Assembly (NCBI GenBank): GCA_017547845.1
Contig: JAFYNZ010000022.1
Coordinates: forward strand, 35,187-99,186
DNA from: Muribaculaceae bacterium
Lineage (GTDB): Bacteria; Bacteroidota; Bacteroidia; Bacteroidales; Muribaculaceae
Length of the DNA stretch: 64,000 nucleotides
Direction: 5' to 3'
The notes beneath the pieces were generated by a model. That model was not told where the DNA came from, did not search any database, and worked only from the letters and a program-made list of their open reading frames with translations. The translations under genes and the position numbers were made by a program. Below, piece by piece: positions 1-64,000 of the stretch. Positions within the stretch are counted from its first letter, which is position 1; every line of letters starts with the position of its first letter.

Positions 1-146
1 TACAAAGTTACAATTTTAGAGATAAACAGACAAGCAATATAATATTTTTTTATCGGTAAATAGCAATTTTCTGAAGCATGCACATTGTCTATTATGGTTT
101 GCGAGGAGGAAATTTTAGTTAATTAACATAATTTTCTGCTTTGGAT

Positions 147-178
147 TTTGCTATTTTAGGATTTAAATGTTAATTTTG
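147..178 (+). promoter_or_regulatory. Bacteroidetes-type promoter for rprX
   Basis: TTTG at 147-150, a 20-base gap and TAATTTTG at 171-178 match the Bacteroidetes consensus (TTTG about 33 and TAnnTTTG about 7 bases before the start of transcription). This predicts a leader of roughly 100 bases before rprX. The rest of the 286-base left spacer is AT-rich and holds nothing else I can name apart from a weak hairpin near 240-263. Confidence 0.6.
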
Positions 179-286
179 CAATCAAATGTTAAACAGTAAT
201 TAAACCACAAGTTAAAAAAATTGTTTAATATAGTGGGAGATGATTCTGTCATCACCTATTAATAGTATTTATAACACTCTGAAAAA

Positions 287-1825
287 ATGAAAAAGTCAAC
301 AATATGGTTGTTAACAATAGTGATGGCATCGACTTTTGGAGCTTTGCTCTATGTGCAGTTGATGTACCTTGACAATATGGTCAGAATGCGCAATGAGCAG
401 TTTGGCGAAAGTGTCAAGCGATGTCTCTATGCCGTAGCAGGATACCTTGAGAAAGAGGAGACACTCCACTATCTTGAGCAAGATGTCAGTGGCATTGAAA
501 GTGCATTTTATAGTGGGTACTCCAATGGTGGTGGCATAGGCAATGGTGTTTTCAGTTACTCTATTGAGAGCCCTGATGGCACAATCACCAATTACACTGT
601 GTCATCTTCGGTAGACCGACCTTCTACTCCATCATCTAAACTAAATTTTCCATCTCCGGCTCAAGGCATAGGCTCGAGATATCAGACTATGCAAGAGGTA
701 ATTCGTGGTCAGTACCTATACCAGAAGGGATTGCTTAATGAAGTAATTCTCACCATATTAAGAGAATCGGGTTCACGTCCTATCCTCGAACGTGCAGACT
801 CTGCCATGGTGAAAGACTATCTTCGTACGGAGTTGAGCAACAACGGATTAAGTCTTCCTTTTGCATTCGCAATTAAGACCGAGAAAGGTGTAAATGTCTA
901 TAAGACTCAAGAGTTTACCCCTGAAGATGGCCAGGGTGTATATTCTCAGATGATATTCCCGAATAGTCAATCAAAATATTACCTCGATGTCTATTTCCCG
1001 ACAAAAGACTCCTATATATATAGCTCGGTAAGATTTTTGATTCCAATGCTCATATTTACAATTGTCCTCTTGATAGTCTTTATTTCGACTATTGTAGTTG
1101 CATTCCGTCAGAAAAAATTGACTGAAATCAAGACAGATTTCATCAACAATATGACGCATGAGTTTAAAACACCGATTTCAACTATATCACTTGCCGCTCA
1201 GATGCTTAATGATGACTCGGTGAGAAAGTCTCCATCAATGTTGCAGCATATTTCGAGCGTCATTAATGACGAGTCTAAGCGTCTAAGATTCCAAGTTGAG
1301 AAAGTGCTTCAGTTGTCGATGTTTGACCGTCAGAAAGCTACACTAAAGTTATCGTGTCTTGAGGCCAACAAGGTCATTTCCAGCGTAGTAAACACCTTTA
1401 AAATCAAGGTTGAGAAATATGGTGGTTCGATTGTTACGAAGTTGGATGCAGACTGCGACAAGGTGCTCGTCGATGAAATGCATTTCACAAATGTGATATT
1501 CAATCTCCTTGATAATGCTGTAAAATATATGAAGGAGGATGGTGAACCACATCTGGAAATTGCTACTCGTGAACTTACCAATAATCGCATAGAAATCTCT
1601 ATTAAAGACAATGGTATAGGTATCAAGAAAGACGACTTGAAGCATATCTTTGAGAAATTTTATCGAGTGCCTACAGGCAACCGACATGATGTCAAGGGCT
1701 TTGGTCTTGGATTGGCATATGTGCAAAAAATGGTAAACGAATTTAAAGGTAGTATAACAGTCGAATCAGAATTTGGAGAAGGCACAACATTCTATATCAC
1801 TTTGCCACTCCTTAAAGATGAATAA
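287..1825 (+). CDS. rprX: Sensor histidine kinase, RprX-like
   Basis: Membrane sensor kinase of the RprX family, 512 residues. One N-terminal membrane segment (about residues 7-27) is followed by a periplasmic sensor region and a second membrane segment at about 248-272. The dimerisation/phosphoacceptor helix carries H291 in the motif MTHEFKTP. The ATPase domain has its N-box near 401 (FNLLDNAVKY), G1 at 441 (DNGIGI) and G2 at 471 (GFGLGLAY). All catalytic motifs are intact. No HAMP linker is evident between membrane segment two and the kinase core. The response regulator follows after 19 bases, so the two form one operon. RprX/RprY were named in Bacteroides for effects on tetracycline resistance gene regulation; the physiological signal here is not visible. 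Confidence 0.9.
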   Translation: MKKSTIWLLTIVMASTFGALLYVQLMYLDNMVRMRNEQFGESVKRCLYAVAGYLEKEETLHYLEQDVSGIESAFYSGYSNGGGIGNGVFSYSIESPDGTITNYTVSSSVDRPSTPSSKLNFPSPAQGIGSRYQTMQEVIRGQYLYQKGLLNEVILTILRESGSRPILERADSAMVKDYLRTELSNNGLSLPFAFAIKTEKGVNVYKTQEFTPEDGQGVYSQMIFPNSQSKYYLDVYFPTKDSYIYSSVRFLIPMLIFTIVLLIVFISTIVVAFRQKKLTEIKTDFINNMTHEFKTPISTISLAAQMLNDDSVRKSPSMLQHISSVINDESKRLRFQVEKVLQLSMFDRQKATLKLSCLEANKVISSVVNTFKIKVEKYGGSIVTKLDADCDKVLVDEMHFTNVIFNLLDNAVKYMKEDGEPHLEIATRELTNNRIEISIKDNGIGIKKDDLKHIFEKFYRVPTGNRHDVKGFGLGLAYVQKMVNEFKGSITVESEFGEGTTFYITLPLLKDE

Positions 1826-1844
1826 ATTAAAATAAAATTATATC

Positions 1845-2549
1845 ATGGAAGAAAAATTGAGAATCCTATTATGCGAAGATGACGAAAATCTCGGTATGCT
1901 TCTTCGCGAATTTCTCCAAGCAAAGGGTTTCAATGCAGACCTTTGTTCAGATGGAGAAAAGGGCTACAAGGCCTTTGTTAAAAACCAGTATGATCTTTGC
2001 GTGTTTGATGTGATGATGCCAAAGAAAGATGGCTTCACATTGGCACAAGAAATCAGATTGGTAAACACCGAAGTACCTATTATCTTCCTCACAGCTAAGG
2101 CTTTGAAGGAAGATATCCTCGAAGGATTTAAGATTGGTGCAGATGACTATATCACCAAACCATTCTCAATGGAAGAACTTGTGTCTCGCATCGGGGCTAT
2201 CCTTCGCCGTGTAAGAGGTAAAAAGGATAAAGAAGTGACGTCTTACAAGATCGGACGATTCACTTTCGACACTCAGAAACAAGTGCTTGTCATCGATGAT
2301 AAGACAAAGAAATTGACTACAAAAGAGTCTGAACTCCTTGCTTTGCTTTGTGCAAATGTCAACCAGATTCTTGAGCGTAATTTCGCACTTAAAACAATCT
2401 GGGTTGACGACAACTACTTCAATGCGCGTAGTATGGACGTCTACATCACAAAGCTTCGTAAGTTGCTCAAGGACGATCCTTCAATCGAAATTATCAACAT
2501 TCACGGTAAGGGTTATAAGTTGATTACCCCTGAGATCGAAAACGATTAA
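1845..2549 (+). CDS. rprY: Response regulator, OmpR family, RprY-like
   Basis: A 234-residue two-domain response regulator. The receiver has the acidic pair at residues 11-12 (CEDDE), the phosphoacceptor D55 (CVFDVMMPKKDG) and the switch lysine in ITKPFS near 104. A winged-helix OmpR/PhoB-type DNA-binding domain fills the C-terminal 100 residues and ends in the typical wing HGKGYKL. It lies directly behind the rprX-like kinase and is its likely partner. A perfect 11-bp hairpin follows 18 bases after the stop codon. Confidence 0.92.
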   Translation: MEEKLRILLCEDDENLGMLLREFLQAKGFNADLCSDGEKGYKAFVKNQYDLCVFDVMMPKKDGFTLAQEIRLVNTEVPIIFLTAKALKEDILEGFKIGADDYITKPFSMEELVSRIGAILRRVRGKKDKEVTSYKIGRFTFDTQKQVLVIDDKTKKLTTKESELLALLCANVNQILERNFALKTIWVDDNYFNARSMDVYITKLRKLLKDDPSIEIINIHGKGYKLITPEIEND

Positions 2550-2567
2550 TAAGAAATAATCCTAATA

Positions 2568-2596
2568 GGGATAGTCGATATTATGTCGACTATCCC
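2568..2596 (+). terminator. Hairpin after rprY
   Basis: Perfect inverted repeat: GGGATAGTCGA at 2568-2578 pairs with TCGACTATCCC at 2586-2596 around a 7-base loop. It lacks a long T run, so it may be a weak terminator, an mRNA-end stabiliser or an operator. It also covers the ATG at 2583, which argues against that ATG as the start of the next gene. Confidence 0.6.
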
Positions 2597-2612
2597 ATTA
2601 ACCTATATTAAT

Positions 2613-3356
2613 ATGAAATATATCTATAGAGTATATCTTTGGACTATTGCACATCCATTGTTCATTATTTTGACCCTACTCACAGCTTTCTCTACAGCTT
2701 TCGGCTCTATTCTTTTCGGAAGTCGCATTTGGGGTTACTATCCCGGTAAGGTGTGGGCTAAATGTGTTTGCTTCATTTGGGGCATTCGTATTAAAGTGAA
2801 AGGTCGTGAGAATATTGATAAGAACACTTCCTATGTATTTGTAGCTAATCACCAAAGTGCCGTTGACATTTGGGTGGTGTATGGATGGCTCAACCACAAT
2901 TTCAAGTGGCTTATGAAGAAAGGGCTCCGTAAGGTGTTCATGGTGGGCTATGCTTGCCACTGTGCCGGTCATGTCTTTGTCGACGATAAGAGCATTGCCG
3001 GAGTCAAGGAGACTATCGAAGCTGCTGAAAAGCAATTGAAAGATGGCATGTCGGTGGTGATATTCCCTGAAGGATCACGTACATGGGACGGACACTTGAA
3101 TGCTTTCAAACGTGGAGCGTTTATGTTGGCATCTGAATTTAAGTTGCCTGTTGTGCCTATTACGATTGACGGTGCTTACAAAGCACTGCCTCGTACTACA
3201 TACAATGTCACTCCTACTACAGTGACTATGACTATCCACCCTCCTATCTATCCGGGTGAAAAGGGTTTTGCCCCAAAGAAGTTGCTTGAACAATGTTTCA
3301 ACATCATCAACGACTCTCTCCCTCCTGAAAGCAAGGCAAAAGTTGAGGAAAAGTAA
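2613..3356 (+). CDS. plsC: 1-acyl-glycerol-3-phosphate acyltransferase (PlsC family)
   Basis: Phospholipid-synthesis acyltransferase that would transfer an acyl group to lysophosphatidic acid at the inner membrane. The protein is 247 residues with an N-terminal hydrophobic segment (about 12-36). The catalytic HX4D motif is present as NHQSAVD (H80, D85), and the acceptor-binding block appears as FPEGSRTWDG. The frame is open back to an ATG at 2583, but that start lies in the loop of a perfect hairpin and would add only ten unlike residues, so I choose 2613. Paralogues of this family can act on ornithine lipids or other lyso-lipids, so the exact acceptor is inferred. Confidence 0.85.
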   Translation: MKYIYRVYLWTIAHPLFIILTLLTAFSTAFGSILFGSRIWGYYPGKVWAKCVCFIWGIRIKVKGRENIDKNTSYVFVANHQSAVDIWVVYGWLNHNFKWLMKKGLRKVFMVGYACHCAGHVFVDDKSIAGVKETIEAAEKQLKDGMSVVIFPEGSRTWDGHLNAFKRGAFMLASEFKLPVVPITIDGAYKALPRTTYNVTPTTVTMTIHPPIYPGEKGFAPKKLLEQCFNIINDSLPPESKAKVEEK

Positions 3357-3434
3357 TCTGATGACAAGTATTTCAGTTACAGTTACATCTCCGAATAAGA
3401 CTTAATATAAGTAAATTATAAATTTTGATTAACG

Positions 3435-3470
3435 AGAAAAGGTCAGAGCGATGAGCTTCTGACCTTTTCT
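3435..3470. terminator. Bidirectional terminator between plsC and lipB
   Basis: A perfect 13-bp stem: AGAAAAGGTCAGA at 3435-3447 pairs with its complement at 3458-3470. A-rich and T-rich flanks fit termination of the convergent genes plsC (+) and lipB (-). Confidence 0.75.
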
Positions 3471-3487
3471 ATTGTAGTTAATGTGAA

Positions 3488-4168
3488 TTAGACTCTATCA
3501 GAGAGGAGGTGGATAAAGATAGATTTGAATAGATCTTTAACCTCTATCATGTCGATGTCGTGACCGAGTTCTCGGCTTATAGAGGTCACTCCTTTGTCGA
3601 TGAAACCACACGGGTTGATTGCAGAGAAGTAACTCAAATCAGTGTTAACATTCAGTGCCAAACCATGCATAGTGACGAATCGACTACATTTCACACCTAT
3701 TGCGCATATCTTTCGCTCACGAGGTGTGCCGACATCTATCCATACTCCGGTGGCACCTTCCACTCGCTCTCCTTTTATACCATATTTTGCGATAACTCTG
3801 ATTACGGTCTCTTCTAAAAGATCGATATAGGATTTTACACCGAGAGAGTATTTCTGCATGTCGAGTATAGGGTAGACCACCAATTGACCCGGTCCGTGAT
3901 ATGTGATGTCGCCCCCACGCTCAATCTGCACAAACTCTATTCCACGACGCTCAAGATCATCGGGATTGAGGAGCATATTGTTGACTTTCCCATGTAGTCC
4001 AAGCGTATAGACGTGAGGATGCTCTACGAAGAAGACTTTTTCGCTTGCTGTCGTCTTTTGGGATTTCTTATCTTCGATTAAAGATGTAAACAAAGACTTT
4101 TGTAAGTCCCATGTTTGACGATATGGCATTACGCCCAAGTCTTCAAGCTCAATGATTTCGTTGCTCAT
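3488..4168 (-). CDS. lipB: Octanoyltransferase LipB
   Basis: Transfers octanoate from octanoyl-ACP to lipoyl domains of oxo-acid dehydrogenases and the glycine cleavage H protein, the first step of lipoate synthesis. It is a cytoplasmic protein of 226 residues, normal for the family. The signature RGGDITYHGPGQLVVYP is at about 84-100, the catalytic lysine is K153 in RKICAIG, and the catalytic cysteine is C187 in NPCG. It lies 9 bases downstream of lipA, so the two lipoate genes form one minus-strand operon driven by the promoter before lipA. Confidence 0.95.
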   Translation of the reverse strand: MSNEIIELEDLGVMPYRQTWDLQKSLFTSLIEDKKSQKTTASEKVFFVEHPHVYTLGLHGKVNNMLLNPDDLERRGIEFVQIERGGDITYHGPGQLVVYPILDMQKYSLGVKSYIDLLEETVIRVIAKYGIKGERVEGATGVWIDVGTPRERKICAIGVKCSRFVTMHGLALNVNTDLSYFSAINPCGFIDKGVTSISRELGHDIDMIEVKDLFKSIFIHLLSDRV

Positions 4169-4177
4169 ATCGTCTGA

Positions 4178-5029
4178 TTAATGAACGTGTCGTTCTGCAT
4201 GATAGCTTGAGCGCACAAGTGGAGAGCTTTCGATGTGACGGAATCCTTTTTCTTTACCAATTTTGCCGTATTCTTCGAAAGTATCAGGGTGGATATAGTC
4301 TTGGAGTGGATAGTGTTCCTTAGTAGGTTGAAGATACTGACCGATAGTCATCACTTCACAACCTACTGCAAGAAGGTCGTCCATAGTCTGCAAAATTTCT
4401 TCTCGGGTTTCACCAAGACCGAGCATAATGCCCGACTTGCAACGAATGCCGGACTCTGCAATATGCTTGAGAACTTTAAGCGAGCAATCGTAGGTTGCAA
4501 AACATCTCACATCGGGAGTCAATCGTCTGACTGTCTCGAGATTGTGAGAGATTATATCAGGGCGTTCTGCAATAACGATATCAAGCAATTCGAGCTTGCC
4601 TTTAAAGTCAGGGACAAGTACTTCCATTGTCGTTCCGGGGCATTCGCGTTTGATGGCGCGAATCATTTCTGCCCAGTGATTAGCTCCGCAGTCATCAAGG
4701 TCGTCGCGATCGACCGAAGTGATAACTACATGCTTGAGATTGAGTGCTTTAACTGAATTTACCACATCGTTAATCTCTTCTTTGTTTAATGGAAGAGGAC
4801 GACCTGTTGCCACATTGCAGAATCGGCAACTTCTGGTGCAGATATTGCCTCCAATCATGAATGTAGCTGTCCCATTTCCCCAGCATTCGCCTCTATTGGG
4901 ACACATACCACTTGAGCAAATGGTGTGAATATGTTTCTCGTTGAGAAGTCCTACCACCTGGCTTGTTTTGAATCCCTTAGGTAGATGTATTTTGAGCCAT
5001 TCCGGCTTGCGTCTAAAATCTGCTGCCAT
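4178..5029 (-). CDS. lipA: Lipoyl synthase LipA
   Basis: Radical-SAM enzyme inserting two sulfur atoms into protein-bound octanoyl groups, 283 residues. The auxiliary cluster motif CX4CX5C is C38, C43 and C49; the radical-SAM motif CX3CX2C is C64, C68 and C71. The conserved C-terminal RSSYHA sequence, whose serine ligates the auxiliary cluster in characterised LipA, is near residue 273. Both clusters are therefore complete. It is first in the lipA-lipB operon and is preceded by a strong match to the Bacteroidetes promoter consensus. Confidence 0.96.
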   Translation of the reverse strand: MAADFRRKPEWLKIHLPKGFKTSQVVGLLNEKHIHTICSSGMCPNRGECWGNGTATFMIGGNICTRSCRFCNVATGRPLPLNKEEINDVVNSVKALNLKHVVITSVDRDDLDDCGANHWAEMIRAIKRECPGTTMEVLVPDFKGKLELLDIVIAERPDIISHNLETVRRLTPDVRCFATYDCSLKVLKHIAESGIRCKSGIMLGLGETREEILQTMDDLLAVGCEVMTIGQYLQPTKEHYPLQDYIHPDTFEEYGKIGKEKGFRHIESSPLVRSSYHAERHVH

Positions 5030-5052
5030 AGTTGTGTTTTATGAATTTTATG

Positions 5053-5083
5053 CAAATGTAGCAAAAAGAATTGAATCAGCAAA
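5053..5083 (-). promoter_or_regulatory. Promoter of lipA-lipB
   Basis: On the minus strand, TTTG (5083-5080), exactly 19 bases, then TACATTTG (5060-5053), about 24 bases ahead of the lipA start. This is a near-perfect match to the Bacteroidetes consensus. Confidence 0.75.
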
Positions 5084-5139
5084 ACTATAGTCGATAGATT
5101 GCTTTAAAATTCAGCAAATTGATAAAAGTCTACCTAAAT

Positions 5140-5170
5140 TTTGATATCAAGATAAAATTTGTTAATTTTG
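5140..5170 (+). promoter_or_regulatory. Promoter of the TonB receptor operon
   Basis: TTTG at 5140-5143, 19 bases, then TAATTTTG at 5163-5170. It drives the genes at 5222 and 7975 with a leader of about 45 bases, and stands back to back with the lipA promoter 57 bases away. Confidence 0.75.
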
Positions 5171-5221
5171 TAGTCAGAATACAATATATTTTAACATAAT
5201 TAACTTAAAAATCAAAATCGT

Positions 5222-7954
5222 ATGAAGAGACACATTCTCTTAGCCGTCGCACTAATCATGATGTCGCTACGTGCTTTTGCAGCACCTGGTGATATTGAGT
5301 GTCACGGTCAGATTATCGATGACTTGGGCGAACCTGTCATCGGTGCGACAATTTCAGTAGATGGCACTACATTGGCAGTTGCCACAGATATTGATGGTCG
5401 CTTTAAAATTAAAGTGCCTGCAAAGGCTAAACATCTTGTCGTAAGTTATGTCGGTTACAAGACTCAAAACTTGCGTCCTGTCAACAACCTTGGTATTGTG
5501 AAGCTTGAGGTTGAGTCTACAATGCTTCAAGACGTAATCGTGACTCAGTCAGTCGCTAAGACTCGTCAGACTCCTGTCGCTATTTCACAGATTGACCAGT
5601 CTACAATCGACATCAAGTTGGGTAACCAAGAATTCCCTGAAGTGCTCAAGTCTACTCCAGGTATCTGGACTACAAAAGATGGTGGTGGCTTCGGTGATGC
5701 TAAGACCAACATGCGTGGTTTCAAATCTCCAAACGTAGCCGTGCTTATCAATGGTATTCCTATCAACGACATGGAATGGGGTGGCGTTTATTGGTCAAAC
5801 TGGGCTGGTTTGTCTGATGTATCGTCAAATATTCAGACTCAGCGTGGTCTCGGTGCAGCTATCCTTTCTGCTCCATCTGTCGGTGGTACTATCAACATCA
5901 CAACACAAAGCCTTGATGCCAAGAAGGGCGGCAGCCTTTGGTATGGCATGGGTAACGATGGCATGAACAACATCGGTTTCAAACTTTCTACAGGTCTCAT
6001 GCAAAATGGTTGGGCTGTGACTATCCTTGGTAGCCGTAAATGGGGTGATGGATATGTTCAGGGTACAGCTTTCAATAGCTACAACTACTTTGCTAACATT
6101 TCTAAGAGAATCAACGACAATCACCAACTTTCTTTGACTGCGTTTGGTGCTCCACAGAAGCACAATAAGCGTAGCTCAGCCGATGGTCTTTCTATCGAAG
6201 AATGGCAGAATGTAGGTCAATACATGGACGGCGATAGCCCATACAAGTACAACCCTACATTCGGTTACGATAAGAATGGTAATGTTCGCTCATCTAACCT
6301 TAATACATACCACAAGCCACAAATTTCATTGGCTCACATCTGGCAAATCGACTACAAGTCATCTTTGTCAACAACAGCTTATGTTTCATTGGCAACAGGT
6401 GGTGGCTATTCAGGTCAAGGTCGTGGCACATGGAACGGCAATAGCATCAGCTACTCATCTTGGTATGGTGCAACAGATGGTAAGATCAATACCCTCTTCC
6501 GCAATGCTGATGGCACATTTGCATACGATAAGATCCAGGAAATGAATGCTCAAAGCTTGACAGGTTCTAACATGGTGATGAGTCAATCCAACAATAGCCA
6601 TGAATGGTATGGTCTCGTTTCAAACTACAAAAACGAACTTATCAAAAACAAATTGATTTTCACCGGTGGTATCGACGTGCGTTACTATGTAGGTCACCAT
6701 AACAACGAAATCATTGACCTCTATGATGGTGCATACTATATGGACGACTCAAGCCGTAAGAATGTCAACCCTATCAACAACGCTGCTGCATTGGATCCAA
6801 ATTGGAAATATGAAAAACTCGGTGTAGGTGACATAGTTTATAGAGATTATGATGGTCACACTCACCAAGAAGGTATTTACGCACAAGCTGAGTACTCTGC
6901 ATTCGATGGTAAGTTGACTACAGTTCTTGCCGGCTCTTTGAGCAATACTGGCTACTGGCGTGTGGACAATTTCTATTATGACAAGGAACACGCTAAGTCT
7001 GAAACACTCAACTTCCTTGGTGGTACAATCAAGGGTGGTGCCAACTACAACATCGACCGTCACAACAACGTATTCGTAAACGTAGGTTACATCAGCCGTG
7101 CTCCATTCTTCTCAGGCGGTGCATTCCTCTCATCAACAGTGAGCAACGCAACCAACCCTGATGCTATCAATGAAAAGATTGCTTCATTCGAAGTCGGTTA
7201 TGGTTACCACTCTCCTACTTTCACTGCAGAAGTTAATGCTTACTTCACAGAGTGGATGGATAAGACTGCTACTCGCTCAGGTGATATCACTTCAGGCGAA
7301 CATGCCGGCGACCGCTACTATTTCAATATGCAAGGCGTAGATGCTCGTCACATGGGTATCGAACTTAACTTCAAATACATTCCTACTCAATGGTTTGAAA
7401 TCGATGGTATGTTTGCATGGGGTGACTGGCGTTGGGATAGCAATGCTAAGGGTTACTTCTACAACCAACTTGGTCAACCACTTTCTGACCTCCGTGGTAA
7501 CATCGCATCAGGCATCATGGCTACTGACCATGCAAATGCTGTACTCAACCAAAAGGGTGTAATGGTCGGTGGTTCTGCTCAGACTACTGGTTTCCTTGGC
7601 GTTACATTTAAACCATTTAAGGGTGCTCGCATTGGTGCTGACTGGGTAGTAAGTGCTCGCAATTACTCAGACTATCAGATTTCATCTTCAAGCTATACAG
7701 CCGGTGCTGAAATCAACGTTGCAGAACCTTGGGAAATTCCATGGGGTCAACAGATCGACCTCTCAGCAAGCTATCGATTCAAGATTGGTGGTCTCAATGC
7801 TACAATCTATGGCAACGTCTACAACTTGTTTAACTACAACTATGTAATGGACGCTTACACTAACTCAGCAGTAGAAGGCAACTGGCAAAACGCTTACCGC
7901 ATCTTCTACTCATTCGGTAGAACTTACTCATTGAAACTAAAGGTTAATTTCTAA
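5222..7954 (+). CDS. TonB-dependent outer-membrane receptor with carboxypeptidase-regulatory-like domain
   Basis: Outer-membrane beta-barrel transporter of 910 residues. A signal peptide (about residues 1-20, ending RAFA) precedes a CarboxypepD_reg-like beta-sandwich (about 25-110). Next come a plug domain (about 115-235, with the typical NMRGFKSPNVAVLINGIPI) and a 22-strand-type barrel that ends in the hydrophobic residue pattern LKLKVNF, as expected for BAM-dependent insertion. The substrate is not readable from sequence. The downstream lipoprotein, 20 bases away, probably works with it, but it is not recognisably SusD, so this is not a standard SusC/SusD glycan system. A vitamin, iron or peptide cargo is equally possible. 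Confidence 0.88.
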   Translation: MKRHILLAVALIMMSLRAFAAPGDIECHGQIIDDLGEPVIGATISVDGTTLAVATDIDGRFKIKVPAKAKHLVVSYVGYKTQNLRPVNNLGIVKLEVESTMLQDVIVTQSVAKTRQTPVAISQIDQSTIDIKLGNQEFPEVLKSTPGIWTTKDGGGFGDAKTNMRGFKSPNVAVLINGIPINDMEWGGVYWSNWAGLSDVSSNIQTQRGLGAAILSAPSVGGTINITTQSLDAKKGGSLWYGMGNDGMNNIGFKLSTGLMQNGWAVTILGSRKWGDGYVQGTAFNSYNYFANISKRINDNHQLSLTAFGAPQKHNKRSSADGLSIEEWQNVGQYMDGDSPYKYNPTFGYDKNGNVRSSNLNTYHKPQISLAHIWQIDYKSSLSTTAYVSLATGGGYSGQGRGTWNGNSISYSSWYGATDGKINTLFRNADGTFAYDKIQEMNAQSLTGSNMVMSQSNNSHEWYGLVSNYKNELIKNKLIFTGGIDVRYYVGHHNNEIIDLYDGAYYMDDSSRKNVNPINNAAALDPNWKYEKLGVGDIVYRDYDGHTHQEGIYAQAEYSAFDGKLTTVLAGSLSNTGYWRVDNFYYDKEHAKSETLNFLGGTIKGGANYNIDRHNNVFVNVGYISRAPFFSGGAFLSSTVSNATNPDAINEKIASFEVGYGYHSPTFTAEVNAYFTEWMDKTATRSGDITSGEHAGDRYYFNMQGVDARHMGIELNFKYIPTQWFEIDGMFAWGDWRWDSNAKGYFYNQLGQPLSDLRGNIASGIMATDHANAVLNQKGVMVGGSAQTTGFLGVTFKPFKGARIGADWVVSARNYSDYQISSSSYTAGAEINVAEPWEIPWGQQIDLSASYRFKIGGLNATIYGNVYNLFNYNYVMDAYTNSAVEGNWQNAYRIFYSFGRTYSLKLKVNF

Positions 7955-7974
7955 ACTTTAAAGCATCGAACAAA

Positions 7975-10002
7975 ATGAAAAAACATATTTTAAATACTTT
8001 GCTTTTGGGTGGCTGTGCATTAGTCCTTACGGGATGTAGTGAAAACAGTTGGAATAATGGACTCGACGGCTTTGAGGAAAACACTCTTATCACCGACGTT
8101 CAGACCATTGAGTACACCCTCACTGATGCAGATTACTCTAATCTCGCAGCCAACACCACCAACATTGCAATAGCTAAGGAAGCAGACCTTAGCAATGAGT
8201 TGAAGGCCGTAGGCACACAACGCTATTTTACAGACCAGATTACAGCTCGCCAATATGTACCTGCTTTCTTGTCTGACCCTGATTTCCCATATTTCACATT
8301 GTCAGATGGTAGCGCATTGAAGTTGACTTACAAGGTGGCAACCAATCTTCCTAATGAGATTGCCGACATTGCAGCAGCAAGTCAGTTTGAAATGACAGAA
8401 GGTCACTATCAATATGTGTGGGGTAGCGAAGAAGATTATGCAAATTCTTTTGCTCCATCACAACCTGCTTCAAAGCATATCCCTGCAATCCTCAAATCAG
8501 AATATCCTGATGCTGAAGCAGGTGAATATGTGATTGTCAACTACAATAATTCTGATGTTGACCCTGTGTTTGGAGGTGGTTCAACACCTGATCAACCGGC
8601 ATTCCAACTCTCAGAAGTAATTGGAACAGTCGAAGAAGGTAGCTCATATGAGATTAAGGGTATCGTTACAGCTGTGTGTACAAGTGGTTATATTATCACA
8701 GACGCTACCGGCTCAATCTTCGCATACTATGGCAACTCATTTGATTTTGCTTCTGTGAAGATTGGCGACCAAGTTGTACTTAATGGTGAAATCGGTTCTT
8801 ACAACAAGGGTCTCCAAGTTGTAGGTTCTTCATCTACTTATGAAGTAGTGGGCAATCAGAAGTACACATATCCTGCTCCTGCAGTGTACGATGGTGCTGC
8901 TCTTGATGCTCTCCTTTCTCGCACATCTCCTGAACTCGCAGTCTATGCTCAAATCACAGCGACTGTATCAGTGAGTGGTAACTACACTAACTTCATTGTA
9001 GAAGGTGCTGAGACAGCTCAAGGTTCGCCTTATTATGTACCTGCCGACATCAAGGCTCAACTTGTTGACGGTCAAAAGATGACTATCACAGGCTACTATA
9101 TCTCTATCTCAAGCAATAAGTATTGCAATTTCATCATTACAGAACTTTCTTCTGCTGCTTCTGCACCTAAGAGAGTGGCATCTATCCCATCTGTAAATGA
9201 AAATGCAGTGTATTATTTCGATGGAAATAAGTGGTCGGCAGCAGCCAACACTTCAATCTTGAATCCAAGTGATTACACAGCAATGGGTCAGACTTATGGT
9301 AACCTTTCTGGTACTACTCCAACTGAATTCTTGCCTATCTACCTCAAGCAGAAGTTCCCATATGCTAAGGCTGAAGATAAGGAATTTGTAGTTTACAAAT
9401 ACTATGCAGGCGGATCAACTACTTACGTTTGCGATCAATACCAATTCAACGGCTCTGAATGGGTGAAGAACAATGGTGTAGTCGAAGAGACATCACAATT
9501 CGTTCGCACTTCAGGCGCATGGATTTATGATCCAAATGTGACTATCACACTCCCTGTCGGTAAGGGTATCGAAATCAGTACGCTTTACTATCAGACTTGT
9601 ACAGACTGGGTGTTTGAAAACATCGATAAGCCACTTGGTTCAACAGGCATCAAGAGTGGCATGTTCTACGTGACAAGCTATGGTAACAACGAATACTATT
9701 CCGGTACATCAGCTTACCAAGGCAACGTAGACTTGCGTCCATCAGCTGCTCGCACTCAATATCCTGCTGCTTACGAAGGCATGACAGACGAAGAAGTTGT
9801 AGAAACAATGAAGTCTCGCTTCTGCAATGAGGTAATGCCTGGTGCACTTGGTATGCTTCACCCTGATGCAGCTCCTATCGATGGCATCGACGTAATCTAC
9901 ACTATCAACTTCGGTGTTTACACAGGTTCGACTGCGACTTACACAGCTCGTTTCCAAGTTGTGGCTCCTGGTAAGTTCCAATTCTTGGATTGCAACTGGT
10001 AA
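7975..10002 (+). CDS. Surface lipoprotein partner of the TonB receptor
   Basis: A 675-residue lipoprotein; the lipobox LTGC places the lipidated cysteine at residue 21. I do not recognise a named family over its full length. A segment around residues 205-295 has an OB-like look, with alternating strands of the form GIVTAVCTSGYIITDATGS, and a similar strand pattern recurs around 310-395. The remainder is beta-rich, with repeated short blocks resembling YYFDGNKWSAA and YQFNGSEWVK (about 410 and 480). It is transcribed with the TonB receptor and followed by a strong terminator, so the two form a complete transcription unit. The probable role is substrate capture or lid function at the cell surface, by position only. 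Confidence 0.7.
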   Translation: MKKHILNTLLLGGCALVLTGCSENSWNNGLDGFEENTLITDVQTIEYTLTDADYSNLAANTTNIAIAKEADLSNELKAVGTQRYFTDQITARQYVPAFLSDPDFPYFTLSDGSALKLTYKVATNLPNEIADIAAASQFEMTEGHYQYVWGSEEDYANSFAPSQPASKHIPAILKSEYPDAEAGEYVIVNYNNSDVDPVFGGGSTPDQPAFQLSEVIGTVEEGSSYEIKGIVTAVCTSGYIITDATGSIFAYYGNSFDFASVKIGDQVVLNGEIGSYNKGLQVVGSSSTYEVVGNQKYTYPAPAVYDGAALDALLSRTSPELAVYAQITATVSVSGNYTNFIVEGAETAQGSPYYVPADIKAQLVDGQKMTITGYYISISSNKYCNFIITELSSAASAPKRVASIPSVNENAVYYFDGNKWSAAANTSILNPSDYTAMGQTYGNLSGTTPTEFLPIYLKQKFPYAKAEDKEFVVYKYYAGGSTTYVCDQYQFNGSEWVKNNGVVEETSQFVRTSGAWIYDPNVTITLPVGKGIEISTLYYQTCTDWVFENIDKPLGSTGIKSGMFYVTSYGNNEYYSGTSAYQGNVDLRPSAARTQYPAAYEGMTDEEVVETMKSRFCNEVMPGALGMLHPDAAPIDGIDVIYTINFGVYTGSTATYTARFQVVAPGKFQFLDCNW

Positions 10003-10028
10003 TCAACAAATACCAATATGACACTCAG

Positions 10029-10058
10029 ATTAGGGTCCGAAGTAATTCGGACCCTAAT
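10029..10058 (+). terminator. Intrinsic terminator of the TonB receptor operon
   Basis: A perfect 13-bp stem (ATTAGGGTCCGAA at 10029-10041 and its complement at 10046-10058) with a four-base GTAA loop, followed by TGTTT. Confidence 0.85.
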
Positions 10059-10082
10059 TGTTTAGTATGACATAGCGTCATG

Positions 10083-10123
10083 GTATAAAATTTTTGACAA
10101 TTTGTCAGCTATTGTATAAAATT
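10083..10123. promoter_or_regulatory. Palindrome and direct repeats upstream of the Do-type protease
   Basis: TGACAA-T-TTGTCA (10095-10107) is a 6-bp inverted repeat with one central base. It is flanked by two copies of GTATAAAATT about 31 bases apart (10083 and 10114), roughly three helical turns. It lies 95 bases before the predicted -7 element of the protease gene. The role as an operator is inferred. Confidence 0.35.
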
Positions 10124-10200
10124 CTCAAATATCGCGTGTAGTAGGGTTAAATAAGTTTAAAACTGATAGCGATTATGCCGATTATATAAATAATTGGTGT

Positions 10201-10208
10201 TACATTTG
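10201..10208 (+). promoter_or_regulatory. -7 element of the Do-type protease gene
   Basis: TACATTTG fits the TAnnTTTG consensus. I see no TTTG at the usual upstream distance, so only half of the promoter is supported. It would start transcription near 10215, downstream of the upstream-most ATG at 10194. Confidence 0.5.
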
Positions 10209-10277
10209 CATCAGCTATTAAACGATAGACAATTATTGACACGAATAAAATTTATTAACCTCATAAAAAGTTGTTAT

Positions 10278-11762
10278 ATGTTAGAAAAGACAATTAAATT
10301 AATGGTGTGTGGCGGTATGCTCACATTAGTGGCTTGCAGCGCGCAAGCGACAGAGGATAATCGCGGAGAATTTGTGCGTGTCGCACAATCATCAGCGTTT
10401 GATACGGATTTCACAGTGGCGGCAGAGCAGACAGTAAATGCAGTAGTGTGTATTAAGAGCTATGTCACTCCTCGTCAGTCATCTGGCTATAATAGTCCAT
10501 TCGGCGGAGGATTTGACCCATTCGAGTTTTTCTTTGGACCTCAACAACGCCAGCCACAGCAGCAACAACGTCGACAACAAAATCAATCTGAGTCTGAATT
10601 GGTTCAGAGTGGTCTTGGTTCAGGCGTTATAATTAGTGAAGATGGCTATATCGTGACAAACAATCACGTAATCGATAGCGCAGAGAAAATCGAGGTGCTT
10701 CTTAATGATAATAACGCCTATGAGGCAGATGTAGTCGGTACTGACGAGGCTACCGACCTCGCACTTATCAAAATCGACGCAAAAGATTTGCACGCGATAA
10801 CATTTGGCGACAGTGATGCTGTGAAGGTTGGTGAGTGGGTATTGGCAGTAGGAAATCCATTTGGATTTAATTCAACAGTGACAGCCGGAATCGTTAGTGC
10901 AAAGGCACGCAGTCTCGGAACAAATGGTAAAAGCATGGGGCTTGAGTCGTTTATTCAGACAGATGCTGCACTAAACCCTGGAAACTCAGGTGGCGCATTG
11001 GTAAACCTCAAAGGCGAATTGATAGGTATCAATTCTGCGATTTACTCCAATACGGGTAGCTACACAGGGTTCTCATTCGCAATTCCTACAACTATAGTGA
11101 AGAAGATTATCACAGACCTTCGCCAATATGGTGCAGTGCAACGTGCAGTGCTTGGTATATCATATGTTGAACTTGACGCAAAACGTGCGAAAGAAAAAGG
11201 CATAACAGCTACTAAATCAGGTATTCTCGTAATGAGTGTCGAAGATCGTAGCACTGCGACTGAACTTGGTCTTCAAGAAAATGACGTTATCGTTAAAATC
11301 AATGATGCAGATGTGCACAATGGTGGTCAACTTGTAGAGCAAATGAATAAATTCCGTCCGGGCGATCAAATCACTATTGCATTCTATCGTGACAATAAAT
11401 TGATGACCAAGACAGGCACATTGCGCAATAATCAAGGCAATACCAACATAACTAAGAAGGGTGACTTCAGTGAACTTGGTTGTGCTTTCATGAAACTTTC
11501 TGCTGAGACTAAGAAGCAACTCGGCATTTCCGGTGGTGTTCAAGTTATCGGTGTTCAAAATGGCATATTTAAGTCAGTCGGCATTAAGGATAAATTCATC
11601 ATTATGGAGATTAACAATCAACCTGTAAATTCGTCTGACGACATCGAACGCATCTACAATTCGATTATGAAGAGCAATGACAGCGACAAGGTAATGTTTA
11701 TCGTCGGCCTCTACCCTAACGGACAAAAGCGTTACTACGCAGTAGACCTCACAGCAGAATAA
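10278..11762 (+). CDS. degQ: Periplasmic serine endoprotease, Do/DegQ family
   Basis: HtrA-type protease and chaperone for damaged envelope proteins, 494 residues from the ATG at 10278. The frame is open to an ATG at 10194, but that start precedes the likely transcription start and the true export signal begins at 10278. The catalytic triad is H130 (TNNHVID), D160 (ATDLALI) and S237 (NPGNSGGA). Two PDZ domains follow, at about 300-385 and 400-490. The LA-type loop before the histidine (about 89-108) is very rich in glutamine. The signal sequence could be cleaved after AQA or, because it contains LVAC, be processed as a lipoprotein; I cannot decide between these. It is a single gene with its own terminator. 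Confidence 0.93.
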   Translation: MLEKTIKLMVCGGMLTLVACSAQATEDNRGEFVRVAQSSAFDTDFTVAAEQTVNAVVCIKSYVTPRQSSGYNSPFGGGFDPFEFFFGPQQRQPQQQQRRQQNQSESELVQSGLGSGVIISEDGYIVTNNHVIDSAEKIEVLLNDNNAYEADVVGTDEATDLALIKIDAKDLHAITFGDSDAVKVGEWVLAVGNPFGFNSTVTAGIVSAKARSLGTNGKSMGLESFIQTDAALNPGNSGGALVNLKGELIGINSAIYSNTGSYTGFSFAIPTTIVKKIITDLRQYGAVQRAVLGISYVELDAKRAKEKGITATKSGILVMSVEDRSTATELGLQENDVIVKINDADVHNGGQLVEQMNKFRPGDQITIAFYRDNKLMTKTGTLRNNQGNTNITKKGDFSELGCAFMKLSAETKKQLGISGGVQVIGVQNGIFKSVGIKDKFIIMEINNQPVNSSDDIERIYNSIMKSNDSDKVMFIVGLYPNGQKRYYAVDLTAE

Positions 11763-11794
11763 TTCATAACTCAATTAATTCCTAATAATAATAA

Positions 11795-11824
11795 AAGGTC
11801 GGAGGCATCTCGCTTTCCGACCTT
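11795..11824. terminator. Bidirectional terminator between degQ and the small lipoprotein gene
   Basis: AAGGTCGGA (11795-11803) pairs perfectly with TCCGACCTT (11816-11824). The T-rich flank (TTTTATTATT) on the minus side fits termination of the minus-strand genes as well as degQ. Confidence 0.75.
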
Positions 11825-11847
11825 GTTCTTCAAATATTTTGACTTAG

Positions 11848-12147
11848 TTAATGATTAAGTAGTGGGTCATAAATAGTCTGCTGAATAAAAGTATCCATGT
11901 CATCATCAGATGTTTTCTTAGTATACCTGACTCTGAATATTATCTCGCCATTTTTGTCTACTCTCTGTTCTACTTTGTCGATTATAATCTCTCCGGCCTT
12001 ACTCTTAGCATAAAGAGTTGGAAACTTTTCTTGCATAACTTGTTCTACACTCATATCATTACTCAACGTTGACCACTTATAGGTAGAGCAAGCAGCCGTT
12101 AACAAAATTAGAGATGCTAAAATAGATATTTTACTTAATTGTTTCAT
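11848..12147 (-). CDS. Small lipoprotein of unknown function
   Basis: A 99-residue protein with a signal peptide ending in the lipobox LTAAC (lipidated C20). The mature part is about 80 residues of mixed charge, ending FIQQTIYDPLLNH, with no domain I recognise. It starts 9 bases after the end of the amylase-like gene and shares its transcript. A role tied to the amylase-like protein is possible by position only. Confidence 0.7.
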   Translation of the reverse strand: MKQLSKISILASLILLTAACSTYKWSTLSNDMSVEQVMQEKFPTLYAKSKAGEIIIDKVEQRVDKNGEIIFRVRYTKKTSDDDMDTFIQQTIYDPLLNH

Positions 12148-12156
12148 GATATAATG

Positions 12157-13854
12157 TTAGTATTTCTTAATTATAGCGATATTGTTTTCATATCGAGGAA
12201 ATGATACTTGGCCATTATTCACAGTAGATATTTGACCTGTATATAGCTCGATAACCCTATCTCCCTCAGCAAATTCCCCACCGAGATTAATGCTTTGTCC
12301 TACGATTGGTTTCACTCGGATTATAAGTTTATCCGAATTACTATATCGCACACATGTGTGTGTATCAATGGTCACTTGTCTTCCTAATCCAATCACACTG
12401 TTATCGCGCCTAATTTTTCCGAGACGTTGAAAATGTTTAAGTTGTATTGTGTCAATTTCCTCCCAATTCATATCAGAGCGAAATGCTTGATCGCTATCGA
12501 CATTTAATCTTGCATCGCTAAGTTTGCGACCGGTTTCATCTCCATAAAATATCTGCACTGCACCGGGGGCGAGCAATAATGTGGTGGCGCAATCGACCAT
12601 ATTGTCCATATCAGCATCTCTATGGTATGAATTATTAAGATAGCTAAACGGATGCCAATCAGAATGTGTCGCAACACTATCGGCATATACTTGCCACGTG
12701 TGAACTATTCCGTCTAAGTCACCTCGTTTAGGGAAATAGAAATTTACCATGCTTGAAAATCCGGCATCTGCATATTCGGGCTTATAATCAATGGAGGCGC
12801 AATCAAAATCACCTGTCATATAAAATTTGTCGATCCATTTTGATGCTTCATCTTTTGGGTGAGAATTTCTCCACTTTGTAAGTGCTGCATTGCATGCTTC
12901 ATTGAGTTCTTTCCAACGATATAAGTTAACATTTTCTACAATGTCGCAACGAAATCCGTCTATTCCAAATTCTTCCACCCAAGAAGTAATCCATGCTATT
13001 ACATATTGTAGAGGATACCAATTATAATCCTTACGTAAATGAAAAGCAGAAGGGTTTACCCAGGCATCATTGGAGTTCTCTTCTTGACTCCATTTTTGTT
13101 TTAGGAAATTTGGTATTTTCACAGCATTTATGCTTTCGTCTTTAAAATCAGGCATTCCAAACAATGTAGACTCAAGCGGATTATCCTCATTCCAATTTTC
13201 ATTAGGCATTCTCACCCAGTCACTATCATACCATCCATTCCATTTATGGCGATTTTCGAAAAACTTTTCATAACTCCACTCACGTATGTGTTTTGCAGCG
13301 CCATTTTCAGTCAAACCTGAGTCTGCAAATCCATATTGCGCATCATCAAGCAATGTCGGATAGCCCGGGTTATTAAGGTTTGCACCGAGCATTACCCTAA
13401 TACCTTGTGAATGCAACGTATTAACCAATTCCCTAAACTCAGCTACTGTGCCAAAGTTTTTGTCGATTTGCGTATAGTCAAGTGGATAATACCCGTGATA
13501 GCCGTAATGTGGAAAATCGTTTATCGGACCACTGCCAGTCATCCACCCATGGATTTGCTCATAAACATCTGTCATCCACACTACGTCAATACCCAAGTCG
13601 GAGAAATATCCCTCTTTAGCCTTTTGGAGCATACCTTGAAAATCACCTCCATGAAATGTCGCAGCATTAATCTGCTCGCTTCCATAATCTACAATTCTTC
13701 CGTAATTAACATCATTGGTGGTGTCACCATTGCAAAATCTATCGGTTATTACAAAATAAACAGTTGCACTACCCCACTCGAAATCTTTAGCAATCGAGAT
13801 AGATGCAAATTGTAATAATAAAAGTGTAAATATAATAGCTTGTAACTTTTTCAT
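12157..13854 (-). CDS. MalS-like GH13 protein with degenerate active-site motifs
   Basis: Secreted protein of the alpha-amylase superfamily, 565 residues, with a signal peptide ending about residue 22 (SISIA). The frame opens at 13905, but that region holds the promoter, so I use 13854. It follows the MalS-type layout closely. Conserved region I, normally DxVxNHTGY, reads GANLNNPGY (158-165), so the aspartate and histidine are gone. Region II keeps the nucleophile D304 in GFRCD. Region III, normally TGE, is TGD (D349). Region IV, normally SHD, is NNSYHRD (407-413) and does not align to a catalytic HD. Two of the three catalytic carboxylates therefore look altered or lost. It may bind rather than cleave glucans, or act by an unusual active site. 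Confidence 0.75.
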   Translation of the reverse strand: MKKLQAIIFTLLLLQFASISIAKDFEWGSATVYFVITDRFCNGDTTNDVNYGRIVDYGSEQINAATFHGGDFQGMLQKAKEGYFSDLGIDVVWMTDVYEQIHGWMTGSGPINDFPHYGYHGYYPLDYTQIDKNFGTVAEFRELVNTLHSQGIRVMLGANLNNPGYPTLLDDAQYGFADSGLTENGAAKHIREWSYEKFFENRHKWNGWYDSDWVRMPNENWNEDNPLESTLFGMPDFKDESINAVKIPNFLKQKWSQEENSNDAWVNPSAFHLRKDYNWYPLQYVIAWITSWVEEFGIDGFRCDIVENVNLYRWKELNEACNAALTKWRNSHPKDEASKWIDKFYMTGDFDCASIDYKPEYADAGFSSMVNFYFPKRGDLDGIVHTWQVYADSVATHSDWHPFSYLNNSYHRDADMDNMVDCATTLLLAPGAVQIFYGDETGRKLSDARLNVDSDQAFRSDMNWEEIDTIQLKHFQRLGKIRRDNSVIGLGRQVTIDTHTCVRYSNSDKLIIRVKPIVGQSINLGGEFAEGDRVIELYTGQISTVNNGQVSFPRYENNIAIIKKY

Positions 13855-13874
13855 AATACCCAATTTTATAAATG

Positions 13875-13906
13875 CAAAGGTAGCATTTAAACCACACATA
13901 AACAAT
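13875..13906 (-). promoter_or_regulatory. Promoter of the amylase-like gene and small lipoprotein
   Basis: On the minus strand, ATTG (13906-13903), 20 bases, then TACCTTTG (13882-13875). It overlaps the upstream-most ATG at 13905, which supports the downstream start at 13854. Confidence 0.6.
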
Positions 13907-13962
13907 ATAAAAATTGTTTCATCCTGTTTTATGTGAGATTAATTATTGACATAAAGAAAAAA

Positions 13963-13991
13963 GCATGCAAGCCTTTGAGAGACTTGCATGC
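13963..13991 (-). terminator. Intrinsic terminator of mutA-mutB
   Basis: A nine-bp stem GCATGCAAG/CTTGCATGC (13963-13971 and 13983-13991). Read on the minus strand it is followed by TTTTTTCTTT, a classic intrinsic terminator for the mut operon. Confidence 0.85.
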
Positions 13992-14016
13992 CTTGTTATT
14001 GATTATAGTCTGCTAA

Positions 14017-16161
14017 TTATTGAGCGCGATCTTCGTTGAGAAGACGGATCATTTCGATAGCAGATTTTGGAATACGAGTACCAGGACCGAAAATAGCTGC
14101 TACACCAGCCTTGTACAAGAAGTCGTAGTCTTGTGCAGGGATTACACCACCGGCAACTACAAGGATATCAGGACGGCCGAGCTTTTCGAGTTCTTCGATT
14201 ACTTGTGGCACAAGTGTCTTGTGACCTGCAGCAAGAGAAGATACACCGAGAACGTGAACGTCGTTTTCTACCGCTTGACGAGCTGCTTCAGCAGGAGTTT
14301 GGAACAATGGACCCATGTCAACGTCGTAACCGCAGTCAGCGTAGCCTGTAGCTACAACCTTAGCACCACGGTCGTGACCGTCTTGACCCATCTTAGCAAT
14401 CATGATACGTGGTTGACGACCTTCGCGTTCTGCAAAGTCTGCAACCATTCTGCGAGCTTCCTCAAATTCAGGATCACCCTTTTCTTCGCTTGAATACACG
14501 CCTGAAATAGTTTTAATTACAGCTTTATAACGACCTACAACTGCTTCGCAAGCATCTGAGATTTCGCCCAATGATGCACGGAGACCAGCAGCCTTAACTG
14601 CGAGGTCAAGAAGGTTGCCCTTAGAAGGATCCTTCACGCACTCTGTGATAGCTTCGAGAGCAGCCTTAACTGCAGCTTCGTCGCGGTCACCCTTGAGAAC
14701 TTCAAGGCGAGCGCATTGTTCCTTGCGAACTTCTGTGTTGTCCACTTCGAGGATATCGATAGGATCTTCGTGTTCGAGGCGATACTTGTTGATACCAACG
14801 ATAGTCTGCTTGCCAGAGTCGATACGAGCTTGAGTACGAGCAGAAGCTTCTTCGATTTTGAGCTTAGGAAGACCTGTTTCGATAGCCTTAGCCATACCAC
14901 CAAGCTTTTCGATTTCTTGGATGTGAGCCCAAGCCTTTTCTGCGATTTCGTTAGTAAGAGCTTCTACATAGTAAGAACCTGCCCATGGGTCAACTTGCTT
15001 AGTAACATAAGTTTCTTCTTGGATGTAGATCTGAGTGTTACGAGCGATACGTGCAGAGAAGTCTGTTGGAAGCGCGATTGCTTCGTCGAGAGCGTTAGTG
15101 TGGAGTGATTGAGTGTGACCCAATACTGCACCCATAGCTTCTACACATGTACGACCAACGTTGTTGAATGGGTCTTGCTCTGTAAGTGACCAACCAGAAG
15201 TCTGAGAGTGTGTACGAAGTGCAAGTGACTTAGGATTCTTAGGATTGAATTGCTTAACGATCTTAGCCCAAAGCATACGAGCTGCACGCATCTTAGCAAT
15301 TTCCATGAAGTAGTTCATACCGATTGCCCAGAAGAATGACAAACGTGGAGCGAATGCGTCGATGTCCATACCTGCGTTAACACCAGCGCGGAGGTATTCA
15401 AGACCGTCAGAAAGTGTGTAAGCCAACTCGATATCTGCAGTCGCACCTGCTTCTTGCATGTGGTAACCTGAGATAGAGATAGAGTTGAACTTAGGCATGT
15501 TCTTAGATGTATATTCGAAGATGTCAGCGATGATCTTCATTGAGAATGCAGGTGGGTAGATATATGTGTTACGCACCATGAATTCTTTGAGGATATCGTT
15601 TTGGATTGTACCTGCCATTTCTTCGAGCTTAGCACCTTGCTCAAGACCTGCATTGATGTAGAATGCGAGTACAGGAAGCACAGCACCATTCATTGTCATA
15701 GATACTGACATCTTGTTCAATGGAATACCGTCGAACAATACCTTCATATCTTCGAGTGAGCAGATAGACACACCTGCCTTACCTACGTCACCGACAACGC
15801 GCTCGTGGTTGGCATCATAACCGCGGTGAGTAGGAAGGTCGAATGCTACAGAGAGACCCTTCTGACCAGAAGCGAGGTTACGACGATAGAATGCGTTTGA
15901 TTCAGCAGCTGTAGAGAAACCTGCGTATTGGCGGATTGTCCAAGGACGCATTGGGTACATACCGCTATATGGACCACGAAGGAATGGAGGAAGACCTGCA
16001 CAATAGTTCAAGTGTTCGAGACCTTCGAGGTCTTCTTTTGTATAGATAGGCTTAACAGGGATAAGTTCAGCAGTAAGCCATGCTTCTCCTTGTGGCAACG
16101 CTTTTGGAGTTGAAGGAGCTACAACTTTTGTTATATCAATTGATTTGAAATTTGGTTTCAT
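14017..16161 (-). CDS. mutB: Methylmalonyl-CoA mutase, large (catalytic) subunit
   Basis: Adenosylcobalamin-dependent mutase interconverting succinyl-CoA and (R)-methylmalonyl-CoA in the pathway to propionate. It has 714 residues, full length for the family: an N-terminal TIM barrel that binds the CoA ester and a C-terminal cobalamin-binding domain. The base-off cobalamin motif DXHXXG is present as [10 protein letters not shown] near residue 600, with the later block [15 protein letters not shown]. It lies two bases after the small-subunit gene, so translation is likely coupled. No epimerase or meaB-type chaperone gene is adjacent. Confidence 0.96.
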
Positions 16162-16163
16162 AA

Positions 16164-18014
16164 TTACTTCAACAATTTTTCGTTAAACCCTTTAAGTGTA
16201 TCTAATACGTTAACTTTCACGTGGATGAAGTTTTCAATACCTTCAGCTTGGAGTTCAGCCATGCATGCTGGAGCACCGGCTACTACAAATTCAGCCTTAC
16301 CTGCGAGAGCCTTGAATGCTTCAGGAGCGTATTGAGCGTATTCGTCATCGCTTGAGCAGAGAACTACTACATCTGCACCCTTTTCGATAGCCGCATCTAC
16401 ACCTGCTTGAACTGTGTCGAAGCCGATGTTGTCGATGATTTCGTAGCCTGCGCAACCGAAGAAGTTAGATGAGAATTGAGCACGAGCCAAACGCATAGCG
16501 AGGTTACCAATTGTAAGCATGAACACTTTCGGACGCTTGCCAGAACGTTCAGTAGCAAGACGGAGGTCTTCAAATTCGCTACCTGCACGGTCAAACTTAA
16601 GTGCTTCTACGCCACCTTCTTCACCTTCAGAGCAACAGCAGCAGCAACCTGCCTTGTCGATCTTTTCAAGAGCAGTCTCTGTGAAGTTAGGATATTGGTT
16701 AGTACCCAAGAGGATTTCTTTACGACGAGCAACGTCTGTGTGACGCTTAACACCTGAAGCGTTAACTGCCTTTTGGATTTCACCGGCTTCGAGTTGAGCA
16801 AGGAAACCACCGTTGTCTTCTACTTCGTTGAAGAGCTTCCAAGCTTGTTCAGCGATAGAAACTGTGAGAACTTCTACGTAGTAAGAACCACCTGCAGGGT
16901 CAACTACCTTATTAAGGTGAGATTCTTCACGGAGAAGGAGTTGTTGGTTGCGAGCGATACGTTCGCTGAATTCATCTGGACGCTTGTATTGGAGGTCGAA
17001 TGGAAGTGTCTCGATTGAATCAACACCTGCAAGAGCAGCCGACATTGTTTCAGTCATTGAGCGAAGCATGTTAACGTGAGCGTCGAAGATAGTCATGTTG
17101 AACTGTGATGTCACAGCGTGAACCATCATCTTGCAAGCGTCTTCACACTTAGGTTCGTAAGCATTTACGATTTCTGCCCAAAGCATACGACCTGCACGGA
17201 ATTTAGCAAGTTCCATGAAGTAGTTAGAAGAGATACCCATGTTGAACTTGATGCGGCTTGCAACTTCGCATGCGCAAAGACCTGCTTCAGTCAATGAAGT
17301 CATCCATTGAGCACCCCATGCGAGAGCGTAACCGAGTTCTTGGCTGATGAATGCACCTGCGTTGTTGAGCATGAATGAGTCTACGGCGATGCAACGGATG
17401 CCACGCACTTCCTTAACCTCTGCGATCAAAGCCTTAGCTGTTTCTACGAGGTCTTTAGGGAATTTGAGACCATGCTTGAGGAGACGCTTCATTGGGTTGA
17501 AGTTGATAGAACCTCTGAATGTCTCTACAAGGCCGTTAGCCTTAACATAAGCCACGAGCACCTTAGCGACTTCTACAGCGCAACCAGGGCAGCAGTTGAT
17601 GTTAACTTCGATTTTGTTCAAATCGATACCCTTGAGGATAGTCTCAAGAGTAGCAGCATCGAAGTCCTTACCTGCCTTGAAAGCGATAGAATCTACACCG
17701 CGATCGATAGCGTGGATAGCTGCAGCGTTGATAGCTTCAGCAGTGTCACCGAGGATTTCTTGGCGAATGAGCCAGTTGTTGTCGGTGCGTGTACCGCGGA
17801 TGTAAGGGAATTCACCTGGAAGTGAATTAACTGTGCTAAGATTAGCAGTGTCTTCAGCACGATAGAAAGGTTGCACATCAAAACCTTCGTTTGTGCGCCA
17901 AACGAGCTTCTTGTCGAAATCTGCACCCTTCAAATCTGCATTGATTTTCGCCACCCATTCTTCTGTTGAGATAGGTGGGAACATGTCAAATAATTTTTCT
18001 TTTTTCTCTGCCAT
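16164..18014 (-). CDS. mutA: Methylmalonyl-CoA mutase, small subunit
   Basis: Structural partner of MutB, 616 residues. It shares the barrel-plus-Rossmann architecture but, as expected for this subunit, its C-terminal domain lacks the DXHXXG cobalamin motif. The odd feature is in the linker between the domains. At about residues 462-472 there is a run of five cysteines followed by acidic and glycine residues ([14 protein letters not shown]), encoded by four TGC and one TGT codon. I would not expect this in a catalytically silent subunit; it could bind metal or simply be a flexible linker. It is first in the mutA-mutB operon, with a -7 promoter element about 106 bases upstream. Confidence 0.95.
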
Positions 18015-18119
18015 AATTAAATAGCTAAAATAGAATAATATATAGATTTGTAAATAAACGATTTCCTTTTAAAACCGCATGTAAGAGTCACTTCTTGTGA
18101 TTAACTCACAATAAGTCTA

Positions 18120-18127
18120 CAAAGGTA
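18120..18127 (-). promoter_or_regulatory. -7 element of mutA-mutB
   Basis: TACCTTTG on the minus strand fits TAnnTTTG. No clear upstream TTTG at 19-20 bases. It implies a leader of about 100 bases; I see no riboswitch-like structure in it. Confidence 0.45.
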
Positions 18128-18207
18128 ACAATTATTTTATTAATAGACGAATTTATCATAAGATTTTTTAACCAAAAGTTGCAACTTCTCGGTAGTTAAG
18201 ACAAATA

Positions 18208-18238
18208 GAGCCACCTATCACATGGCGATAGATGACTC
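18208..18238 (-). terminator. Hairpin after the sigma-factor operon
   Basis: An interrupted stem: GAG, CA and CTATC on the left (18208-18219) pair with GATAG, TG and CTC on the right (18228-18238). It is followed on the minus strand by TATTTGTC. It plausibly ends the sigma-factor operon. Confidence 0.5.
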
Positions 18239-18259
18239 CATAAATGTATATCCAACCGA

Positions 18260-18826
18260 TTATTTGCTAAACTCTTGCAATTCTCGCATATCAGCTTCTA
18301 TCTCTTTGAGAGCCTTTTTTGTCTTCCTGTTTCTAATCCAAAATGCAAATATTCCGGCTACAATAGTGGTGGATATTATGAAAATTATAGCCCTTGTATC
18401 CCACCCCAAATGACGAATAAACCATGCGAACCATGCTATGTAAATCACCGATATACAAGCTGTTACCTTCTTTGCTCGCATATAATAGATGCGATATTTT
18501 ATCAGATTGCTTTCCATTCCTAACAGTCCGCCCTCCATAGAAGCGATTTTATTGAGCAACGAAGTTTGCCACCACAATTGTAAATATCCAAATAGGCTCA
18601 TCAATAAGATAGGAAATACATCCATCAGGCTGTAAGCTCCTACGATAATCGCAAAAATACAGAAAAGACAGCAAATTGTCAGGATTGGTATCGCGATTTT
18701 GTTTGGTGCGAGCCATTTAGACGATTTTGTGATTGATTCACGAAGTAGTCTTTCCTTAATACTTTTCTGTTGGTCGAGAATCTCTTGTTGCTTTCTCCAT
18801 ATTGCTTGCATGTTATCAATATCCAT
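18260..18826 (-). CDS. Membrane protein coupled to an ECF sigma factor
   Basis: A 188-residue protein I cannot assign to a named family. The N-terminal 40 residues are charged and probably form a coiled coil (QKSIKERLLRESITKS). Two hydrophobic segments follow at about 47-90, and two more at about 120-160. The C-terminus is a charged helix (KKALKEIEADMRELQEF). The gene starts 3 bases after the sigma-factor stop, so the two are co-translated. That arrangement is typical of a sigma factor and its membrane regulator, but no zinc-binding anti-sigma motif is visible, so an anti-sigma role is only inferred. Confidence 0.65.
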   Translation of the reverse strand: MDIDNMQAIWRKQQEILDQQKSIKERLLRESITKSSKWLAPNKIAIPILTICCLFCIFAIIVGAYSLMDVFPILLMSLFGYLQLWWQTSLLNKIASMEGGLLGMESNLIKYRIYYMRAKKVTACISVIYIAWFAWFIRHLGWDTRAIIFIISTTIVAGIFAFWIRNRKTKKALKEIEADMRELQEFSK

Positions 18827-18829
18827 AAT

Positions 18830-19318
18830 CTAAATATTTTTTGATAGTGATTTAAGTTTTTCTTTAATTCTCACAAGTTTGACCGAAACATTATTGACCG
18901 TCAGTCCCATAATATCGGCTATCTCTGCATAGCTGAGATTTTCAAGCCATAGAAGCACCAGTGCTCTGTCATATCTGTTGAGCTGACGAATTAGACTATA
19001 AAGCTTCTCAATATGGTCTTCACGCTCTGTATCATTGCTATCTGCGACATCAATCAACACTGATTCGGTACTTGGAACTCGCTTGCTGTCGCGTCTGAAG
19101 GTTATACACGCATTGAGTATCACGCGATATATCCACGTTTCAATCGATGATTGGTTTTTAAAAGTGTCAAGCCCGTTCCAAATCTTAATCGCCACCTCTT
19201 GAAAGCAATCATCGACAGCATCATTGTCGTCGCAGTATGCCTGACACATCATGTAAATTTTGCTCTTGTTCTGCCGTATCAGCCGAGTAAAGAGCGCATC
19301 TTTTTCATGTCTGTTCAT
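18830..19318 (-). CDS. ECF-type RNA polymerase sigma factor
   Basis: A 162-residue sigma-70 family protein of the extracytoplasmic-function type. Region 2 is at about 12-80, with the -10-recognition helix around DDCFQEVAIKIWNGL. Region 4 is at about 105-158, with the helix-turn-helix LSYAEIADIMGLTVNNVSVK. Regions 1 and 3 are absent, as usual for the group. The downstream membrane-protein gene in the same operon is the candidate regulator. No target promoter can be read here, and no Fec-type TonB transducer is adjacent. Confidence 0.9.
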   Translation of the reverse strand: MNRHEKDALFTRLIRQNKSKIYMMCQAYCDDNDAVDDCFQEVAIKIWNGLDTFKNQSSIETWIYRVILNACITFRRDSKRVPSTESVLIDVADSNDTEREDHIEKLYSLIRQLNRYDRALVLLWLENLSYAEIADIMGLTVNNVSVKLVRIKEKLKSLSKNI

Positions 19319-19414
19319 ATCAATTAATCTGACTGTGTTTCTATATCCAATTAGACACCGATAGCCTCAAAAAACTACAAAACTGCCCTCATTTTACTAA
19401 TTTTTCAGTGAATT

Positions 19415-19446
19415 CTTGCATTTTTCGCAATGATGAACTAACTTTG
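19415..19446 (+). promoter_or_regulatory. Promoter of glnS
   Basis: CTTG (19415-19418), 20 bases, then TAACTTTG (19439-19446). It predicts a leader of about 57 bases before the chosen start. Confidence 0.6.
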
Positions 19447-19509
19447 TAGTTTAATAAACTGGACACACGGAATCTATATATGTTTCCCAAAGTCAAAATT
19501 ACAAATATT

Positions 19510-21210
19510 ATGGCAGAAATCAAAGAAGAGATTTTAGTTAACGAAAGTGGTCTTAACTTTGTAGAGCAAATTATCAAAGAAGACCTCGAGGCAGGTAAGA
19601 ACGGAGGACGTCTTAATACACGTTTCCCTCCTGAACCAAACGGCTATTTGCACATCGGTCACGCTAAAGCAATCATCATGGACTTTGGTGCAGCCGAAAA
19701 ATTTGGTGGTACTTGCAACCTACGTTTCGACGATACAAACCCTCAAAAAGAGGACACCGAATATGTAAATGCTATCATGGAGGATATCCACTGGTTGGGC
19801 TACGACTGGGAAGATCGCCTCTACTATGCAAGCGACTATTTCCAACAATTGTTTGACCTCGCTTGTCGCATGATTCTTGAAGACAAAGCGTATGTCGATG
19901 AGCAGACAAGCGAAGAAATCGCCGCTCAAAAGGGTACTCCTACCACTCCGGGCCAAAACAGTCCATATCGCAATCGCCCTGTGGAAGAAAGTCTTGACCT
20001 ATTCAAACGCATGAATGAAGGCGAATTTGAGGAAGGTCGCTATGTGTTGCGTGCAAAGATCGACATGGCACACTCCAACATGCACTTCCGCGACCCTATC
20101 ATGTATCGTATCATCAAGACTCCTCACTGGCGCACAGGCACCACATGGAAAGTCTATCCGATGTATGACTTCGCACATGGTCAGAGCGACTACTTCGAAG
20201 GCGTGACCCACTCTATATGTACATTGGAGTTTGTTCCTCACCGTCCTCTTTATGAGTACTTCGTTAAGGAACTTGCCGACGAGACATATTGCCCACGTCA
20301 GATTGAGTTCAACCGTTTGAACCTCACCTACACTGTGATGAGTAAGCGCAAATTGCTCCAATTGGTTAAGGAAGGTCTTGTAAGAGGTTGGGACGACCCT
20401 CGTATGCCTACACTCTGCGGTCTCCGTCGTCGAGGCTACACTCCTTCTGCAATTAAGGACTTTGTCAATCGCATCGGCTACACCAAGTACGAAGCCCTCA
20501 ACCATATCGAACTTCTCGAACACTCAATCCGCGAAGACCTCAATAAGACTGCTACTCGTGTGAGCGTTGTTCAAAACCCTGTGAAATTGATTCTCACCAA
20601 TTATCCTGAAGACAAGGTCGAAATGATGCACATGGACAACAATCCTGAGGATCCAAACGCAGGTCAACACGAAATGCCATTCGCTCGCGAAATCTGGATT
20701 GAAGGTGAAGACTTCATGGAAAATCCTCCAAAGAAATTCTTCCGTCTCGCTCCAGATAAAGAAGTGCGACTCAAAGGTGCTTATATCATCAAGTGCACAG
20801 GTGTGAAGAAAGACGAAGAAGGCAACATCGTAGAAATCTATGCCGAATACGATCCTGACACAAAGAGCGGTATGCCGGGTAGCGAACGCAAGGTGAAGGG
20901 TACACTCCACTGGGTGGCTGTCAACTCTGCTGTTAAAGCAGAAGTTCGCGACTATGATCGTCTATTCTCTGTAGAAAATCCTTCAGCTGAAGAAGGCGAC
21001 TTCCGCGACTTGCTTAATCCAAATTCTCTCAAGGTGCGCGAAAACGTTATGCTTGAACCATGGCTCGCAGAAAGAGTGAAAGCCGGTGACCACTATCAGT
21101 TCCAACGTCTTGGTTACTACACAGTTGACCCTGACACTACAGCTGACCATATCGTCTTCAACAAGACAATCGGTCTCAAAGATACATGGGCAAAAGAAAT
21201 GAAGAAATAA
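19510..21210 (+). CDS. glnS: Glutaminyl-tRNA synthetase
   Basis: Class I aminoacyl-tRNA synthetase charging tRNA-Gln, 566 residues. The motif PPEPNGYLHIGHAKA, with HIGH at 48-51, is the ATP site; the KMSKS-type loop is VMSKRKL at about 275-281. The C-terminal half holds the two beta-barrels that bind the anticodon. The frame opens at 19480, but MAEIKEE from 19510 is the natural N-terminus. Its presence suggests direct charging of tRNA-Gln rather than the indirect amidotransferase route. It is a single gene with its own promoter and terminator. Confidence 0.96.
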   Translation: MAEIKEEILVNESGLNFVEQIIKEDLEAGKNGGRLNTRFPPEPNGYLHIGHAKAIIMDFGAAEKFGGTCNLRFDDTNPQKEDTEYVNAIMEDIHWLGYDWEDRLYYASDYFQQLFDLACRMILEDKAYVDEQTSEEIAAQKGTPTTPGQNSPYRNRPVEESLDLFKRMNEGEFEEGRYVLRAKIDMAHSNMHFRDPIMYRIIKTPHWRTGTTWKVYPMYDFAHGQSDYFEGVTHSICTLEFVPHRPLYEYFVKELADETYCPRQIEFNRLNLTYTVMSKRKLLQLVKEGLVRGWDDPRMPTLCGLRRRGYTPSAIKDFVNRIGYTKYEALNHIELLEHSIREDLNKTATRVSVVQNPVKLILTNYPEDKVEMMHMDNNPEDPNAGQHEMPFAREIWIEGEDFMENPPKKFFRLAPDKEVRLKGAYIIKCTGVKKDEEGNIVEIYAEYDPDTKSGMPGSERKVKGTLHWVAVNSAVKAEVRDYDRLFSVENPSAEEGDFRDLLNPNSLKVRENVMLEPWLAERVKAGDHYQFQRLGYYTVDPDTTADHIVFNKTIGLKDTWAKEMKK

Positions 21211-21241
21211 AACGATAGATTTTCGGCACAAACACGATACG

Positions 21242-21268
21242 ATTAGGAGGTTGATTCAACCTCCTAAT
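21242..21268 (+). terminator. Intrinsic terminator of glnS
   Basis: ATTAGGAGGTTGA (21242-21254) pairs with its complement (21256-21268), giving an 11-12 bp stem, followed by TTTTTAT. Confidence 0.85.
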
Positions 21269-21303
21269 TTTTATGACAATTTTGATGAGTCTATAGTAGT
21301 TAG

Positions 21304-21318
21304 GTCGTAAATTACGAC
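21304..21318. other. Short perfect palindrome between two terminators
   Basis: GTCGTAA-A-TTACGAC is a 7-bp inverted repeat with one central base, lying between the glnS and prs terminators in the convergent spacer. Its position argues against a promoter operator; the function is unknown. Confidence 0.3.
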
Positions 21319-21350
21319 TGCTACGAAGTGGATCTGATAATACAAATTAA

Positions 21351-21384
21351 AAATGGTGAGAAGGACTGAGCCGACTCACCATTT
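21351..21384 (-). terminator. Intrinsic terminator of prs
   Basis: AAATGGTGAG (21351-21360) pairs with CTCACCATTT (21375-21384). On the minus strand the stem is followed by TTAATTT. Confidence 0.8.
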
Positions 21385-21409
21385 GTATGTTTTTGTGGGT
21401 GTTACCCTC

Positions 21410-22351
21410 TTACTTCATAAGATATTGTGAAGAGATAGACTGATTGTTGTGGATACGACGGATAGTATCAGCAAACAATTCTGCTACCGGAAGCACTGTT
21501 GCTTTTGCGCTACCTGAGTAAGGAATTGAGTTTGTGAAGATGATTTCAGTCAATGATGAGTCATCAACGCGTTGAGTAGCAGGGTTTGACATCACAGGGT
21601 GTGAGCAAAGTGCACGTACAGACTTCGCACCGCGAGACATAAGAAGGTCGGCAGACTTAGTGATTGTGCCTGCAGTGTCAACGATGTCGTCAACGATGAT
21701 AACGTTCTTACCTTCAACTTCACCGATAACAGTCATGTTTTCTACGACGTTAGCTTTAGCACGTTGCTTGTGGCACAATACCAAAGGCACATCGAAATAT
21801 TTAGCGTAAGAGTTAGCACGTTTAGCACCACCAACGTCCGGAGAAGCGATCACCATATCTTCAAGTTTAAGTGACTTGATGTAAGGCACGAAGATAGATG
21901 ATGCATAGAGGTGGTCAACCGGAACATCAAAGAAACCTTGGATTTGGTCAGCGTGGAGGTCCATAGTGATAAGACGGTCGATACCTGCAACGCTAAGCAA
22001 ATCAGCTACCAATTTAGCAGCAATAGATACACGTGGTTTGTCCTTGCGGTCTTGACGAGCCCAACCGAAGTAAGGAAGCACAGCGACAATAGTAGCAGCT
22101 GATGCTCTCTTCGCAGCGTCAATCATAAGGAGAAGCTCCATGAGATTGTCGCTATTAGGGAAAGTCGACTGAACGAGGTAAACCTCTGCGCCACGAATTG
22201 ACTCTTCGAAACATACTTCAAATTCGCCGTCAGCGAAACGTTGTATGTTCATTTTACCCATTTCAATTCCTAATTCTTTGCAGATTGATTCTCCCAAATA
22301 ATGAGAGTTGGTTCCTGCGAAAACCTTAATTGCTGGTAATGTATTGCTCAT
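21410..22351 (-). CDS. prs: Ribose-phosphate pyrophosphokinase
   Basis: Makes PRPP from ribose 5-phosphate and ATP for purine, pyrimidine, histidine and NAD synthesis; 313 residues. It has the PRPP-synthetase motifs: the flexible-loop region FGWARQDRKDKPRVSIAAK and the PRPP-binding loop VIIVDDIVDTAGTITKSA. The frame opens eight codons earlier (22375), which would place the start upstream of the predicted transcription start, so 22351 is used. It is a monocistronic gene by spacing, with its own promoter element and terminator. Confidence 0.96.
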   Translation of the reverse strand: MSNTLPAIKVFAGTNSHYLGESICKELGIEMGKMNIQRFADGEFEVCFEESIRGAEVYLVQSTFPNSDNLMELLLMIDAAKRASAATIVAVLPYFGWARQDRKDKPRVSIAAKLVADLLSVAGIDRLITMDLHADQIQGFFDVPVDHLYASSIFVPYIKSLKLEDMVIASPDVGGAKRANSYAKYFDVPLVLCHKQRAKANVVENMTVIGEVEGKNVIIVDDIVDTAGTITKSADLLMSRGAKSVRALCSHPVMSNPATQRVDDSSLTEIIFTNSIPYSGSAKATVLPVAELFADTIRRIHNNQSISSQYLMK

Positions 22352-22372
22352 ATTCGTTAATATTATATAGTG

Positions 22373-22380
22373 CAAAATTA
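22373..22380 (-). promoter_or_regulatory. -7 element of prs
   Basis: TAATTTTG on the minus strand, giving a short leader of about 15 bases. No clear upstream TTTG at the usual spacing. Confidence 0.45.
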
Positions 22381-22422
22381 AGCATTATTTTTGACTTACG
22401 AGTTATTTTTGGCAAATAGTTT

Positions 22423-24129
22423 TCAGATTGGCTTAAAATTCTTTTTTCTTATCCTCCAAATTGAAGCAGAATTGGCTCCGATCGAGAGTTCGAATCGCTC
22501 TCCGCGCGTGAGTCGCTTGGATTGGCGTGTGCCGGAAAGCAACTCTACACACATGCCCTGACCATCAGGAAGATCCATGTAGTCGAATGCTTCATTAGGA
22601 ATGTTCACCTTTATATCGACTGTTTGGTGGTCGAAGTTTGCGACTATCAGCAACGTTTCGTCGCCGTGGTGACGCAAGAAGGCAAACTGACGATGTGGAT
22701 TGAAGTCTGGGTTGTTGAGATTGACATACATAAGGTCGAAGAATGTGCCTTGGGATACAGACTTTTCCTTGTTGCAGATGGATAGTATTTTGGCGTAGGT
22801 CGAGCGAAGCCATTTTTCTTGCGATGTGAGGTGTGCGCCATCACATTCACCATTATTGTACCATCTGCGCACTGTGTCGAGACTCCAATAATCAAAAATA
22901 GTGGTGCGATTGTTGTCACCGGCAAATCCTTCGTTGTCCTTTGCTTGCTCGCCAAGCTCTTGGCCATAATAAATCATCATCGGTCCTGTGTTTATCATTG
23001 ATGACACGACCAATGACGGCACGACGAGCAATGGATTTTCAGCATATTCGCGTGAGCCAAATCTCACTTCGTCGTGATTTTCAAGGAAGTTGAGCATTCT
23101 GTCGCCAATACCATCGACTGCTTGCCAGCTATGTGTCAACTGAGCCGCTGACACGTTGTGTCGCTGAATGCCTACCAATGTGTCGTAGAGATTTACTTTG
23201 TCGTAGAGGTAGTCGAAGCAACCATATGAGAGGAATGGACGATAGAGGTTGACATCATATATTTCACCTATGAATACTACATGAGGATAGTCTTTCTTCA
23301 CGTTTGGTATTACCCAATTCCAAAACTCCAATGGCACCATAAACACCATGTCGCAACGGAAACCATCTACACCTTTTGCTGCCCAATATCGGAGAATGTG
23401 TAGCATCTTGAGCCAAGTGTTCGGTATCGGGTCGAAATGGGTAGTGCCGTCACCATAGTCTTTGCCATAGTTAAGCTTGACTGTCTCATACCAATCGTAT
23501 TCACCACAGAACGCATTGAAGCAATCATTGCCTGTAGCCTTTGCCGGAAACTCTACATATCTATCTGCGCCTTCACCCAAGTCTATCGACGGACAGAATT
23601 GCTGGCGAGTGATATAGTAGAAGTTGTTTTGTGGTGAGAAGAACATATCGCAGTTGTCGCTGACACCGAAATCGTCAATGCCTGAAGGTTTCTTATCGGA
23701 ATAGTATTGACGTGCAGTGTGGTTAGGCACGAAGTCGATTAAGACTTTCATACCTTCCTTATGCGTGCGTATCACAAGTGCCTCAAACTCCTCGATTCTA
23801 TTGTCGATATTTTCAGCAAGGTCGGGACATACATCATAGTAGTCTTTGATTGCGTAAGGCGATCCGGCATTACCTTTCACAACATAATGGTTGTCAGGGC
23901 GAATGTCATACTTGGAGTAGTCGGTCTTGGTTGCGTGCTCGATAATACCTGTGTACCACACGCAATTGACACCGAGCTCCTTTATGGATTTAAGCACCTT
24001 TGAATCAATCTGATTCATCTTACCGACACCGTTTTGCTCTATAGTGCCGTTATGCACACATGCATCGCAAGTGTTGGTGAAAATTCGCGGAAATACCTGA
24101 TATATTATAAGTTTCTCTTTATTATCCAT
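22423..24129 (-). CDS. Cytoplasmic alpha-amylase-family glycoside hydrolase (GH13)
   Basis: A 568-residue enzyme acting on alpha-glucans. It has no signal peptide, so it probably acts in the cytoplasm on glycogen or maltodextrin. All four conserved GH13 regions are intact: region I IDFVPNH (131-137), region II GFRCD with nucleophile D260, region III FIGEI with acid E289, and region IV ENHD with D353. This contrasts with the degenerate relative at 12.2 kb. It is last in a tamB-patatin-amylase run, 16 bases behind the patatin gene. The exact specificity (amylase, glucanohydrolase or maltogenic type) cannot be read. Confidence 0.88.
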   Translation of the reverse strand: MDNKEKLIIYQVFPRIFTNTCDACVHNGTIEQNGVGKMNQIDSKVLKSIKELGVNCVWYTGIIEHATKTDYSKYDIRPDNHYVVKGNAGSPYAIKDYYDVCPDLAENIDNRIEEFEALVIRTHKEGMKVLIDFVPNHTARQYYSDKKPSGIDDFGVSDNCDMFFSPQNNFYYITRQQFCPSIDLGEGADRYVEFPAKATGNDCFNAFCGEYDWYETVKLNYGKDYGDGTTHFDPIPNTWLKMLHILRYWAAKGVDGFRCDMVFMVPLEFWNWVIPNVKKDYPHVVFIGEIYDVNLYRPFLSYGCFDYLYDKVNLYDTLVGIQRHNVSAAQLTHSWQAVDGIGDRMLNFLENHDEVRFGSREYAENPLLVVPSLVVSSMINTGPMMIYYGQELGEQAKDNEGFAGDNNRTTIFDYWSLDTVRRWYNNGECDGAHLTSQEKWLRSTYAKILSICNKEKSVSQGTFFDLMYVNLNNPDFNPHRQFAFLRHHGDETLLIVANFDHQTVDIKVNIPNEAFDYMDLPDGQGMCVELLSGTRQSKRLTRGERFELSIGANSASIWRIRKKNFKPI

Positions 24130-24145
24130 TGATTTAAATGATTAT

Positions 24146-24919
24146 TTACTTCTTAATTTTCTCCAATACCTTAGATGCAGAGTCATATCCACTTATGACA
24201 ATTTCTTTCATCGACGCCACATCAAATGTGCCATAATCAGCCACGTTGTTGGACTGGATAATATGGTCGCAAAGCATAAGGTCTTGGAGCGTATTGGCAC
24301 GCGTCATCAATTGGAACGATCGCGTAGCTGCGTCTTTGATATTAGAGTGATATTTAAACGAGCGCGACAATGGGCTGCAATTAGAGCCAATCAATTTCTT
24401 GCATTTACTTCTGATTGCCCACGCCGGCAGATTGCGTAGCACTCCCCCATCGACATAATTCACACCATTGATGTTGACAGGTGGAAATACAATAGGGATA
24501 CTGCATGAGGCGATAATTCTTGGAACTATCTCTCCTTTGGTCCAACCGACAGATTTACCATTATCGAAATCTGTAGCACAAATGATTAAAGGTGTATCAG
24601 CTTGCTCTATATAATCGATTGGCAATACTTCTTCTAATAGGCGAGACAGTTTATCAAGTTTTAGGATAGACTGCTTGGAGAATGAAAGTTCAGCAAAATC
24701 GGTAATTCTACCAATCTCGGAGAATGTTTTCAGAATCTCTTTCACACTAAGTCCTGAGCAATACAGTGAGGCTACTATCGAGCCTGCACTGACTCCCGAG
24801 ATGATATCGGGTTTATAACCGAACTTCTGCATGGCGAGAATGACTCCGAGATGTGCAAAACCTCGCGCACCACCTCCACTTAAAGCGAGTCCTATCTTAT
24901 ATGGTTTATTTCGCTTCAT
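24146..24919 (-). CDS. Patatin-like phospholipase (RssA-like)
   Basis: A 257-residue serine acyl-hydrolase with a patatin fold. The oxyanion-hole motif GGGARG is at residues 15-20, the nucleophile is S45 in GVSAGS, and the dyad aspartate is D157 in VDGG. No signal peptide or membrane segment, so it is probably cytoplasmic or peripheral to the inner membrane. Its start overlaps the end of tamB by 14 bases, so the two are translationally coupled, suggesting a role in envelope lipid turnover. The substrate is unknown. Confidence 0.88.
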   Translation of the reverse strand: MKRNKPYKIGLALSGGGARGFAHLGVILAMQKFGYKPDIISGVSAGSIVASLYCSGLSVKEILKTFSEIGRITDFAELSFSKQSILKLDKLSRLLEEVLPIDYIEQADTPLIICATDFDNGKSVGWTKGEIVPRIIASCSIPIVFPPVNINGVNYVDGGVLRNLPAWAIRSKCKKLIGSNCSPLSRSFKYHSNIKDAATRSFQLMTRANTLQDLMLCDHIIQSNNVADYGTFDVASMKEIVISGYDSASKVLEKIKK

Positions 24920-27900
24920 CGGGTTGAATTGTTTTTATAGTATCAGAGGGAACGCTGTCTGATTTAGCTTCGTTATTAGACTTTTCTTTCTTGCGTAAGA
25001 ATGCAAACCACTCATCAAAATCGTATTTAAAAATTACGCCGATCCCCTGAGTTGTCAACGCTGATTTCAGATAATAGTTCTGGTCATTGAAGTGATTGTA
25101 TGCCTTAAGGCGGATTGTGCCGGGTCGATTCAATAGATACTCGATGTCGAAATCTCCAACAAAGGTGGTGGAACTTGTTGTGCGGTCGCGATAACCAAAG
25201 TTGCCGTTGAGGAGCAAGCGATTGTTGAGAAGCGAACTTGACAAAGCCAAGTCTACCTCCATATCCGAGAAGTCACCCTTATCAGTACGGAAATATGGGG
25301 AGAACGACCAATTGTCGGACAATTGTCCAAGCATATTCGACAATTGAGCCGAAACTGTTGAAGATGCCACTGATGCGAGTTCATTGTTGTTGCCACTTGC
25401 GCCCATGTACTCAGGCGTATAGAAGCGATTGAGAGCCAGCAGATAGATAATCTGTCGATTCATCATATCGTCGGTCGAAATGATACTCTTTACCTTACGC
25501 ACGACATCTTGAGACACAGTCGGAAGATCGACATCAAAACTAATCGACGGAGACTTCATCTCACCACTCACATTAAGCACTGCTTCGACAGGCACGTTGG
25601 TGCTATTTAGATCTCTATCGTAGGAGAATGACTTGTCCAAATCCGAAAGGTTTGTATTCACGCGATAGACCGCAGCGATGTCAAGATTGGCTTCAAATGG
25701 GTCACCATTGAATGAAATCGTGCTATTCGGGCGAATTACGAAGTCCTTGCGTATAATGTCCTGAAGTGTGAAATTATAACTACCCTTTTCGAGTTCGTAT
25801 GTACCACTCATGAATAGCCCATTGTCAGAGCCATAACCGAGATTGATATTACCCTTACCGAATGCTCTAATCCTATCGCCTCCGACAGGGTCCATGACGA
25901 TTACCATCTCTGCTTGAGGAGTAGCAGTGATAAACAATTCCAAATTAAACTTCGATGGGCGGACTTCGTTCTGCTGTTGCACCTTCTTTTGGAAGCGTTT
26001 CAAAGCGTCAGGGATTGTACTTTCAATTTCAGCTTGACGCTCTTGCTCGCGTTTCTCTTTTTCTTTATCAGAGAATGTCAGGAACTTATAGTCTTCAGCT
26101 ACTGCCGCATCATTGAGTACAAATGTGAATTTACTTTTGGGGGATGTCGTCATATCCACACGAATGTTTACAATACCCGGTTGACCATGAATGCGACATG
26201 AGCCACTTCCATAGACCTTGCCATACCAGTCCGGATTAATCATCTCATTGGTGTCGTAGGCAAGGAGATTGTCGACTTCACTGACTTTGAAATCAAAATG
26301 CGCTTCATGGAAATATCTGTGAGATACCCAGCCATTCAACAATGCTGTGTGACCTTCGCAATCTCGAAGCGTAATATCCTTGAGTTCAATACGACCGGGA
26401 ACGATTGTGACCGTGTCTGAACAAGTGTAATATGTATTGGTGTAATCGACCTTCATTCTGAGTGTATCGGCATATATCTTACCTATGAGGTCAATATCCT
26501 TGAATGTGCCATATAGTTTTGCATAGCCGGTCGCTCGACCTTCAATGTCGGAAGTAAATGCTGACATAAATGGCTTGAGGAACTTAACATTCAGATACTC
26601 AGCATTGAACGCAAACGACAACGAGTCTTTTCCGAGCCACAATCCACCATCCATAGTGGTGTGTCCCCTCTTGCCATCGCGAATGTCTGCCTGAATCACA
26701 ACACGCTTCTCATCATTAAGCCATTTACTCTTCAGAAGAGCATCACCCAGCAAAGCCTTGTTGTAGGTCAATCGATTGACTTTGAGGCTATCGGTAAATG
26801 CATAAGGAGCACCGGAGAACAGATTCTTGGCGTATAACTTACCTGTCGCACGTCCTCCAAAGTTGACGTGATTAATCTTTAGTGTTTCAAAGACATAGTC
26901 CAAATCCATGTTTTTGAGATCGATTGTAATTACGTCTGACTCATCCTTTGAAGCCTTGCCACTTATGGTGACAAACTGTTGGTCTCTCCAGACCTTCACA
27001 TTGTCGACTTGAAGCTCTTGATTCTTAAATGTGATATTAGATGGTGCGATATGCCAGACAGTGTCGTTGATTTCGAAGATAGTCGGCTTGATGTTGACAT
27101 CGATACCAATCTTCTTAGTGGCTTCATCTCTGCTTAAAGCCGATGAAAGCGACACTTTCCCTCTAAATGCCTTTGCTCTATCAAACGACCATGATACATC
27201 AGTGTCTACAATATCATTTGCAGCCGACGAGTTGAGCATCAATGTTATGTCACCGTTCTTTCCCGGCAACACTGTAGAGAGCCCTAAATTGCAATTGTTG
27301 CTATTGGAGTCAATCTGAAACGAAAGGTTTGAACCCTGTATCAACTTGTCTTTGCCTTGCTGGAGATATGGCACATCGACCACAAGTTCTGCCCTACCGT
27401 CATAATCATTGTAGAAACCATTGATTGCGATGTCGCCGACCATTCTGACAGGGAGCTTGAAGAAATCTGCGAGTTGATTGTCCTCATGGAGCGTAATGTT
27501 ATAAACAAAATTCTGACTCTGAGTTAATTCCTGATTAGCTACATTGTCAAATACTGATGGCAATGCTTTTGACAATATGTTAATCAATGACTTAGGGAGC
27601 TTTGCTATATCGTATTGTCCCTCGATGTGACCACTTATAATGTCGCCTGTGATATCGATGCTTTGAGGGAAACTATTATCGGTCTGTATCAGTAGGTTAT
27701 CGTAACGGATGCCATGGGATTGAGAGTTGACAAAACTCATGTCAGACAATTGCAAATAACCGGTAGTATTATCCAAACGATTGCCCATGAAATTTGCATC
27801 AACAGATGCAGAGAACTTATAATCAGGATATTTGTTCCATAAGTTCAATGCATTGAGGTCTAATGTCGGCATATCCACTCTAAGGTTGACTTCCGACTCT

Positions 27901-29450
27901 TCCTTATTAATATATAGACAACCTTCGGCATTAATAGAGATATTGTCGTCATCAAGATTAAGAGCACCTGAAATCAACTTGTCGACCTTCTCAACATCTG
28001 CTACGATATTCTTATAGGTATATCCTTTATATACAAGATGAGAGATCTCCAAGCTCGCACTACCTTCTATATTCTTGCGTCTTAGCGTCAAATTGACGTC
28101 GCTATTGAAAGACACACTTCCGAGATCAGCAACATTCATTATCTTGCCTATCTCTAAATTCTCTGCAGCAATATTGCCATGCAGATGATGTGAGACTTTA
28201 TTACGATTTGAGTAGTCTGCGCTGACATCAATGTTGCCGACATTTGTTCCGACAGAAAGTTCGATATTAGCATTAGATAAACTTCCTTGTGCAACACCTT
28301 TCACAGATAAATGAGTGAGATTTGCAACTTGCTTCCGTACTGCCGGAGAAACGTTGGCGAAGGTCGTAAGATGATGCAAAAGCTCTTTGGTCGATAGGTC
28401 AATTTCAGAGACATTAAACGTCAACTCTTCTACATTGTTGATCTCATTGACTTCTGCAACCAGCTGCAGACTTGTGTTTTGCGAATCAGATGTCAATGTC
28501 AGATTTCTGACATCGATATTCTCAAGATTTGTCCACACATTTGCTTTCAAGAAATATGTGTCATCAATGTTTCTCAAAGGGCCGAAGAATGAAACAAAAT
28601 CTGATGGCGACAACTTGCTATTGATTAGTTCGAGAGTTACGCCTTCGCTCTTTATAGCTTGATTGATTTGCTTCAAACTCCTGATATTGAGCGTGATATC
28701 ATTTGGGTGTATCTCAGACTGTGGCAAAAGAATATATAAATCTTTGGCTGAAATACAGTCGTTTGTTATGCGAAAACGTCCCTTGAGTGATTTAAGGTTA
28801 AAGCCTGATTTCTCCACAAATGAGATTCTGCGAATGTCGATATCAAAGTTTTCGTTGGCCAGTTTAGGCAACGAAACATCGCAACGCAAATTCTCTATCT
28901 GAATATGGTTGGCATCAAACTTTTCGGAGTCTTCATGACGTGGTTGCCAAAGTTTATCAAACGAAACTCGAGATTTGCGTAAGACCACACTTTGAATTGA
29001 TAGGTCAAATTTTGTAGGTGGTTTATTTGGATCTTTGGGCTTAAGTGCATCAATCAGAAATTGGAGATTTAGGGGTGCACCTTGCTCCTTTTGTGTGATT
29101 TTAGCATCAAGACCAATGATTTCGGCATATGACACGATAATCTCGCCCTTGGATAATAGAGCCCACAAGTTGATTCCTGCTCCAAGCTTATCTATATTGA
29201 TTAGTTCTTTGCGATCTTGATCCTTAATCTCTACATTCTGAAGCACCACTTGATTGAATGGTGCAATTGACAGTTGCTCTACAGAAATCTGAGTGTTCAG
29301 AAATTTAGACAACTCAGTCTGAGCAATTTCTTTTACAGAATTTTGAACAAATGGGAGTGATATTGCGATATACAATATGAGATATAGGCCGACAATGGTT
29401 AGAATGACGGCAACCACAACATTTCGTATTATGGTGTAAAATTTTCTCAT
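24906..29450 (-). CDS. tamB: Translocation/assembly module protein TamB
   Basis: A very long (1514 residues) envelope protein of the AsmA/TamB superfamily. An N-terminal signal anchor (about 9-30) is followed by repeating beta-strands forming the elongated lipid-conducting groove. The conserved C-terminal TamB domain (formerly DUF490) covers roughly the last 430 residues. The family is thought to carry phospholipid between the membranes or assist outer-membrane protein assembly. The frame opens at 29498, but the start at 29450 fits the signal anchor and the promoter element at 29466-29473. No tamA-type barrel gene is adjacent. The C-terminus has a charged tail rich in Lys, Glu and Ser. Confidence 0.9.
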   Translation of the reverse strand: MRKFYTIIRNVVVAVILTIVGLYLILYIAISLPFVQNSVKEIAQTELSKFLNTQISVEQLSIAPFNQVVLQNVEIKDQDRKELINIDKLGAGINLWALLSKGEIIVSYAEIIGLDAKITQKEQGAPLNLQFLIDALKPKDPNKPPTKFDLSIQSVVLRKSRVSFDKLWQPRHEDSEKFDANHIQIENLRCDVSLPKLANENFDIDIRRISFVEKSGFNLKSLKGRFRITNDCISAKDLYILLPQSEIHPNDITLNIRSLKQINQAIKSEGVTLELINSKLSPSDFVSFFGPLRNIDDTYFLKANVWTNLENIDVRNLTLTSDSQNTSLQLVAEVNEINNVEELTFNVSEIDLSTKELLHHLTTFANVSPAVRKQVANLTHLSVKGVAQGSLSNANIELSVGTNVGNIDVSADYSNRNKVSHHLHGNIAAENLEIGKIMNVADLGSVSFNSDVNLTLRRKNIEGSASLEISHLVYKGYTYKNIVADVEKVDKLISGALNLDDDNISINAEGCLYINKEESEVNLRVDMPTLDLNALNLWNKYPDYKFSASVDANFMGNRLDNTTGYLQLSDMSFVNSQSHGIRYDNLLIQTDNSFPQSIDITGDIISGHIEGQYDIAKLPKSLINILSKALPSVFDNVANQELTQSQNFVYNITLHEDNQLADFFKLPVRMVGDIAINGFYNDYDGRAELVVDVPYLQQGKDKLIQGSNLSFQIDSNSNNCNLGLSTVLPGKNGDITLMLNSSAANDIVDTDVSWSFDRAKAFRGKVSLSSALSRDEATKKIGIDVNIKPTIFEINDTVWHIAPSNITFKNQELQVDNVKVWRDQQFVTISGKASKDESDVITIDLKNMDLDYVFETLKINHVNFGGRATGKLYAKNLFSGAPYAFTDSLKVNRLTYNKALLGDALLKSKWLNDEKRVVIQADIRDGKRGHTTMDGGLWLGKDSLSFAFNAEYLNVKFLKPFMSAFTSDIEGRATGYAKLYGTFKDIDLIGKIYADTLRMKVDYTNTYYTCSDTVTIVPGRIELKDITLRDCEGHTALLNGWVSHRYFHEAHFDFKVSEVDNLLAYDTNEMINPDWYGKVYGSGSCRIHGQPGIVNIRVDMTTSPKSKFTFVLNDAAVAEDYKFLTFSDKEKEKREQERQAEIESTIPDALKRFQKKVQQQNEVRPSKFNLELFITATPQAEMVIVMDPVGGDRIRAFGKGNINLGYGSDNGLFMSGTYELEKGSYNFTLQDIIRKDFVIRPNSTISFNGDPFEANLDIAAVYRVNTNLSDLDKSFSYDRDLNSTNVPVEAVLNVSGEMKSPSISFDVDLPTVSQDVVRKVKSIISTDDMMNRQIIYLLALNRFYTPEYMGASGNNNELASVASSTVSAQLSNMLGQLSDNWSFSPYFRTDKGDFSDMEVDLALSSSLLNNRLLLNGNFGYRDRTTSSTTFVGDFDIEYLLNRPGTIRLKAYNHFNDQNYYLKSALTTQGIGVIFKYDFDEWFAFLRKKEKSNNEAKSDSVPSDTIKTIQPDEAK

Positions 29451-29465
29451 TTTTCTTTCGCATTG

Positions 29466-29517
29466 CAAAATTAATAAAATTATTACTTTGCAAAGCAAAA
29501 TCTAATGATTATCTTTG
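29466..29517. promoter_or_regulatory. Divergent promoters of tamB and tsaD sharing a palindrome
   Basis: For tsaD (+): TTTG at 29487-29490, exactly 19 bases, then TATCTTTG at 29510-29517. For tamB (-): TAATTTTG read from 29473 to 29466, with TTTG (29494-29491) upstream at 17 bases. The two upstream elements form one palindrome, CTTTGCAAAG (29486-29495). The tsaD leader is about 15 bases. Confidence 0.6.
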
Positions 29518-29538
29518 CAAATAATTCTAAGAATTGAG

Positions 29539-30555
29539 ATGAATTCAGTAATATTAGGCATAGAATCCTCTTGTGACGACACTTCGGCAGCTGTGATTGT
29601 CGATGGAGTGTTGCGTAGCAACGTGATTGCAAGTCAGAAAGTGCACGAGGCCTATGGTGGCGTTGTGCCTGAACTTGCATCAAGAGCTCATCAGCAAAAT
29701 ATTGTGCCGGTGGTCAGTGAAGCTTTGAGACAAGCCAACGTAAAACCATCGGAATTATCAGCCATTGCGTTTACGCGTGGACCAGGTCTTCTTGGCTCGC
29801 TATTGGTAGGTGTCTCATTCGCAAAAGGTATGGCTATCGGTCTAAATAAACCTATAGTAGACGTGAACCACCTACATGCACATGTGCTTTCGCATTTTAT
29901 TAAGAAAGAAGAGAGCGATGAAGTGCCTGAGTTTCCATTTATGTGTCTGTTGATCTCCGGTGGCAACTCTCAAATCATTTTGGTCAAGGACTATAATGAC
30001 ATGACAATCCTTGGTCAGACTATAGATGACGCAGCAGGAGAAGCATTCGACAAGTGTGCTAAGGTGATGGGACTCCCCTATCCCGGTGGTCCACACATCG
30101 ACCGTTTGGCACAGACAGGCGACGCTAAGAGATTTAAGTTCAGCAAGCCAAATATTCCCGGTTATGACTATTCATTCAGTGGTTTGAAGACTTCTTTCTT
30201 GTATACTCTTAGAGATGCAAAGAAAGAAAACCCTAATTTCGTTGAAGAAAATATTAATGACTTGGCGGCTTCACTACAAAAGACTATAATCGACATTCTG
30301 ATTAAGAAACTTGATTTGGCAGTGAAGGACTATCCTGTCAAGCATGTAGCTATCGGTGGCGGGGTTTCGGCCAATTCCGGAGTTAGAGATGCGATAAGCG
30401 AATTTTGCAAAAAACGCAATATTAAGGCATGGATACCTGAACGCTCTTTTACAACAGACAATGCTGCGATGGTAGCAATTGCCGGATATTTCAAATATAA
30501 AGACAATCAATTCTGCTCGTTGGACCTCCCTCCATATGCAAGAGTAGAAGTTTAA
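29539..30555 (+). CDS. tsaD: tRNA threonylcarbamoyladenosine synthase subunit TsaD
   Basis: Catalytic subunit that places threonylcarbamoyl on A37 of ANN-decoding tRNAs; 338 residues of the ASKHA/Kae1 fold. It shows the N-terminal GIESSCDDTSAAV, the metal-binding HLHAH motif near residue 110, and the nucleotide-binding GGGVSANSGVR near 270. The frame opens eight codons earlier (29515), but the start at 29539 gives the family N-terminus and lies just behind the predicted transcription start. It is followed by the CinA-like gene after 18 bases. Partners TsaB and TsaE are not in this window. Confidence 0.96.
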   Translation: MNSVILGIESSCDDTSAAVIVDGVLRSNVIASQKVHEAYGGVVPELASRAHQQNIVPVVSEALRQANVKPSELSAIAFTRGPGLLGSLLVGVSFAKGMAIGLNKPIVDVNHLHAHVLSHFIKKEESDEVPEFPFMCLLISGGNSQIILVKDYNDMTILGQTIDDAAGEAFDKCAKVMGLPYPGGPHIDRLAQTGDAKRFKFSKPNIPGYDYSFSGLKTSFLYTLRDAKKENPNFVEENINDLAASLQKTIIDILIKKLDLAVKDYPVKHVAIGGGVSANSGVRDAISEFCKKRNIKAWIPERSFTTDNAAMVAIAGYFKYKDNQFCSLDLPPYARVEV

Positions 30556-30573
30556 TATTAAATACAACCAAAT

Positions 30574-31347
30574 ATGGCAGACCAAATTCAACAACAGCAA
30601 TACTCTGAAACAAGATACCTTATTATATATGGCTACACTCGTAGCGAATTAAGTAAGGTGTTAATGCGATTTGAGGCTCTTCTACCTCAAAACATTTCGA
30701 TGAGTTTGAATTGCAAGCAAGAATTTGCCAAGATTACGCTCAGCGGTACGGACAAAAGTTTAGAGCTATTGCGATTTACACTCAATAAACTCCAGCGCAC
30801 TATTGCCGAACTTTTTAGAGAGGAAGTGCTCGCATTAGAAGACTTGACGATTTCAGAAATTCTCGGACGAAAACTTCTTGAGAATGAATTGACAGTGTCT
30901 GCTGCCGAAAGTTGCACGGGAGGAAATGTTGCACATCGCATCACGCAACAATCCGGTAGCTCTGCCTATTTTTTGGGTAGCATCGTAAGCTATGCCAATG
31001 ATGTCAAAGCAAATGTCTTGAACGTAAAGAGATCGGATTTGGACAACTATGGCGCTGTGAGTCAAGAGGTAGTCGAATCTATGGCTAAAGGCGTGGCCGA
31101 CTTGATGCACACAGATTGTGCTATCGCTACGTCAGGCATTGCAGGACCTGATGGTGGCACGACCTACAAGCCGGTGGGCACGGTGTGGATGGCTGTTAAA
31201 TGCGGTAATACCGTGATAAGCGATTGTAAACACTTCAAGGGTAAACGCAACGATGTAATCGAAGCAGCTACCAACCATAGCATGGTAATGCTCATCAAAT
31301 ATCTTCGTGATAACTTCGCTCTTGAAGAAGACTTGACCGATGAATAA
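30574..31347 (+). CDS. CinA-type nicotinamide-nucleotide amidohydrolase lacking the N-terminal domain
   Basis: A 257-residue protein. The C-terminal 160 residues are a CinA/PncC amidohydrolase domain with the typical motifs SAAESCTGG (residues about 107-115) and TSGIAGPDGGT (about 186-196). This enzyme converts NMN to nicotinate mononucleotide in pyridine-nucleotide recycling. The first 85 or so residues resemble the middle (KH-like) domain of long CinA proteins. The MoCF-like nucleotide-binding domain that starts full CinA is absent, and there is no sign of a frameshift upstream. It is thus intermediate between long CinA and stand-alone PncC, and forms an operon with tsaD. Confidence 0.85.
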   Translation: MADQIQQQQYSETRYLIIYGYTRSELSKVLMRFEALLPQNISMSLNCKQEFAKITLSGTDKSLELLRFTLNKLQRTIAELFREEVLALEDLTISEILGRKLLENELTVSAAESCTGGNVAHRITQQSGSSAYFLGSIVSYANDVKANVLNVKRSDLDNYGAVSQEVVESMAKGVADLMHTDCAIATSGIAGPDGGTTYKPVGTVWMAVKCGNTVISDCKHFKGKRNDVIEAATNHSMVMLIKYLRDNFALEEDLTDE

Positions 31348-31452
31348 ACTCCGCAGATGGTCGACAATTAGCTAAACAGTGGCAAATTGAGACCATAACA
31401 CTGAGTTTTTACATAAAAAAGCAAACTGCATAAAATATTTTTATCAGTGATT

Positions 31453-31483
31453 ATTGATATTTGAAAAATTTTGTGTAAATTTG
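31453..31483 (+). promoter_or_regulatory. Promoter of the tmRNA gene
   Basis: ATTG (31453-31456), 19 bases, then TAAATTTG (31476-31483). Transcription would begin about 30 bases before the mature 5' end of tmRNA. Confidence 0.65.
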
Positions 31484-31519
31484 CACCCACTTTTCCAACT
31501 CTGTGTGGGAATTAGTCAT

Positions 31520-31919
31520 GGGGATGACTGGTTTTGACAGCGTGTAGAGGTGGTAAGTAAGCATGCAGAGCTATGATGTCTACGCTCTATAATCACCAGG
31601 CATCGACCTATAAATGGCGAAACTAACACTTACGCTCTCGCTGCTTAATCTGAAGCATAGTAGGATTGCTTAATTTCTGCCACAGTGGTAGAAACGAGAC
31701 ATCACCCGATTGCCCCGTCCCGAGACGTTTCGATAAGGTGGTGCTAAAAAATTCGGGAATTGGATTCGCAGAGCCTCGATGTGAGTCTGAAATTTAGAGG
31801 ATAAGGTGGTAATTGGTAGTCGTGAGCCTGTTGTCACTCGAAAATCAAGTCAATGACTAAGCATGTAGAAAGCTTATTAGTTCCACGTTTGGACGAGGGT
31901 TCAAACCCCTCCATCTCCA
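31520..31919 (+). ncRNA. ssrA: tmRNA (ssrA)
   Basis: Transfer-messenger RNA of about 400 bases. The 5' end GGGGATGACTGGTTTTGACAG pairs its first seven bases with CATCTCC (31912-31918) to form the tRNA-like acceptor stem. The T arm is GGGTTCAAACCCC-like, just before it. The resume frame at 31616-31648 reads Gly-Glu-Thr-Asn-Thr-Tyr-Ala-Leu-Ala-Ala then TAA, so rescued peptides end in the degradation signal YALAA after the charged alanine. The bases after the discriminator A31919 are CAA, so CCA is not encoded and must be added. Exact mature ends are inferred from pairing. Confidence 0.95.
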
Positions 31920-31924
31920 CAAAG

Positions 31925-31968
31925 CGAGGTAGACACTAATCAAAGTGTTGACCTCGTTTTCTTTTTTT
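31925..31968 (+). terminator. Intrinsic terminator of tmRNA
   Basis: CGAGGT..ACACT pairs with AGTGT..ACCTCG (31925-31956) with a two-base internal mismatch, followed by TTTTCTTTTTTT. Confidence 0.85.
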
Positions 31969-32024
31969 GGTGCACCATATTCCCGTCATCTGAATTGATC
32001 GACATGATTAATGTAGTCAAAGAT

Positions 32025-32056
32025 TAAGGGCAGATTCTCGGAGGAGTCTGCCCTTA
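32025..32056 (-). terminator. Hairpin after the M3 peptidase gene
   Basis: TAAGGGCAGA (32025-32034) pairs perfectly with TCTGCCCTTA (32047-32056), followed on the minus strand by ATCTTTGAC. Confidence 0.65.
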
Positions 32057-32082
32057 AATTGTGTATTATCAATTGGATTGAT

Positions 32083-34224
32083 TTACTTCTTAATACCATC
32101 ACGTACAAGGAGAGCATCGATTGATGCAGGCTTGCCGCGGAAGTCTTCATAAAGTTTTTGTGGTTCTACTGTACCACCGCTTTGGAGGATGATGAGATAC
32201 TTTTCAGCAGTCTTCTTGTCATAGATGTTGCCTGTTTCCAAGAATGCTGCGAAAGCATCAGCGTCGAGCATTTCAGCCCACTTATAGCCATAGTAGCCCG
32301 CTGCATAACCACCTGAGAAGATGTGACCGAAAGAAGGAGCCATAATAGTGCCTTCTACTGCAGGGAACATTGCAGTCTTAGCTTGTGCGTTTCTTTCGAA
32401 AGCAGCTACATCTTGAGATGCACGAAGTGGATTTTCGATTGTGTGGAATGCCATATCGAGGTAACCGAAGCTCAACTGACGGATACATGCATAAGCTGCA
32501 CCATATTGGCTTGCAGTGACAAATTTGTCGATAAGATCTTGTGGCATCTTCTTGCCTGTCTTGTAGTGCTTAGCAAAGCTATCGAGGAACTTCTTCTGAG
32601 TCAAGTAGTTTTCATTGAATTGTGAAGGAAGCTCAACGAAGTCACGACGTACGTTTGTACCAGCCAATGCTTTGTACTTAGTGTTAGCAGAAAGACCGTG
32701 GAGAGCGTGACCAAATTCGTGGAGGAATGTTTCCACTTCGTATGGAGTCAGCAATGCTGGTTCGTTGCCTGTTGGCTTAGAGAAGTTCATTACGATTGTG
32801 ATCAATGGAATTACGCGTGTGCCATCGTCTTCGCGATATTCGCCACGGAATTCAGTCATCCATGCACCAGGAGCCTTACCTGGACGATAGAAGAAGTCTG
32901 TGTAAAGAACACCGATCATGTTGCCCTTAGCATCAGTCACGTCGTAAGCCTTAGCATCCTTGTGATATGTAGGGATAGCCTTGTTTTCCTTAAACTTATA
33001 ACCAAACAACTTAGTAGCCAAACCGAATACACCAGCAACAGTGTTGTCGATTTCAAAGTAAGGACGCATCACTTCGTCATTGAATGCGTACTTGTCGCCC
33101 TTAAGTTTTTCTGACCAATAGCTGTAGTCCCAAGCTTCAAGTTTGAAGTTTTCACCTTCTGTCTGACGAGCATAAGCTTCGATTTCAGCAAGTTCTGCCT
33201 CCATTGCAGGGAAATATGCTTCGCGCATTTCGTCGAGCATGTTGTAAACATTTTGTGGATTCTTTGACATGCGACGTTCGAGAGCATATTCAGCATAGTT
33301 AGCCTTGCCAAACATATTAGCCAATTCGAGGCGAATATTAGCCATATCCTTGAGGATTTGAGTATTGTCGAATGCACCGCCTACGTTACGAGTATTGTAG
33401 AGCATGTACATCTTACGACGCAATTCGCGGTCTGGCATATACTTCATGAATGGGCTGTAGCTTGGGGCAAATACTGTAAAGAGGTAAGAACCATCATCAG
33501 CCTTACCTTCTGCTTCGAGAGTAGCCTTTGCTTCTTCACGAGCAGCATCGATAGCTGTCTGAGGCATACCTTGAACTTGAGTAGCGTTCAACCATAAACG
33601 ACGAGATGGGTTCTTCATATCGTTAGTAAGGTTTTGGCTGAATCTTACAGAGAGGTCGCTCATTTCAGCTGTCAATTGACGATATCTTTCTCTTTGCTTG
33701 CCTTCGAGCATTGCACCAGAATTTACGAAATCAAGGTACATCTCTTCGAGAAGGCGAAGATCTTCACCATCGAGATCAGTAAGAGAATCCTTTTGATCGT
33801 ATACAGCCTTTACGCGCTTCCAAAGACCTTCATTGAGGTTGATGTTTGTCATGTGCTCGGTAATCATAGGAGTTGTCTTAGAGACAAGTTCCATCAATTC
33901 TGGGTCACCACAGCTGTGTTCAAGGTTGCCCAACACCAATGAAGCATCATAAAGAAGGCTACCACTGCGTTCAAACGCTACGATAGTGTTCTTAAATGTT
34001 GGAGCTTCCGGATTGTTAACGATAGCGTCAACCTCTTGGTTGTGGCGCTTGATACCTTCAATGATAGCTTCTTCATAATCACCAATTTGGATTTTGTCGA
34101 AGGCGATAGCTGCGTGAGGAGCAGTCGAAGTCTCAAAGAAAGGATTTGTTCTTGCCGAAGCATCTTCTACATGCGATGTCATAATTGATAACGCTGTTAA
34201 TGTTCCTACTAAAATTTTTTTCAT
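32083..34224 (-). CDS. dcp: M3 family zinc peptidase (peptidyl-dipeptidase Dcp-like)
   Basis: A 713-residue metallopeptidase of the thimet/oligopeptidase group. The zinc-binding motif HEFGH begins at H502 within FLHEFGHALHG, and the third ligand would be the glutamate about 25-29 residues on. An N-terminal signal peptide (about 1-24, with a cleavable ASA) indicates a periplasmic location, consistent with peptide degradation. Length and motif context fit the Dcp branch, which removes C-terminal dipeptides. It lies 85 bases downstream of the M16 peptidase gene on the same strand, separated by a hairpin, so two envelope peptidases may share regulation. Confidence 0.9.
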   Translation of the reverse strand: MKKILVGTLTALSIMTSHVEDASARTNPFFETSTAPHAAIAFDKIQIGDYEEAIIEGIKRHNQEVDAIVNNPEAPTFKNTIVAFERSGSLLYDASLVLGNLEHSCGDPELMELVSKTTPMITEHMTNINLNEGLWKRVKAVYDQKDSLTDLDGEDLRLLEEMYLDFVNSGAMLEGKQRERYRQLTAEMSDLSVRFSQNLTNDMKNPSRRLWLNATQVQGMPQTAIDAAREEAKATLEAEGKADDGSYLFTVFAPSYSPFMKYMPDRELRRKMYMLYNTRNVGGAFDNTQILKDMANIRLELANMFGKANYAEYALERRMSKNPQNVYNMLDEMREAYFPAMEAELAEIEAYARQTEGENFKLEAWDYSYWSEKLKGDKYAFNDEVMRPYFEIDNTVAGVFGLATKLFGYKFKENKAIPTYHKDAKAYDVTDAKGNMIGVLYTDFFYRPGKAPGAWMTEFRGEYREDDGTRVIPLITIVMNFSKPTGNEPALLTPYEVETFLHEFGHALHGLSANTKYKALAGTNVRRDFVELPSQFNENYLTQKKFLDSFAKHYKTGKKMPQDLIDKFVTASQYGAAYACIRQLSFGYLDMAFHTIENPLRASQDVAAFERNAQAKTAMFPAVEGTIMAPSFGHIFSGGYAAGYYGYKWAEMLDADAFAAFLETGNIYDKKTAEKYLIILQSGGTVEPQKLYEDFRGKPASIDALLVRDGIKK

Positions 34225-34258
34225 CTATCTAAATATTAAGTTAATTATAATTTTGTGA

Positions 34259-34291
34259 ATATGGGGAGCACTCGTATGAGACTCCCCATAT
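34259..34291 (-). terminator. Hairpin between the two peptidase genes
   Basis: ATATGGGGAG (34259-34268) pairs perfectly with CTCCCCATAT (34282-34291). The following bases are only moderately T-rich, so partial read-through into the M3 peptidase gene is possible. Confidence 0.55.
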
Positions 34292-34309
34292 AGATATCAG
34301 AAAAGTTTA

Positions 34310-37117
34310 TTACTTCTTAACTTCAACACCGTTCATGATGATTTGGATACGGTTGTTGTTGTTGTAAAGAGTCTTGATAAACTTGTTGAATTCGTCAAGA
34401 GTAAGGTTCTTGATAGCTGCTTCGTGGTTAGTAGCAGTATCCCAACCCATTACGTTTTGATAGATTGCATCTTGCCAGTATGAGTTAGTCTTAGAGTTGA
34501 TCTGATACTGGTTGAGAGCTGCATCTTTCACCTTGTTGAAGTCACCTTCGTTAGCACCATTAGCGAGGAGTTTGAGAAGTTCTTCATGAGCACGCTTGCA
34601 AAGTTTTTCCTTTGAATCTTCGCCTGTTACAAACATGTAGAGAACTGTCCACTCATTGTTGAATGGGTTAATCATTGCTTGAGTCGCTGGGCTATATGTA
34701 CCACCTTCTTCTTCACGAAGAGTGTTTGTAAAGATGATGTCAAGAACATCTGAAAGGAGGTTCAACTTCACAATATTTTCAATAGAATACTCTACATTGT
34801 TGTCATGGTAAACATTGAATACAGAAGTTGATGGTGTTTCCATTTCTTGGTTGAAGTCATTTACTACCTGACCCTTTGCTTGACCACCATTGTAGATGAG
34901 TTGATCTTTTTGCTTCTTATTTGCTGGAAGAGAAGCAATGTATTGTACTACGAGAGGACGGAGGACTTCGAGATCAACGTTACCAACGAATGTGAATGTG
35001 AAGTCTGCAGCGTTAGCAAGGTGCTTACGAGCAACCTTAAGCATATTTTCGTAGTTTGCAGCATCGAGATCAGCAACCTTCAATTGTGAGTAAGCAGGAT
35101 TATTATCATACCAAGTGCTGTAAACATTGTCCATAAAAATCTTGTTAGGATTCTTCTCCGCATTGATGAGAGATGGACGTGTAGACTGGATAAATGCATT
35201 GTATGTTTCAGCGTCTGGACGAATATCAGTGAAGTAAAGGTAGTTGAGTTGGAGAAGAGTTTCAAGGTCTTTCACGCTTGATTGACCATAGATATTATCA
35301 ACAGCCTTACCCATGCTGAATGTAGTGTGAACACGCTTGCCTGCCAAGTACTTAGAAAGTTTAACATTATTGAATGAACCAAACATACTTGATTCTACCG
35401 CTGTAGAGATCAATTTAAGTTCGCTTTCGTTTGCTTCTTTGTTAGCAAGAGCACCAAATTGGCCACCGATGCTGAATGCATTGAAGTTGATTTCATCAGC
35501 AGCATAGTCTGTAGTCTTAACGATAACCTTTGCACCGTTAGAGAGTTCCATTACTGTTGTGCCAAACTTATCTGTATATTCTTTTTTGATTTTACCTTTC
35601 TTAGGCATCTTAGCGATTAATGGGTCTGTGATAACTTCGTCTACGTATGCTTCGTATTCAGCATTCATAGCATTGTTAACAATTGCAATCATTTCTTCGC
35701 GTTGAGGAAGAGTCTTGCCTTCTGCCTTTGGTTGATAAACGAGGATTACTTGGTTAGTTGGAGTCAAGATTTGAGCAGCCATTTCGTTGAATGCTTGAAC
35801 AGGAATCATAGGAAGTACCTGTTGCATCATCATATATTCAGTTTCGATACCAGGTGCTGGCTCGTTGTCAATGTAGTGACGGATGATTTCTTGAGCGTGG
35901 TTTTCGCTATCAGTCTTTTCTCTTTCGTTGTAAGCACTTTCATAACGAGAAAGCATCTTATCCTTAGCACGTTGCAATTCTGAATCCATGAAACCGGTCT
36001 TGCATGCTCTTACTACTTCGTTCAATGCAGCTTCGAAAGCAACCTTAGCATCTTCTTTTGCAAGTACATTGAGGTTGAAAGAAGCCTTTGTCTTAGATAC
36101 CCAATAGTCACCGAAGCTTACTGCTGCACCAGCGAATGGACATTCTGGTTTTTGAGACATTTCAGCAAGACGATTGTTGATCATAGAAGCCAAAAGACTT
36201 TGGAGTACATAAGTGTTCATGTAAGCTTCAACAGTGTTGCGATATTCAAATGGAATCTTTTCGCTTTTGATATTTAATGTCACCATTGTGCGTTGAAGTT
36301 CAGGATCTTCGTATGCTACAAACTTAGGCTCAACATTATCGCTTACAGCTGGATATGTGCGTTCTGCAGCATTTTCAGGCATTTCAATCTTAGAGAAAAG
36401 GTCGATAACCTTCTTTTCCATTACGTCAACATCAAAATCACCAACGATTACGATACCTTGTTGGTCAGGACGATACCACTTTTCGTAGTAGTCACGAAGA
36501 GCTTGGTGAGGGAAGTTAAGAATTACATCCATTGTACCGATAGGCATACGAGTGTATTGGTATTCATCGTACAATTGTGGAAGGATAGCGTTGTACATAC
36601 GAGTATTTGCATCGTTGCGAGAACGCCATTCTTCATGGATCACACCACGTTCTGCTTCGATTTCTTCTGCTTCGAGAGAAAGAGCACAGCTCCAGTCGTG
36701 AAGAGCCAAAAGAACTGAGTCCATCAACGCTTCGTCTGAAGTAGGGATGCTGTTGATGTTGTAAACTGTTTCGTCAAAAGAAGTGTAAGCGTTGATGTCT
36801 GCACCAAAACGGATACCCTTTGACTGAAGATAGTTGAGCATGTTCTTACCAGGGAAGTTCTTAGAACCATTGAAAGCCATGTGCTCAAGGAAGTGAGCAA
36901 GACCGAGTTGGTTTTCTTCTTCGAGAGTAGAACCTACCTTTTGTGCAATGTAGAAGTTTGCACGGCCTTCCGGCTCAGCGTTCTTCATCAGATAGTAGCT
37001 CAAACCATTAGGAAGTACACCATGGCGTACTTGTGGATTTAATGGCAGAGGAGTCTGCGCTGACATTGTCAACACACACATTAGCAAAAATGCTAAACTG
37101 AAAATTTTCTTTACCAT
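34310..37117 (-). CDS. M16 family zinc protease (PqqL/insulinase type)
   Basis: A 935-residue secreted inverzincin. A signal peptide (about 1-20, ending MSAQ) precedes a first M16 module holding the zinc motif HXXEH at H75, E78 and H79 (AHFLEHMAFNG). The distal ligand region is EEIEAERGVIHEEW near residue 150. Two further M16-C-type modules and a catalytically silent second half complete the clamshell. The size matches full M16 proteases in which both halves are in one chain. It probably clips small peptides in the periplasm. A well-formed promoter lies upstream. Confidence 0.9.
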   Translation of the reverse strand: MVKKIFSLAFLLMCVLTMSAQTPLPLNPQVRHGVLPNGLSYYLMKNAEPEGRANFYIAQKVGSTLEEENQLGLAHFLEHMAFNGSKNFPGKNMLNYLQSKGIRFGADINAYTSFDETVYNINSIPTSDEALMDSVLLALHDWSCALSLEAEEIEAERGVIHEEWRSRNDANTRMYNAILPQLYDEYQYTRMPIGTMDVILNFPHQALRDYYEKWYRPDQQGIVIVGDFDVDVMEKKVIDLFSKIEMPENAAERTYPAVSDNVEPKFVAYEDPELQRTMVTLNIKSEKIPFEYRNTVEAYMNTYVLQSLLASMINNRLAEMSQKPECPFAGAAVSFGDYWVSKTKASFNLNVLAKEDAKVAFEAALNEVVRACKTGFMDSELQRAKDKMLSRYESAYNEREKTDSENHAQEIIRHYIDNEPAPGIETEYMMMQQVLPMIPVQAFNEMAAQILTPTNQVILVYQPKAEGKTLPQREEMIAIVNNAMNAEYEAYVDEVITDPLIAKMPKKGKIKKEYTDKFGTTVMELSNGAKVIVKTTDYAADEINFNAFSIGGQFGALANKEANESELKLISTAVESSMFGSFNNVKLSKYLAGKRVHTTFSMGKAVDNIYGQSSVKDLETLLQLNYLYFTDIRPDAETYNAFIQSTRPSLINAEKNPNKIFMDNVYSTWYDNNPAYSQLKVADLDAANYENMLKVARKHLANAADFTFTFVGNVDLEVLRPLVVQYIASLPANKKQKDQLIYNGGQAKGQVVNDFNQEMETPSTSVFNVYHDNNVEYSIENIVKLNLLSDVLDIIFTNTLREEEGGTYSPATQAMINPFNNEWTVLYMFVTGEDSKEKLCKRAHEELLKLLANGANEGDFNKVKDAALNQYQINSKTNSYWQDAIYQNVMGWDTATNHEAAIKNLTLDEFNKFIKTLYNNNNRIQIIMNGVEVKK

Positions 37118-37163
37118 GATTATATAAGTTAGTTAAAATAAATTATTTCTAAATTAACAGATG

Positions 37164-37195
37164 CAAAGGTAGCACTAATTTTTCTAATTCGCAAA
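37164..37195 (-). promoter_or_regulatory. Promoter of the M16 protease gene
   Basis: On the minus strand, TTTG (37195-37192), 20 bases, then TACCTTTG (37171-37164), about 47 bases before the start codon. No terminator hairpin is visible behind the regulator gene that ends at 37293. Confidence 0.7.
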
Positions 37196-37292
37196 GAATA
37201 TATCGAAATTTAATATATTCTTAACGAAAAAGGTGGTCGTCACTACTCTTGCACCATATATTTAAACAATTATTAACTAAAAAAGTTCTTAA

Positions 37293-37835
37293 CTACTTTA
37301 TTATACCATTCATCAATGCATATACCGACAATCCGGAAACACTTCTGATGCCGAGTTTGGCAGAGATGTTTTTACGGTGAGTCAATACGGTGTTGACTGA
37401 AATATTTAATGTATCTGCCACCTCTTTTATGATTTTTCCTGATGCTATTTCCTTGAGAACATCTCTTTCGCGAGCCGATAGTTCGCTATTGCTTATTGCT
37501 CCACACTCAGCAGAATTGAGTAGCACGGATATTGCTTCTTCAATCTCGCTTAATCTGGAATTGATAGCTACTACCGAGACCGACATGTCCATACCAACAG
37601 ATGAAACTTTATCTGCTAAAATCAAGGTCTTCGTACGCTTTGTGAGAAAAAGGTCGAACCTTGAGACAAATTCGGAGGGTGTGATAATAAAAGCATCGAT
37701 AGAATCAATGTCGCATTGCTCATCAAGAGTGTCCAAAATGACGTAATCATTCTCTCTTCTGATGAGTTCCGTAATGGAATAGAGCTGTAAAGCATCAAAT
37801 CCAATTACTGCGATAGTTCTTACTGATGCTGCCAT
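37293..37835 (-). CDS. LuxR/NarL-type regulator with atypical receiver
   Basis: A 180-residue DNA-binding protein. The C-terminal 65 residues form a LuxR-type helix-turn-helix (LSARERDVLKEIASG, then VADTLNISVNTVLTHRKNI). The N-terminal 115 residues look like a shortened receiver domain, but the acidic pair is missing (GFDALQ in its place) and the position of the phosphoacceptor aspartate reads AFIITPSEF. Classical phosphorylation therefore looks impossible. It is the last gene of a five-gene operon, 9 bases after the RIC-like gene, and the two may work as one signalling unit. Confidence 0.8.
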   Translation of the reverse strand: MAASVRTIAVIGFDALQLYSITELIRRENDYVILDTLDEQCDIDSIDAFIITPSEFVSRFDLFLTKRTKTLILADKVSSVGMDMSVSVVAINSRLSEIEEAISVLLNSAECGAISNSELSARERDVLKEIASGKIIKEVADTLNISVNTVLTHRKNISAKLGIRSVSGLSVYALMNGIIK

Positions 37836-37844
37836 AGCGGTGTA

Positions 37845-38525
37845 CTACTCAGTTAATGCACGCTCAAACGGGAGAAGTATTCTCTCACGAATGCGATTAT
37901 TTTGCTTCAAGTCTTTTTCCAACGCAATAATCGATGACACGACTGCTTGACATAGGTTGACATCATATTTGCCCTTGAGGTGAATGATGAAGAAGCTCTT
38001 CAGGTCGTTCAACTTATCTTCTATCGGGTGAGCAGACTCGGGGATATTATCGAGTTCGATATCCTCATCAAGCGTAGTATTGCCGAGTTGCAACAACTGA
38101 GGGAACCACTCCTGTCTATCAAAATTGATGCGAAACAAAAGTTCATTCTTCATTTCGTCGAAAAATCTCTTGAGAAGATGAAGATTGCCATCATCGGCAT
38201 TGCTTTTCATAATCAATAGATTGAAGTGTCGCTCTATGTTGGGGAGTTGGAACTGCTCGTAGTAAGAGTTTGTCTTCTCAAGATAGTTGACAATCTTAGT
38301 GATGCTATATGTCTTAAGCAGTCGTTCCGGGAAATATTTCTCATTGAGGAACGTGTTGATAATTACAATCAAGAAATTTTCATCAAGATTGTGGCTACGA
38401 CATATCTCGGCGACAGTGTAATCACCTACCCCAAGATTGATTCCAAATCGATTGATTACCGAAATGACTGACGAATCGTAGAATATGATGTCGCAGAGCT
38501 TACTATTTATGTTGAATAGTGTCAT
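37845..38525 (-). CDS. RIC/ScdA-like protein without iron ligands
   Basis: A 226-residue protein whose layout matches the di-iron repair proteins RIC/ScdA/YtfE: an N-terminal DUF542-like segment (about 8-58) and a four-helix hemerythrin-like domain. The usual cysteine block of the first part (FCCGG) is replaced by LGVGD. The C-terminal ligand motif, normally DLxxHIHLENNILFP, reads DLKQNNRIRERILLP, so the histidine and glutamate ligands are N and R. The HH pair expected at the domain start is also absent. It probably does not bind a di-iron centre and may act as a scaffold or sensor for the adjacent LuxR-type regulator. The family assignment rests on my own alignment. Confidence 0.6.
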   Translation of the reverse strand: MTLFNINSKLCDIIFYDSSVISVINRFGINLGVGDYTVAEICRSHNLDENFLIVIINTFLNEKYFPERLLKTYSITKIVNYLEKTNSYYEQFQLPNIERHFNLLIMKSNADDGNLHLLKRFFDEMKNELLFRINFDRQEWFPQLLQLGNTTLDEDIELDNIPESAHPIEDKLNDLKSFFIIHLKGKYDVNLCQAVVSSIIALEKDLKQNNRIRERILLPFERALTE

Positions 38526-38528
38526 AGA

Positions 38529-39071
38529 TTATCGGATTACGTTGCTTGGTGTTACGACTATTTCCATCGGTACGTCATGAGGCTCAACCGGCAAAGATTC
38601 CATCAATTGAAAGTCATATCCGACGCCGATAGTCTTCGCTTTACATGCCTTTTTTAGTAGACGGTCATAGAAACCTTTGCCTCTTCCTAATCTGTTTTTG
38701 GATTTGTCGAAAGCGACAGCAGGTACGATTACCAACTCTATCTTGGAGTCATCTACAAGATCCTGACCTGTAGGCTCGATTATATCAAAAGCACCACTAT
38801 CCAAGCTGTCTTCTGAATACGGAAGTATATCGAGTTCTTCGCCGTTAACTCGTGGTAAATAGAGATGCTTAGATGTCGACCATTTATTCAAATATCGCAA
38901 TGTAGGCAATTCATCTGGCAGTGAATGATAGAACAAAATGTGGTCGGCTTGTTTAAACTCTTGCAATCCTTCCAATTGAGTAAAAACTTGGTCGGCAAAC
39001 ATCTCTTTCTGCTCATTATCAAGCGATAAGCGCAATCGTTTTATCTCCTTTCTGATTTCCTTCTTATCCAT
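38529..39071 (-). CDS. 5-formyltetrahydrofolate cyclo-ligase
   Basis: A 180-residue enzyme (also known as MTHFS or YgfA/Fau) returning 5-formyl-THF to the active one-carbon pool as methenyl-THF, using ATP. The family signature GRGKGFYDRLL lies near residue 128-138, with an N-terminal basic helix KKEIRKEIKRLRLSL. It is inside a tight operon: 4 bases after the S41 protease gene and 3 bases before the RIC-like gene. Normal length, no oddities. Confidence 0.92.
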   Translation of the reverse strand: MDKKEIRKEIKRLRLSLDNEQKEMFADQVFTQLEGLQEFKQADHILFYHSLPDELPTLRYLNKWSTSKHLYLPRVNGEELDILPYSEDSLDSGAFDIIEPTGQDLVDDSKIELVIVPAVAFDKSKNRLGRGKGFYDRLLKKACKAKTIGVGYDFQLMESLPVEPHDVPMEIVVTPSNVIR

Positions 39072-39075
39072 TGCG

Positions 39076-40701
39076 TTACTTTATAGGATTTATTAATTTG
39101 CTGTATTCCTCGGAGTCGATAGCTTCCAATGCACGATTTATGGTCTTATCGTCACCGAAATAGATACGATAGAACTCATTGTAGCCTAATGCATCGCGAA
39201 CAACCATGGCTTTAATCTGACGCAATAAAATGTCTTGGGACTGGCGAATGTAGTACCAACGAGCCGGTACGCCGTTTTGTGCGGCAAAGCTCACAAAATT
39301 GCTCAACAAAGTATTATCACGAGGAATTATCTTAAGCAGTTGCTCTGCAGTCTCAACACCGTCAAGCATCTCACGATAATGGTCGGTGACATCAAAAGCA
39401 AATTTCTGAATCAATCCGGCATTGACAACGCTGACAAAATAAGATGTTACACTTGTGGTGTCTTCAGGCACAAAAATATCGGGCATTATACCACCTCCAC
39501 CATAAACTTCTCTACCACCTATGGTGTGGAATATTTTTGACTTATCGAGCTTAATACTATCTATATTGTAGAACTCACCATGGGCGTAGCGATCGACTAT
39601 ATCTTGCTGATATTTACCGTTTTTACCACGCTTATACTCCTTCTGAATAGAGCGACCTGATGGTGTGTAGTAGCGTGCAACAGTCAGGCGAACGGCTGAA
39701 CTATCAGAAAGGACGGTCTGGTTTTGTACAAGACCTTTACCAAACGATCGTCTTCCTACAACCAATCCCCTATCGTTGTCTTGAATTGCACCCGCAAAGA
39801 TTTCCGATGCAGAGGCAGAAAATTCGTTGGTCAATACCACTATTTCGTTATTTTGGAAGAATCCATTACCGTCGCTTACTGCAACTGTTTCATTATTAAG
39901 ACTTCTGCCCTTGGTGTAGACAATCATTCTATCGGCAGGCAAAAACTCGTTGGCCATCAAAATGGCTTGATCCATAAATCCTCCTGCATTGTCACGAAGG
40001 TCGACCACAAATTTAGATGCCCCATGACTTTGCAGTTCTATTAATGCTTCGACGAATTCTTGATAGGTGTTGCGAGCAAATTTGCCAACTTTCACATAAC
40101 CGACATTATCTGATAGCATATAGTGAGCATCAATTGAGTTGACCGGAATATCACCTCTGATAACGTCGTAGGTGAGAATCTTCTTCGAATTGCTTCTCTT
40201 GATGCCAAGCTTTACTTTAGAATCTTTTTTACCCCTTAAATTTTTAAATACATCTTCATTTGTCACATCGGGACCGACAAGTTCTTCGTCGTTGACCGAC
40301 ACAATTCGGTCACCGGCAAGAATGCCTACCTTTTCAGCAGGACCTCCGGTGATAACTTCCACGACTGTGATTGTATCGTTTATGATTTGGAATGACACAC
40401 CCACCCCACTGAATGAACCTTCAAGATCATCATTTACGGCGGTAAAATCACTTCTTTTGATGTAAGATGAGTGAGGATCCAACGAGAGCATCAGGTCGGG
40501 CAATGTCATTTCGACAATTTCGTCCATGTCTACAGTGTCCACATAATCATTCTGAATCAATGCTAAGATAGTGGACAATTTATCATAGACCGGACTTAGT
40601 CGACCATTGTTGCTTATATTTGTACCCAAGTATATGCCGATGCACAATGAGACAGCAATCACCAATGGCATCAATATTATACTATAGTTTTTTCTTTTCA
40701 T
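39076..40701 (-). CDS. S41 family carboxy-terminal processing protease
   Basis: A 541-residue CtpA-like protease with an N-terminal signal anchor (about 8-26), so it acts in the periplasm. A PDZ domain (about 85-165, SGVGVSFQIINDTITVVEV) selects C-termini. The protease core follows with the catalytic serine in NEFSASASEIFAGA and the catalytic lysine in RRSFGKGLVQ. A C-terminal extension of about 150 residues follows the core. It is 7 bases behind the dCMP deaminase gene in a shared operon. Confidence 0.92.
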   Translation of the reverse strand: MKRKNYSIILMPLVIAVSLCIGIYLGTNISNNGRLSPVYDKLSTILALIQNDYVDTVDMDEIVEMTLPDLMLSLDPHSSYIKRSDFTAVNDDLEGSFSGVGVSFQIINDTITVVEVITGGPAEKVGILAGDRIVSVNDEELVGPDVTNEDVFKNLRGKKDSKVKLGIKRSNSKKILTYDVIRGDIPVNSIDAHYMLSDNVGYVKVGKFARNTYQEFVEALIELQSHGASKFVVDLRDNAGGFMDQAILMANEFLPADRMIVYTKGRSLNNETVAVSDGNGFFQNNEIVVLTNEFSASASEIFAGAIQDNDRGLVVGRRSFGKGLVQNQTVLSDSSAVRLTVARYYTPSGRSIQKEYKRGKNGKYQQDIVDRYAHGEFYNIDSIKLDKSKIFHTIGGREVYGGGGIMPDIFVPEDTTSVTSYFVSVVNAGLIQKFAFDVTDHYREMLDGVETAEQLLKIIPRDNTLLSNFVSFAAQNGVPARWYYIRQSQDILLRQIKAMVVRDALGYNEFYRIYFGDDKTINRALEAIDSEEYSKLINPIK

Positions 40702-40708
40702 TTTTTAG

Positions 40709-41131
40709 TTATTTGTTAATTTCCATGTGAACACATTCCACGCCGGCCTTTTTCAAAAGGTCGATTCCATCATGTATTCGATACAATTCAGAGAAGACAA
40801 CGCGTTTGATACCTGCTTGAATGATGAGTTTTGCACATTCCATGCATGGACTTGCAGTGACATACAATGTGCTGCCTTCACTTGAATTATTGCTACGAGC
40901 TACTTTTGTAATAGCATTGGCTTCTGCATGTAGAACGTATGGAAGTGTGACATCGTTCTCATCTTCGCAGATATTTGTAAATCCTGATGGTGTGCCATTG
41001 AAACCGTCAGAGATAATCATTTTGTCTTTGACCAATAATGCACCGACTTGTCTACGAGTGCAATAAGAATTTTCTGACCAAGTGTAGGCCATGCGCAGAT
41101 AACGCGAATCAAGTAGCTCTTGCTTTTCCAT
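40709..41131 (-). CDS. dCMP deaminase family protein
   Basis: A 140-residue zinc deaminase of the cytidine/deoxycytidylate type. The active-site HAE motif is H68-A-E70, and the zinc cysteines are C96 and C99 in SPCMEC. It would convert dCMP to dUMP for thymidylate synthesis; it is also similar to ComEB-type proteins. It heads the operon that continues into the S41 protease, 65 bases after trxB and beyond a hairpin. Confidence 0.9.
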   Translation of the reverse strand: MEKQELLDSRYLRMAYTWSENSYCTRRQVGALLVKDKMIISDGFNGTPSGFTNICEDENDVTLPYVLHAEANAITKVARSNNSSEGSTLYVTASPCMECAKLIIQAGIKRVVFSELYRIHDGIDLLKKAGVECVHMEINK

Positions 41132-41150
41132 TTGAGTGAATTAAGATAAG

Positions 41151-41184
41151 TATTGCCTCCCTCCCTGGAAAGAGAGAGGCAATA
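41151..41184 (-). terminator. Hairpin after trxB
   Basis: TATTGCCTC (41151-41159) pairs perfectly with GAGGCAATA (41176-41184). It lies between trxB and the dCMP deaminase gene and probably ends or attenuates the ftsK-lolA-trxB transcript. I see no separate promoter consensus for the deaminase operon, so read-through is likely. Confidence 0.65.
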
Positions 41185-41196
41185 TAGAGAATAATA

Positions 41197-42135
41197 TTAG
41201 TGTTCCAACAAGAAACGTTCAACATCGATAGCAGCCTTAGCACCCATGCCTGCAGCTGTAATACCCTGGCGATAGCGTGGGTCAGCAACATCACCGGCAG
41301 CGAACACACCTTCAACGTTAGTCAAAGAAGTGTTGCCTTCAACCTTGATGTAGCCTGCTTCGTCAAGTTCAATCCATTCTTTGAAGATATCAGTGTTAGG
41401 CTTATGACCGATAGCGAGGAAGAAGCCGTCGATGTCGATATCGAAGAATTCTTCATTTTCAGTGCCTTTGTGACGCACCAAGTGTGCACCTTCTACGCCG
41501 TCTTCACCGAAGAGACCTACAGTGTTTGTATTGAAGAGAACTTCGATGTTTTCGTTATCGAATACTCTCTGTTGCATGATCTTAGATGCACGCAAGTAGT
41601 CCTTACGAACTATCAAGTATACTTTCTTAGCGAGGTTGCTGAGGTAGATAGCTTCTTCACAAGCAGTGTCACCACCACCAACTACAGCTACGACTTTCTT
41701 ACGATAGAAGAAGCCATCGCAAGTAGCACAAGCACTTACACCCATACCGCGATACTTCACTTCGTCTTCAAGACCGAGATACTTAGCAGAAGCACCTGTA
41801 GCGATAATTACTGCATCTGCCAACATCTGCTTACCATCTTCAGCTTCACACAAGAATGGACGCTTGCTGAAATCAACCTTTGTGATGATCTGAGGACGGA
41901 TATCAGCACCAAATCTCAACGCTTGAGTGCGGATTTGATCCATCATTTCCGGACCGGTGATACCTTCAGGATAACCCGGGAAGTTTTCGATTTCAGTTGT
42001 AATAGTCAACTGTCCACCAGGCTGAGGACCTTCAAAAACCACTGGGTTAAGATTTGCTCTTGAAGCATAGATAGCGGCTGTGTAGCCTGCAGGGCCTGAG
42101 CCGATAATCAAACAACGAATTTTTTCCATTTCCAT
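41197..42135 (-). CDS. trxB: Thioredoxin-disulfide reductase
   Basis: FAD- and NADPH-dependent reductase of thioredoxin, 312 residues, cytoplasmic. The FAD-binding motif GSGPAG is at 12-17, the redox-active cysteines are C136 and C139 (ACATCDG), and the NADPH-binding motif GGGDTACEEA follows near 160. The C-terminal FAD contact region reads GVFAAGDVADPRYRQ. Normal length. It sits behind lolA and ftsK on one strand, 18 bases after lolA. Confidence 0.95.
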   Translation of the reverse strand: MEMEKIRCLIIGSGPAGYTAAIYASRANLNPVVFEGPQPGGQLTITTEIENFPGYPEGITGPEMMDQIRTQALRFGADIRPQIITKVDFSKRPFLCEAEDGKQMLADAVIIATGASAKYLGLEDEVKYRGMGVSACATCDGFFYRKKVVAVVGGGDTACEEAIYLSNLAKKVYLIVRKDYLRASKIMQQRVFDNENIEVLFNTNTVGLFGEDGVEGAHLVRHKGTENEEFFDIDIDGFFLAIGHKPNTDIFKEWIELDEAGYIKVEGNTSLTNVEGVFAAGDVADPRYRQGITAAGMGAKAAIDVERFLLEH

Positions 42136-42153
42136 ATAATTATATTAAAGTGT

Positions 42154-42771
42154 TTACCTTAGATCTATTTTACTTGCTGATGGGTATTTTGCAGAAGGAA
42201 AGACAAAGTCGGTGATGCCAAACTTTTGTCCCTTCTTATAGTTGCTAATTACTATCGTAGTAGTAGCATTTCCGTCAGAAACTATGTCGAGTCTGACAGG
42301 AGTATAGTTTGATGAGTTTAGATATAGGTATATCTGACTGATAGCATTCTTAGACGATTTAGCTTTTAGTAGCACGCAATGTGTACCTTTGATTTTGCTC
42401 TTAACGAGTGAAGAGGTATAAACCGACTTATAGTTTGACACAAGAGCGTATGGATTGACTTGCTGAATTTCAGATGCAGTCGGATTGGATATTGTCACTT
42501 CGTTGGAATCCGCATTATAGTTCCATAAAGTCTTCCCATCATACCATGTAGAGAGCATTGGATGTTGAATGGCAAACTTATTGCCCTGTACCTTGATGCT
42601 ACCCGATTGCTTTGCGATATTTCTGCCGATGAGTGTATAGGTAGCCGAGACACCACCTGCTGACTTAAATCCGTTAGCAGCCTTGTCCATTATCTGTGTC
42701 GCATTCATAGCATTGACAGCCATGAATGTTAACGAGAATACAAGTGCAAATATTAAGCGAATTGTTTTCAT
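42154..42771 (-). CDS. lolA: Outer-membrane lipoprotein carrier LolA-like
   Basis: A 205-residue periplasmic protein with a signal peptide (about 1-21, ending VNA). The mature part follows the LolA/LolB open beta-barrel pattern, with the short motif LSTWYDGKTLWNYN where the family typically has the exposed strand contacting acyl chains. It would ferry lipoproteins from the inner membrane LolCDE exporter to the outer membrane. It sits 13 bases behind ftsK, an arrangement common in Bacteroidetes and some proteobacteria. Confidence 0.85.
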   Translation of the reverse strand: MKTIRLIFALVFSLTFMAVNAMNATQIMDKAANGFKSAGGVSATYTLIGRNIAKQSGSIKVQGNKFAIQHPMLSTWYDGKTLWNYNADSNEVTISNPTASEIQQVNPYALVSNYKSVYTSSLVKSKIKGTHCVLLKAKSSKNAISQIYLYLNSSNYTPVRLDIVSDGNATTTIVISNYKKGQKFGITDFVFPSAKYPSASKIDLR

Positions 42772-42784
42772 AATTAATTGCGTT

Positions 42785-45394
42785 TTAGAGACTATTGAGA
42801 ATAGATTCGAGACCTATTGCGTCTACGAGCACAGATCGAGGTTTACCACCCTGTGCAGGTCCGACAATTCCGGCATCGCAGAGTTGGTCCATAATGCGAC
42901 CTGCTCTATTGTAGCCGATGTTGTAACGACGTTGAAGAGAAGATGTCGAAGCTGTGTTGCTTGATACAACCATACGCGCAATCTCTTCAAAGAGTTCGTC
43001 ACGATCACCTGACAAGAAGCCATCTGCACCCTTATCATTAGAGCTGCTTTCGATAATAGGTTCAGGCAATAAGTAAGCATCAGAGTATCCTTGTTGAGAG
43101 CCGATATAATCACAAATAGCTTCTACTTCAGGAGTGTCAATGAACGCACATTGAACGCGAATCATTTCAGAACCATTTGACAACAACATGTCGCCACGAC
43201 CAATCAATTGCTGAGCACCTACTGCATCGAGAATTGTGCGACTATCGATACCTGACGATACGCGGAATGCAATACGTGCAGGGATATTTGCCTTGATGTT
43301 GCCGGTAATAACGGTTGTCGATGGACGCTGAGTGGCGATAATCATGTGGATACCGACTGCACGTGCTTTCTGAGCGATGCGCATGATAGGTGTTTCGATT
43401 TCCTTACCTGCCATCATAATCAAGTCACAGAACTCGTCGATAACAACGACTATATAAGGCAAGTAACGATGACCCTTGCGAGGATTGAGCTGACGATTTT
43501 TGAACTTTTGGTTGTATTCAACAATCGTACGAGTCTGACAATCAGATAATAACGCAAGACGATTGTCCATCTCTTGACATAGCGATGTTAGAGTTGCAAC
43601 GACTTTAGATGGGTCTGTAATGATAGCGTTATCTGAATCAGGTATCTTGGCAAGATAATGCTTCTCAAGCTTAGAGTAGAGACTAAATTCTACCATCTTA
43701 GGGTCGACCAAGACAAACTTGAGTTCAGCAGGGTGCTTGCTATAGAGCAATGATGTGATGATAGCATTAAGACCTACCGACTTACCTTGACCTGTGGCAC
43801 CTGCTACAAGGAGGTGAGGCATTTTTGCCAAGTCAGCCATGCAGACCTCGTTGGAAATAGTAGAGCCTATCGCTATAGGAAGTTCGTATTTGTTTTCTTG
43901 GAATTTCTTTGATGTCAAAATGGTGCGCATTGACACTGTTTGAGGGTCCTTGTTTGCAACCTCTATACCTACAGTACCTTTGCCCGGAATTGGAGCAATA
44001 ATACGTACACCGACTGCTGCAAGACTCAATGCGATGTCATCTACAAGACTTCTGATTTTGCTGATTTTAATACCACTTTCAGGAATAACTTCGTAGAGTG
44101 TGACAGTAGGACCAATAGTTGCTTTGATACTTGTGATAGGAATACCAAAGTCAAGCAATGTCTTGCGAATCAACTCTTTATTGTTGAGTTGCTCCTCTTC
44201 GTCAACGCTGATTTTAGATTCAAACTGCTTGAGAAGATTGTACTTAGGGAATTTATAGCGAGACAGATCGGCAGTAGGGTCATAGAAAGCCGGCATGCCA
44301 TTGGTGTCACCTTCTTCTATCTGATTGACATTAACGACCATAGCATCTTTCATTGGGTCAGATACAGAGTCTTCATCGTCTTCGTCACTATAATCGTATG
44401 TCATATCTGTCTGAGTATCGTCATCAAATGACTGATCATCTTTGTCATCTTCATCGTCATAGTTGTCATCATATGTCAAAGAAGCATCATCGTCAAATGG
44501 TTCCGGCATATCGATGTCTTCATCAAACTCAACGTTGGAAGATTCGTCATCTGTGTCATCAGATTCGATATCTGCCTCCTGAGATTCGTCAGATAGTACG
44601 CTCATTGCAGCACGCTCCTCTTCTTTTAGACGCTCTTCTTCTTGCAAAGCGAATGCTTCTTCGCGACGTTTAGCTCGAGCAGCGTTTATCTTGCCAACCC
44701 ATTTTCTGATATCGTTCAAACATACGATTGCTAATAGGCCCACCGAGAAGATACAGAGCACGATTGAACCGTAATCACCAAGGAATTGTGCCAAGAAAGC
44801 ATTGACCTCTTTACCATGATTGCCTCCCCAATTGAAATGAGAAGAGAGGTTCAATGACAATGTACCTGCAATAAGAGAGATTGACACCAATGCGATGATA
44901 CATTTGATGGTGAAGTCAAGGAACTTAAACTTTGCTTTCTGAGCAAACATCTTCACGGATAAGGCTATCAACCAGAAAATAAGTGCTATTGATGCTATGC
45001 CGAAACAATCGTTGATAAGAAATTGAGATAGTCGCGCACCACCTTCGCCGCCTTTATTCTTGACAGCATCTACGGTTGCCATCTCAGCTAATTTAATTTC
45101 AGACTGATCTGCAAAACCCTCCTTTAGGAAAGAAAAGAAAGATATAATCAAATATGCACCGAGTGCTATCGATATAAGACCTATCAAATATCGAAGAGTC
45201 GGACTATTTAGAAAGTCAAGCGTGCTCTGCCAAGCCTTAGGCGCCTTTATCGCCTTCGGTTTAGATTGCTTATTGCCTGAGTTGGATTTTACCTTACGAT
45301 TATCGTCAGTAACATCAACATTTACAGACGTATTGTTTTCAACAATAGTATCTGGATCAGAGATTTGTGGATTGTAGTCGTTGTACCTTTTCAT
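42785..45394 (-). CDS. ftsK: DNA translocase FtsK
   Basis: Septum-anchored DNA pump that clears and aligns chromosomes at division, 869 residues from 45394. The frame opens at 45412, but the -7 element at 45414-45421 starts transcription about 45407, so a downstream ATG (45403 or 45394) must be used. The N-terminal domain has about four membrane segments (residues 60-240). A linker of about 100 residues is extremely acidic, with many consecutive Asp and Glu. The motor has Walker A GATGQGKS and Walker B VVVIDEF, and the C-terminal gamma winged-helix recognises KOPS-type DNA motifs. Confidence 0.93.
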   Translation of the reverse strand: MKRYNDYNPQISDPDTIVENNTSVNVDVTDDNRKVKSNSGNKQSKPKAIKAPKAWQSTLDFLNSPTLRYLIGLISIALGAYLIISFFSFLKEGFADQSEIKLAEMATVDAVKNKGGEGGARLSQFLINDCFGIASIALIFWLIALSVKMFAQKAKFKFLDFTIKCIIALVSISLIAGTLSLNLSSHFNWGGNHGKEVNAFLAQFLGDYGSIVLCIFSVGLLAIVCLNDIRKWVGKINAARAKRREEAFALQEEERLKEEERAAMSVLSDESQEADIESDDTDDESSNVEFDEDIDMPEPFDDDASLTYDDNYDDEDDKDDQSFDDDTQTDMTYDYSDEDDEDSVSDPMKDAMVVNVNQIEEGDTNGMPAFYDPTADLSRYKFPKYNLLKQFESKISVDEEEQLNNKELIRKTLLDFGIPITSIKATIGPTVTLYEVIPESGIKISKIRSLVDDIALSLAAVGVRIIAPIPGKGTVGIEVANKDPQTVSMRTILTSKKFQENKYELPIAIGSTISNEVCMADLAKMPHLLVAGATGQGKSVGLNAIITSLLYSKHPAELKFVLVDPKMVEFSLYSKLEKHYLAKIPDSDNAIITDPSKVVATLTSLCQEMDNRLALLSDCQTRTIVEYNQKFKNRQLNPRKGHRYLPYIVVVIDEFCDLIMMAGKEIETPIMRIAQKARAVGIHMIIATQRPSTTVITGNIKANIPARIAFRVSSGIDSRTILDAVGAQQLIGRGDMLLSNGSEMIRVQCAFIDTPEVEAICDYIGSQQGYSDAYLLPEPIIESSSNDKGADGFLSGDRDELFEEIARMVVSSNTASTSSLQRRYNIGYNRAGRIMDQLCDAGIVGPAQGGKPRSVLVDAIGLESILNSL

Positions 45395-45413
45395 TGATTT
45401 CATAATTAACACG

Positions 45414-45421
45414 CAAATTTA
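45414..45421 (-). promoter_or_regulatory. -7 element of ftsK-lolA-trxB
   Basis: TAAATTTG on the minus strand, only two bases upstream of the outermost ATG. No clear upstream TTTG. It decides the ftsK start in favour of a downstream ATG. Confidence 0.5.
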
Positions 45422-45505
45422 ATAAAACTTCTTTAAATAATGAGAAGCGAAACGTGCTTTTTATATCTCAAAACACAAACTTTTTGAAGAATCGCCGTTT
45501 TTGTA

Positions 45506-46978
45506 TTATTTCTTCCAGAAAGTGTAGGTAAAAATCAACAAAATCGTAAAAAGTTCGAGACGACCAATGAGCATTATCGAAGCCAGAATCCACTTGGCAG
45601 AATCTGACAGCATCACATATGAAAAGTTAAGCCCCAAGATTTCGGAATCGAGACCCGTGTTGCTGATTGCAGCCAAAGCATAGAAGAAGCCTTCTTGTGC
45701 ATTCAGCCCTGTCGCAACAAGCAATAGTCCACCTATCACGATGACCAAGAGGTACAAGAACATGAAAGCAAGGCTTTTGTGGAGGACACCTGTAGGAGTG
45801 CCGTTGCCATTAATTCTCACAGTGGTGACTGTGTTAGGGTGAAGCATTCGATAGAACTCATTCTTAATGAATTTGACAATCACGATGATACGGTCAATCT
45901 TGGCTCCACCGGCAGTACTTCCGGCACAAGCACCTATGAACATCATCACGAGGATAATACACACCGACAAAGAACTCCAGTGCGTAATCTGAGGGTCGGT
46001 GATTCCGGTAGACGATATCACAGAGATGGTCTGCACCATAGGGTCAAGGAATATGTCGCGTGCATTAGTGTATGTGCCTTGATTTAAGATATTTAGAGCC
46101 ATTATCGTGTAAAACAAGGCTACTACAATCAGGTACCATTTAAGGGCATCGTTCTTCAACAGACCTTTGAACTTGCCGGTGAAAGTTTTGAATAAGAGTG
46201 CGAAATTTATACCACCGACAAACATAAAGATGCAGATTACGATTCTCACATAGTCTGTATCCCATAGGTGAAGCGACATGTCGGGCATTGAGAATCCACC
46301 TGTAGACATCGTGGAGAGACCATGACAGACAGCTTCAAAGAAACTCATGTTGGAAAATGATAGCAACACTATCAAGAGCAATGTCAAGAGGGTATAGACC
46401 AACCACAAACCTTTGGCTGAAGAACTTACACGAGGTCGCAGTTTATCGTGAGTAATGCCTGTGACTTCTGCATTAAAGAGCTGAATACCAGCTTGATAGT
46501 TGAGCATAGGCAAAACAGCCAGGGTGAAGAGAATGATACCCATACCTCCAATCCACTGCATAACACATCGCCACATGATAATGCTTTTGGAGACAGTCTC
46601 TGACGATGTCAGCAACGTAGCTCCGGTGGTGGTAAACCCACTCATTGTCTCGAAGAAAGCATCTGTGAATGAGTCGAACACTTCACTCAATAGGAAGGGC
46701 AACATGCCGAATAGTGAAAAGACAACCCACACGGAGGCTGTCAGAACGATTGCCTCTCTGCGTCCCATCTCTTTGGAACCCGGGCGAATCAACGTCATCA
46801 ACAATCCACTCACTCCGGTAATAAACATGCTGATTACAAACGACATAGTATCCGTGCATGAGTCAATAATCGAAGTTGCCAATGGTATCGACATGAAGGC
46901 GGTCTCGATTAGCAAGAGCCAACCGATGACACGAGCCAACATCGGAATGTTGATAAATGAGTGAGTGCGTTGAAACAT
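45506..46978 (-). CDS. trkH: Potassium uptake protein TrkH
   Basis: A 490-residue inner-membrane K+ channel subunit with about ten to twelve membrane segments in four M1-P-M2 repeats. Selectivity-filter-type loops are visible as SGFTTTGATLL (near 115), TMSTGGFSM, SSTGITD and NTGLD. A GSTAGGAK segment matches the intramembrane gating loop. It lies two bases behind trkA, which supplies the cytoplasmic gating ring, and ends the six-gene operon. Confidence 0.93.
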   Translation of the reverse strand: MFQRTHSFINIPMLARVIGWLLLIETAFMSIPLATSIIDSCTDTMSFVISMFITGVSGLLMTLIRPGSKEMGRREAIVLTASVWVVFSLFGMLPFLLSEVFDSFTDAFFETMSGFTTTGATLLTSSETVSKSIIMWRCVMQWIGGMGIILFTLAVLPMLNYQAGIQLFNAEVTGITHDKLRPRVSSSAKGLWLVYTLLTLLLIVLLSFSNMSFFEAVCHGLSTMSTGGFSMPDMSLHLWDTDYVRIVICIFMFVGGINFALLFKTFTGKFKGLLKNDALKWYLIVVALFYTIMALNILNQGTYTNARDIFLDPMVQTISVISSTGITDPQITHWSSLSVCIILVMMFIGACAGSTAGGAKIDRIIVIVKFIKNEFYRMLHPNTVTTVRINGNGTPTGVLHKSLAFMFLYLLVIVIGGLLLVATGLNAQEGFFYALAAISNTGLDSEILGLNFSYVMLSDSAKWILASIMLIGRLELFTILLIFTYTFWKK

Positions 46979-46980
46979 AG

Positions 46981-48315
46981 TTAGCTAAACAATTTCTCTA
47001 CCTTGTGAATTGACCCACGCAAGCAAAATACTACTACCGAGTCACCCGCTTCGATGAGTGTGTCACCCGATACGAGGGAGCATTCATTGTTATGCACGAC
47101 TGCTGCAAGTGTCATTCCAGAAGGGAGTTTGAGGTCTTTCACCTTTGATTTTGTGACCTTTGCACCCTGTTTGACTACCAACTCTGCCACTTCGGCATCA
47201 GCCAAAGCGAGAGTCTTGGAATTGTTTTCATCGGCATCAAGCAACAGCTTAAAGATACGGCTTGAAGCGAGGAGTTTCTTATTGATTGCTGTACCGATGT
47301 TAAGGTTTTCTGCCTGAGAAAGGAACTGAAGATTTTCGACCTCTGCTACGGTCTTTTTGACACCAAACTCCTTGGCGGTCAGGCAAGAAAGGATATTGGT
47401 CTCGGAACTATCCGACAAGGCTATAAATGCGTCATACTGCGAGATGCGATTATCTCTAAGCAAGTCGATGTCTCTGGCGTCACCGTGAACGATTTCGCAG
47501 TTGGGTAGTCGATAGGCAAGTTCTTCGCACAAGTCCATATCCGGATCGATAATCTTGATTTGGAATCTGTCGGAGTTTAGAAGCGAGAATCGTATGGCGA
47601 TACGACTGCCCCCCATGATCATCACCTTACGGATGTGGTGATTCTTCTTGCCACAAAGTTCTCTGACTGAATCGAGGTGAACCTTGTCGGTGATGAAATA
47701 GACAATGTCATTCTCGAGGATTATGTCATTACCACCCGGAATGATTGTCTCGTGATTGCGTTTAATAGCTGCTATGTGGAAGAATCTATTGTCGCGAGGT
47801 AAATCCTTGAGATACTTGTTGACCAAAGCCGACTCACCACGAAGTTTGACACCGATAAGAAGTAACTGACCATTGTGCAATTCACCCCAATGTCGTGCCC
47901 ATGTATGCTCGAGCGATGTGCGTATCTCTTGAGATGCAAGGAATTCCGGATAAATCATGTTGTCGACACCCATCTGCTTGAGAATCACCTTGTTTTCTTC
48001 CTTCAGAAATTCGTAGTTGTCGATTCTGGCAACAGTCTTTTTCGCTCCGAGTCGCTTGGCGATGCCACATGATGTGATGTTGCGTGTTTCAAACGGAGTA
48101 ACTGCAATGTACAAGTCAGCTTCATCTACTCTCACCTCTTTCAAGGCTTCAAACGATGAAGTCGACCCGTTGTAGGTCATAAGGTTGTAATTGCTATCGA
48201 TATGGTCGAGGCTATCTTGGTCGCTGTCAATGAGGATGATGTCTTGGTCCTCGTTTGAAAGCAACTTGGCAAGGTGTGTGCCCACCTCTCCTGCTCCTGC
48301 TATAACTATCTTCAT
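46981..48315 (-). CDS. trkA: Trk system potassium uptake protein TrkA
   Basis: A 444-residue cytoplasmic NAD(H)/nucleotide-binding gating subunit. It holds two RCK-N Rossmann domains with fingerprint GAGEVGTHLAKLL (residues 6-18) and MGGSRIAIRFSLL (about 234-246), each followed by an RCK-C domain. Its start codon overlaps the dxs stop codon by four bases (ATGA), implying translational coupling. It acts with TrkH encoded immediately downstream. Confidence 0.94.
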   Translation of the reverse strand: MKIVIAGAGEVGTHLAKLLSNEDQDIILIDSDQDSLDHIDSNYNLMTYNGSTSSFEALKEVRVDEADLYIAVTPFETRNITSCGIAKRLGAKKTVARIDNYEFLKEENKVILKQMGVDNMIYPEFLASQEIRTSLEHTWARHWGELHNGQLLLIGVKLRGESALVNKYLKDLPRDNRFFHIAAIKRNHETIIPGGNDIILENDIVYFITDKVHLDSVRELCGKKNHHIRKVMIMGGSRIAIRFSLLNSDRFQIKIIDPDMDLCEELAYRLPNCEIVHGDARDIDLLRDNRISQYDAFIALSDSSETNILSCLTAKEFGVKKTVAEVENLQFLSQAENLNIGTAINKKLLASSRIFKLLLDADENNSKTLALADAEVAELVVKQGAKVTKSKVKDLKLPSGMTLAAVVHNNECSLVSGDTLIEAGDSVVVFCLRGSIHKVEKLFS

Positions 48316-50225
48316 GACTTAGAGACTATGCGCTTAATTGTTGATAGTATTGAATCGTAGTCGTAACCACAATCGGTGCGTAACTGTTCGACCGACCCAT
48401 GGTGTACCCATATGTCGTTGATGCCTAAGGTTGTGACCTTGTTGGAGAGATTGCGATGACGAAGCCAATCGTTGACAGTGGAGCCGAGTCCACCTTTGAC
48501 TGTTCCGTCTTCTAATGTGATGATATGACGGTGTTTAGAAGCAATAACTTCGAGTAATGCTTCATCTATCGGCTTGAGGAATATCATATCGTAGTGAGCG
48601 AGTCGAATTCCTTCGTTATTCAGCTCAGCGACAGCGCGTTGCACATCATTTCCTAAAGGACCGATTGAAACTACTGCCACATCAGACTCTGCGTCAGTGA
48701 TGCATCGTCCTTTGCCCACTTCTATCTGCTTAAATGGAGAACGCCAATCATGGTTTACGGCTTTGCCACGAGGATAGCGGATAGCGAATGGCTTGTCGAT
48801 GAATTGCGATGTGTACATCAAATTACGGAGAGTCGCTTCGTCCATCGGAGAGGAAACTATCATGCCCGGAATGATGTTCATGTAAGCCAAGTCAAATTGG
48901 CCGTGGTGGGTGACTCCATCTTCGCCTACCAACCCTGCTCTATCGATGCAGAAAGTGACGGGGAGGCCCTGGATAGCGATATCGTGAATGATGTTGTCGT
49001 AGGCTCGTTGAAGGAATGAGGAGTAGATGACGCAGAATGGTTTCTTCTTCTGGGCGGCAAGACCACCTGAGAATGTGACAGCATGGCCTTCTGATATGCC
49101 GACATCAAACACTCGGTCGGGGTATTTCTTGGCCATCACAGAGAGCGAAGTGCCGCTCGGCATGGCTGCAGTCACGCCTACGATGTCGTCGTTGGTATCT
49201 GCAAGTTCGGTGAGAGTGTGACCGAAGACTTCTTGCCACAGAGGAGCATCTTGCGCAGAGGCTTTTTTGAGTCGTTCGCCAGTCTGAGCATCAAATTTGC
49301 CCGGTGCGTGCCATGTCGTAGGGTCTTCTTCAGCCTTGGCATAGCCCTTTCCTTTGACGGTATGAAGGTGGAGAATGCGTGGACCCTCCATGTCTTTGAT
49401 ATCGTTGAGCACTTGCACGACCTTGCTGATGTCGTTGCCATCGAATGGTCCGAAATAGCGTATATTCAGCCCTTCGAATATGTTTTGCTGCTTGGAAATC
49501 AACGCCTTAATGCTATTGTTAAATCGGAGAATGACACCCCTACCCTTATCGTTGATGATATTCTTGCTCTTGAGGCTGTTGTAGAGTCGATATCTCCACT
49601 TATTGTATCTCCTGGAGGTAGTCAATTTGGTGAGATAGCGATGCAGAGCACCGACATTATCATCGATTGACATATCGTTGTCGTTGAGGATAATAAGGAG
49701 ATTGTTTTTGTAGTTGGAAGCGTTGTTGAGGCCCTCAAAGGCAAGACCACCACCTATGGAAGCATCGCCGATGACTGCCACCACCTTGTCTTTTTCCTTG
49801 CCGGGAGTCATGAGGTTGGCTATAGCCATACCCAAAGCCGCTGATATAGAGTTGCTTGCATGACCGGCTACAAAAGCATCGTATTCGCTCTCATTAGGGT
49901 TGGGAAAACCGCTGATACCACCATGTTTACGCATATCGGGGAACTGCTCCTTGCGACCGGTCAGTATCTTATGAGGATATGCTTGGTGACCGACATCCCA
50001 TACGATACGGTCTTGAGGAGTGTTGAAGACATAGTGGAGTGCTACCGCTATCTCTACAGCACCCATGCTTGAGGCAAAGTGTCCGGGGTTGTTTGACAGG
50101 TGCTCTATGATGAATTGTCGCAGTTCGCTACATAGTTCACTGAGTTCCGACTCGTCAATCTTGCGAAGGTCGGCAGGTGAATCTATCTGACTCAACAATC
50201 TGTATTTCTTTATATCGTCGTTCAT
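48312..50225 (-). CDS. dxs: 1-deoxy-D-xylulose-5-phosphate synthase
   Basis: First enzyme of the MEP isoprenoid pathway: pyruvate plus glyceraldehyde 3-phosphate gives DXP, using thiamine diphosphate. It has 637 residues. The histidine-rich VGHQAYPHK near residue 80, the ThDP-binding GDASIGGG...LNNAS motif near 152-168, and the RAGLVGEDGVTHHG block near 430 are all present. It lies between a small membrane protein gene and trkA. The link to potassium transport is positional; both might be co-expressed with the cell-envelope programme. Confidence 0.95.
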   Translation of the reverse strand: MNDDIKKYRLLSQIDSPADLRKIDESELSELCSELRQFIIEHLSNNPGHFASSMGAVEIAVALHYVFNTPQDRIVWDVGHQAYPHKILTGRKEQFPDMRKHGGISGFPNPNESEYDAFVAGHASNSISAALGMAIANLMTPGKEKDKVVAVIGDASIGGGLAFEGLNNASNYKNNLLIILNDNDMSIDDNVGALHRYLTKLTTSRRYNKWRYRLYNSLKSKNIINDKGRGVILRFNNSIKALISKQQNIFEGLNIRYFGPFDGNDISKVVQVLNDIKDMEGPRILHLHTVKGKGYAKAEEDPTTWHAPGKFDAQTGERLKKASAQDAPLWQEVFGHTLTELADTNDDIVGVTAAMPSGTSLSVMAKKYPDRVFDVGISEGHAVTFSGGLAAQKKKPFCVIYSSFLQRAYDNIIHDIAIQGLPVTFCIDRAGLVGEDGVTHHGQFDLAYMNIIPGMIVSSPMDEATLRNLMYTSQFIDKPFAIRYPRGKAVNHDWRSPFKQIEVGKGRCITDAESDVAVVSIGPLGNDVQRAVAELNNEGIRLAHYDMIFLKPIDEALLEVIASKHRHIITLEDGTVKGGLGSTVNDWLRHRNLSNKVTTLGINDIWVHHGSVEQLRTDCGYDYDSILSTIKRIVSKS

Positions 50226-50238
50226 ACGCGGAGACTAA

Positions 50239-50412
50239 TCATTGTTTTGGCTTGCCGTATTTCTTATATAGTGGTGTGAATACGATGACGCCCGACATTG
50301 CGACTACGATGAGATTTTTAAGATTGAAACCACCAAGGTCAATCACGAGCCAACTCAATCCGAGCCACAAGATGACGATTGCCACGAGTCCAAGCTTCTT
50401 TATGCTACTCAT
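50239..50412 (-). CDS. Small 57-residue membrane protein
   Basis: A short frame reads Met-Ser-Ser-Ile-Lys-Lys then two hydrophobic stretches (about residues 7-24 and 33-47) separated by DLGGFNLKN, and ends in a basic tail PLYKKYGKPKQ. The pattern is a two-helix hairpin membrane protein. It fills an otherwise unexplained spacer, 45 bases after the MBL hydrolase gene and 13 bases before dxs on the same strand, as expected for an operon member. I recognise no family. Similar small membrane proteins with a DLGGF-like loop may exist in relatives; this needs a search. Confidence 0.65.
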   Translation of the reverse strand: MSSIKKLGLVAIVILWLGLSWLVIDLGGFNLKNLIVVAMSGVIVFTPLYKKYGKPKQ

Positions 50413-50457
50413 AATGATGCGAAATTACTAATAATTGCTGTAACTGACAACAATCTT

Positions 50458-51099
50458 CTATCTTAAAAACGAATTGTAGCGTCGTTCGTCGCCTACAGTC
50501 GTCTCGGGTCCATGTCCGGGATAGACCACCACGTCTTCAGGCAACGACAGAATCTGCGTCTTGATGGCGTTGATGAGTGTGCTATAGTCGCCACCGGGCA
50601 AATCTGTTCGGCCGATTCCTCCGCTAAACAAGGCATCACCCGACACCAACAATTTTGATGCTTCACAGTAGAGCACTATGCTACCCGGCGAGTGTCCGGG
50701 CACTTGAAGCACCTTTATCTCCTCATCGCCGAGACGGAGGACATCGCCATGCTTGACCATCTGAGCGATCTTGATGTCGTTGACATTTACCGGCAGTCCA
50801 AACATTTTTACTTGCTGAGAGATACGCTCGCCAAGGAATGCGTCGTCTTCGCAACCGATGACAGGCAAGCCATATTTCTCTGCTACATACATGTCACCGG
50901 CAACATGGTCGACATGCATATGGGTATTGATAAGCAAAGTAGGTTTAAGCCCCTTGCTCTCAATGAATTGGCTGAGTCTGTCTTCTTCGAAGTGCGACAT
51001 CATGCCCGGGTCGATGATAGCGCATTCTGCCGAAGTTTCGTCCCAAAGAATATATGTGTTGACCCCAAACATATTGAAGGTCATTCGTTCAAGTTTCAT
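50458..51099 (-). CDS. Metallo-beta-lactamase-fold hydrolase (glyoxalase II-like)
   Basis: A 213-residue cytoplasmic di-zinc hydrolase. The metal motif HXHXDH is H60-M-H62-V-D64-H65; further ligands are the histidine in VPGHSPGS near 135, the aspartate in SGDALFSGG near 154, and the histidine in YPGHGPET near 195. Length and motif spacing fit the short glyoxalase II-like group. It lies 15 bases behind rsmG. The natural substrate cannot be read. Confidence 0.88.
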   Translation of the reverse strand: MKLERMTFNMFGVNTYILWDETSAECAIIDPGMMSHFEEDRLSQFIESKGLKPTLLINTHMHVDHVAGDMYVAEKYGLPVIGCEDDAFLGERISQQVKMFGLPVNVNDIKIAQMVKHGDVLRLGDEEIKVLQVPGHSPGSIVLYCEASKLLVSGDALFSGGIGRTDLPGGDYSTLINAIKTQILSLPEDVVVYPGHGPETTVGDERRYNSFLR

Positions 51100-51114
51100 A
51101 GTTGCTGTCGTGAT

Positions 51115-51756
51115 TTATCGTTTGGAAGATGTCAACACTTGAGTGTAGGTAATCTTCTTGGTTTCAAAAAATTCTTCGGTGAAATATCGTGTGATGTTTT
51201 CGACCATCGACATTGATGCGTATTCAGCCATTTCGGAGTCGAGGTCACCACCTTTGAGTGTTATAACACCGTTGGGGAGATGATTTCTTTGCTGAGAGGA
51301 AATGTTTTTGCGACAGAGTTTAATGAGGTCGGGAAGATTCATCACAGCACGACTGACCACGAAATCAAACTTCTCTTTGCACTCTGCGATGTCGCCATGC
51401 TGGAAAGTGACGTTGGTCAAGCCGATCTCCTCTGCTATCGAAGAAGCGACACGGAGTTTCTTGCCGATACGGTCGATGAGATGGAAATGGCAGTCGGGGA
51501 ACATTGCCGCCAATGGTATGCCGGGCAATCCACCGCCACAGCCGAAGTCGAGAATCTTGCTGCCGGGAGCAAAGCCGATGAACTTGGCGATAGCAAGGCT
51601 GTGAAGGATATGGTTGACCTCGAGGTTGTCGATATCCTTGCGTGAGATGACATTAATCTTGGCATTCCACTCGGGATATAGGCTTAGCATGGCATCAAAT
51701 TGTGCCAATTGCTGCTCCGACAAGTCGGGGAAATATCTGTCAATATACTGAATCAT
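51115..51756 (-). CDS. rsmG: 16S rRNA (guanine-N7) methyltransferase RsmG
   Basis: A 213-residue SAM-dependent enzyme (formerly GidB) that methylates G527 of 16S rRNA. The SAM-binding motif is LDFGCGGGLPGIPLA near residue 70-84, followed by the acidic loop HLIDRIGKK. Normal length. It is first in the minus-strand run rsmG, MBL hydrolase, 57-residue protein, dxs, trkA, trkH. A promoter match lies about 25 bases upstream. Confidence 0.93.
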   Translation of the reverse strand: MIQYIDRYFPDLSEQQLAQFDAMLSLYPEWNAKINVISRKDIDNLEVNHILHSLAIAKFIGFAPGSKILDFGCGGGLPGIPLAAMFPDCHFHLIDRIGKKLRVASSIAEEIGLTNVTFQHGDIAECKEKFDFVVSRAVMNLPDLIKLCRKNISSQQRNHLPNGVITLKGGDLDSEMAEYASMSMVENITRYFTEEFFETKKITYTQVLTSSKR

Positions 51757-51780
51757 ATATCACCTATATATATTATAATG

Positions 51781-51811
51781 CGAATTTAGCAATTTTTCTT
51801 GACACGGCAAG
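51781..51811 (-). promoter_or_regulatory. Promoter of the rsmG-dxs-trk operon
   Basis: On the minus strand, CTTG (51811-51808), exactly 19 bases, then TAAATTCG (51788-51781): one mismatch to each consensus element. Confidence 0.5.
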
Positions 51812-51933
51812 CATTTTGGGTGATTTTTGTCAGCAAATAGTATGCAGAACTCTGCGAATATACGGAATGCTTATAAAGATTGATGCCTGAGTATCCGGGA
51901 ATGCTTACGAAGATAGAAGGGATAGTCTTTATG

Positions 51934-51979
51934 GGTGTCCTGTCCCTGTCCTGGTGTCTGCGCTTGTCCTCGCTGTCCC
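51934..51979 (+). repeat. TGTCC element copy A
   Basis: A 46-base element built on CTGTCCCTGTC ... TTGTCC ... TGTCCC. It differs from copy B (56836-56881) at 3 of 46 positions by eye. It lies in the 470-base spacer between rsmG and ppdK, 25 bases before the 9-bp array. Confidence 0.85.
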
Positions 51980-52003
51980 ATACGAGAGAGAGGGAGGGAG
52001 ATA

Positions 52004-52120
52004 GATACAATAGATACTATAGATACTATAGATACTATAGATGCGAGAGATGCTATTGATGCGATAGATAGGATAGATGCGAGAGATGCGAGAGATGCGA
52101 GAGATAGGATAGATGCTTGT
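52004..52120 (+). repeat. 9-bp tandem array 1 (GATnnnnnn units)
   Basis: Thirteen consecutive 9-base units in perfect register, all starting GAT or close to it: GATACAATA, GATACTATA three times, then GATGCGAGA, GATGCTATT, GATGCGATA, GATAGGATA and repeats of these. Because the period is a multiple of three, the array keeps reading frames open and produces a spurious Ile-Asp-rich frame. Confidence 0.85.
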
Positions 52121-52177
52121 AGGGAGGATAGATGGGATAGATATAATGGAGGGTTAGAAGGTGGGGAGAATGAGAGA

Positions 52178-52202
52178 GGGGCGCTCCGATGTGGAACACC
52201 CC
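52178..52202 (-). terminator. Hairpin after ppdK
   Basis: On the minus strand, GGGGTGTTCC pairs with GGAGCGCCCC (10 bp including two G-U pairs) around a five-base loop, followed by TCTCTCATTCT. Confidence 0.6.
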
Positions 52203-52227
52203 TCCGAGATATGTAGTCTTATCGGGA

Positions 52228-54945
52228 TTAGCAGCCGATTGCAGCTTGAGCAGCAGCTACGCGAGCGATAGGCACACGGAATGGTGAGCAGCTTACGTAG
52301 TTCATGCCAAGGTTAGCACAGAACTTAACTGATGATGGTTCACCACCATGTTCGCCACAGATACCGACTTTGAGTTCAGGCTTAGTAGCGCGACCCTTTT
52401 CTACACCCATGCGTACGAGTTGGCCTACACCTTCTTGGTCGAGTACTTCGAATGGGTCTACCTTGAGGATACCCATTTCCTTGTAGATCTTGAGGAACTT
52501 AGGAGCGTCGTCACGAGAGTAACCGAATGTCATCTGAGTCAAGTCGTTGGTACCGAATGAGAAGAAGTCGGCTACTTCAGCGATTTCGTTTGCTGTGAGT
52601 GCAGCACGAGGCACTTCAATCATTGTACCTACCTTATAGTCTACAGTCGCACCGCGTTCTTCGAACACCTTAGCGGCTGTAGTGTTGATGACGTTAGCTT
52701 GGTTTTGGAGTTCCTTGAGAGTACCTACGAGTGGCACCATGATTTCAGGGTGAACATCGATACCGCGTTCCTTACAGTTGAGAGCCGCTTCGATGATAGC
52801 GCGAGTCTGCATTTCTGTGATTTCAGGGTATGTGATACCGAGACGGCAACCACGGTGACCGAGCATTGGGTTGAATTCAGCGAGGCTTTCTACCTTAGCT
52901 GCCACTTCTTCGAGAGAGAGGCCCATGTCGTCAGCGAGTTCTTGTTGAGCTGCAACTTCGTGTGGTACGAATTCGTGCAATGGTGGGTCAAGGAGACGTA
53001 CAGTCACGCCGAAACCGTCCATAGCTTCAAAGATACCTTCGAAGTCACCACGTTGCATAGGGAGAAGTTTAGCGAGTGCTACACGACGACCTTCTTCGTC
53101 GCTTGCGAGGATCATTTCGCGTACTGACTTGATGCGGTCGCCTTCGAAGAACATGTGTTCTGTGCGGCAGAGACCGATACCTTGAGCACCGAAGTAGCGT
53201 GCTTGACGAGCGTCGCGTGGAGAGTCGGCGTTAGTGCGAACGAGAGTCTTAGTGTACTTGTCAGCGAGGTCCATGATAGCACCGAAGTCACCATCGAGTT
53301 CTGGGTCTGTAGTAGCTACTTGACCGTCGTAAACGTCACCTGTAGAACCGTTAAGAGAGATCCATTCGCCTTCAGCGTAAGTCTTACCGTTCATAGTAAG
53401 AGTCTTTTCCTTGTAGTCTACAGCGATTTCACCTGCACCAGATACGCAGCACTTACCCATACCACGAGCCACAACGGCAGCGTGAGATGTCATACCACCA
53501 CGCATTGTGAGGATACCTTGAGCTACAGCCATACCACGGAGGTCTTCAGGAGAAGTTTCAACGCGTACGAGCACTACCTTCTTGCCTTGTTCTGCCCATG
53601 CTTCAGCGTCTTCGGCTTGGAATACGATTTGACCTGTAGCAGCACCCGGAGAAGCAGGGAGACCCTTAGCCATCACTTTAGCCTTCTTGAGTTCTTCCTT
53701 GTCGAATACAGGGTGAAGGAGTTCGTCGAGCTTTTGTGGCTCCATACGAGCGAGAGCAGTCTGCTCGTCGATAACGCCGTCGCGGAGGAGGTCCATAGCG
53801 ATCTTCACCATTGACGCACCTGTGCGCTTACCGTTACGAGTTTGGAGCATCCAGAGCTTACCGTCTTGGATAGTGAACTCCATGTCTTGCATATCCTTAT
53901 AGTATGCTTCGAGACGATTAGAAGTAGCGATAAGTTCTGCAGCGAGGGCAGGCATAGTTTCTTCGAGAGAAGGATATTTAGAAGCACGTTCTTCTTCAGA
54001 GATGCCTTGGAGGGCAGCCCAACGACGTGAGCCTTCGAGAGTGATTTGTTGTGGAGTGCGGATACCTGCTACTACGTCTTCACCTTGAGCGTTGATGAGG
54101 TATTCACCAGTGAAGATGTTTTCACCAGTCGCAGAGTCACGGCTGAAAGCCACACCAGTCGCAGAGTTGTCGCCCATGTTGCCGTAAACCATTGCTTGAA
54201 CGTTTACTGCAGTACCCCATTCTTCAGGGATTTGGTTCATGCGACGATAGAGGATAGCGCGTTCGTTCATCCAGCTGTCGAATACAGCGCAGATACCGCC
54301 CCAGAGTTGTTCCCAAGCAGAGTCAGGGAAGTTTTTGCCTGTGAAGTCGAGCACAGCTGCTTTGAAGCGCTTAACGAGTTCCTTAAGGTCTTCTACTTCG
54401 AGGTCGAGGTCGTTCTTGACACCCTTTTCCTCTTTTACTTTATCCATGATTTCTTCAAATGGGTCGATGTCGGTCTTGCTCTTTGGCTTCATACCGAGCA
54501 CAACATCACCATACATTTGAACGAAACGACGATAGCTATCCCAAGCGAAACGTGGGTTGCCACTCTTTTCTGCCAATGAAGCTACAGTAGCGTCATTCAT
54601 ACCAAGGTTGAGGACAGTGTCCATCATACCAGGCATAGAAGCACGAGCACCAGAACGTACAGACACGAGAAGAGGGTTGGAAGAGTCGTCAAACTTCATG
54701 CCTGTCAATGACTCAACGTGAGCGATAGCTGCTTCTACTTCGTCTTTGATAGAAGCTACGACTGCCTCACGGCCTTTCTTTGTGTATTCTGTACAAACTT
54801 CTGTTGTGATTGTAAAACCAGGAGGTACTGGCATACCCAACAGGTTCATCTCTGCAAGGTTAGCACCCTTGCCACCGAGAAGGTTTCTCATCCCGGCGTT
54901 ACCTTCGGCTTTACCGTCGCCGAATGTATAGACATTTTTCACCAT
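52228..54945 (-). CDS. ppdK: Pyruvate, phosphate dikinase
   Basis: A 905-residue enzyme interconverting pyruvate, ATP and phosphate with PEP, AMP and pyrophosphate; in anaerobic Bacteroidales it links glycolysis and PEP metabolism. The N-terminal ATP-grasp domain starts KNVYTFGDG and includes the loop NLLGGKGANLAEM. The swivelling histidine lies in GGMTSHAAVVARGMG near 455. The C-terminal PEP-binding barrel ends with the catalytic cysteine region MNYVSCSPFRVPIARVAAAQA. Full length with no defects. No ppdK regulatory protein gene is adjacent. Confidence 0.96.
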   Translation of the reverse strand: MVKNVYTFGDGKAEGNAGMRNLLGGKGANLAEMNLLGMPVPPGFTITTEVCTEYTKKGREAVVASIKDEVEAAIAHVESLTGMKFDDSSNPLLVSVRSGARASMPGMMDTVLNLGMNDATVASLAEKSGNPRFAWDSYRRFVQMYGDVVLGMKPKSKTDIDPFEEIMDKVKEEKGVKNDLDLEVEDLKELVKRFKAAVLDFTGKNFPDSAWEQLWGGICAVFDSWMNERAILYRRMNQIPEEWGTAVNVQAMVYGNMGDNSATGVAFSRDSATGENIFTGEYLINAQGEDVVAGIRTPQQITLEGSRRWAALQGISEEERASKYPSLEETMPALAAELIATSNRLEAYYKDMQDMEFTIQDGKLWMLQTRNGKRTGASMVKIAMDLLRDGVIDEQTALARMEPQKLDELLHPVFDKEELKKAKVMAKGLPASPGAATGQIVFQAEDAEAWAEQGKKVVLVRVETSPEDLRGMAVAQGILTMRGGMTSHAAVVARGMGKCCVSGAGEIAVDYKEKTLTMNGKTYAEGEWISLNGSTGDVYDGQVATTDPELDGDFGAIMDLADKYTKTLVRTNADSPRDARQARYFGAQGIGLCRTEHMFFEGDRIKSVREMILASDEEGRRVALAKLLPMQRGDFEGIFEAMDGFGVTVRLLDPPLHEFVPHEVAAQQELADDMGLSLEEVAAKVESLAEFNPMLGHRGCRLGITYPEITEMQTRAIIEAALNCKERGIDVHPEIMVPLVGTLKELQNQANVINTTAAKVFEERGATVDYKVGTMIEVPRAALTANEIAEVADFFSFGTNDLTQMTFGYSRDDAPKFLKIYKEMGILKVDPFEVLDQEGVGQLVRMGVEKGRATKPELKVGICGEHGGEPSSVKFCANLGMNYVSCSPFRVPIARVAAAQAAIGC

Positions 54946-55046
54946 CGGATTAATTGATTTATTAAAGTTATTCTTATATATGGTTTAAACTTACTAATAC
55001 TATGCGTAAACGACACTTTTACTTGGTAAATTGCGTTTTTCGACTG

Positions 55047-55084
55047 CAAATTTAGGAAAAATCGGTGAAATATGACTAATTTTG
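55047..55084. promoter_or_regulatory. Divergent -7 elements for ppdK and the rRNA methyltransferase
   Basis: Minus strand TAAATTTG (55054-55047) faces ppdK with a leader of about 95 bases. Plus strand TAATTTTG (55077-55084) precedes the methyltransferase start at 55106 by about 21 bases. I see no upstream TTTG at the usual distance for either, so only half of each promoter is supported. Confidence 0.45.
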
Positions 55085-55105
55085 CCCCAAAAATGTAGAT
55101 ATTTT

Positions 55106-56560
55106 ATGTCAAGAAAGAGAAAATCCTTACCCGAACTACACAATATCGAGATTACCGACGTTGCCGCTGAGGGCAAATCCATCGCTCGCGTGGCTACTTC
55201 TGCCGATAGCGACGAGCGTATGGTGGTGTTCATTCCCTACGGTGCTCCGGGCGACATCGTCAACCTCAAGGTCGACAAGAAGAAGAAGACTTGGGCAGAG
55301 GCTCACATCACTGAGATTGTGACCCCTTCGCCTATCCGCACTGCCCCTCGCTGTCAGCACTTCGAGACTTGTGGCGGCTGCAAGTGGCAACACCTCCCCT
55401 ACGATTTCCAGATCAAATGCAAGCAGCAGCAAGTGACCGACGCTTTGGAACGTATTGCCAAGGTCGAAATCCCTGCCATCTCCCCTATCCTCGGCTCCGA
55501 CAAGATATGGGAGTACCGCAATAAGATGGAATACACCTTCTCAGCCAAGAAGTGGCGCACATGGGAGGAAATCCGTGCCAATGCCGAGTTTCAAGACTCC
55601 TCCAACGCTTTGGGTTTCCACATCCCGGGAGCGTTTGACAAGGTGCTACACATCGAGCGTTGCCACCTTCAAGACTCCGTAGGCGACGCTATCCGCAACC
55701 ATGTCTTCGACTATGCTGAAGCCAACGGCCTCTCATTCTATGATATAAAGATGCGCGAGGGCTTGCTTCGCACTATGATGATACGCATCGCTTCGACAGG
55801 TGAGATTATGGTCTGCATGGTATTTGGCGAGGACGACAAGTCGGTCATCGAGCCGTTGATGAACAACCTTGCCGAGGCTTTCCCACAGATCACCTCTCTG
55901 CTCTATGTCGTCAACCTCAAACTCAACGACACTATCTTCGACCAAGACATCATCACCTTCAAGGGTCGCGACTACATCGTCGAAAGCATGGAAGGATTGC
56001 AATTCCGTGTCAATGCCAAGTCGTTCTATCAGACCAACTCGCTGCAAGCCTACGAACTCTACAAGGTGACTCGCCGTCTTGCCGGTCTCGAAGAGCAACG
56101 CCCTGAGAATGAACGACCTTTGGTCTACGACCTCTACACCGGCACCGGCACTATCGCCAACTTCGTAGCACGCAACTGCCGCCAGGTGGTGGGCATCGAA
56201 TATGTGCCTGAGGCTATCGACGACGCACGCCTCAACTCGCAAGTCAACGGCTTGGACAACACCCTCTTCTACGCAGGCGACATGAAGGATATCCTCACCG
56301 ACGAATTTGTGGCTCGCCACGGCCGTCCTGATGTGATGATTATCGACCCTCCACGCGCCGGTATGCACGAAGATGTGGTCAATGTCATCCTCAATGCTGA
56401 GCCAGATGTGCTTGTCTATGTCAGCTGCAACCCTGCTACTCAAGCACGCGACCTCGCTCTGCTCGATGCGAAATATCGCGTGACCGATGTGCAACCTGTC
56501 GACATGTTCCCTCACACTCACCATGTCGAAAATGTCGTGCGACTCGTCAAGCGCGACTGA
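55106..56560 (+). CDS. rlmD: 23S rRNA (uracil-5-)-methyltransferase, RlmD/RumA family
   Basis: A 484-residue RNA m5U methyltransferase. It begins with a TRAM RNA-binding domain (about 10-72). A 4Fe-4S site follows with C83, C89, C92 and probably C105 (CX5CX2C). The SAM-binding DLYTGTGTIANF is near 351, the DPPRAGMHE motif near 420, and the nucleophile C441 lies in VSCNPAT. The frame can extend to a TTG at 55082, but this precedes the transcription start, so 55106 is chosen. RlmD, RlmC and related enzymes differ mainly in target uridine, which cannot be decided. The gene is visibly richer in G+C than those in the left half. Confidence 0.9.
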   Translation: MSRKRKSLPELHNIEITDVAAEGKSIARVATSADSDERMVVFIPYGAPGDIVNLKVDKKKKTWAEAHITEIVTPSPIRTAPRCQHFETCGGCKWQHLPYDFQIKCKQQQVTDALERIAKVEIPAISPILGSDKIWEYRNKMEYTFSAKKWRTWEEIRANAEFQDSSNALGFHIPGAFDKVLHIERCHLQDSVGDAIRNHVFDYAEANGLSFYDIKMREGLLRTMMIRIASTGEIMVCMVFGEDDKSVIEPLMNNLAEAFPQITSLLYVVNLKLNDTIFDQDIITFKGRDYIVESMEGLQFRVNAKSFYQTNSLQAYELYKVTRRLAGLEEQRPENERPLVYDLYTGTGTIANFVARNCRQVVGIEYVPEAIDDARLNSQVNGLDNTLFYAGDMKDILTDEFVARHGRPDVMIIDPPRAGMHEDVVNVILNAEPDVLVYVSCNPATQARDLALLDAKYRVTDVQPVDMFPHTHHVENVVRLVKRD

Positions 56561-56615
56561 TAGCAGCAAAGGAGAGAATACATCAATAGATAATACGGAT
56601 ATATTACAAGGAAGG

Positions 56616-56650
56616 CCCCATACTCAAGTGCTGAGTATAGGGTCTTTTCT
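56616..56650 (+). terminator. Intrinsic terminator of the rRNA methyltransferase gene
   Basis: CCCATACTCA pairs with TGAGTAT-A-GGG (one bulged A) around a five-base loop, followed by TCTTTTCTT. Confidence 0.75.
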
Positions 56651-56680
56651 TATAAGGGGATTTCTGCCCTTGCTACTACC

Positions 56681-56715
56681 AAAGGCCTAAAGGGGCTATA
56701 AGGCCCAAAAGGCAT
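56681..56715 (+). repeat. GGCCTAAA family, copy a
   Basis: AAAGGCCTAAAGGGG...GGCCCAAAAGGCAT, related to copies at 60276, 60521 and 63802. It lies between the rRNA methyltransferase and helicase-like genes. Confidence 0.7.
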
Positions 56716-56719
56716 TCAC

Positions 56720-56818
56720 TCCGATGACTCTACTCGCCATCAACTCTGCACTCCATCGACTCCGACAGCAGTGACATTGCTGCTTCTCTGATGACTCTGA
56801 TGATAGCAGTGACTTAGC
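56720..56818 (+). repeat. AGTGACATTGC family, copy a
   Basis: Contains CGATGACTCT, CTCCATCGACT and CAGCAGTGACATTGCTGCTT, then a partial second unit GATAGCAGTGACTTAGC. The same blocks recur, rearranged, at 59361-59465 and in reverse at 60491-60518. Confidence 0.65.
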
Positions 56819-56835
56819 ATCGAGAGGTAGCGTTA

Positions 56836-56881
56836 GGTGTCCTGTCCCTGTCCGAGTGTCTGCACTTGTCCTCGCTGTCCC
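56836..56881 (+). repeat. TGTCC element copy B
   Basis: A 46-base near-identical copy of the element at 51934. It ends one base before the stop codon (minus strand) of the helicase-like gene, so the element abuts the gene end. Confidence 0.85.
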
Positions 56882-56882
56882 G

Positions 56883-58169
56883 TTACGCATTGCCCGGTGC
56901 GATCACCTCTGCCTTGTCGAGTCTATAGTCAGTCACCATTCTGCCGATGACTGATTTGGAGACACCCAGTTGCTCTGCTATCTTACGAATCGAGAGACCC
57001 TCGCTACGCAACTGAGCGACTTCGCTGAGGCGACTGTCGGACTTGGTGTCGAGCAAGTGGCGTTCGTCGCAGGTGACGGAGGGCTCGAAGCAGAGGAAGC
57101 CGTCGTCATACTGCACCACTTGTCCCGTGAGCACATTGTCGATGCCATGCTCCAAGATGCCCATACGCGTCTTTATCTGCTTGATGTAGCGCGTATTGTC
57201 GTGTGCCGACTTGCCCATCGCAAAGACGGAGTCGAAGAAGTTGAAGAGGCGTTTGGAGCCTGCAAGGTCGTTTTGCGATATCGGCTGAGTGAGGTCGCGT
57301 TTGGGAGTGTGGGCGATGACGAGCACCGAGAGTCCGAGTCGCTTCTTGAGCTCCATCAGGCGTGCCATGAATCGTCCTGCCGTGTCGCCCGACTCGGAGT
57401 TGTTGCAGAGGCAGGTGAGGTTGTCGATGATGATGACGCTGCATTGGTCGCTGACGGCTGCCTGCTCGATGGCGTTCATCAGTGAGTCTTCGTTGCCCGC
57501 GATGTCGCCTTCGACTGCCACGACCGGTCGACGCAGATAGGGGCTGAAGATGTAGCTCTTGGAGGTCTGCTCTACGGTGTAGCGCATCTGAAATTGCTTC
57601 TTGGTCAACTCGAAGTCGTAGTAGTGGACGACGCGACGGAAGTTGAGTGCGATGTGGTCGGCTATTTGCACTGCGAGTATCGACTTGCCGACATTGGAGT
57701 CGGCGAAGAGGCACGCTATCTCCCCCTCGTTCCAGAACGGCGGATAGAGGCGTATCGGGTTGGGCATCTCGCGAGCCTCGATGATGGCATCGTTGGCTGA
57801 CTGCAATTCGATGCAACCGACTGTGGTTATGCCCCAATTCCACCCCTTCTGACGGCGCAATTCGGCGAGTTGCTCATCGGTCGGCGCCACCGGCTGACGC
57901 TTGGCAATCTCTGTCGCCACCTCCATATAACTTGCCGTCTGTGGCTCTGCGACCGGCACGACTTCTGCCGCTGTCGGAGGCTCTGCGACCGCTGTCGGCT
58001 CTGTTGCCACACTTGGCATCGGGGTCACCTCCACATCTGCCACGCCGATAAGTTCGGCTGCCTTGAGGAGTCGCTCCACCTCGGGCGATGTGCGATTGAT
58101 ATACGCGATTTTCTCTGCGATAGGGAGCGATGCGAGTTGCTCCGGAGTGATTGAAATTTGTCTGTTCAT
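56883..58169 (-). CDS. RecA-like AAA ATPase, helicase-type, with C-terminal HTH
   Basis: A 428-residue protein resembling RepA/DnaB-type replicative ATPases of mobile elements (AAA_25-like). A charged N-terminus is followed by a linker rich in Pro, Ala and Val (48-80). The ATPase core has Walker A FADSNVGKS (155-163) and Walker B SVIIIDNLTCL near 250. A sensor-type motif VLVIAHTPK and the downstream DLAGSKRLFNFFDSVFAM follow, as in this superfamily. The C-terminal 45 residues form a helix-turn-helix (IRKIAEQLGVSKSVIGRMV). It is 61 bases behind the primase-like gene. It is visibly rich in G+C. Function in replication is by family resemblance only. Confidence 0.75.
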   Translation of the reverse strand: MNRQISITPEQLASLPIAEKIAYINRTSPEVERLLKAAELIGVADVEVTPMPSVATEPTAVAEPPTAAEVVPVAEPQTASYMEVATEIAKRQPVAPTDEQLAELRRQKGWNWGITTVGCIELQSANDAIIEAREMPNPIRLYPPFWNEGEIACLFADSNVGKSILAVQIADHIALNFRRVVHYYDFELTKKQFQMRYTVEQTSKSYIFSPYLRRPVVAVEGDIAGNEDSLMNAIEQAAVSDQCSVIIIDNLTCLCNNSESGDTAGRFMARLMELKKRLGLSVLVIAHTPKRDLTQPISQNDLAGSKRLFNFFDSVFAMGKSAHDNTRYIKQIKTRMGILEHGIDNVLTGQVVQYDDGFLCFEPSVTCDERHLLDTKSDSRLSEVAQLRSEGLSIRKIAEQLGVSKSVIGRMVTDYRLDKAEVIAPGNA

Positions 58170-58230
58170 ACAATTAGATTCAGTTATTAATTAGTAAATA
58201 AAAAATGTTGATTAACTCATTGATTAGTAG

Positions 58231-59205
58231 TCAGTAGATGCGATTGAGTCTGAATGCGTCGATTTCGTCGGTGATAGTCGACAACGCTGCCAACTTCTGC
58301 CCCGTGGTGTCGCTCAACGCCTCGATCACCACATCGGCAAGGTCTATCTTCGAGCGCGACGGTCGCTCGGCGATAATCGTCGGCCAAGCACGGCTGAAAC
58401 GCAACGAGCAAGTGAAGCGATAAGCGTCAAGTCGCAGACTCCAGTCCTCCACAGCGTCGCTATCGGCAAAGACCAGCACTCGGCGTCCGCGCAGCACCTC
58501 CATGCGACCACCCTCAAGTTGGGTGATACCACCCGTCGCAAGCCATGTCCCACGAGGCCATATCGCCGCACACAGCACTGCCGTCTTCTCACTCTCCACC
58601 AGGCAGACCACATCCGTCGGCACAGCCCGGGCAAGCAGATGAGCACCGAAAAGACACTGCTTCAGCACAAACTTGATAGGCAACTGCCCGATGCGTATCA
58701 GTATCGAGTGAGCCCAATCGACTCCACACGCCATCTCCCTGCGTCGCTTCAGAGTCAGCGGGTCGTAGGCCATCACCTTGCCGGTGCGCGTCTCCCCCTG
58801 CTCGTCAATCTGCCACCATATCACCCTACCCATGCGGTCGGCACCGACACGATAGCGACCGAGCACCTCGGTGGTCAACGCCTCACCCATCAGCCGACAC
58901 ATTCCTCGAGCGAAATCCGAGCGAAGAGAGTGCTTCACCATCTCCTCGGGTATCACCGAATGCCGCTCCTGCTGCGGCATCTGCCTTGCCGGCAACGCCA
59001 CCGACTCGTTGACAGCCCCGACATCACGCGGAGCAAGATGGTAGCCACACGAATTGACATGGTTGCAACGCCCGCAGTCCTCTCGCAGAGCCTCGCCCGA
59101 CTCCACATCGACATAACGCTTAAAACTGCGCCGTCCACACCGCGGACACTCATGAAGCGTCGCCATGCCGCGATACGCCTCCAATCTGTAACGATAACTG
59201 TTCAT
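58231..59205 (-). CDS. Toprim primase-like protein with zinc-ribbon N-terminus (DUF6371-like)
   Basis: A 324-residue protein. An N-terminal zinc ribbon has C20 and C23 (CPRCG), then C44, C47 and C53 (CGRCNHVNSCGYH). The central part resembles DUF6371-type proteins as I remember them. The C-terminal half is a Toprim fold: the catalytic glutamate is E204 in LVESEKTA, the next strand is WLATGGI, and the paired aspartates lie in VFADSDA near 252. This is the layout of primases of phages and plasmids. It pairs with the downstream helicase-like ATPase. An array of 9-bp repeats lies 40 bases upstream. No integrase or relaxase is near, so this may be a stranded or dispersed replication module. Confidence 0.7.
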   Translation of the reverse strand: MNSYRYRLEAYRGMATLHECPRCGRRSFKRYVDVESGEALREDCGRCNHVNSCGYHLAPRDVGAVNESVALPARQMPQQERHSVIPEEMVKHSLRSDFARGMCRLMGEALTTEVLGRYRVGADRMGRVIWWQIDEQGETRTGKVMAYDPLTLKRRREMACGVDWAHSILIRIGQLPIKFVLKQCLFGAHLLARAVPTDVVCLVESEKTAVLCAAIWPRGTWLATGGITQLEGGRMEVLRGRRVLVFADSDAVEDWSLRLDAYRFTCSLRFSRAWPTIIAERPSRSKIDLADVVIEALSDTTGQKLAALSTITDEIDAFRLNRIY

Positions 59206-59246
59206 TTTTGGGTTTAAGGTTTAATGGTTAATCTAAAAGGTGGATA

Positions 59247-59359
59247 GGTACTATAGATGCTATAGATACTATAGATGCTATAGATGCTATAGGTACTATA
59301 GATGCTATAGATACTATAGATGCTATAGATACTATAGATGCTATAGATACTATAGATGC
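59247..59359 (+). repeat. 9-bp tandem array 2, mostly 18-bp higher-order units
   Basis: Twelve 9-base units in register (GATGCTATA alternating with GATACTATA, and two GGTACTATA), then a partial GATGC. The alternation gives an 18-base higher-order period. It sits 42 bases upstream of the primase-like gene, as iterons do at plasmid origins, but the same units also occur far from it. Confidence 0.85.
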
Positions 59360-59360
59360 C

Positions 59361-59465
59361 CGATGACTCTGCTTCTCGCCGATGACTTAGCCGATAGCAG
59401 TGACATTGCTTTTGCTGCTTCCCTCCATCGACTTTGCCGATTGTAGCGACTCTGCTTTTGCTGCT
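59361..59465 (+). repeat. AGTGACATTGC family, copy b
   Basis: Contains CGATGACTCT, GATAGCAGTGACATTGC, CTCCATCGACTTTGCCGA and a decayed repeat of the same (GATTGTAGCGACTCTGC). It shares blocks in different order with the copy at 56720. Confidence 0.65.
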
Positions 59466-59596
59466 AAAAAATATATATGCAGCAAGCGATGGAGTCACTG
59501 TCCCGAGACGATAGTCAGCAAAGGGACCGGGACCCTGAGCGTAGCAAAAGAAGAGAGTCCTAAGGTCGATGACCGAGATGTAGATCATCGAAGGTT

Positions 59597-59642
59597 TCCG
59601 GTCTTTGACCTTAAAGACCTTAGTGACCTTAAAGACTTTAAG
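59597..59642 (+). repeat. 18-base-period direct repeat GACCTTAAAGAC
   Basis: GACCTTAAAGAC occurs at 59607-59618 and 59625-59636, an exact 18-base spacing, with related CTTTAAGGAC flanks. Confidence 0.6.
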
Positions 59643-60170
59643 GACACTACTCCGTGTAGCAGAGGGGCGAATGTCCCGTGAAGACAATGCTTTAGCAGAG
59701 GGTCATATAGGGACAGAGCCTCGAGGCGTAGCAAAGGCGAAGTCTTATCAAAGACGAGCCTTAACTATATAGAAAGATATCTATTACTACTTGTAGGAAT
59801 TAGATATAGCTCTCCCCCTCTCTTCCCTCTCTTAGAGGAAAGAGTGCGACTACCGACCACACCAATAGTCCAAACAATATGTCAAAGTAAACGCAGATTG
59901 TTCAAGTCCTCAGACGAGCAGAACAATTATCCGACTCCGGAGTCAGCAAGGATACCCATCAGGGCAAGGTCAAACGACTTAAGCGAGAAACTGTCAGCCA
60001 CACAACATCTCAGTCGACACATACGAGGGAATCACCGACGATTCCCGAATTCGGTTTAGAATCAGCGACATATCAAGTCGCTTTCTAAATTCGATTGCAA
60101 AGTTACAACAATATTTTGACTCCACCAAACTTTCGAGCAAAAAAATTTCGTAAAAATGATAGGGCTGTGT

Positions 60171-60222
60171 TGTCCTGTGTACTGTCCCTGTCTTGGGAGT
60201 CCGTGATTGTCCGTAGTGTCCC
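60171..60222 (+). repeat. TGTCC element copy C
   Basis: A 52-base form beginning TGTCCTGTGT and ending AGTGTCCC. It aligns without gaps to copy E inside the GNAT gene (reverse strand there) over all 52 bases, with about nine differences by eye. Confidence 0.8.
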
Positions 60223-60275
60223 AGCGAGATATGGAGAGGGTTTAGAGAGTTTAAGGAATATAGGGAGTGTAGGGC

Positions 60276-60364
60276 AAAGGCCTAAAAGGGCGAAAAGGCC
60301 TAAAGAGCCTAAAATGCTCAAAAGACCATCGGGAGGAAAGTGCTAAAAGGCATCGCCCATTAAA
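60276..60364 (+). repeat. GGCCTAAA family, copy b (double)
   Basis: Contains AAAGGCCTAAAAGGGC followed by AAAGGCCTAAAGAGCCTAAA and ends GGCATCGCCCATTAAA. The inner unit is extended relative to copy c by about 25 bases (GACCATCGGGAGG region). Confidence 0.7.
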
Positions 60365-60423
60365 CAACGCATCTCTTATATCTATAGCATCTGTTGTATC
60401 TATAAAATCTATCTTCACGCAAT

Positions 60424-60467
60424 AGGACAACGAGGACAAAGTCGGACTCTCGGACAGGGACAGGACA
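60424..60467 (-). repeat. TGTCC element copy D
   Basis: On the minus strand it reads TGTCCTGTCCCTGTCCGAG ... TTTGTCCTCGTTGTCC, closest to copy B. Confidence 0.8.
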
Positions 60468-60490
60468 GTAGACTCTACCCCTTGACACAT

Positions 60491-60518
60491 AGTCACTGCT
60501 ATCGGCAATGTCGTCAGA
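60491..60518 (-). repeat. AGTGACATTGC family, copy c (fragment)
   Basis: On the minus strand it reads TCTGACGACATTGCC then GATAGCAGTGACT, a rearranged fragment of the family seen at 56720 and 59361. Confidence 0.55.
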
Positions 60519-60520
60519 GG

Positions 60521-60567
60521 AAAGGCCTAAAGAGCCTAAAATGTCCAAAAGGCATCGCACATTAAAT
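60521..60567 (+). repeat. GGCCTAAA family, copy c
   Basis: AAAGGCCTAAAGAGCCTAAA, ATGTCCAAAAGGCATCGC and ACATTAAAT, the compact form of copy b. Confidence 0.7.
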
Positions 60568-60617
60568 CCTACACACTACACATTACGCACTCGATACATC
60601 TACATTATAGCGAGGGA

Positions 60618-60649
60618 TTTGGTCAGTTGGGAGAATTTTCGTAACTTTG
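60618..60649 (+). promoter_or_regulatory. Promoter of engB, close to the start codon
   Basis: TTTG (60618-60621), 20 bases, then TAACTTTG (60642-60649). The start codon is at 60657, only 8 bases past the -7 element, so the transcript should have almost no 5' leader. Confidence 0.65.
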
Positions 60650-60656
60650 CACTGAT

Positions 60657-61256
60657 ATGAATATACGCAATGCTAAATATGAGGTGAGCAATGCTCGCGT
60701 CGATATGTGTCCGCAGGTGGAAGTGCCGGAGTATGCTTTTATCGGTCGTTCCAATGTCGGCAAGTCGTCGCTTATCAATATGCTTACTCGTCGCAAGGGG
60801 CTTGCCAAAACATCGCAGATGCCCGGTAAGACTTTGCTAATCAATCATTTCTCTATCAACGATGGGGAGTGGTATATCGTCGACCTTCCGGGTTATGGCT
60901 ATGCTTCTCGTGGCAAGAATCAGCGTGAGGAGATCAATAAGATAATCCGCAACTACATCATGCGTCGCGAGCAGATGACATGTCTTTTTGTCTTGCTCGA
61001 CTGCCGTCACGAGGCTCAGAAGATAGACTTGGAGTTTATCAATTGGCTTGGTGAGGAGGGTGTGCCGTTTGCTATCGTGTTTACCAAGGCCGACAAACTC
61101 GGTCCGAACGCTGCCGCCGCCAAGGTGGAGGCGTATAAGAAGGTGCTTCTTGAGAACTGGGAGGAGTTGCCGCCCATCTTCTTGACATCGTCGGAGAAGG
61201 GCACAGGCCGCGACGAGTTGCTCGACTACATCGACGCTATCAATCAGGAGGTGTAG
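60657..61256 (+). CDS. engB: Ribosome biogenesis GTPase EngB (YihA/YsxC)
   Basis: A 199-residue GTPase needed for late 50S subunit assembly. G1 is GRSNVGKS at 30-37, G3 is DLPGYGYA starting at D77, and G4 is FTKADK near 141. The start is supported by the family N-terminal strand NAKYEVSN and the clear promoter just upstream. It begins a plus-strand run engB, gtrA-like, recR, GNAT. Confidence 0.95.
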
Positions 61257-61330
61257 ATGCCCCAAAAAATGTTTTGCCCCATTCTGCATCACACCTTAAA
61301 ACCTAAACATTACACATTAAACACTAAAAT

Positions 61331-61774
61331 ATGAAACTCAAGAAGGCTCACAAACTCATCTCCGGCAAGGGACGACTGAGCGAGATTATACGCTTCGGAC
61401 TCGTCGGTGGATTTTCGTCTTTGCTGCAGTATGCCATCTATCTTGTCTTTGTCGACATCATAGAGTTGGTGCCGGAAGTGTCGACGATTGTCAGTTATGT
61501 CATCAGTTTTGTGTTCAACTTCATACTCTCTCACTATTTCACATTCCAGACCAAGCCGAATGCGTTGAAGGGTGTCGGGTTTGCACTCAGTCACCTTATC
61601 AACATGGGTATGCAGACGGGACTTGTGGCTATCTTCAGCCGACTGATAGGTGACTCGTTTGCATTGCTTCCTGCGATGGCCATCTGCATTCCGTGCAACT
61701 ATCTGATGGTGCGTTTTGCGTTGACCAATCGTCGCTTTGAGACAAAGAAGCGCAAGAACTACCACGCAGAGTGA
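61331..61774 (+). CDS. GtrA-like membrane protein
   Basis: A 147-residue protein with four hydrophobic segments (about 20-42, 47-67, 80-102, 110-130). It carries the GtrA-family opening RFGLVGGFSSLLQYAIY and a basic C-terminal tail (NRRFETKKRKNYHAE). Family members are thought to flip undecaprenyl-linked sugars for cell-surface polysaccharide. It is 74 bases after engB and 18 bases before recR. Confidence 0.85.
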   Translation: MKLKKAHKLISGKGRLSEIIRFGLVGGFSSLLQYAIYLVFVDIIELVPEVSTIVSYVISFVFNFILSHYFTFQTKPNALKGVGFALSHLINMGMQTGLVAIFSRLIGDSFALLPAMAICIPCNYLMVRFALTNRRFETKKRKNYHAE

Positions 61775-61792
61775 GAGACGGCTTAAATCGCT

Positions 61793-62416
61793 ATGAATCA
61801 AAGTTATAATTCATCATTGCTCGACGGAGCGGTCGCAGAGTTGTCGAAATTGCCGGGCATTGGCTCAAAGACAGCGTTGCGTCTGGCACTTCATCTGCTT
61901 CGTCAGGAGAAGGGAGTGGCGTTGGCTCTGGGCAATGCCATCATCAAGATGCGCGAGGAGGTGGCTTATTGCAGTCGCTGCCATAGCATCAGCGAGCAAG
62001 AGTTGTGTCCTATCTGCTCGGATAGCCGCAGAGATCAGGCAGTGGTGTGCGTGGTGGAAAACATCAAAGATGTGCTCACCATCGAGGCTACACGCGAGCA
62101 CCGAGGTGTCTATCATGTGCTGGGAGGGCTTATCTCGCCACTCGACGGCATCGGCCCCGGCGATATCGAGATTGACTCGCTCATAGAGCGTGTGACGACC
62201 GAAGATGTGAGGGAGGTGATACTCGCTCTCAGCCCTACGATGGAGGGCGACACGACCAATTTCTATATCTTCCGACGCTTGGCCGATCTGCCGGTGAAGG
62301 TGACCATGCTTGCACGCGGTCTGAGCATCGGCAATGACTTGGAGTTCACAGACGAGTTGACGCTCGGTCGCTCCATACAGAATCGTATCCTATTTTCCGA
62401 CACCATCTCACGCTAA
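61793..62416 (+). CDS. recR: Recombination protein RecR
   Basis: A 207-residue DNA-repair protein that loads RecA at gaps with RecF/RecO. It has the N-terminal helix-hairpin-helix ([17 protein letters not shown]), the C4 zinc finger CSRCHS...CPIC (about 62-77), a Toprim domain ([15 protein letters not shown], then [17 protein letters not shown]) and the C-terminal Walker-B-like strand. Normal length. Confidence 0.96.
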
Positions 62417-62422
62417 GTCGCC

Positions 62423-63013
62423 ATGCTATCGACAGAACGCATCACTCTACGCCCTCTTGAGCCTCAGGACCTCGAGTTTCTCTATCGGTGGGAAAACGAC
62501 ACTGCGCTGTGGCAATATGCCGATACGGTCGCTCCTCTGTCGCAGCATCTGCTCCGCAACTATATCGACAACTATGACGCCGACATCTTCCGTGCCTCAC
62601 AATTGCGTCTGATGATTGAGCATCGACAGCGGGACATCGTGGACAAACACGGACTCCCAAGACAGGGACAGGACTGCGGACAGCCTACTGAGTGTGGAGA
62701 TGCGGCCGATTGCACCATCGGCATGATTGATATTTACGACCTCGACATTCGCAATCAGCGTGCTATGATAGGCATTTTGATTGCTGAGAAATGGCGTGGC
62801 AATGGCTACGCTCGTGAGGCTATCGACTTGGTGGCTGACTATGCTCGCGATATGCTCGGACTGACACAATTGGCTGCTTATGTGGCGACCGACAATGAGG
62901 CATCGATGCGACTGTTTGAGGCGTGTGACTTCAGCCATAGCGGCACGCTGAGACGCTGGCGTAGAGTCGGCCAACGTTGGACTGATGTCGCCGTGATGCA
63001 ACGACTCTTCTGA
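62423..63013 (+). CDS. GNAT acetyltransferase with repeat-derived insertion
   Basis: A 196-residue GNAT-fold acyltransferase of the RimJ/RimL-like type. It opens with ITLRPLEPQDLEFLYRWEND. The acetyl-CoA loop is AEKWRGNGYAREA (about 121-133) and the C-terminal strand is FEACDFSHSG. Between strand end LRLMIE (61-66) and IGMIDIYDLD (99-108), where relatives normally have a short turn, there are about 30 extra residues. Residues 70-87 are encoded by a copy of the dispersed TGTCC element (62631-62682, reverse strand). The frame stays open, so the copy is coding. It begins 6 bases after recR; the acceptor is unknown. Confidence 0.8.
   Translation: MLSTERITLRPLEPQDLEFLYRWENDTALWQYADTVAPLSQHLLRNYIDNYDADIFRASQLRLMIEHRQRDIVDKHGLPRQGQDCGQPTECGDAADCTIGMIDIYDLDIRNQRAMIGILIAEKWRGNGYAREAIDLVADYARDMLGLTQLAAYVATDNEASMRLFEACDFSHSGTLRRWRRVGQRWTDVAVMQRLF
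62631..62682 (-). repeat. TGTCC element copy E, inside the GNAT gene
   Basis: A 52-base copy in reverse orientation, matching copy C across its length. It encodes RDIVDKHGLPRQGQDCGQ in the GNAT protein. Confidence 0.85.
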
Positions 63014-63015
63014 AA

Positions 63016-63057
63016 ACTATAGATACTATAGATACTATAGATACTATAGATACTATA
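63016..63057 (+). repeat. 9-bp tandem array 3 (GATACTATA)
   Basis: A partial ACTATA, then four perfect GATACTATA units, starting 2 bases after the GNAT stop codon, between the convergent GNAT and DUF2520-like genes. Confidence 0.85.
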
Positions 63058-63069
63058 AATCCTATTCCC

Positions 63070-63768
63070 TTAATCCTGAATGCTCTGGGCGAGCAGACGG
63101 TAGATTTCAGCAAGGCGAGGGTTGTCGGCAAGCATAGCGATGTGGGAGTCGATGATGACTTGGTCGCGACGGACGGCAGGACCTGTCTGTGCCTGTCGAG
63201 GCGACACTTTGTCGACCTTGCGTATGGTCTCCCCTATCAATGGGCGTAACACACTGATGTCAAGCGATTTCTGCTTTAGCAACTCATCGGCTATGGCAAG
63301 CATATGGTTGACATAATTGCAGGCGAAGACCGATGCTATGTGGAGGGTGCGACGCTTGTCGGAATCGGCGTCGTAGACCTTTTCTGACACTGACGATGCC
63401 ACGCTACGCAACACCTCTGACACTCGCTCACTGCTCCCTTCGATGAAGAATGGCAACTCCGCATAGTCGAGTGCCACATCCTTGGAAAATGTCTGCAACG
63501 GATAGAACACGCCGTAGTCGTCGACGCTTTCGGCAAGCACCGTCATCGGTGTAGAACCCGATGTATGGGCCACTATCCCTTTGAAACCGTTGAGTCGCTC
63601 GGCTACGCTGATGATGGCTGAATCGCTGACCGAGATCAGGGCAAGGTCGGCATCTGCGGGGAAGTCCTCGAGAGTGCGAGGGTTGACCGGCACGACTTGA
63701 TAGTGTGGCAGCAAGGCCTTGATGAGATGGGTGGCTACATTGCCACGCCCTATGATGGCTATTTTCAT
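63070..63768 (-). CDS. Rossmann-fold and DUF2520 domain protein
   Basis: A 232-residue protein. The N-terminus has the dinucleotide-binding fingerprint IGRGNVATHL (6-15), similar to F420/NADP oxidoreductases and ketopantoate-reductase-like enzymes. A helical C-terminal domain (about 130-230, including LHIASVFACNYVNHMLAIA) fits DUF2520. Such proteins are widespread in Bacteroidetes with no established substrate. It is probably a reductase or dehydrogenase; a monocistronic gene convergent with the GNAT gene. Confidence 0.82.
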   Translation of the reverse strand: MKIAIIGRGNVATHLIKALLPHYQVVPVNPRTLEDFPADADLALISVSDSAIISVAERLNGFKGIVAHTSGSTPMTVLAESVDDYGVFYPLQTFSKDVALDYAELPFFIEGSSERVSEVLRSVASSVSEKVYDADSDKRRTLHIASVFACNYVNHMLAIADELLKQKSLDISVLRPLIGETIRKVDKVSPRQAQTGPAVRRDQVIIDSHIAMLADNPRLAEIYRLLAQSIQD

Positions 63769-63801
63769 AATAGATAACTGTATTTCAGGAGGATAGGAAT
63801 C

Positions 63802-63858
63802 AAAAGCCTAGAGGGGTTAAAAGGCCCAAAAGGCATCGCCCATCGCCCATTAAACATT
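63802..63858 (+). repeat. GGCCTAAA family, copy d
   Basis: AAAAGCCTAGAGGGG, AAAAGGCCCAAAAGGCATCG, a doubled CGCCCAT and ATTAAACATTAAA. It lies upstream of the DUF2520-like gene and ends the repeat zone in this window. Confidence 0.65.
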
Positions 63859-63967
63859 AAAGGGAACTTCTATAAATTCCCGGATTTAGTTATTTCTTTA
63901 GTTTGAGGGTTCTTCCTTTTGTGTGCTCTATGTTTTTAATCGGCATCTTTTCGCCTTTAACTCAGTC

Positions 63968-63983
63968 GTATAGCTCGCTATAC
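63968..63983. other. Short palindrome near the right edge
   Basis: GTATAGC-TC-GCTATAC, a 7-bp inverted repeat with a two-base centre. It lies in the last 230 bases, where no gene longer than an 18-codon frame (63890-63946, minus) is seen. Meaning unknown. Confidence 0.3.
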
Positions 63984-64000
63984 TCCTTGCGTTAAAAACA

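Follow-up and report, generated by a model that had tools for sequence, protein, structure and literature searches.

How a dispersed repeat comes to lie in frame within the gene of a conserved enzyme is the question raised by a stretch of 64,000 nucleotides from a Muribaculaceae bacterium (hereafter the window), which forms the end of the 99-kb contig C19 in a draft genome of 2.32 Mb and 69 contigs. A sequence-only reading of the window had noticed that a TGTCC element present in five places has a 52-base copy inside a GNAT acetyltransferase gene, and had likened it to the coding palindromic elements of Rickettsia. The features concerned are collected in Table 1.

Table 1. Positions of the repeat copies, their host genes and the neighboring marker gene (window coordinates, except for the copy on contig C53).
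Feature	Position	Strand	Basis or remark
Host gene: SpeG-like GNAT acetyltransferase, 196 aa	62423..63013	+	ORF and translation, PF13302
recR	61793..62416	+	RecR and Toprim domains (Pfam); landmark for the equivalent locus in relatives
Whole extra stretch of GNAT	62624..62712	+	~residues 68-97; absent or a short turn in relatives
TGTCC repeat copy inside GNAT	62631..62682	-	Residues 70-87, in frame, GGACA strand coding
Intergenic copy with the TGTCTTGGG variant, as in the GNAT copy	60170..60223	+	R1 E 3.8e-14
Intergenic copy facing 60170-60223	60423..60473	-	R1 E 8.4e-15
Intergenic copy whose end adjoins the stop codon of gene 56883-58169 (minus strand)	56831..56882	+	R1 E 7.4e-14
Intergenic copy	51933..51980	+	R1 E 7.0e-14
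Second genic copy, in frame in menD (585-residue MenD)	C53:7807-7860	GGACA strand coding	ORF, R1

The host gene is open from end to end, as had been claimed, and its product matches PF13302 at E 8.5e-22 (78.8 bits, against a curated cut-off of 25.4), with spermidine N-acetyltransferases as the top solved chains (E 2e-12). It is directly preceded by recR, and RecR is also present in 27 of the 29 GNAT loci of relatives extracted with 1.5-kb flanks, the two loci without it being on short contigs. In named genomes, the top RecR matches come from MAGs of Muribaculaceae and other Bacteroidales.

The repeat extends well beyond the window. A 15-base word, allowed at most one mismatch, occurs at 25 places in the genome (4 for the reversed word), and the 25 copies found in this way were aligned (alignment A2) and converted into a sequence-only profile, R1. 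With this profile the genome yields 27 copies at E < 1e-9, rather than the five first counted, plus one match at chance level. The four other copies of the window do lie outside supported genes, as stated earlier, but two of them overlap mechanically called ORFs of 93 and 85 aa. Another search word, TGTCCTGACC, was the wrong one, with 7 matches against 2.83 expected. Elsewhere, R1 gave two weak matches in the 110 other genomes of the genus (best E 0.003) and, in a coarser screen, three weak matches in 396 other genomes of the family (best E 5.3e-4); the coarser screen, whose genomes are partly those of the genus set, scored, and recovered, 14 of the 27 copies of the genome of origin. The genomes G076, G110 and G066 returned three weak matches in total (best E 0.003), two of them in G076 (E 0.011 and 8.8). 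A pattern scan of genome_contigs found 0 repeat matches, and a viral carrier was rejected after 0 hits in viral_contigs, records near the window having possibly been excluded from both. The family has so far been seen in this genome alone.

The presence of a copy in the GNAT coding sequence, where it is read as RDIVDKHGLPRQGQDCGQ, is borne out by several comparisons. It forms an inverted-repeat pair of 52 nt with 60171-60222 (83%), it finds five partners by BLAST against the spacers of the contigs compared (three of the five at E 7.4e-8, 6.2e-7 and 1.8e-6), and it scores 62 against the consensus, the top of 2000 dinucleotide shuffles being 34. Its R1 match reaches 53.7 bits (E 3.2e-14), the copy being itself among the 25 model sequences of that profile.

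Relatives mostly lack this part of the protein. GNAT matches were found in at least 103 of 111 genus genomes, and those listed mostly align with residues 1 to ~67 and from ~95 on, leaving ~68-96 unmatched. Alignments were made for 29 genus loci (28 covering the site and one cut) and for G076, a genome that holds the closest GNAT relative. The stretch is absent in 27 of the 28 loci that cover the site, the remaining one (L027) having an unrelated longer loop. Similarly, among 80 RecR loci from named genomes, which overlap in part with the genus genomes, 61 have a GNAT gene and were counted, 19 having none; the stretch is absent in all 61, one of which (L227) carries eight different extra residues. 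All comparison genomes belong to other species, none to the same species. The G076 protein is only 51% identical and its gene lies in an AT-rich part of the contig, so that an empty GNAT site in a close relative is lacking.

The earlier equation of the insert with the repeat stands in part only: the extra stretch is longer than the repeat, which supplies about 17 residues of a net difference of 23 from G076, or of 25 gap columns relative to most genus relatives. All 14 positions that are invariant in a 40-sequence alignment are retained, in agreement with the claim that the core motifs are intact. By alignment to SpeG chains and to relatives, the stretch would lie in a turn that joins two strands, as had been proposed, and immediately ahead of the acetyl-CoA loop. 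A native origin of the stretch, with a fortuitous or ancient resemblance to the repeat, is scarcely credible: the turn does vary among relatives (L027, L227), but the copy outscores all 2000 shuffles and matches a spacer copy by BLAST, the stretch is missing from nearly all loci compared, and a second gene carries a copy.

This second gene is menD. Its product has the domains of TPP enzymes, and the top solved chains for it are MenD. The repeat is read here as VGTLRTNTDTQDRDRTV, in a reading frame different from that of the GNAT copy. MenD of G076 is 92-93% identical, which allows a comparison at closer range: in windows of 250 bases the two menD genes are 88-96% identical, except in the repeat-bearing window (76%). 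Between FFSLL and DKTK, the protein studied here has 17 residues made by the repeat and that of G076 has 15 of other sequence (45 nt); most of the relatives shown have shorter loops than these two, and a few have longer ones. The G076 loop is like the repeat at a shuffle p of 0.02 to 0.2, an ambiguous result on which its reading as a decayed copy was not retained. A clean insertion in menD is likewise not supported, since G076 has 45 nt of other sequence and no empty site; the event may instead have been a replacement, or the parallel growth of a loop of variable length. Judged from these alignments, a clean insertion is established for neither gene. The earlier description of an in-frame insertion is therefore kept as regards a dispersed repeat lying in frame, but not as regards insertion, given that no target-site duplication was found and that the menD site is not empty in G076.

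It might be objected that assembly or binning stitched the repeat into genes of a draft in 69 contigs. Several copies, that of GNAT included, do lie less than 1.4 kb from a contig end. We nevertheless regard such an artefact as very improbable: the rest of the gene continues in frame on both sides of both genic copies, menD departs from G076 in the repeat-bearing window alone, and the GNAT copy is identical to none of the others.

The repeat is compatible with translation to a degree that depends on the strand. In 19 of the 27 copies all three frames of the GGACA strand are free of stops, in 10 those of the TGTCC strand, compared with 35% of shuffled copies; the coding strand is the GGACA strand in both genic copies, and in the GNAT copy all three TGTCC-strand frames are likewise open. 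A variant that is one base longer, with TGTCTTGGG, occurs in 4 of the 27 copies, both genic ones among them (6/351, p 0.017). Only these two copies lie within ORFs of at least 150 aa, 10 others overlapping only shorter, mechanically called ORFs. Although ORFs of that size cover 84.6% of the seven contigs on which the repeat occurs, no more than 2 of 27 copies are genic, which means that the repeat is largely excluded from genes and that the genic copies are rare survivors.

Among ORFs of at least 150 aa in these seven contigs, the other repeats shared between genes and spacers at E 1e-4 involve the end of one ORF on C18 and a 157-aa ORF of 9-bp units (C19:94400-94873). The latter, at window 59214-59687, consists mostly of such units, has no Pfam match and is probably not a gene. 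Degenerate tracts of 9-bp units (ATAGATACT and the like) are also found in spacers at window 51999-52119, 59242-59358 and 63017-63061, and a C46 tract similar to the ATAGATACT type matches several contigs of G076. Other modules shared between spacers are 9-bp units of the AAAGGCC type and CATTAAACA units (window 60276-60562 and 63802-63861).

The distribution of the family is regional. All 27 copies are on 7 of the 69 contigs, which sum to 323,832 bases or 14% of the genome, and the five copies of C19 all fall within its last 12.1 kb. Genes of all seven contigs match within 400 kb of one contig of a relative (440-840 kb being the part compared), and in G076 C53 and C19 are joined at their right ends. 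On this map and this join, made with a draft genome, the copies probably share a single part of the chromosome. A site linked to the replication origin was rejected: in G028, dnaA is at 79 kb of contig C11 and, within the part compared, matches to genes of the repeat-bearing contigs fall at 468-831 kb; in G088, ~203 kb separate dnaA from a GNAT match. There is no tight link of the repeat to dnaA.

Neighboring copies are also co-oriented. In the 12 cases where adjacent copies are separated by more than 1 kb, there are 0 switches of orientation (p 2.4e-4), and the sole switches between neighbors occur in two facing pairs, at C46:21652-21817 (L097) and window 60170-60473, whose members are ~60 and 200 bp apart. 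The orientation does not depend on which strand the nearest gene uses (13 copies agree and 14 do not), nor clearly on GC skew (16 to 11).

The composition of C19 changes toward the same end. Up to 77 kb, third-position GC ranges over 0.32-0.51 and is mostly near 0.41; it is 0.53-0.57 between 80 and 86 kb and reaches 0.58-0.67 beyond 90 kb, where most C19 copies are found; the rise spans the last 18 kb (C19 80.7-99 kb, window 45500-64000). In relatives, three G028 genes matched there have values of 0.52-0.56, and the GC-rich G037 has 0.74-0.82.

Regarding age, two intergenic sites on C46 could be aligned with G076, which has the flanking genes and lacks the repeat; two further C46 sites, which are unaligned, are occupied in G076 by 1.7 and 7.5 kb of other DNA. 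The absence at these sites implies that the family spread after the split from G076, or that it was lost there. As G076 is 81% complete, copies in that genome could be missed. Along the G076 contig C44 (L275/L276), ~10 kb that are 90% identical to C53 are followed by stretches at 66% (GC near 0.30) and then by sequence at 88%; this genome is perhaps a mosaic in which segments were replaced by DNA of a distant relative.

The block itself, ~52 bp long, can be written TGTCC-NN-TGTCCTGTCCCTGTCC-GGG-WGTC-YG-NNNT-TGTCC-NNNN-TGTCCC. Within A2 the boxes start ~5, 6, 8, 10 and 9 bases apart, an uneven spacing, and copies are single blocks of 39-54 nt in which no tandem, head-to-tail units of equal length were found. 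On a tree of the 25 aligned copies, the 10 box columns outside the search word require 1 parsimony change, against 66 for the 19 remaining columns of the range 26 to 54; two of the 27 copies are absent from A2 and hence from the parsimony and folding tests. The invariance of the boxes is partly circular, because they were named after the alignment had been viewed, and the conservation of the first 15 columns is partly due to the use of that word to find the copies. The left-edge box is conserved at 52-84% per base, and beyond it most flank positions are at 30-60%.

Dispersed copies, the two C46 sites that lack the repeat in G076, genic copies in two frames and a drop in conservation outside the core are what would be expected of a non-autonomous mobile element of the MITE or Rickettsia-palindrome type, mobilized by a transposase in trans and kept where the frame stayed open. 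Presence or absence between close genomes is indeed one property shared with MITEs. Other such features are lacking. Both ends of the repeat are TGTCC in direct orientation (A2), so that terminal inverted repeats are absent. The target-site duplication sought at the suggestion of the sequence-only reading did not appear: for 25 of the 27 copies of this genome, direct repeats at the ends do not exceed those of shuffled pairings, the observed mean being reached by 28 and 56 of 300 shuffles. As had been stated, the repeat is non-palindromic; the RNAalifold consensus fold of 25 of the 27 copies has 0 pairs, and five repeat sequences folded as single strands stay within their shuffles (z -1.53 to 0.46). 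These results, together with the small number of contigs occupied, make a mobile element distinctly unlikely. A structured RNA was also rejected, in view of the absence of consensus pairs and of an Rfam search at gathering scores (window, C46 and C53:1-20000) that gave tmRNA only; the tmRNA gene is at window 31520-31922.

The reading that we prefer, and to which we would give an even chance, is that of a young, regional and lineage-specific repeat of ~52 bp, copied as tracts and tolerated in loops of GNAT and MenD. The family would have spread within one part of the chromosome by copying of short tracts, with no recognizable transposase; template switching at replication forks and ectopic gene conversion are candidate routes. 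Such local copying would explain the regional spread, the local co-orientation and the missing transposon ends. Two of the 27 copies would have landed in genes, and it is proposed that they survived there because the GGACA strand is often stop-free, the tract was copied without a shift of frame, and the two sites, being loops, accommodate differences in length. What counts against plain copying without selection is the near-invariance of the TGTCC boxes among variable spacers. Copying fails to explain this feature, and a bound site would explain it, for which reason a role in binding is kept as the main rival.

According to this rival, the boxes would be an array bound by a protein, a selected DNA site that marks or organizes the region, and the genic copies would be translated in addition. 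Besides the contrast between boxes and spacers, the intervals between box starts, the confinement to seven contigs and a co-orientation that persists over kilobases independently of gene strand are consistent with such a site. On the other hand, no convincing copies occur in the relatives searched, so that any role would be private to the lineage; neither gene strand nor GC skew clearly governs the orientation; and the box pattern owes something to the search word and to the way in which the boxes were named. We consider a binding site unlikely, though it keeps the best standing among the alternatives. A further version, in which a polar, lineage-specific TGTCC-box site marks the region and selection placed it within the frames of two conserved enzymes, seems quite improbable.

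Local copying of a tolerated repeat can be set beside systems described elsewhere. A review describes the RPEs of Rickettsia as palindromic elements of ~150 bp, found in and between genes, with genic copies that are in frame and translated, and nearly half of those of R. conorii are in ORFs (PMC10969869). The resemblance seen by the sequence-only reading has gained from menD, a second gene in which the repeat is read in another frame: in both cases a short repeat lies in and between genes, its genic copies in an open frame. It is limited by the share of genic copies, 2 of 27 here, and by a length of ~52 bp, the lack of a palindromic fold, the few contigs and another phylum. In outcome, the repeat would work like an RPE, but it is not a member of that family.

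The enterobacterial elements RU-1/ERIC, RU-2 and RU-3 are described as small intergenic repeats that carry terminal inverted repeats, form stable stem loops and have TA target duplications, some intragenic copies being fused with reading frames (PMC2759123). A mainly intergenic location with some genic copies is common to both, whereas inverted ends, stem loops and target duplications were not found in the TGTCC repeat. Closer by descent is Porphyromonas gingivalis, which belongs to the same order as this bacterium. Its BrickBuilt element, a MITE/minisatellite, is presented as a tandem array of short 23-nt units with small inverted-repeat ends, always intergenic, with 19 copies in one strain and a limited host range (PMC4596501). 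The build from short units and the limited host range are shared, and the unevenly spaced boxes, the lack of inverted ends and the two genic copies set the present repeat apart. Genic repeats of this kind in Bacteroidales did not appear among the top-ranked open-licence literature matches listed.

Translated repeats that enter genes are best known from Rickettsia, whose genomes are reduced and whose elements are palindromic. A non-palindromic, regional repeat in two enzymes of a member of the Bacteroidales would suggest that neither a palindrome nor genome reduction is needed for repeats to enter genes, and the idea that non-coding repeats give rise to new protein loops would become testable outside Rickettsia.
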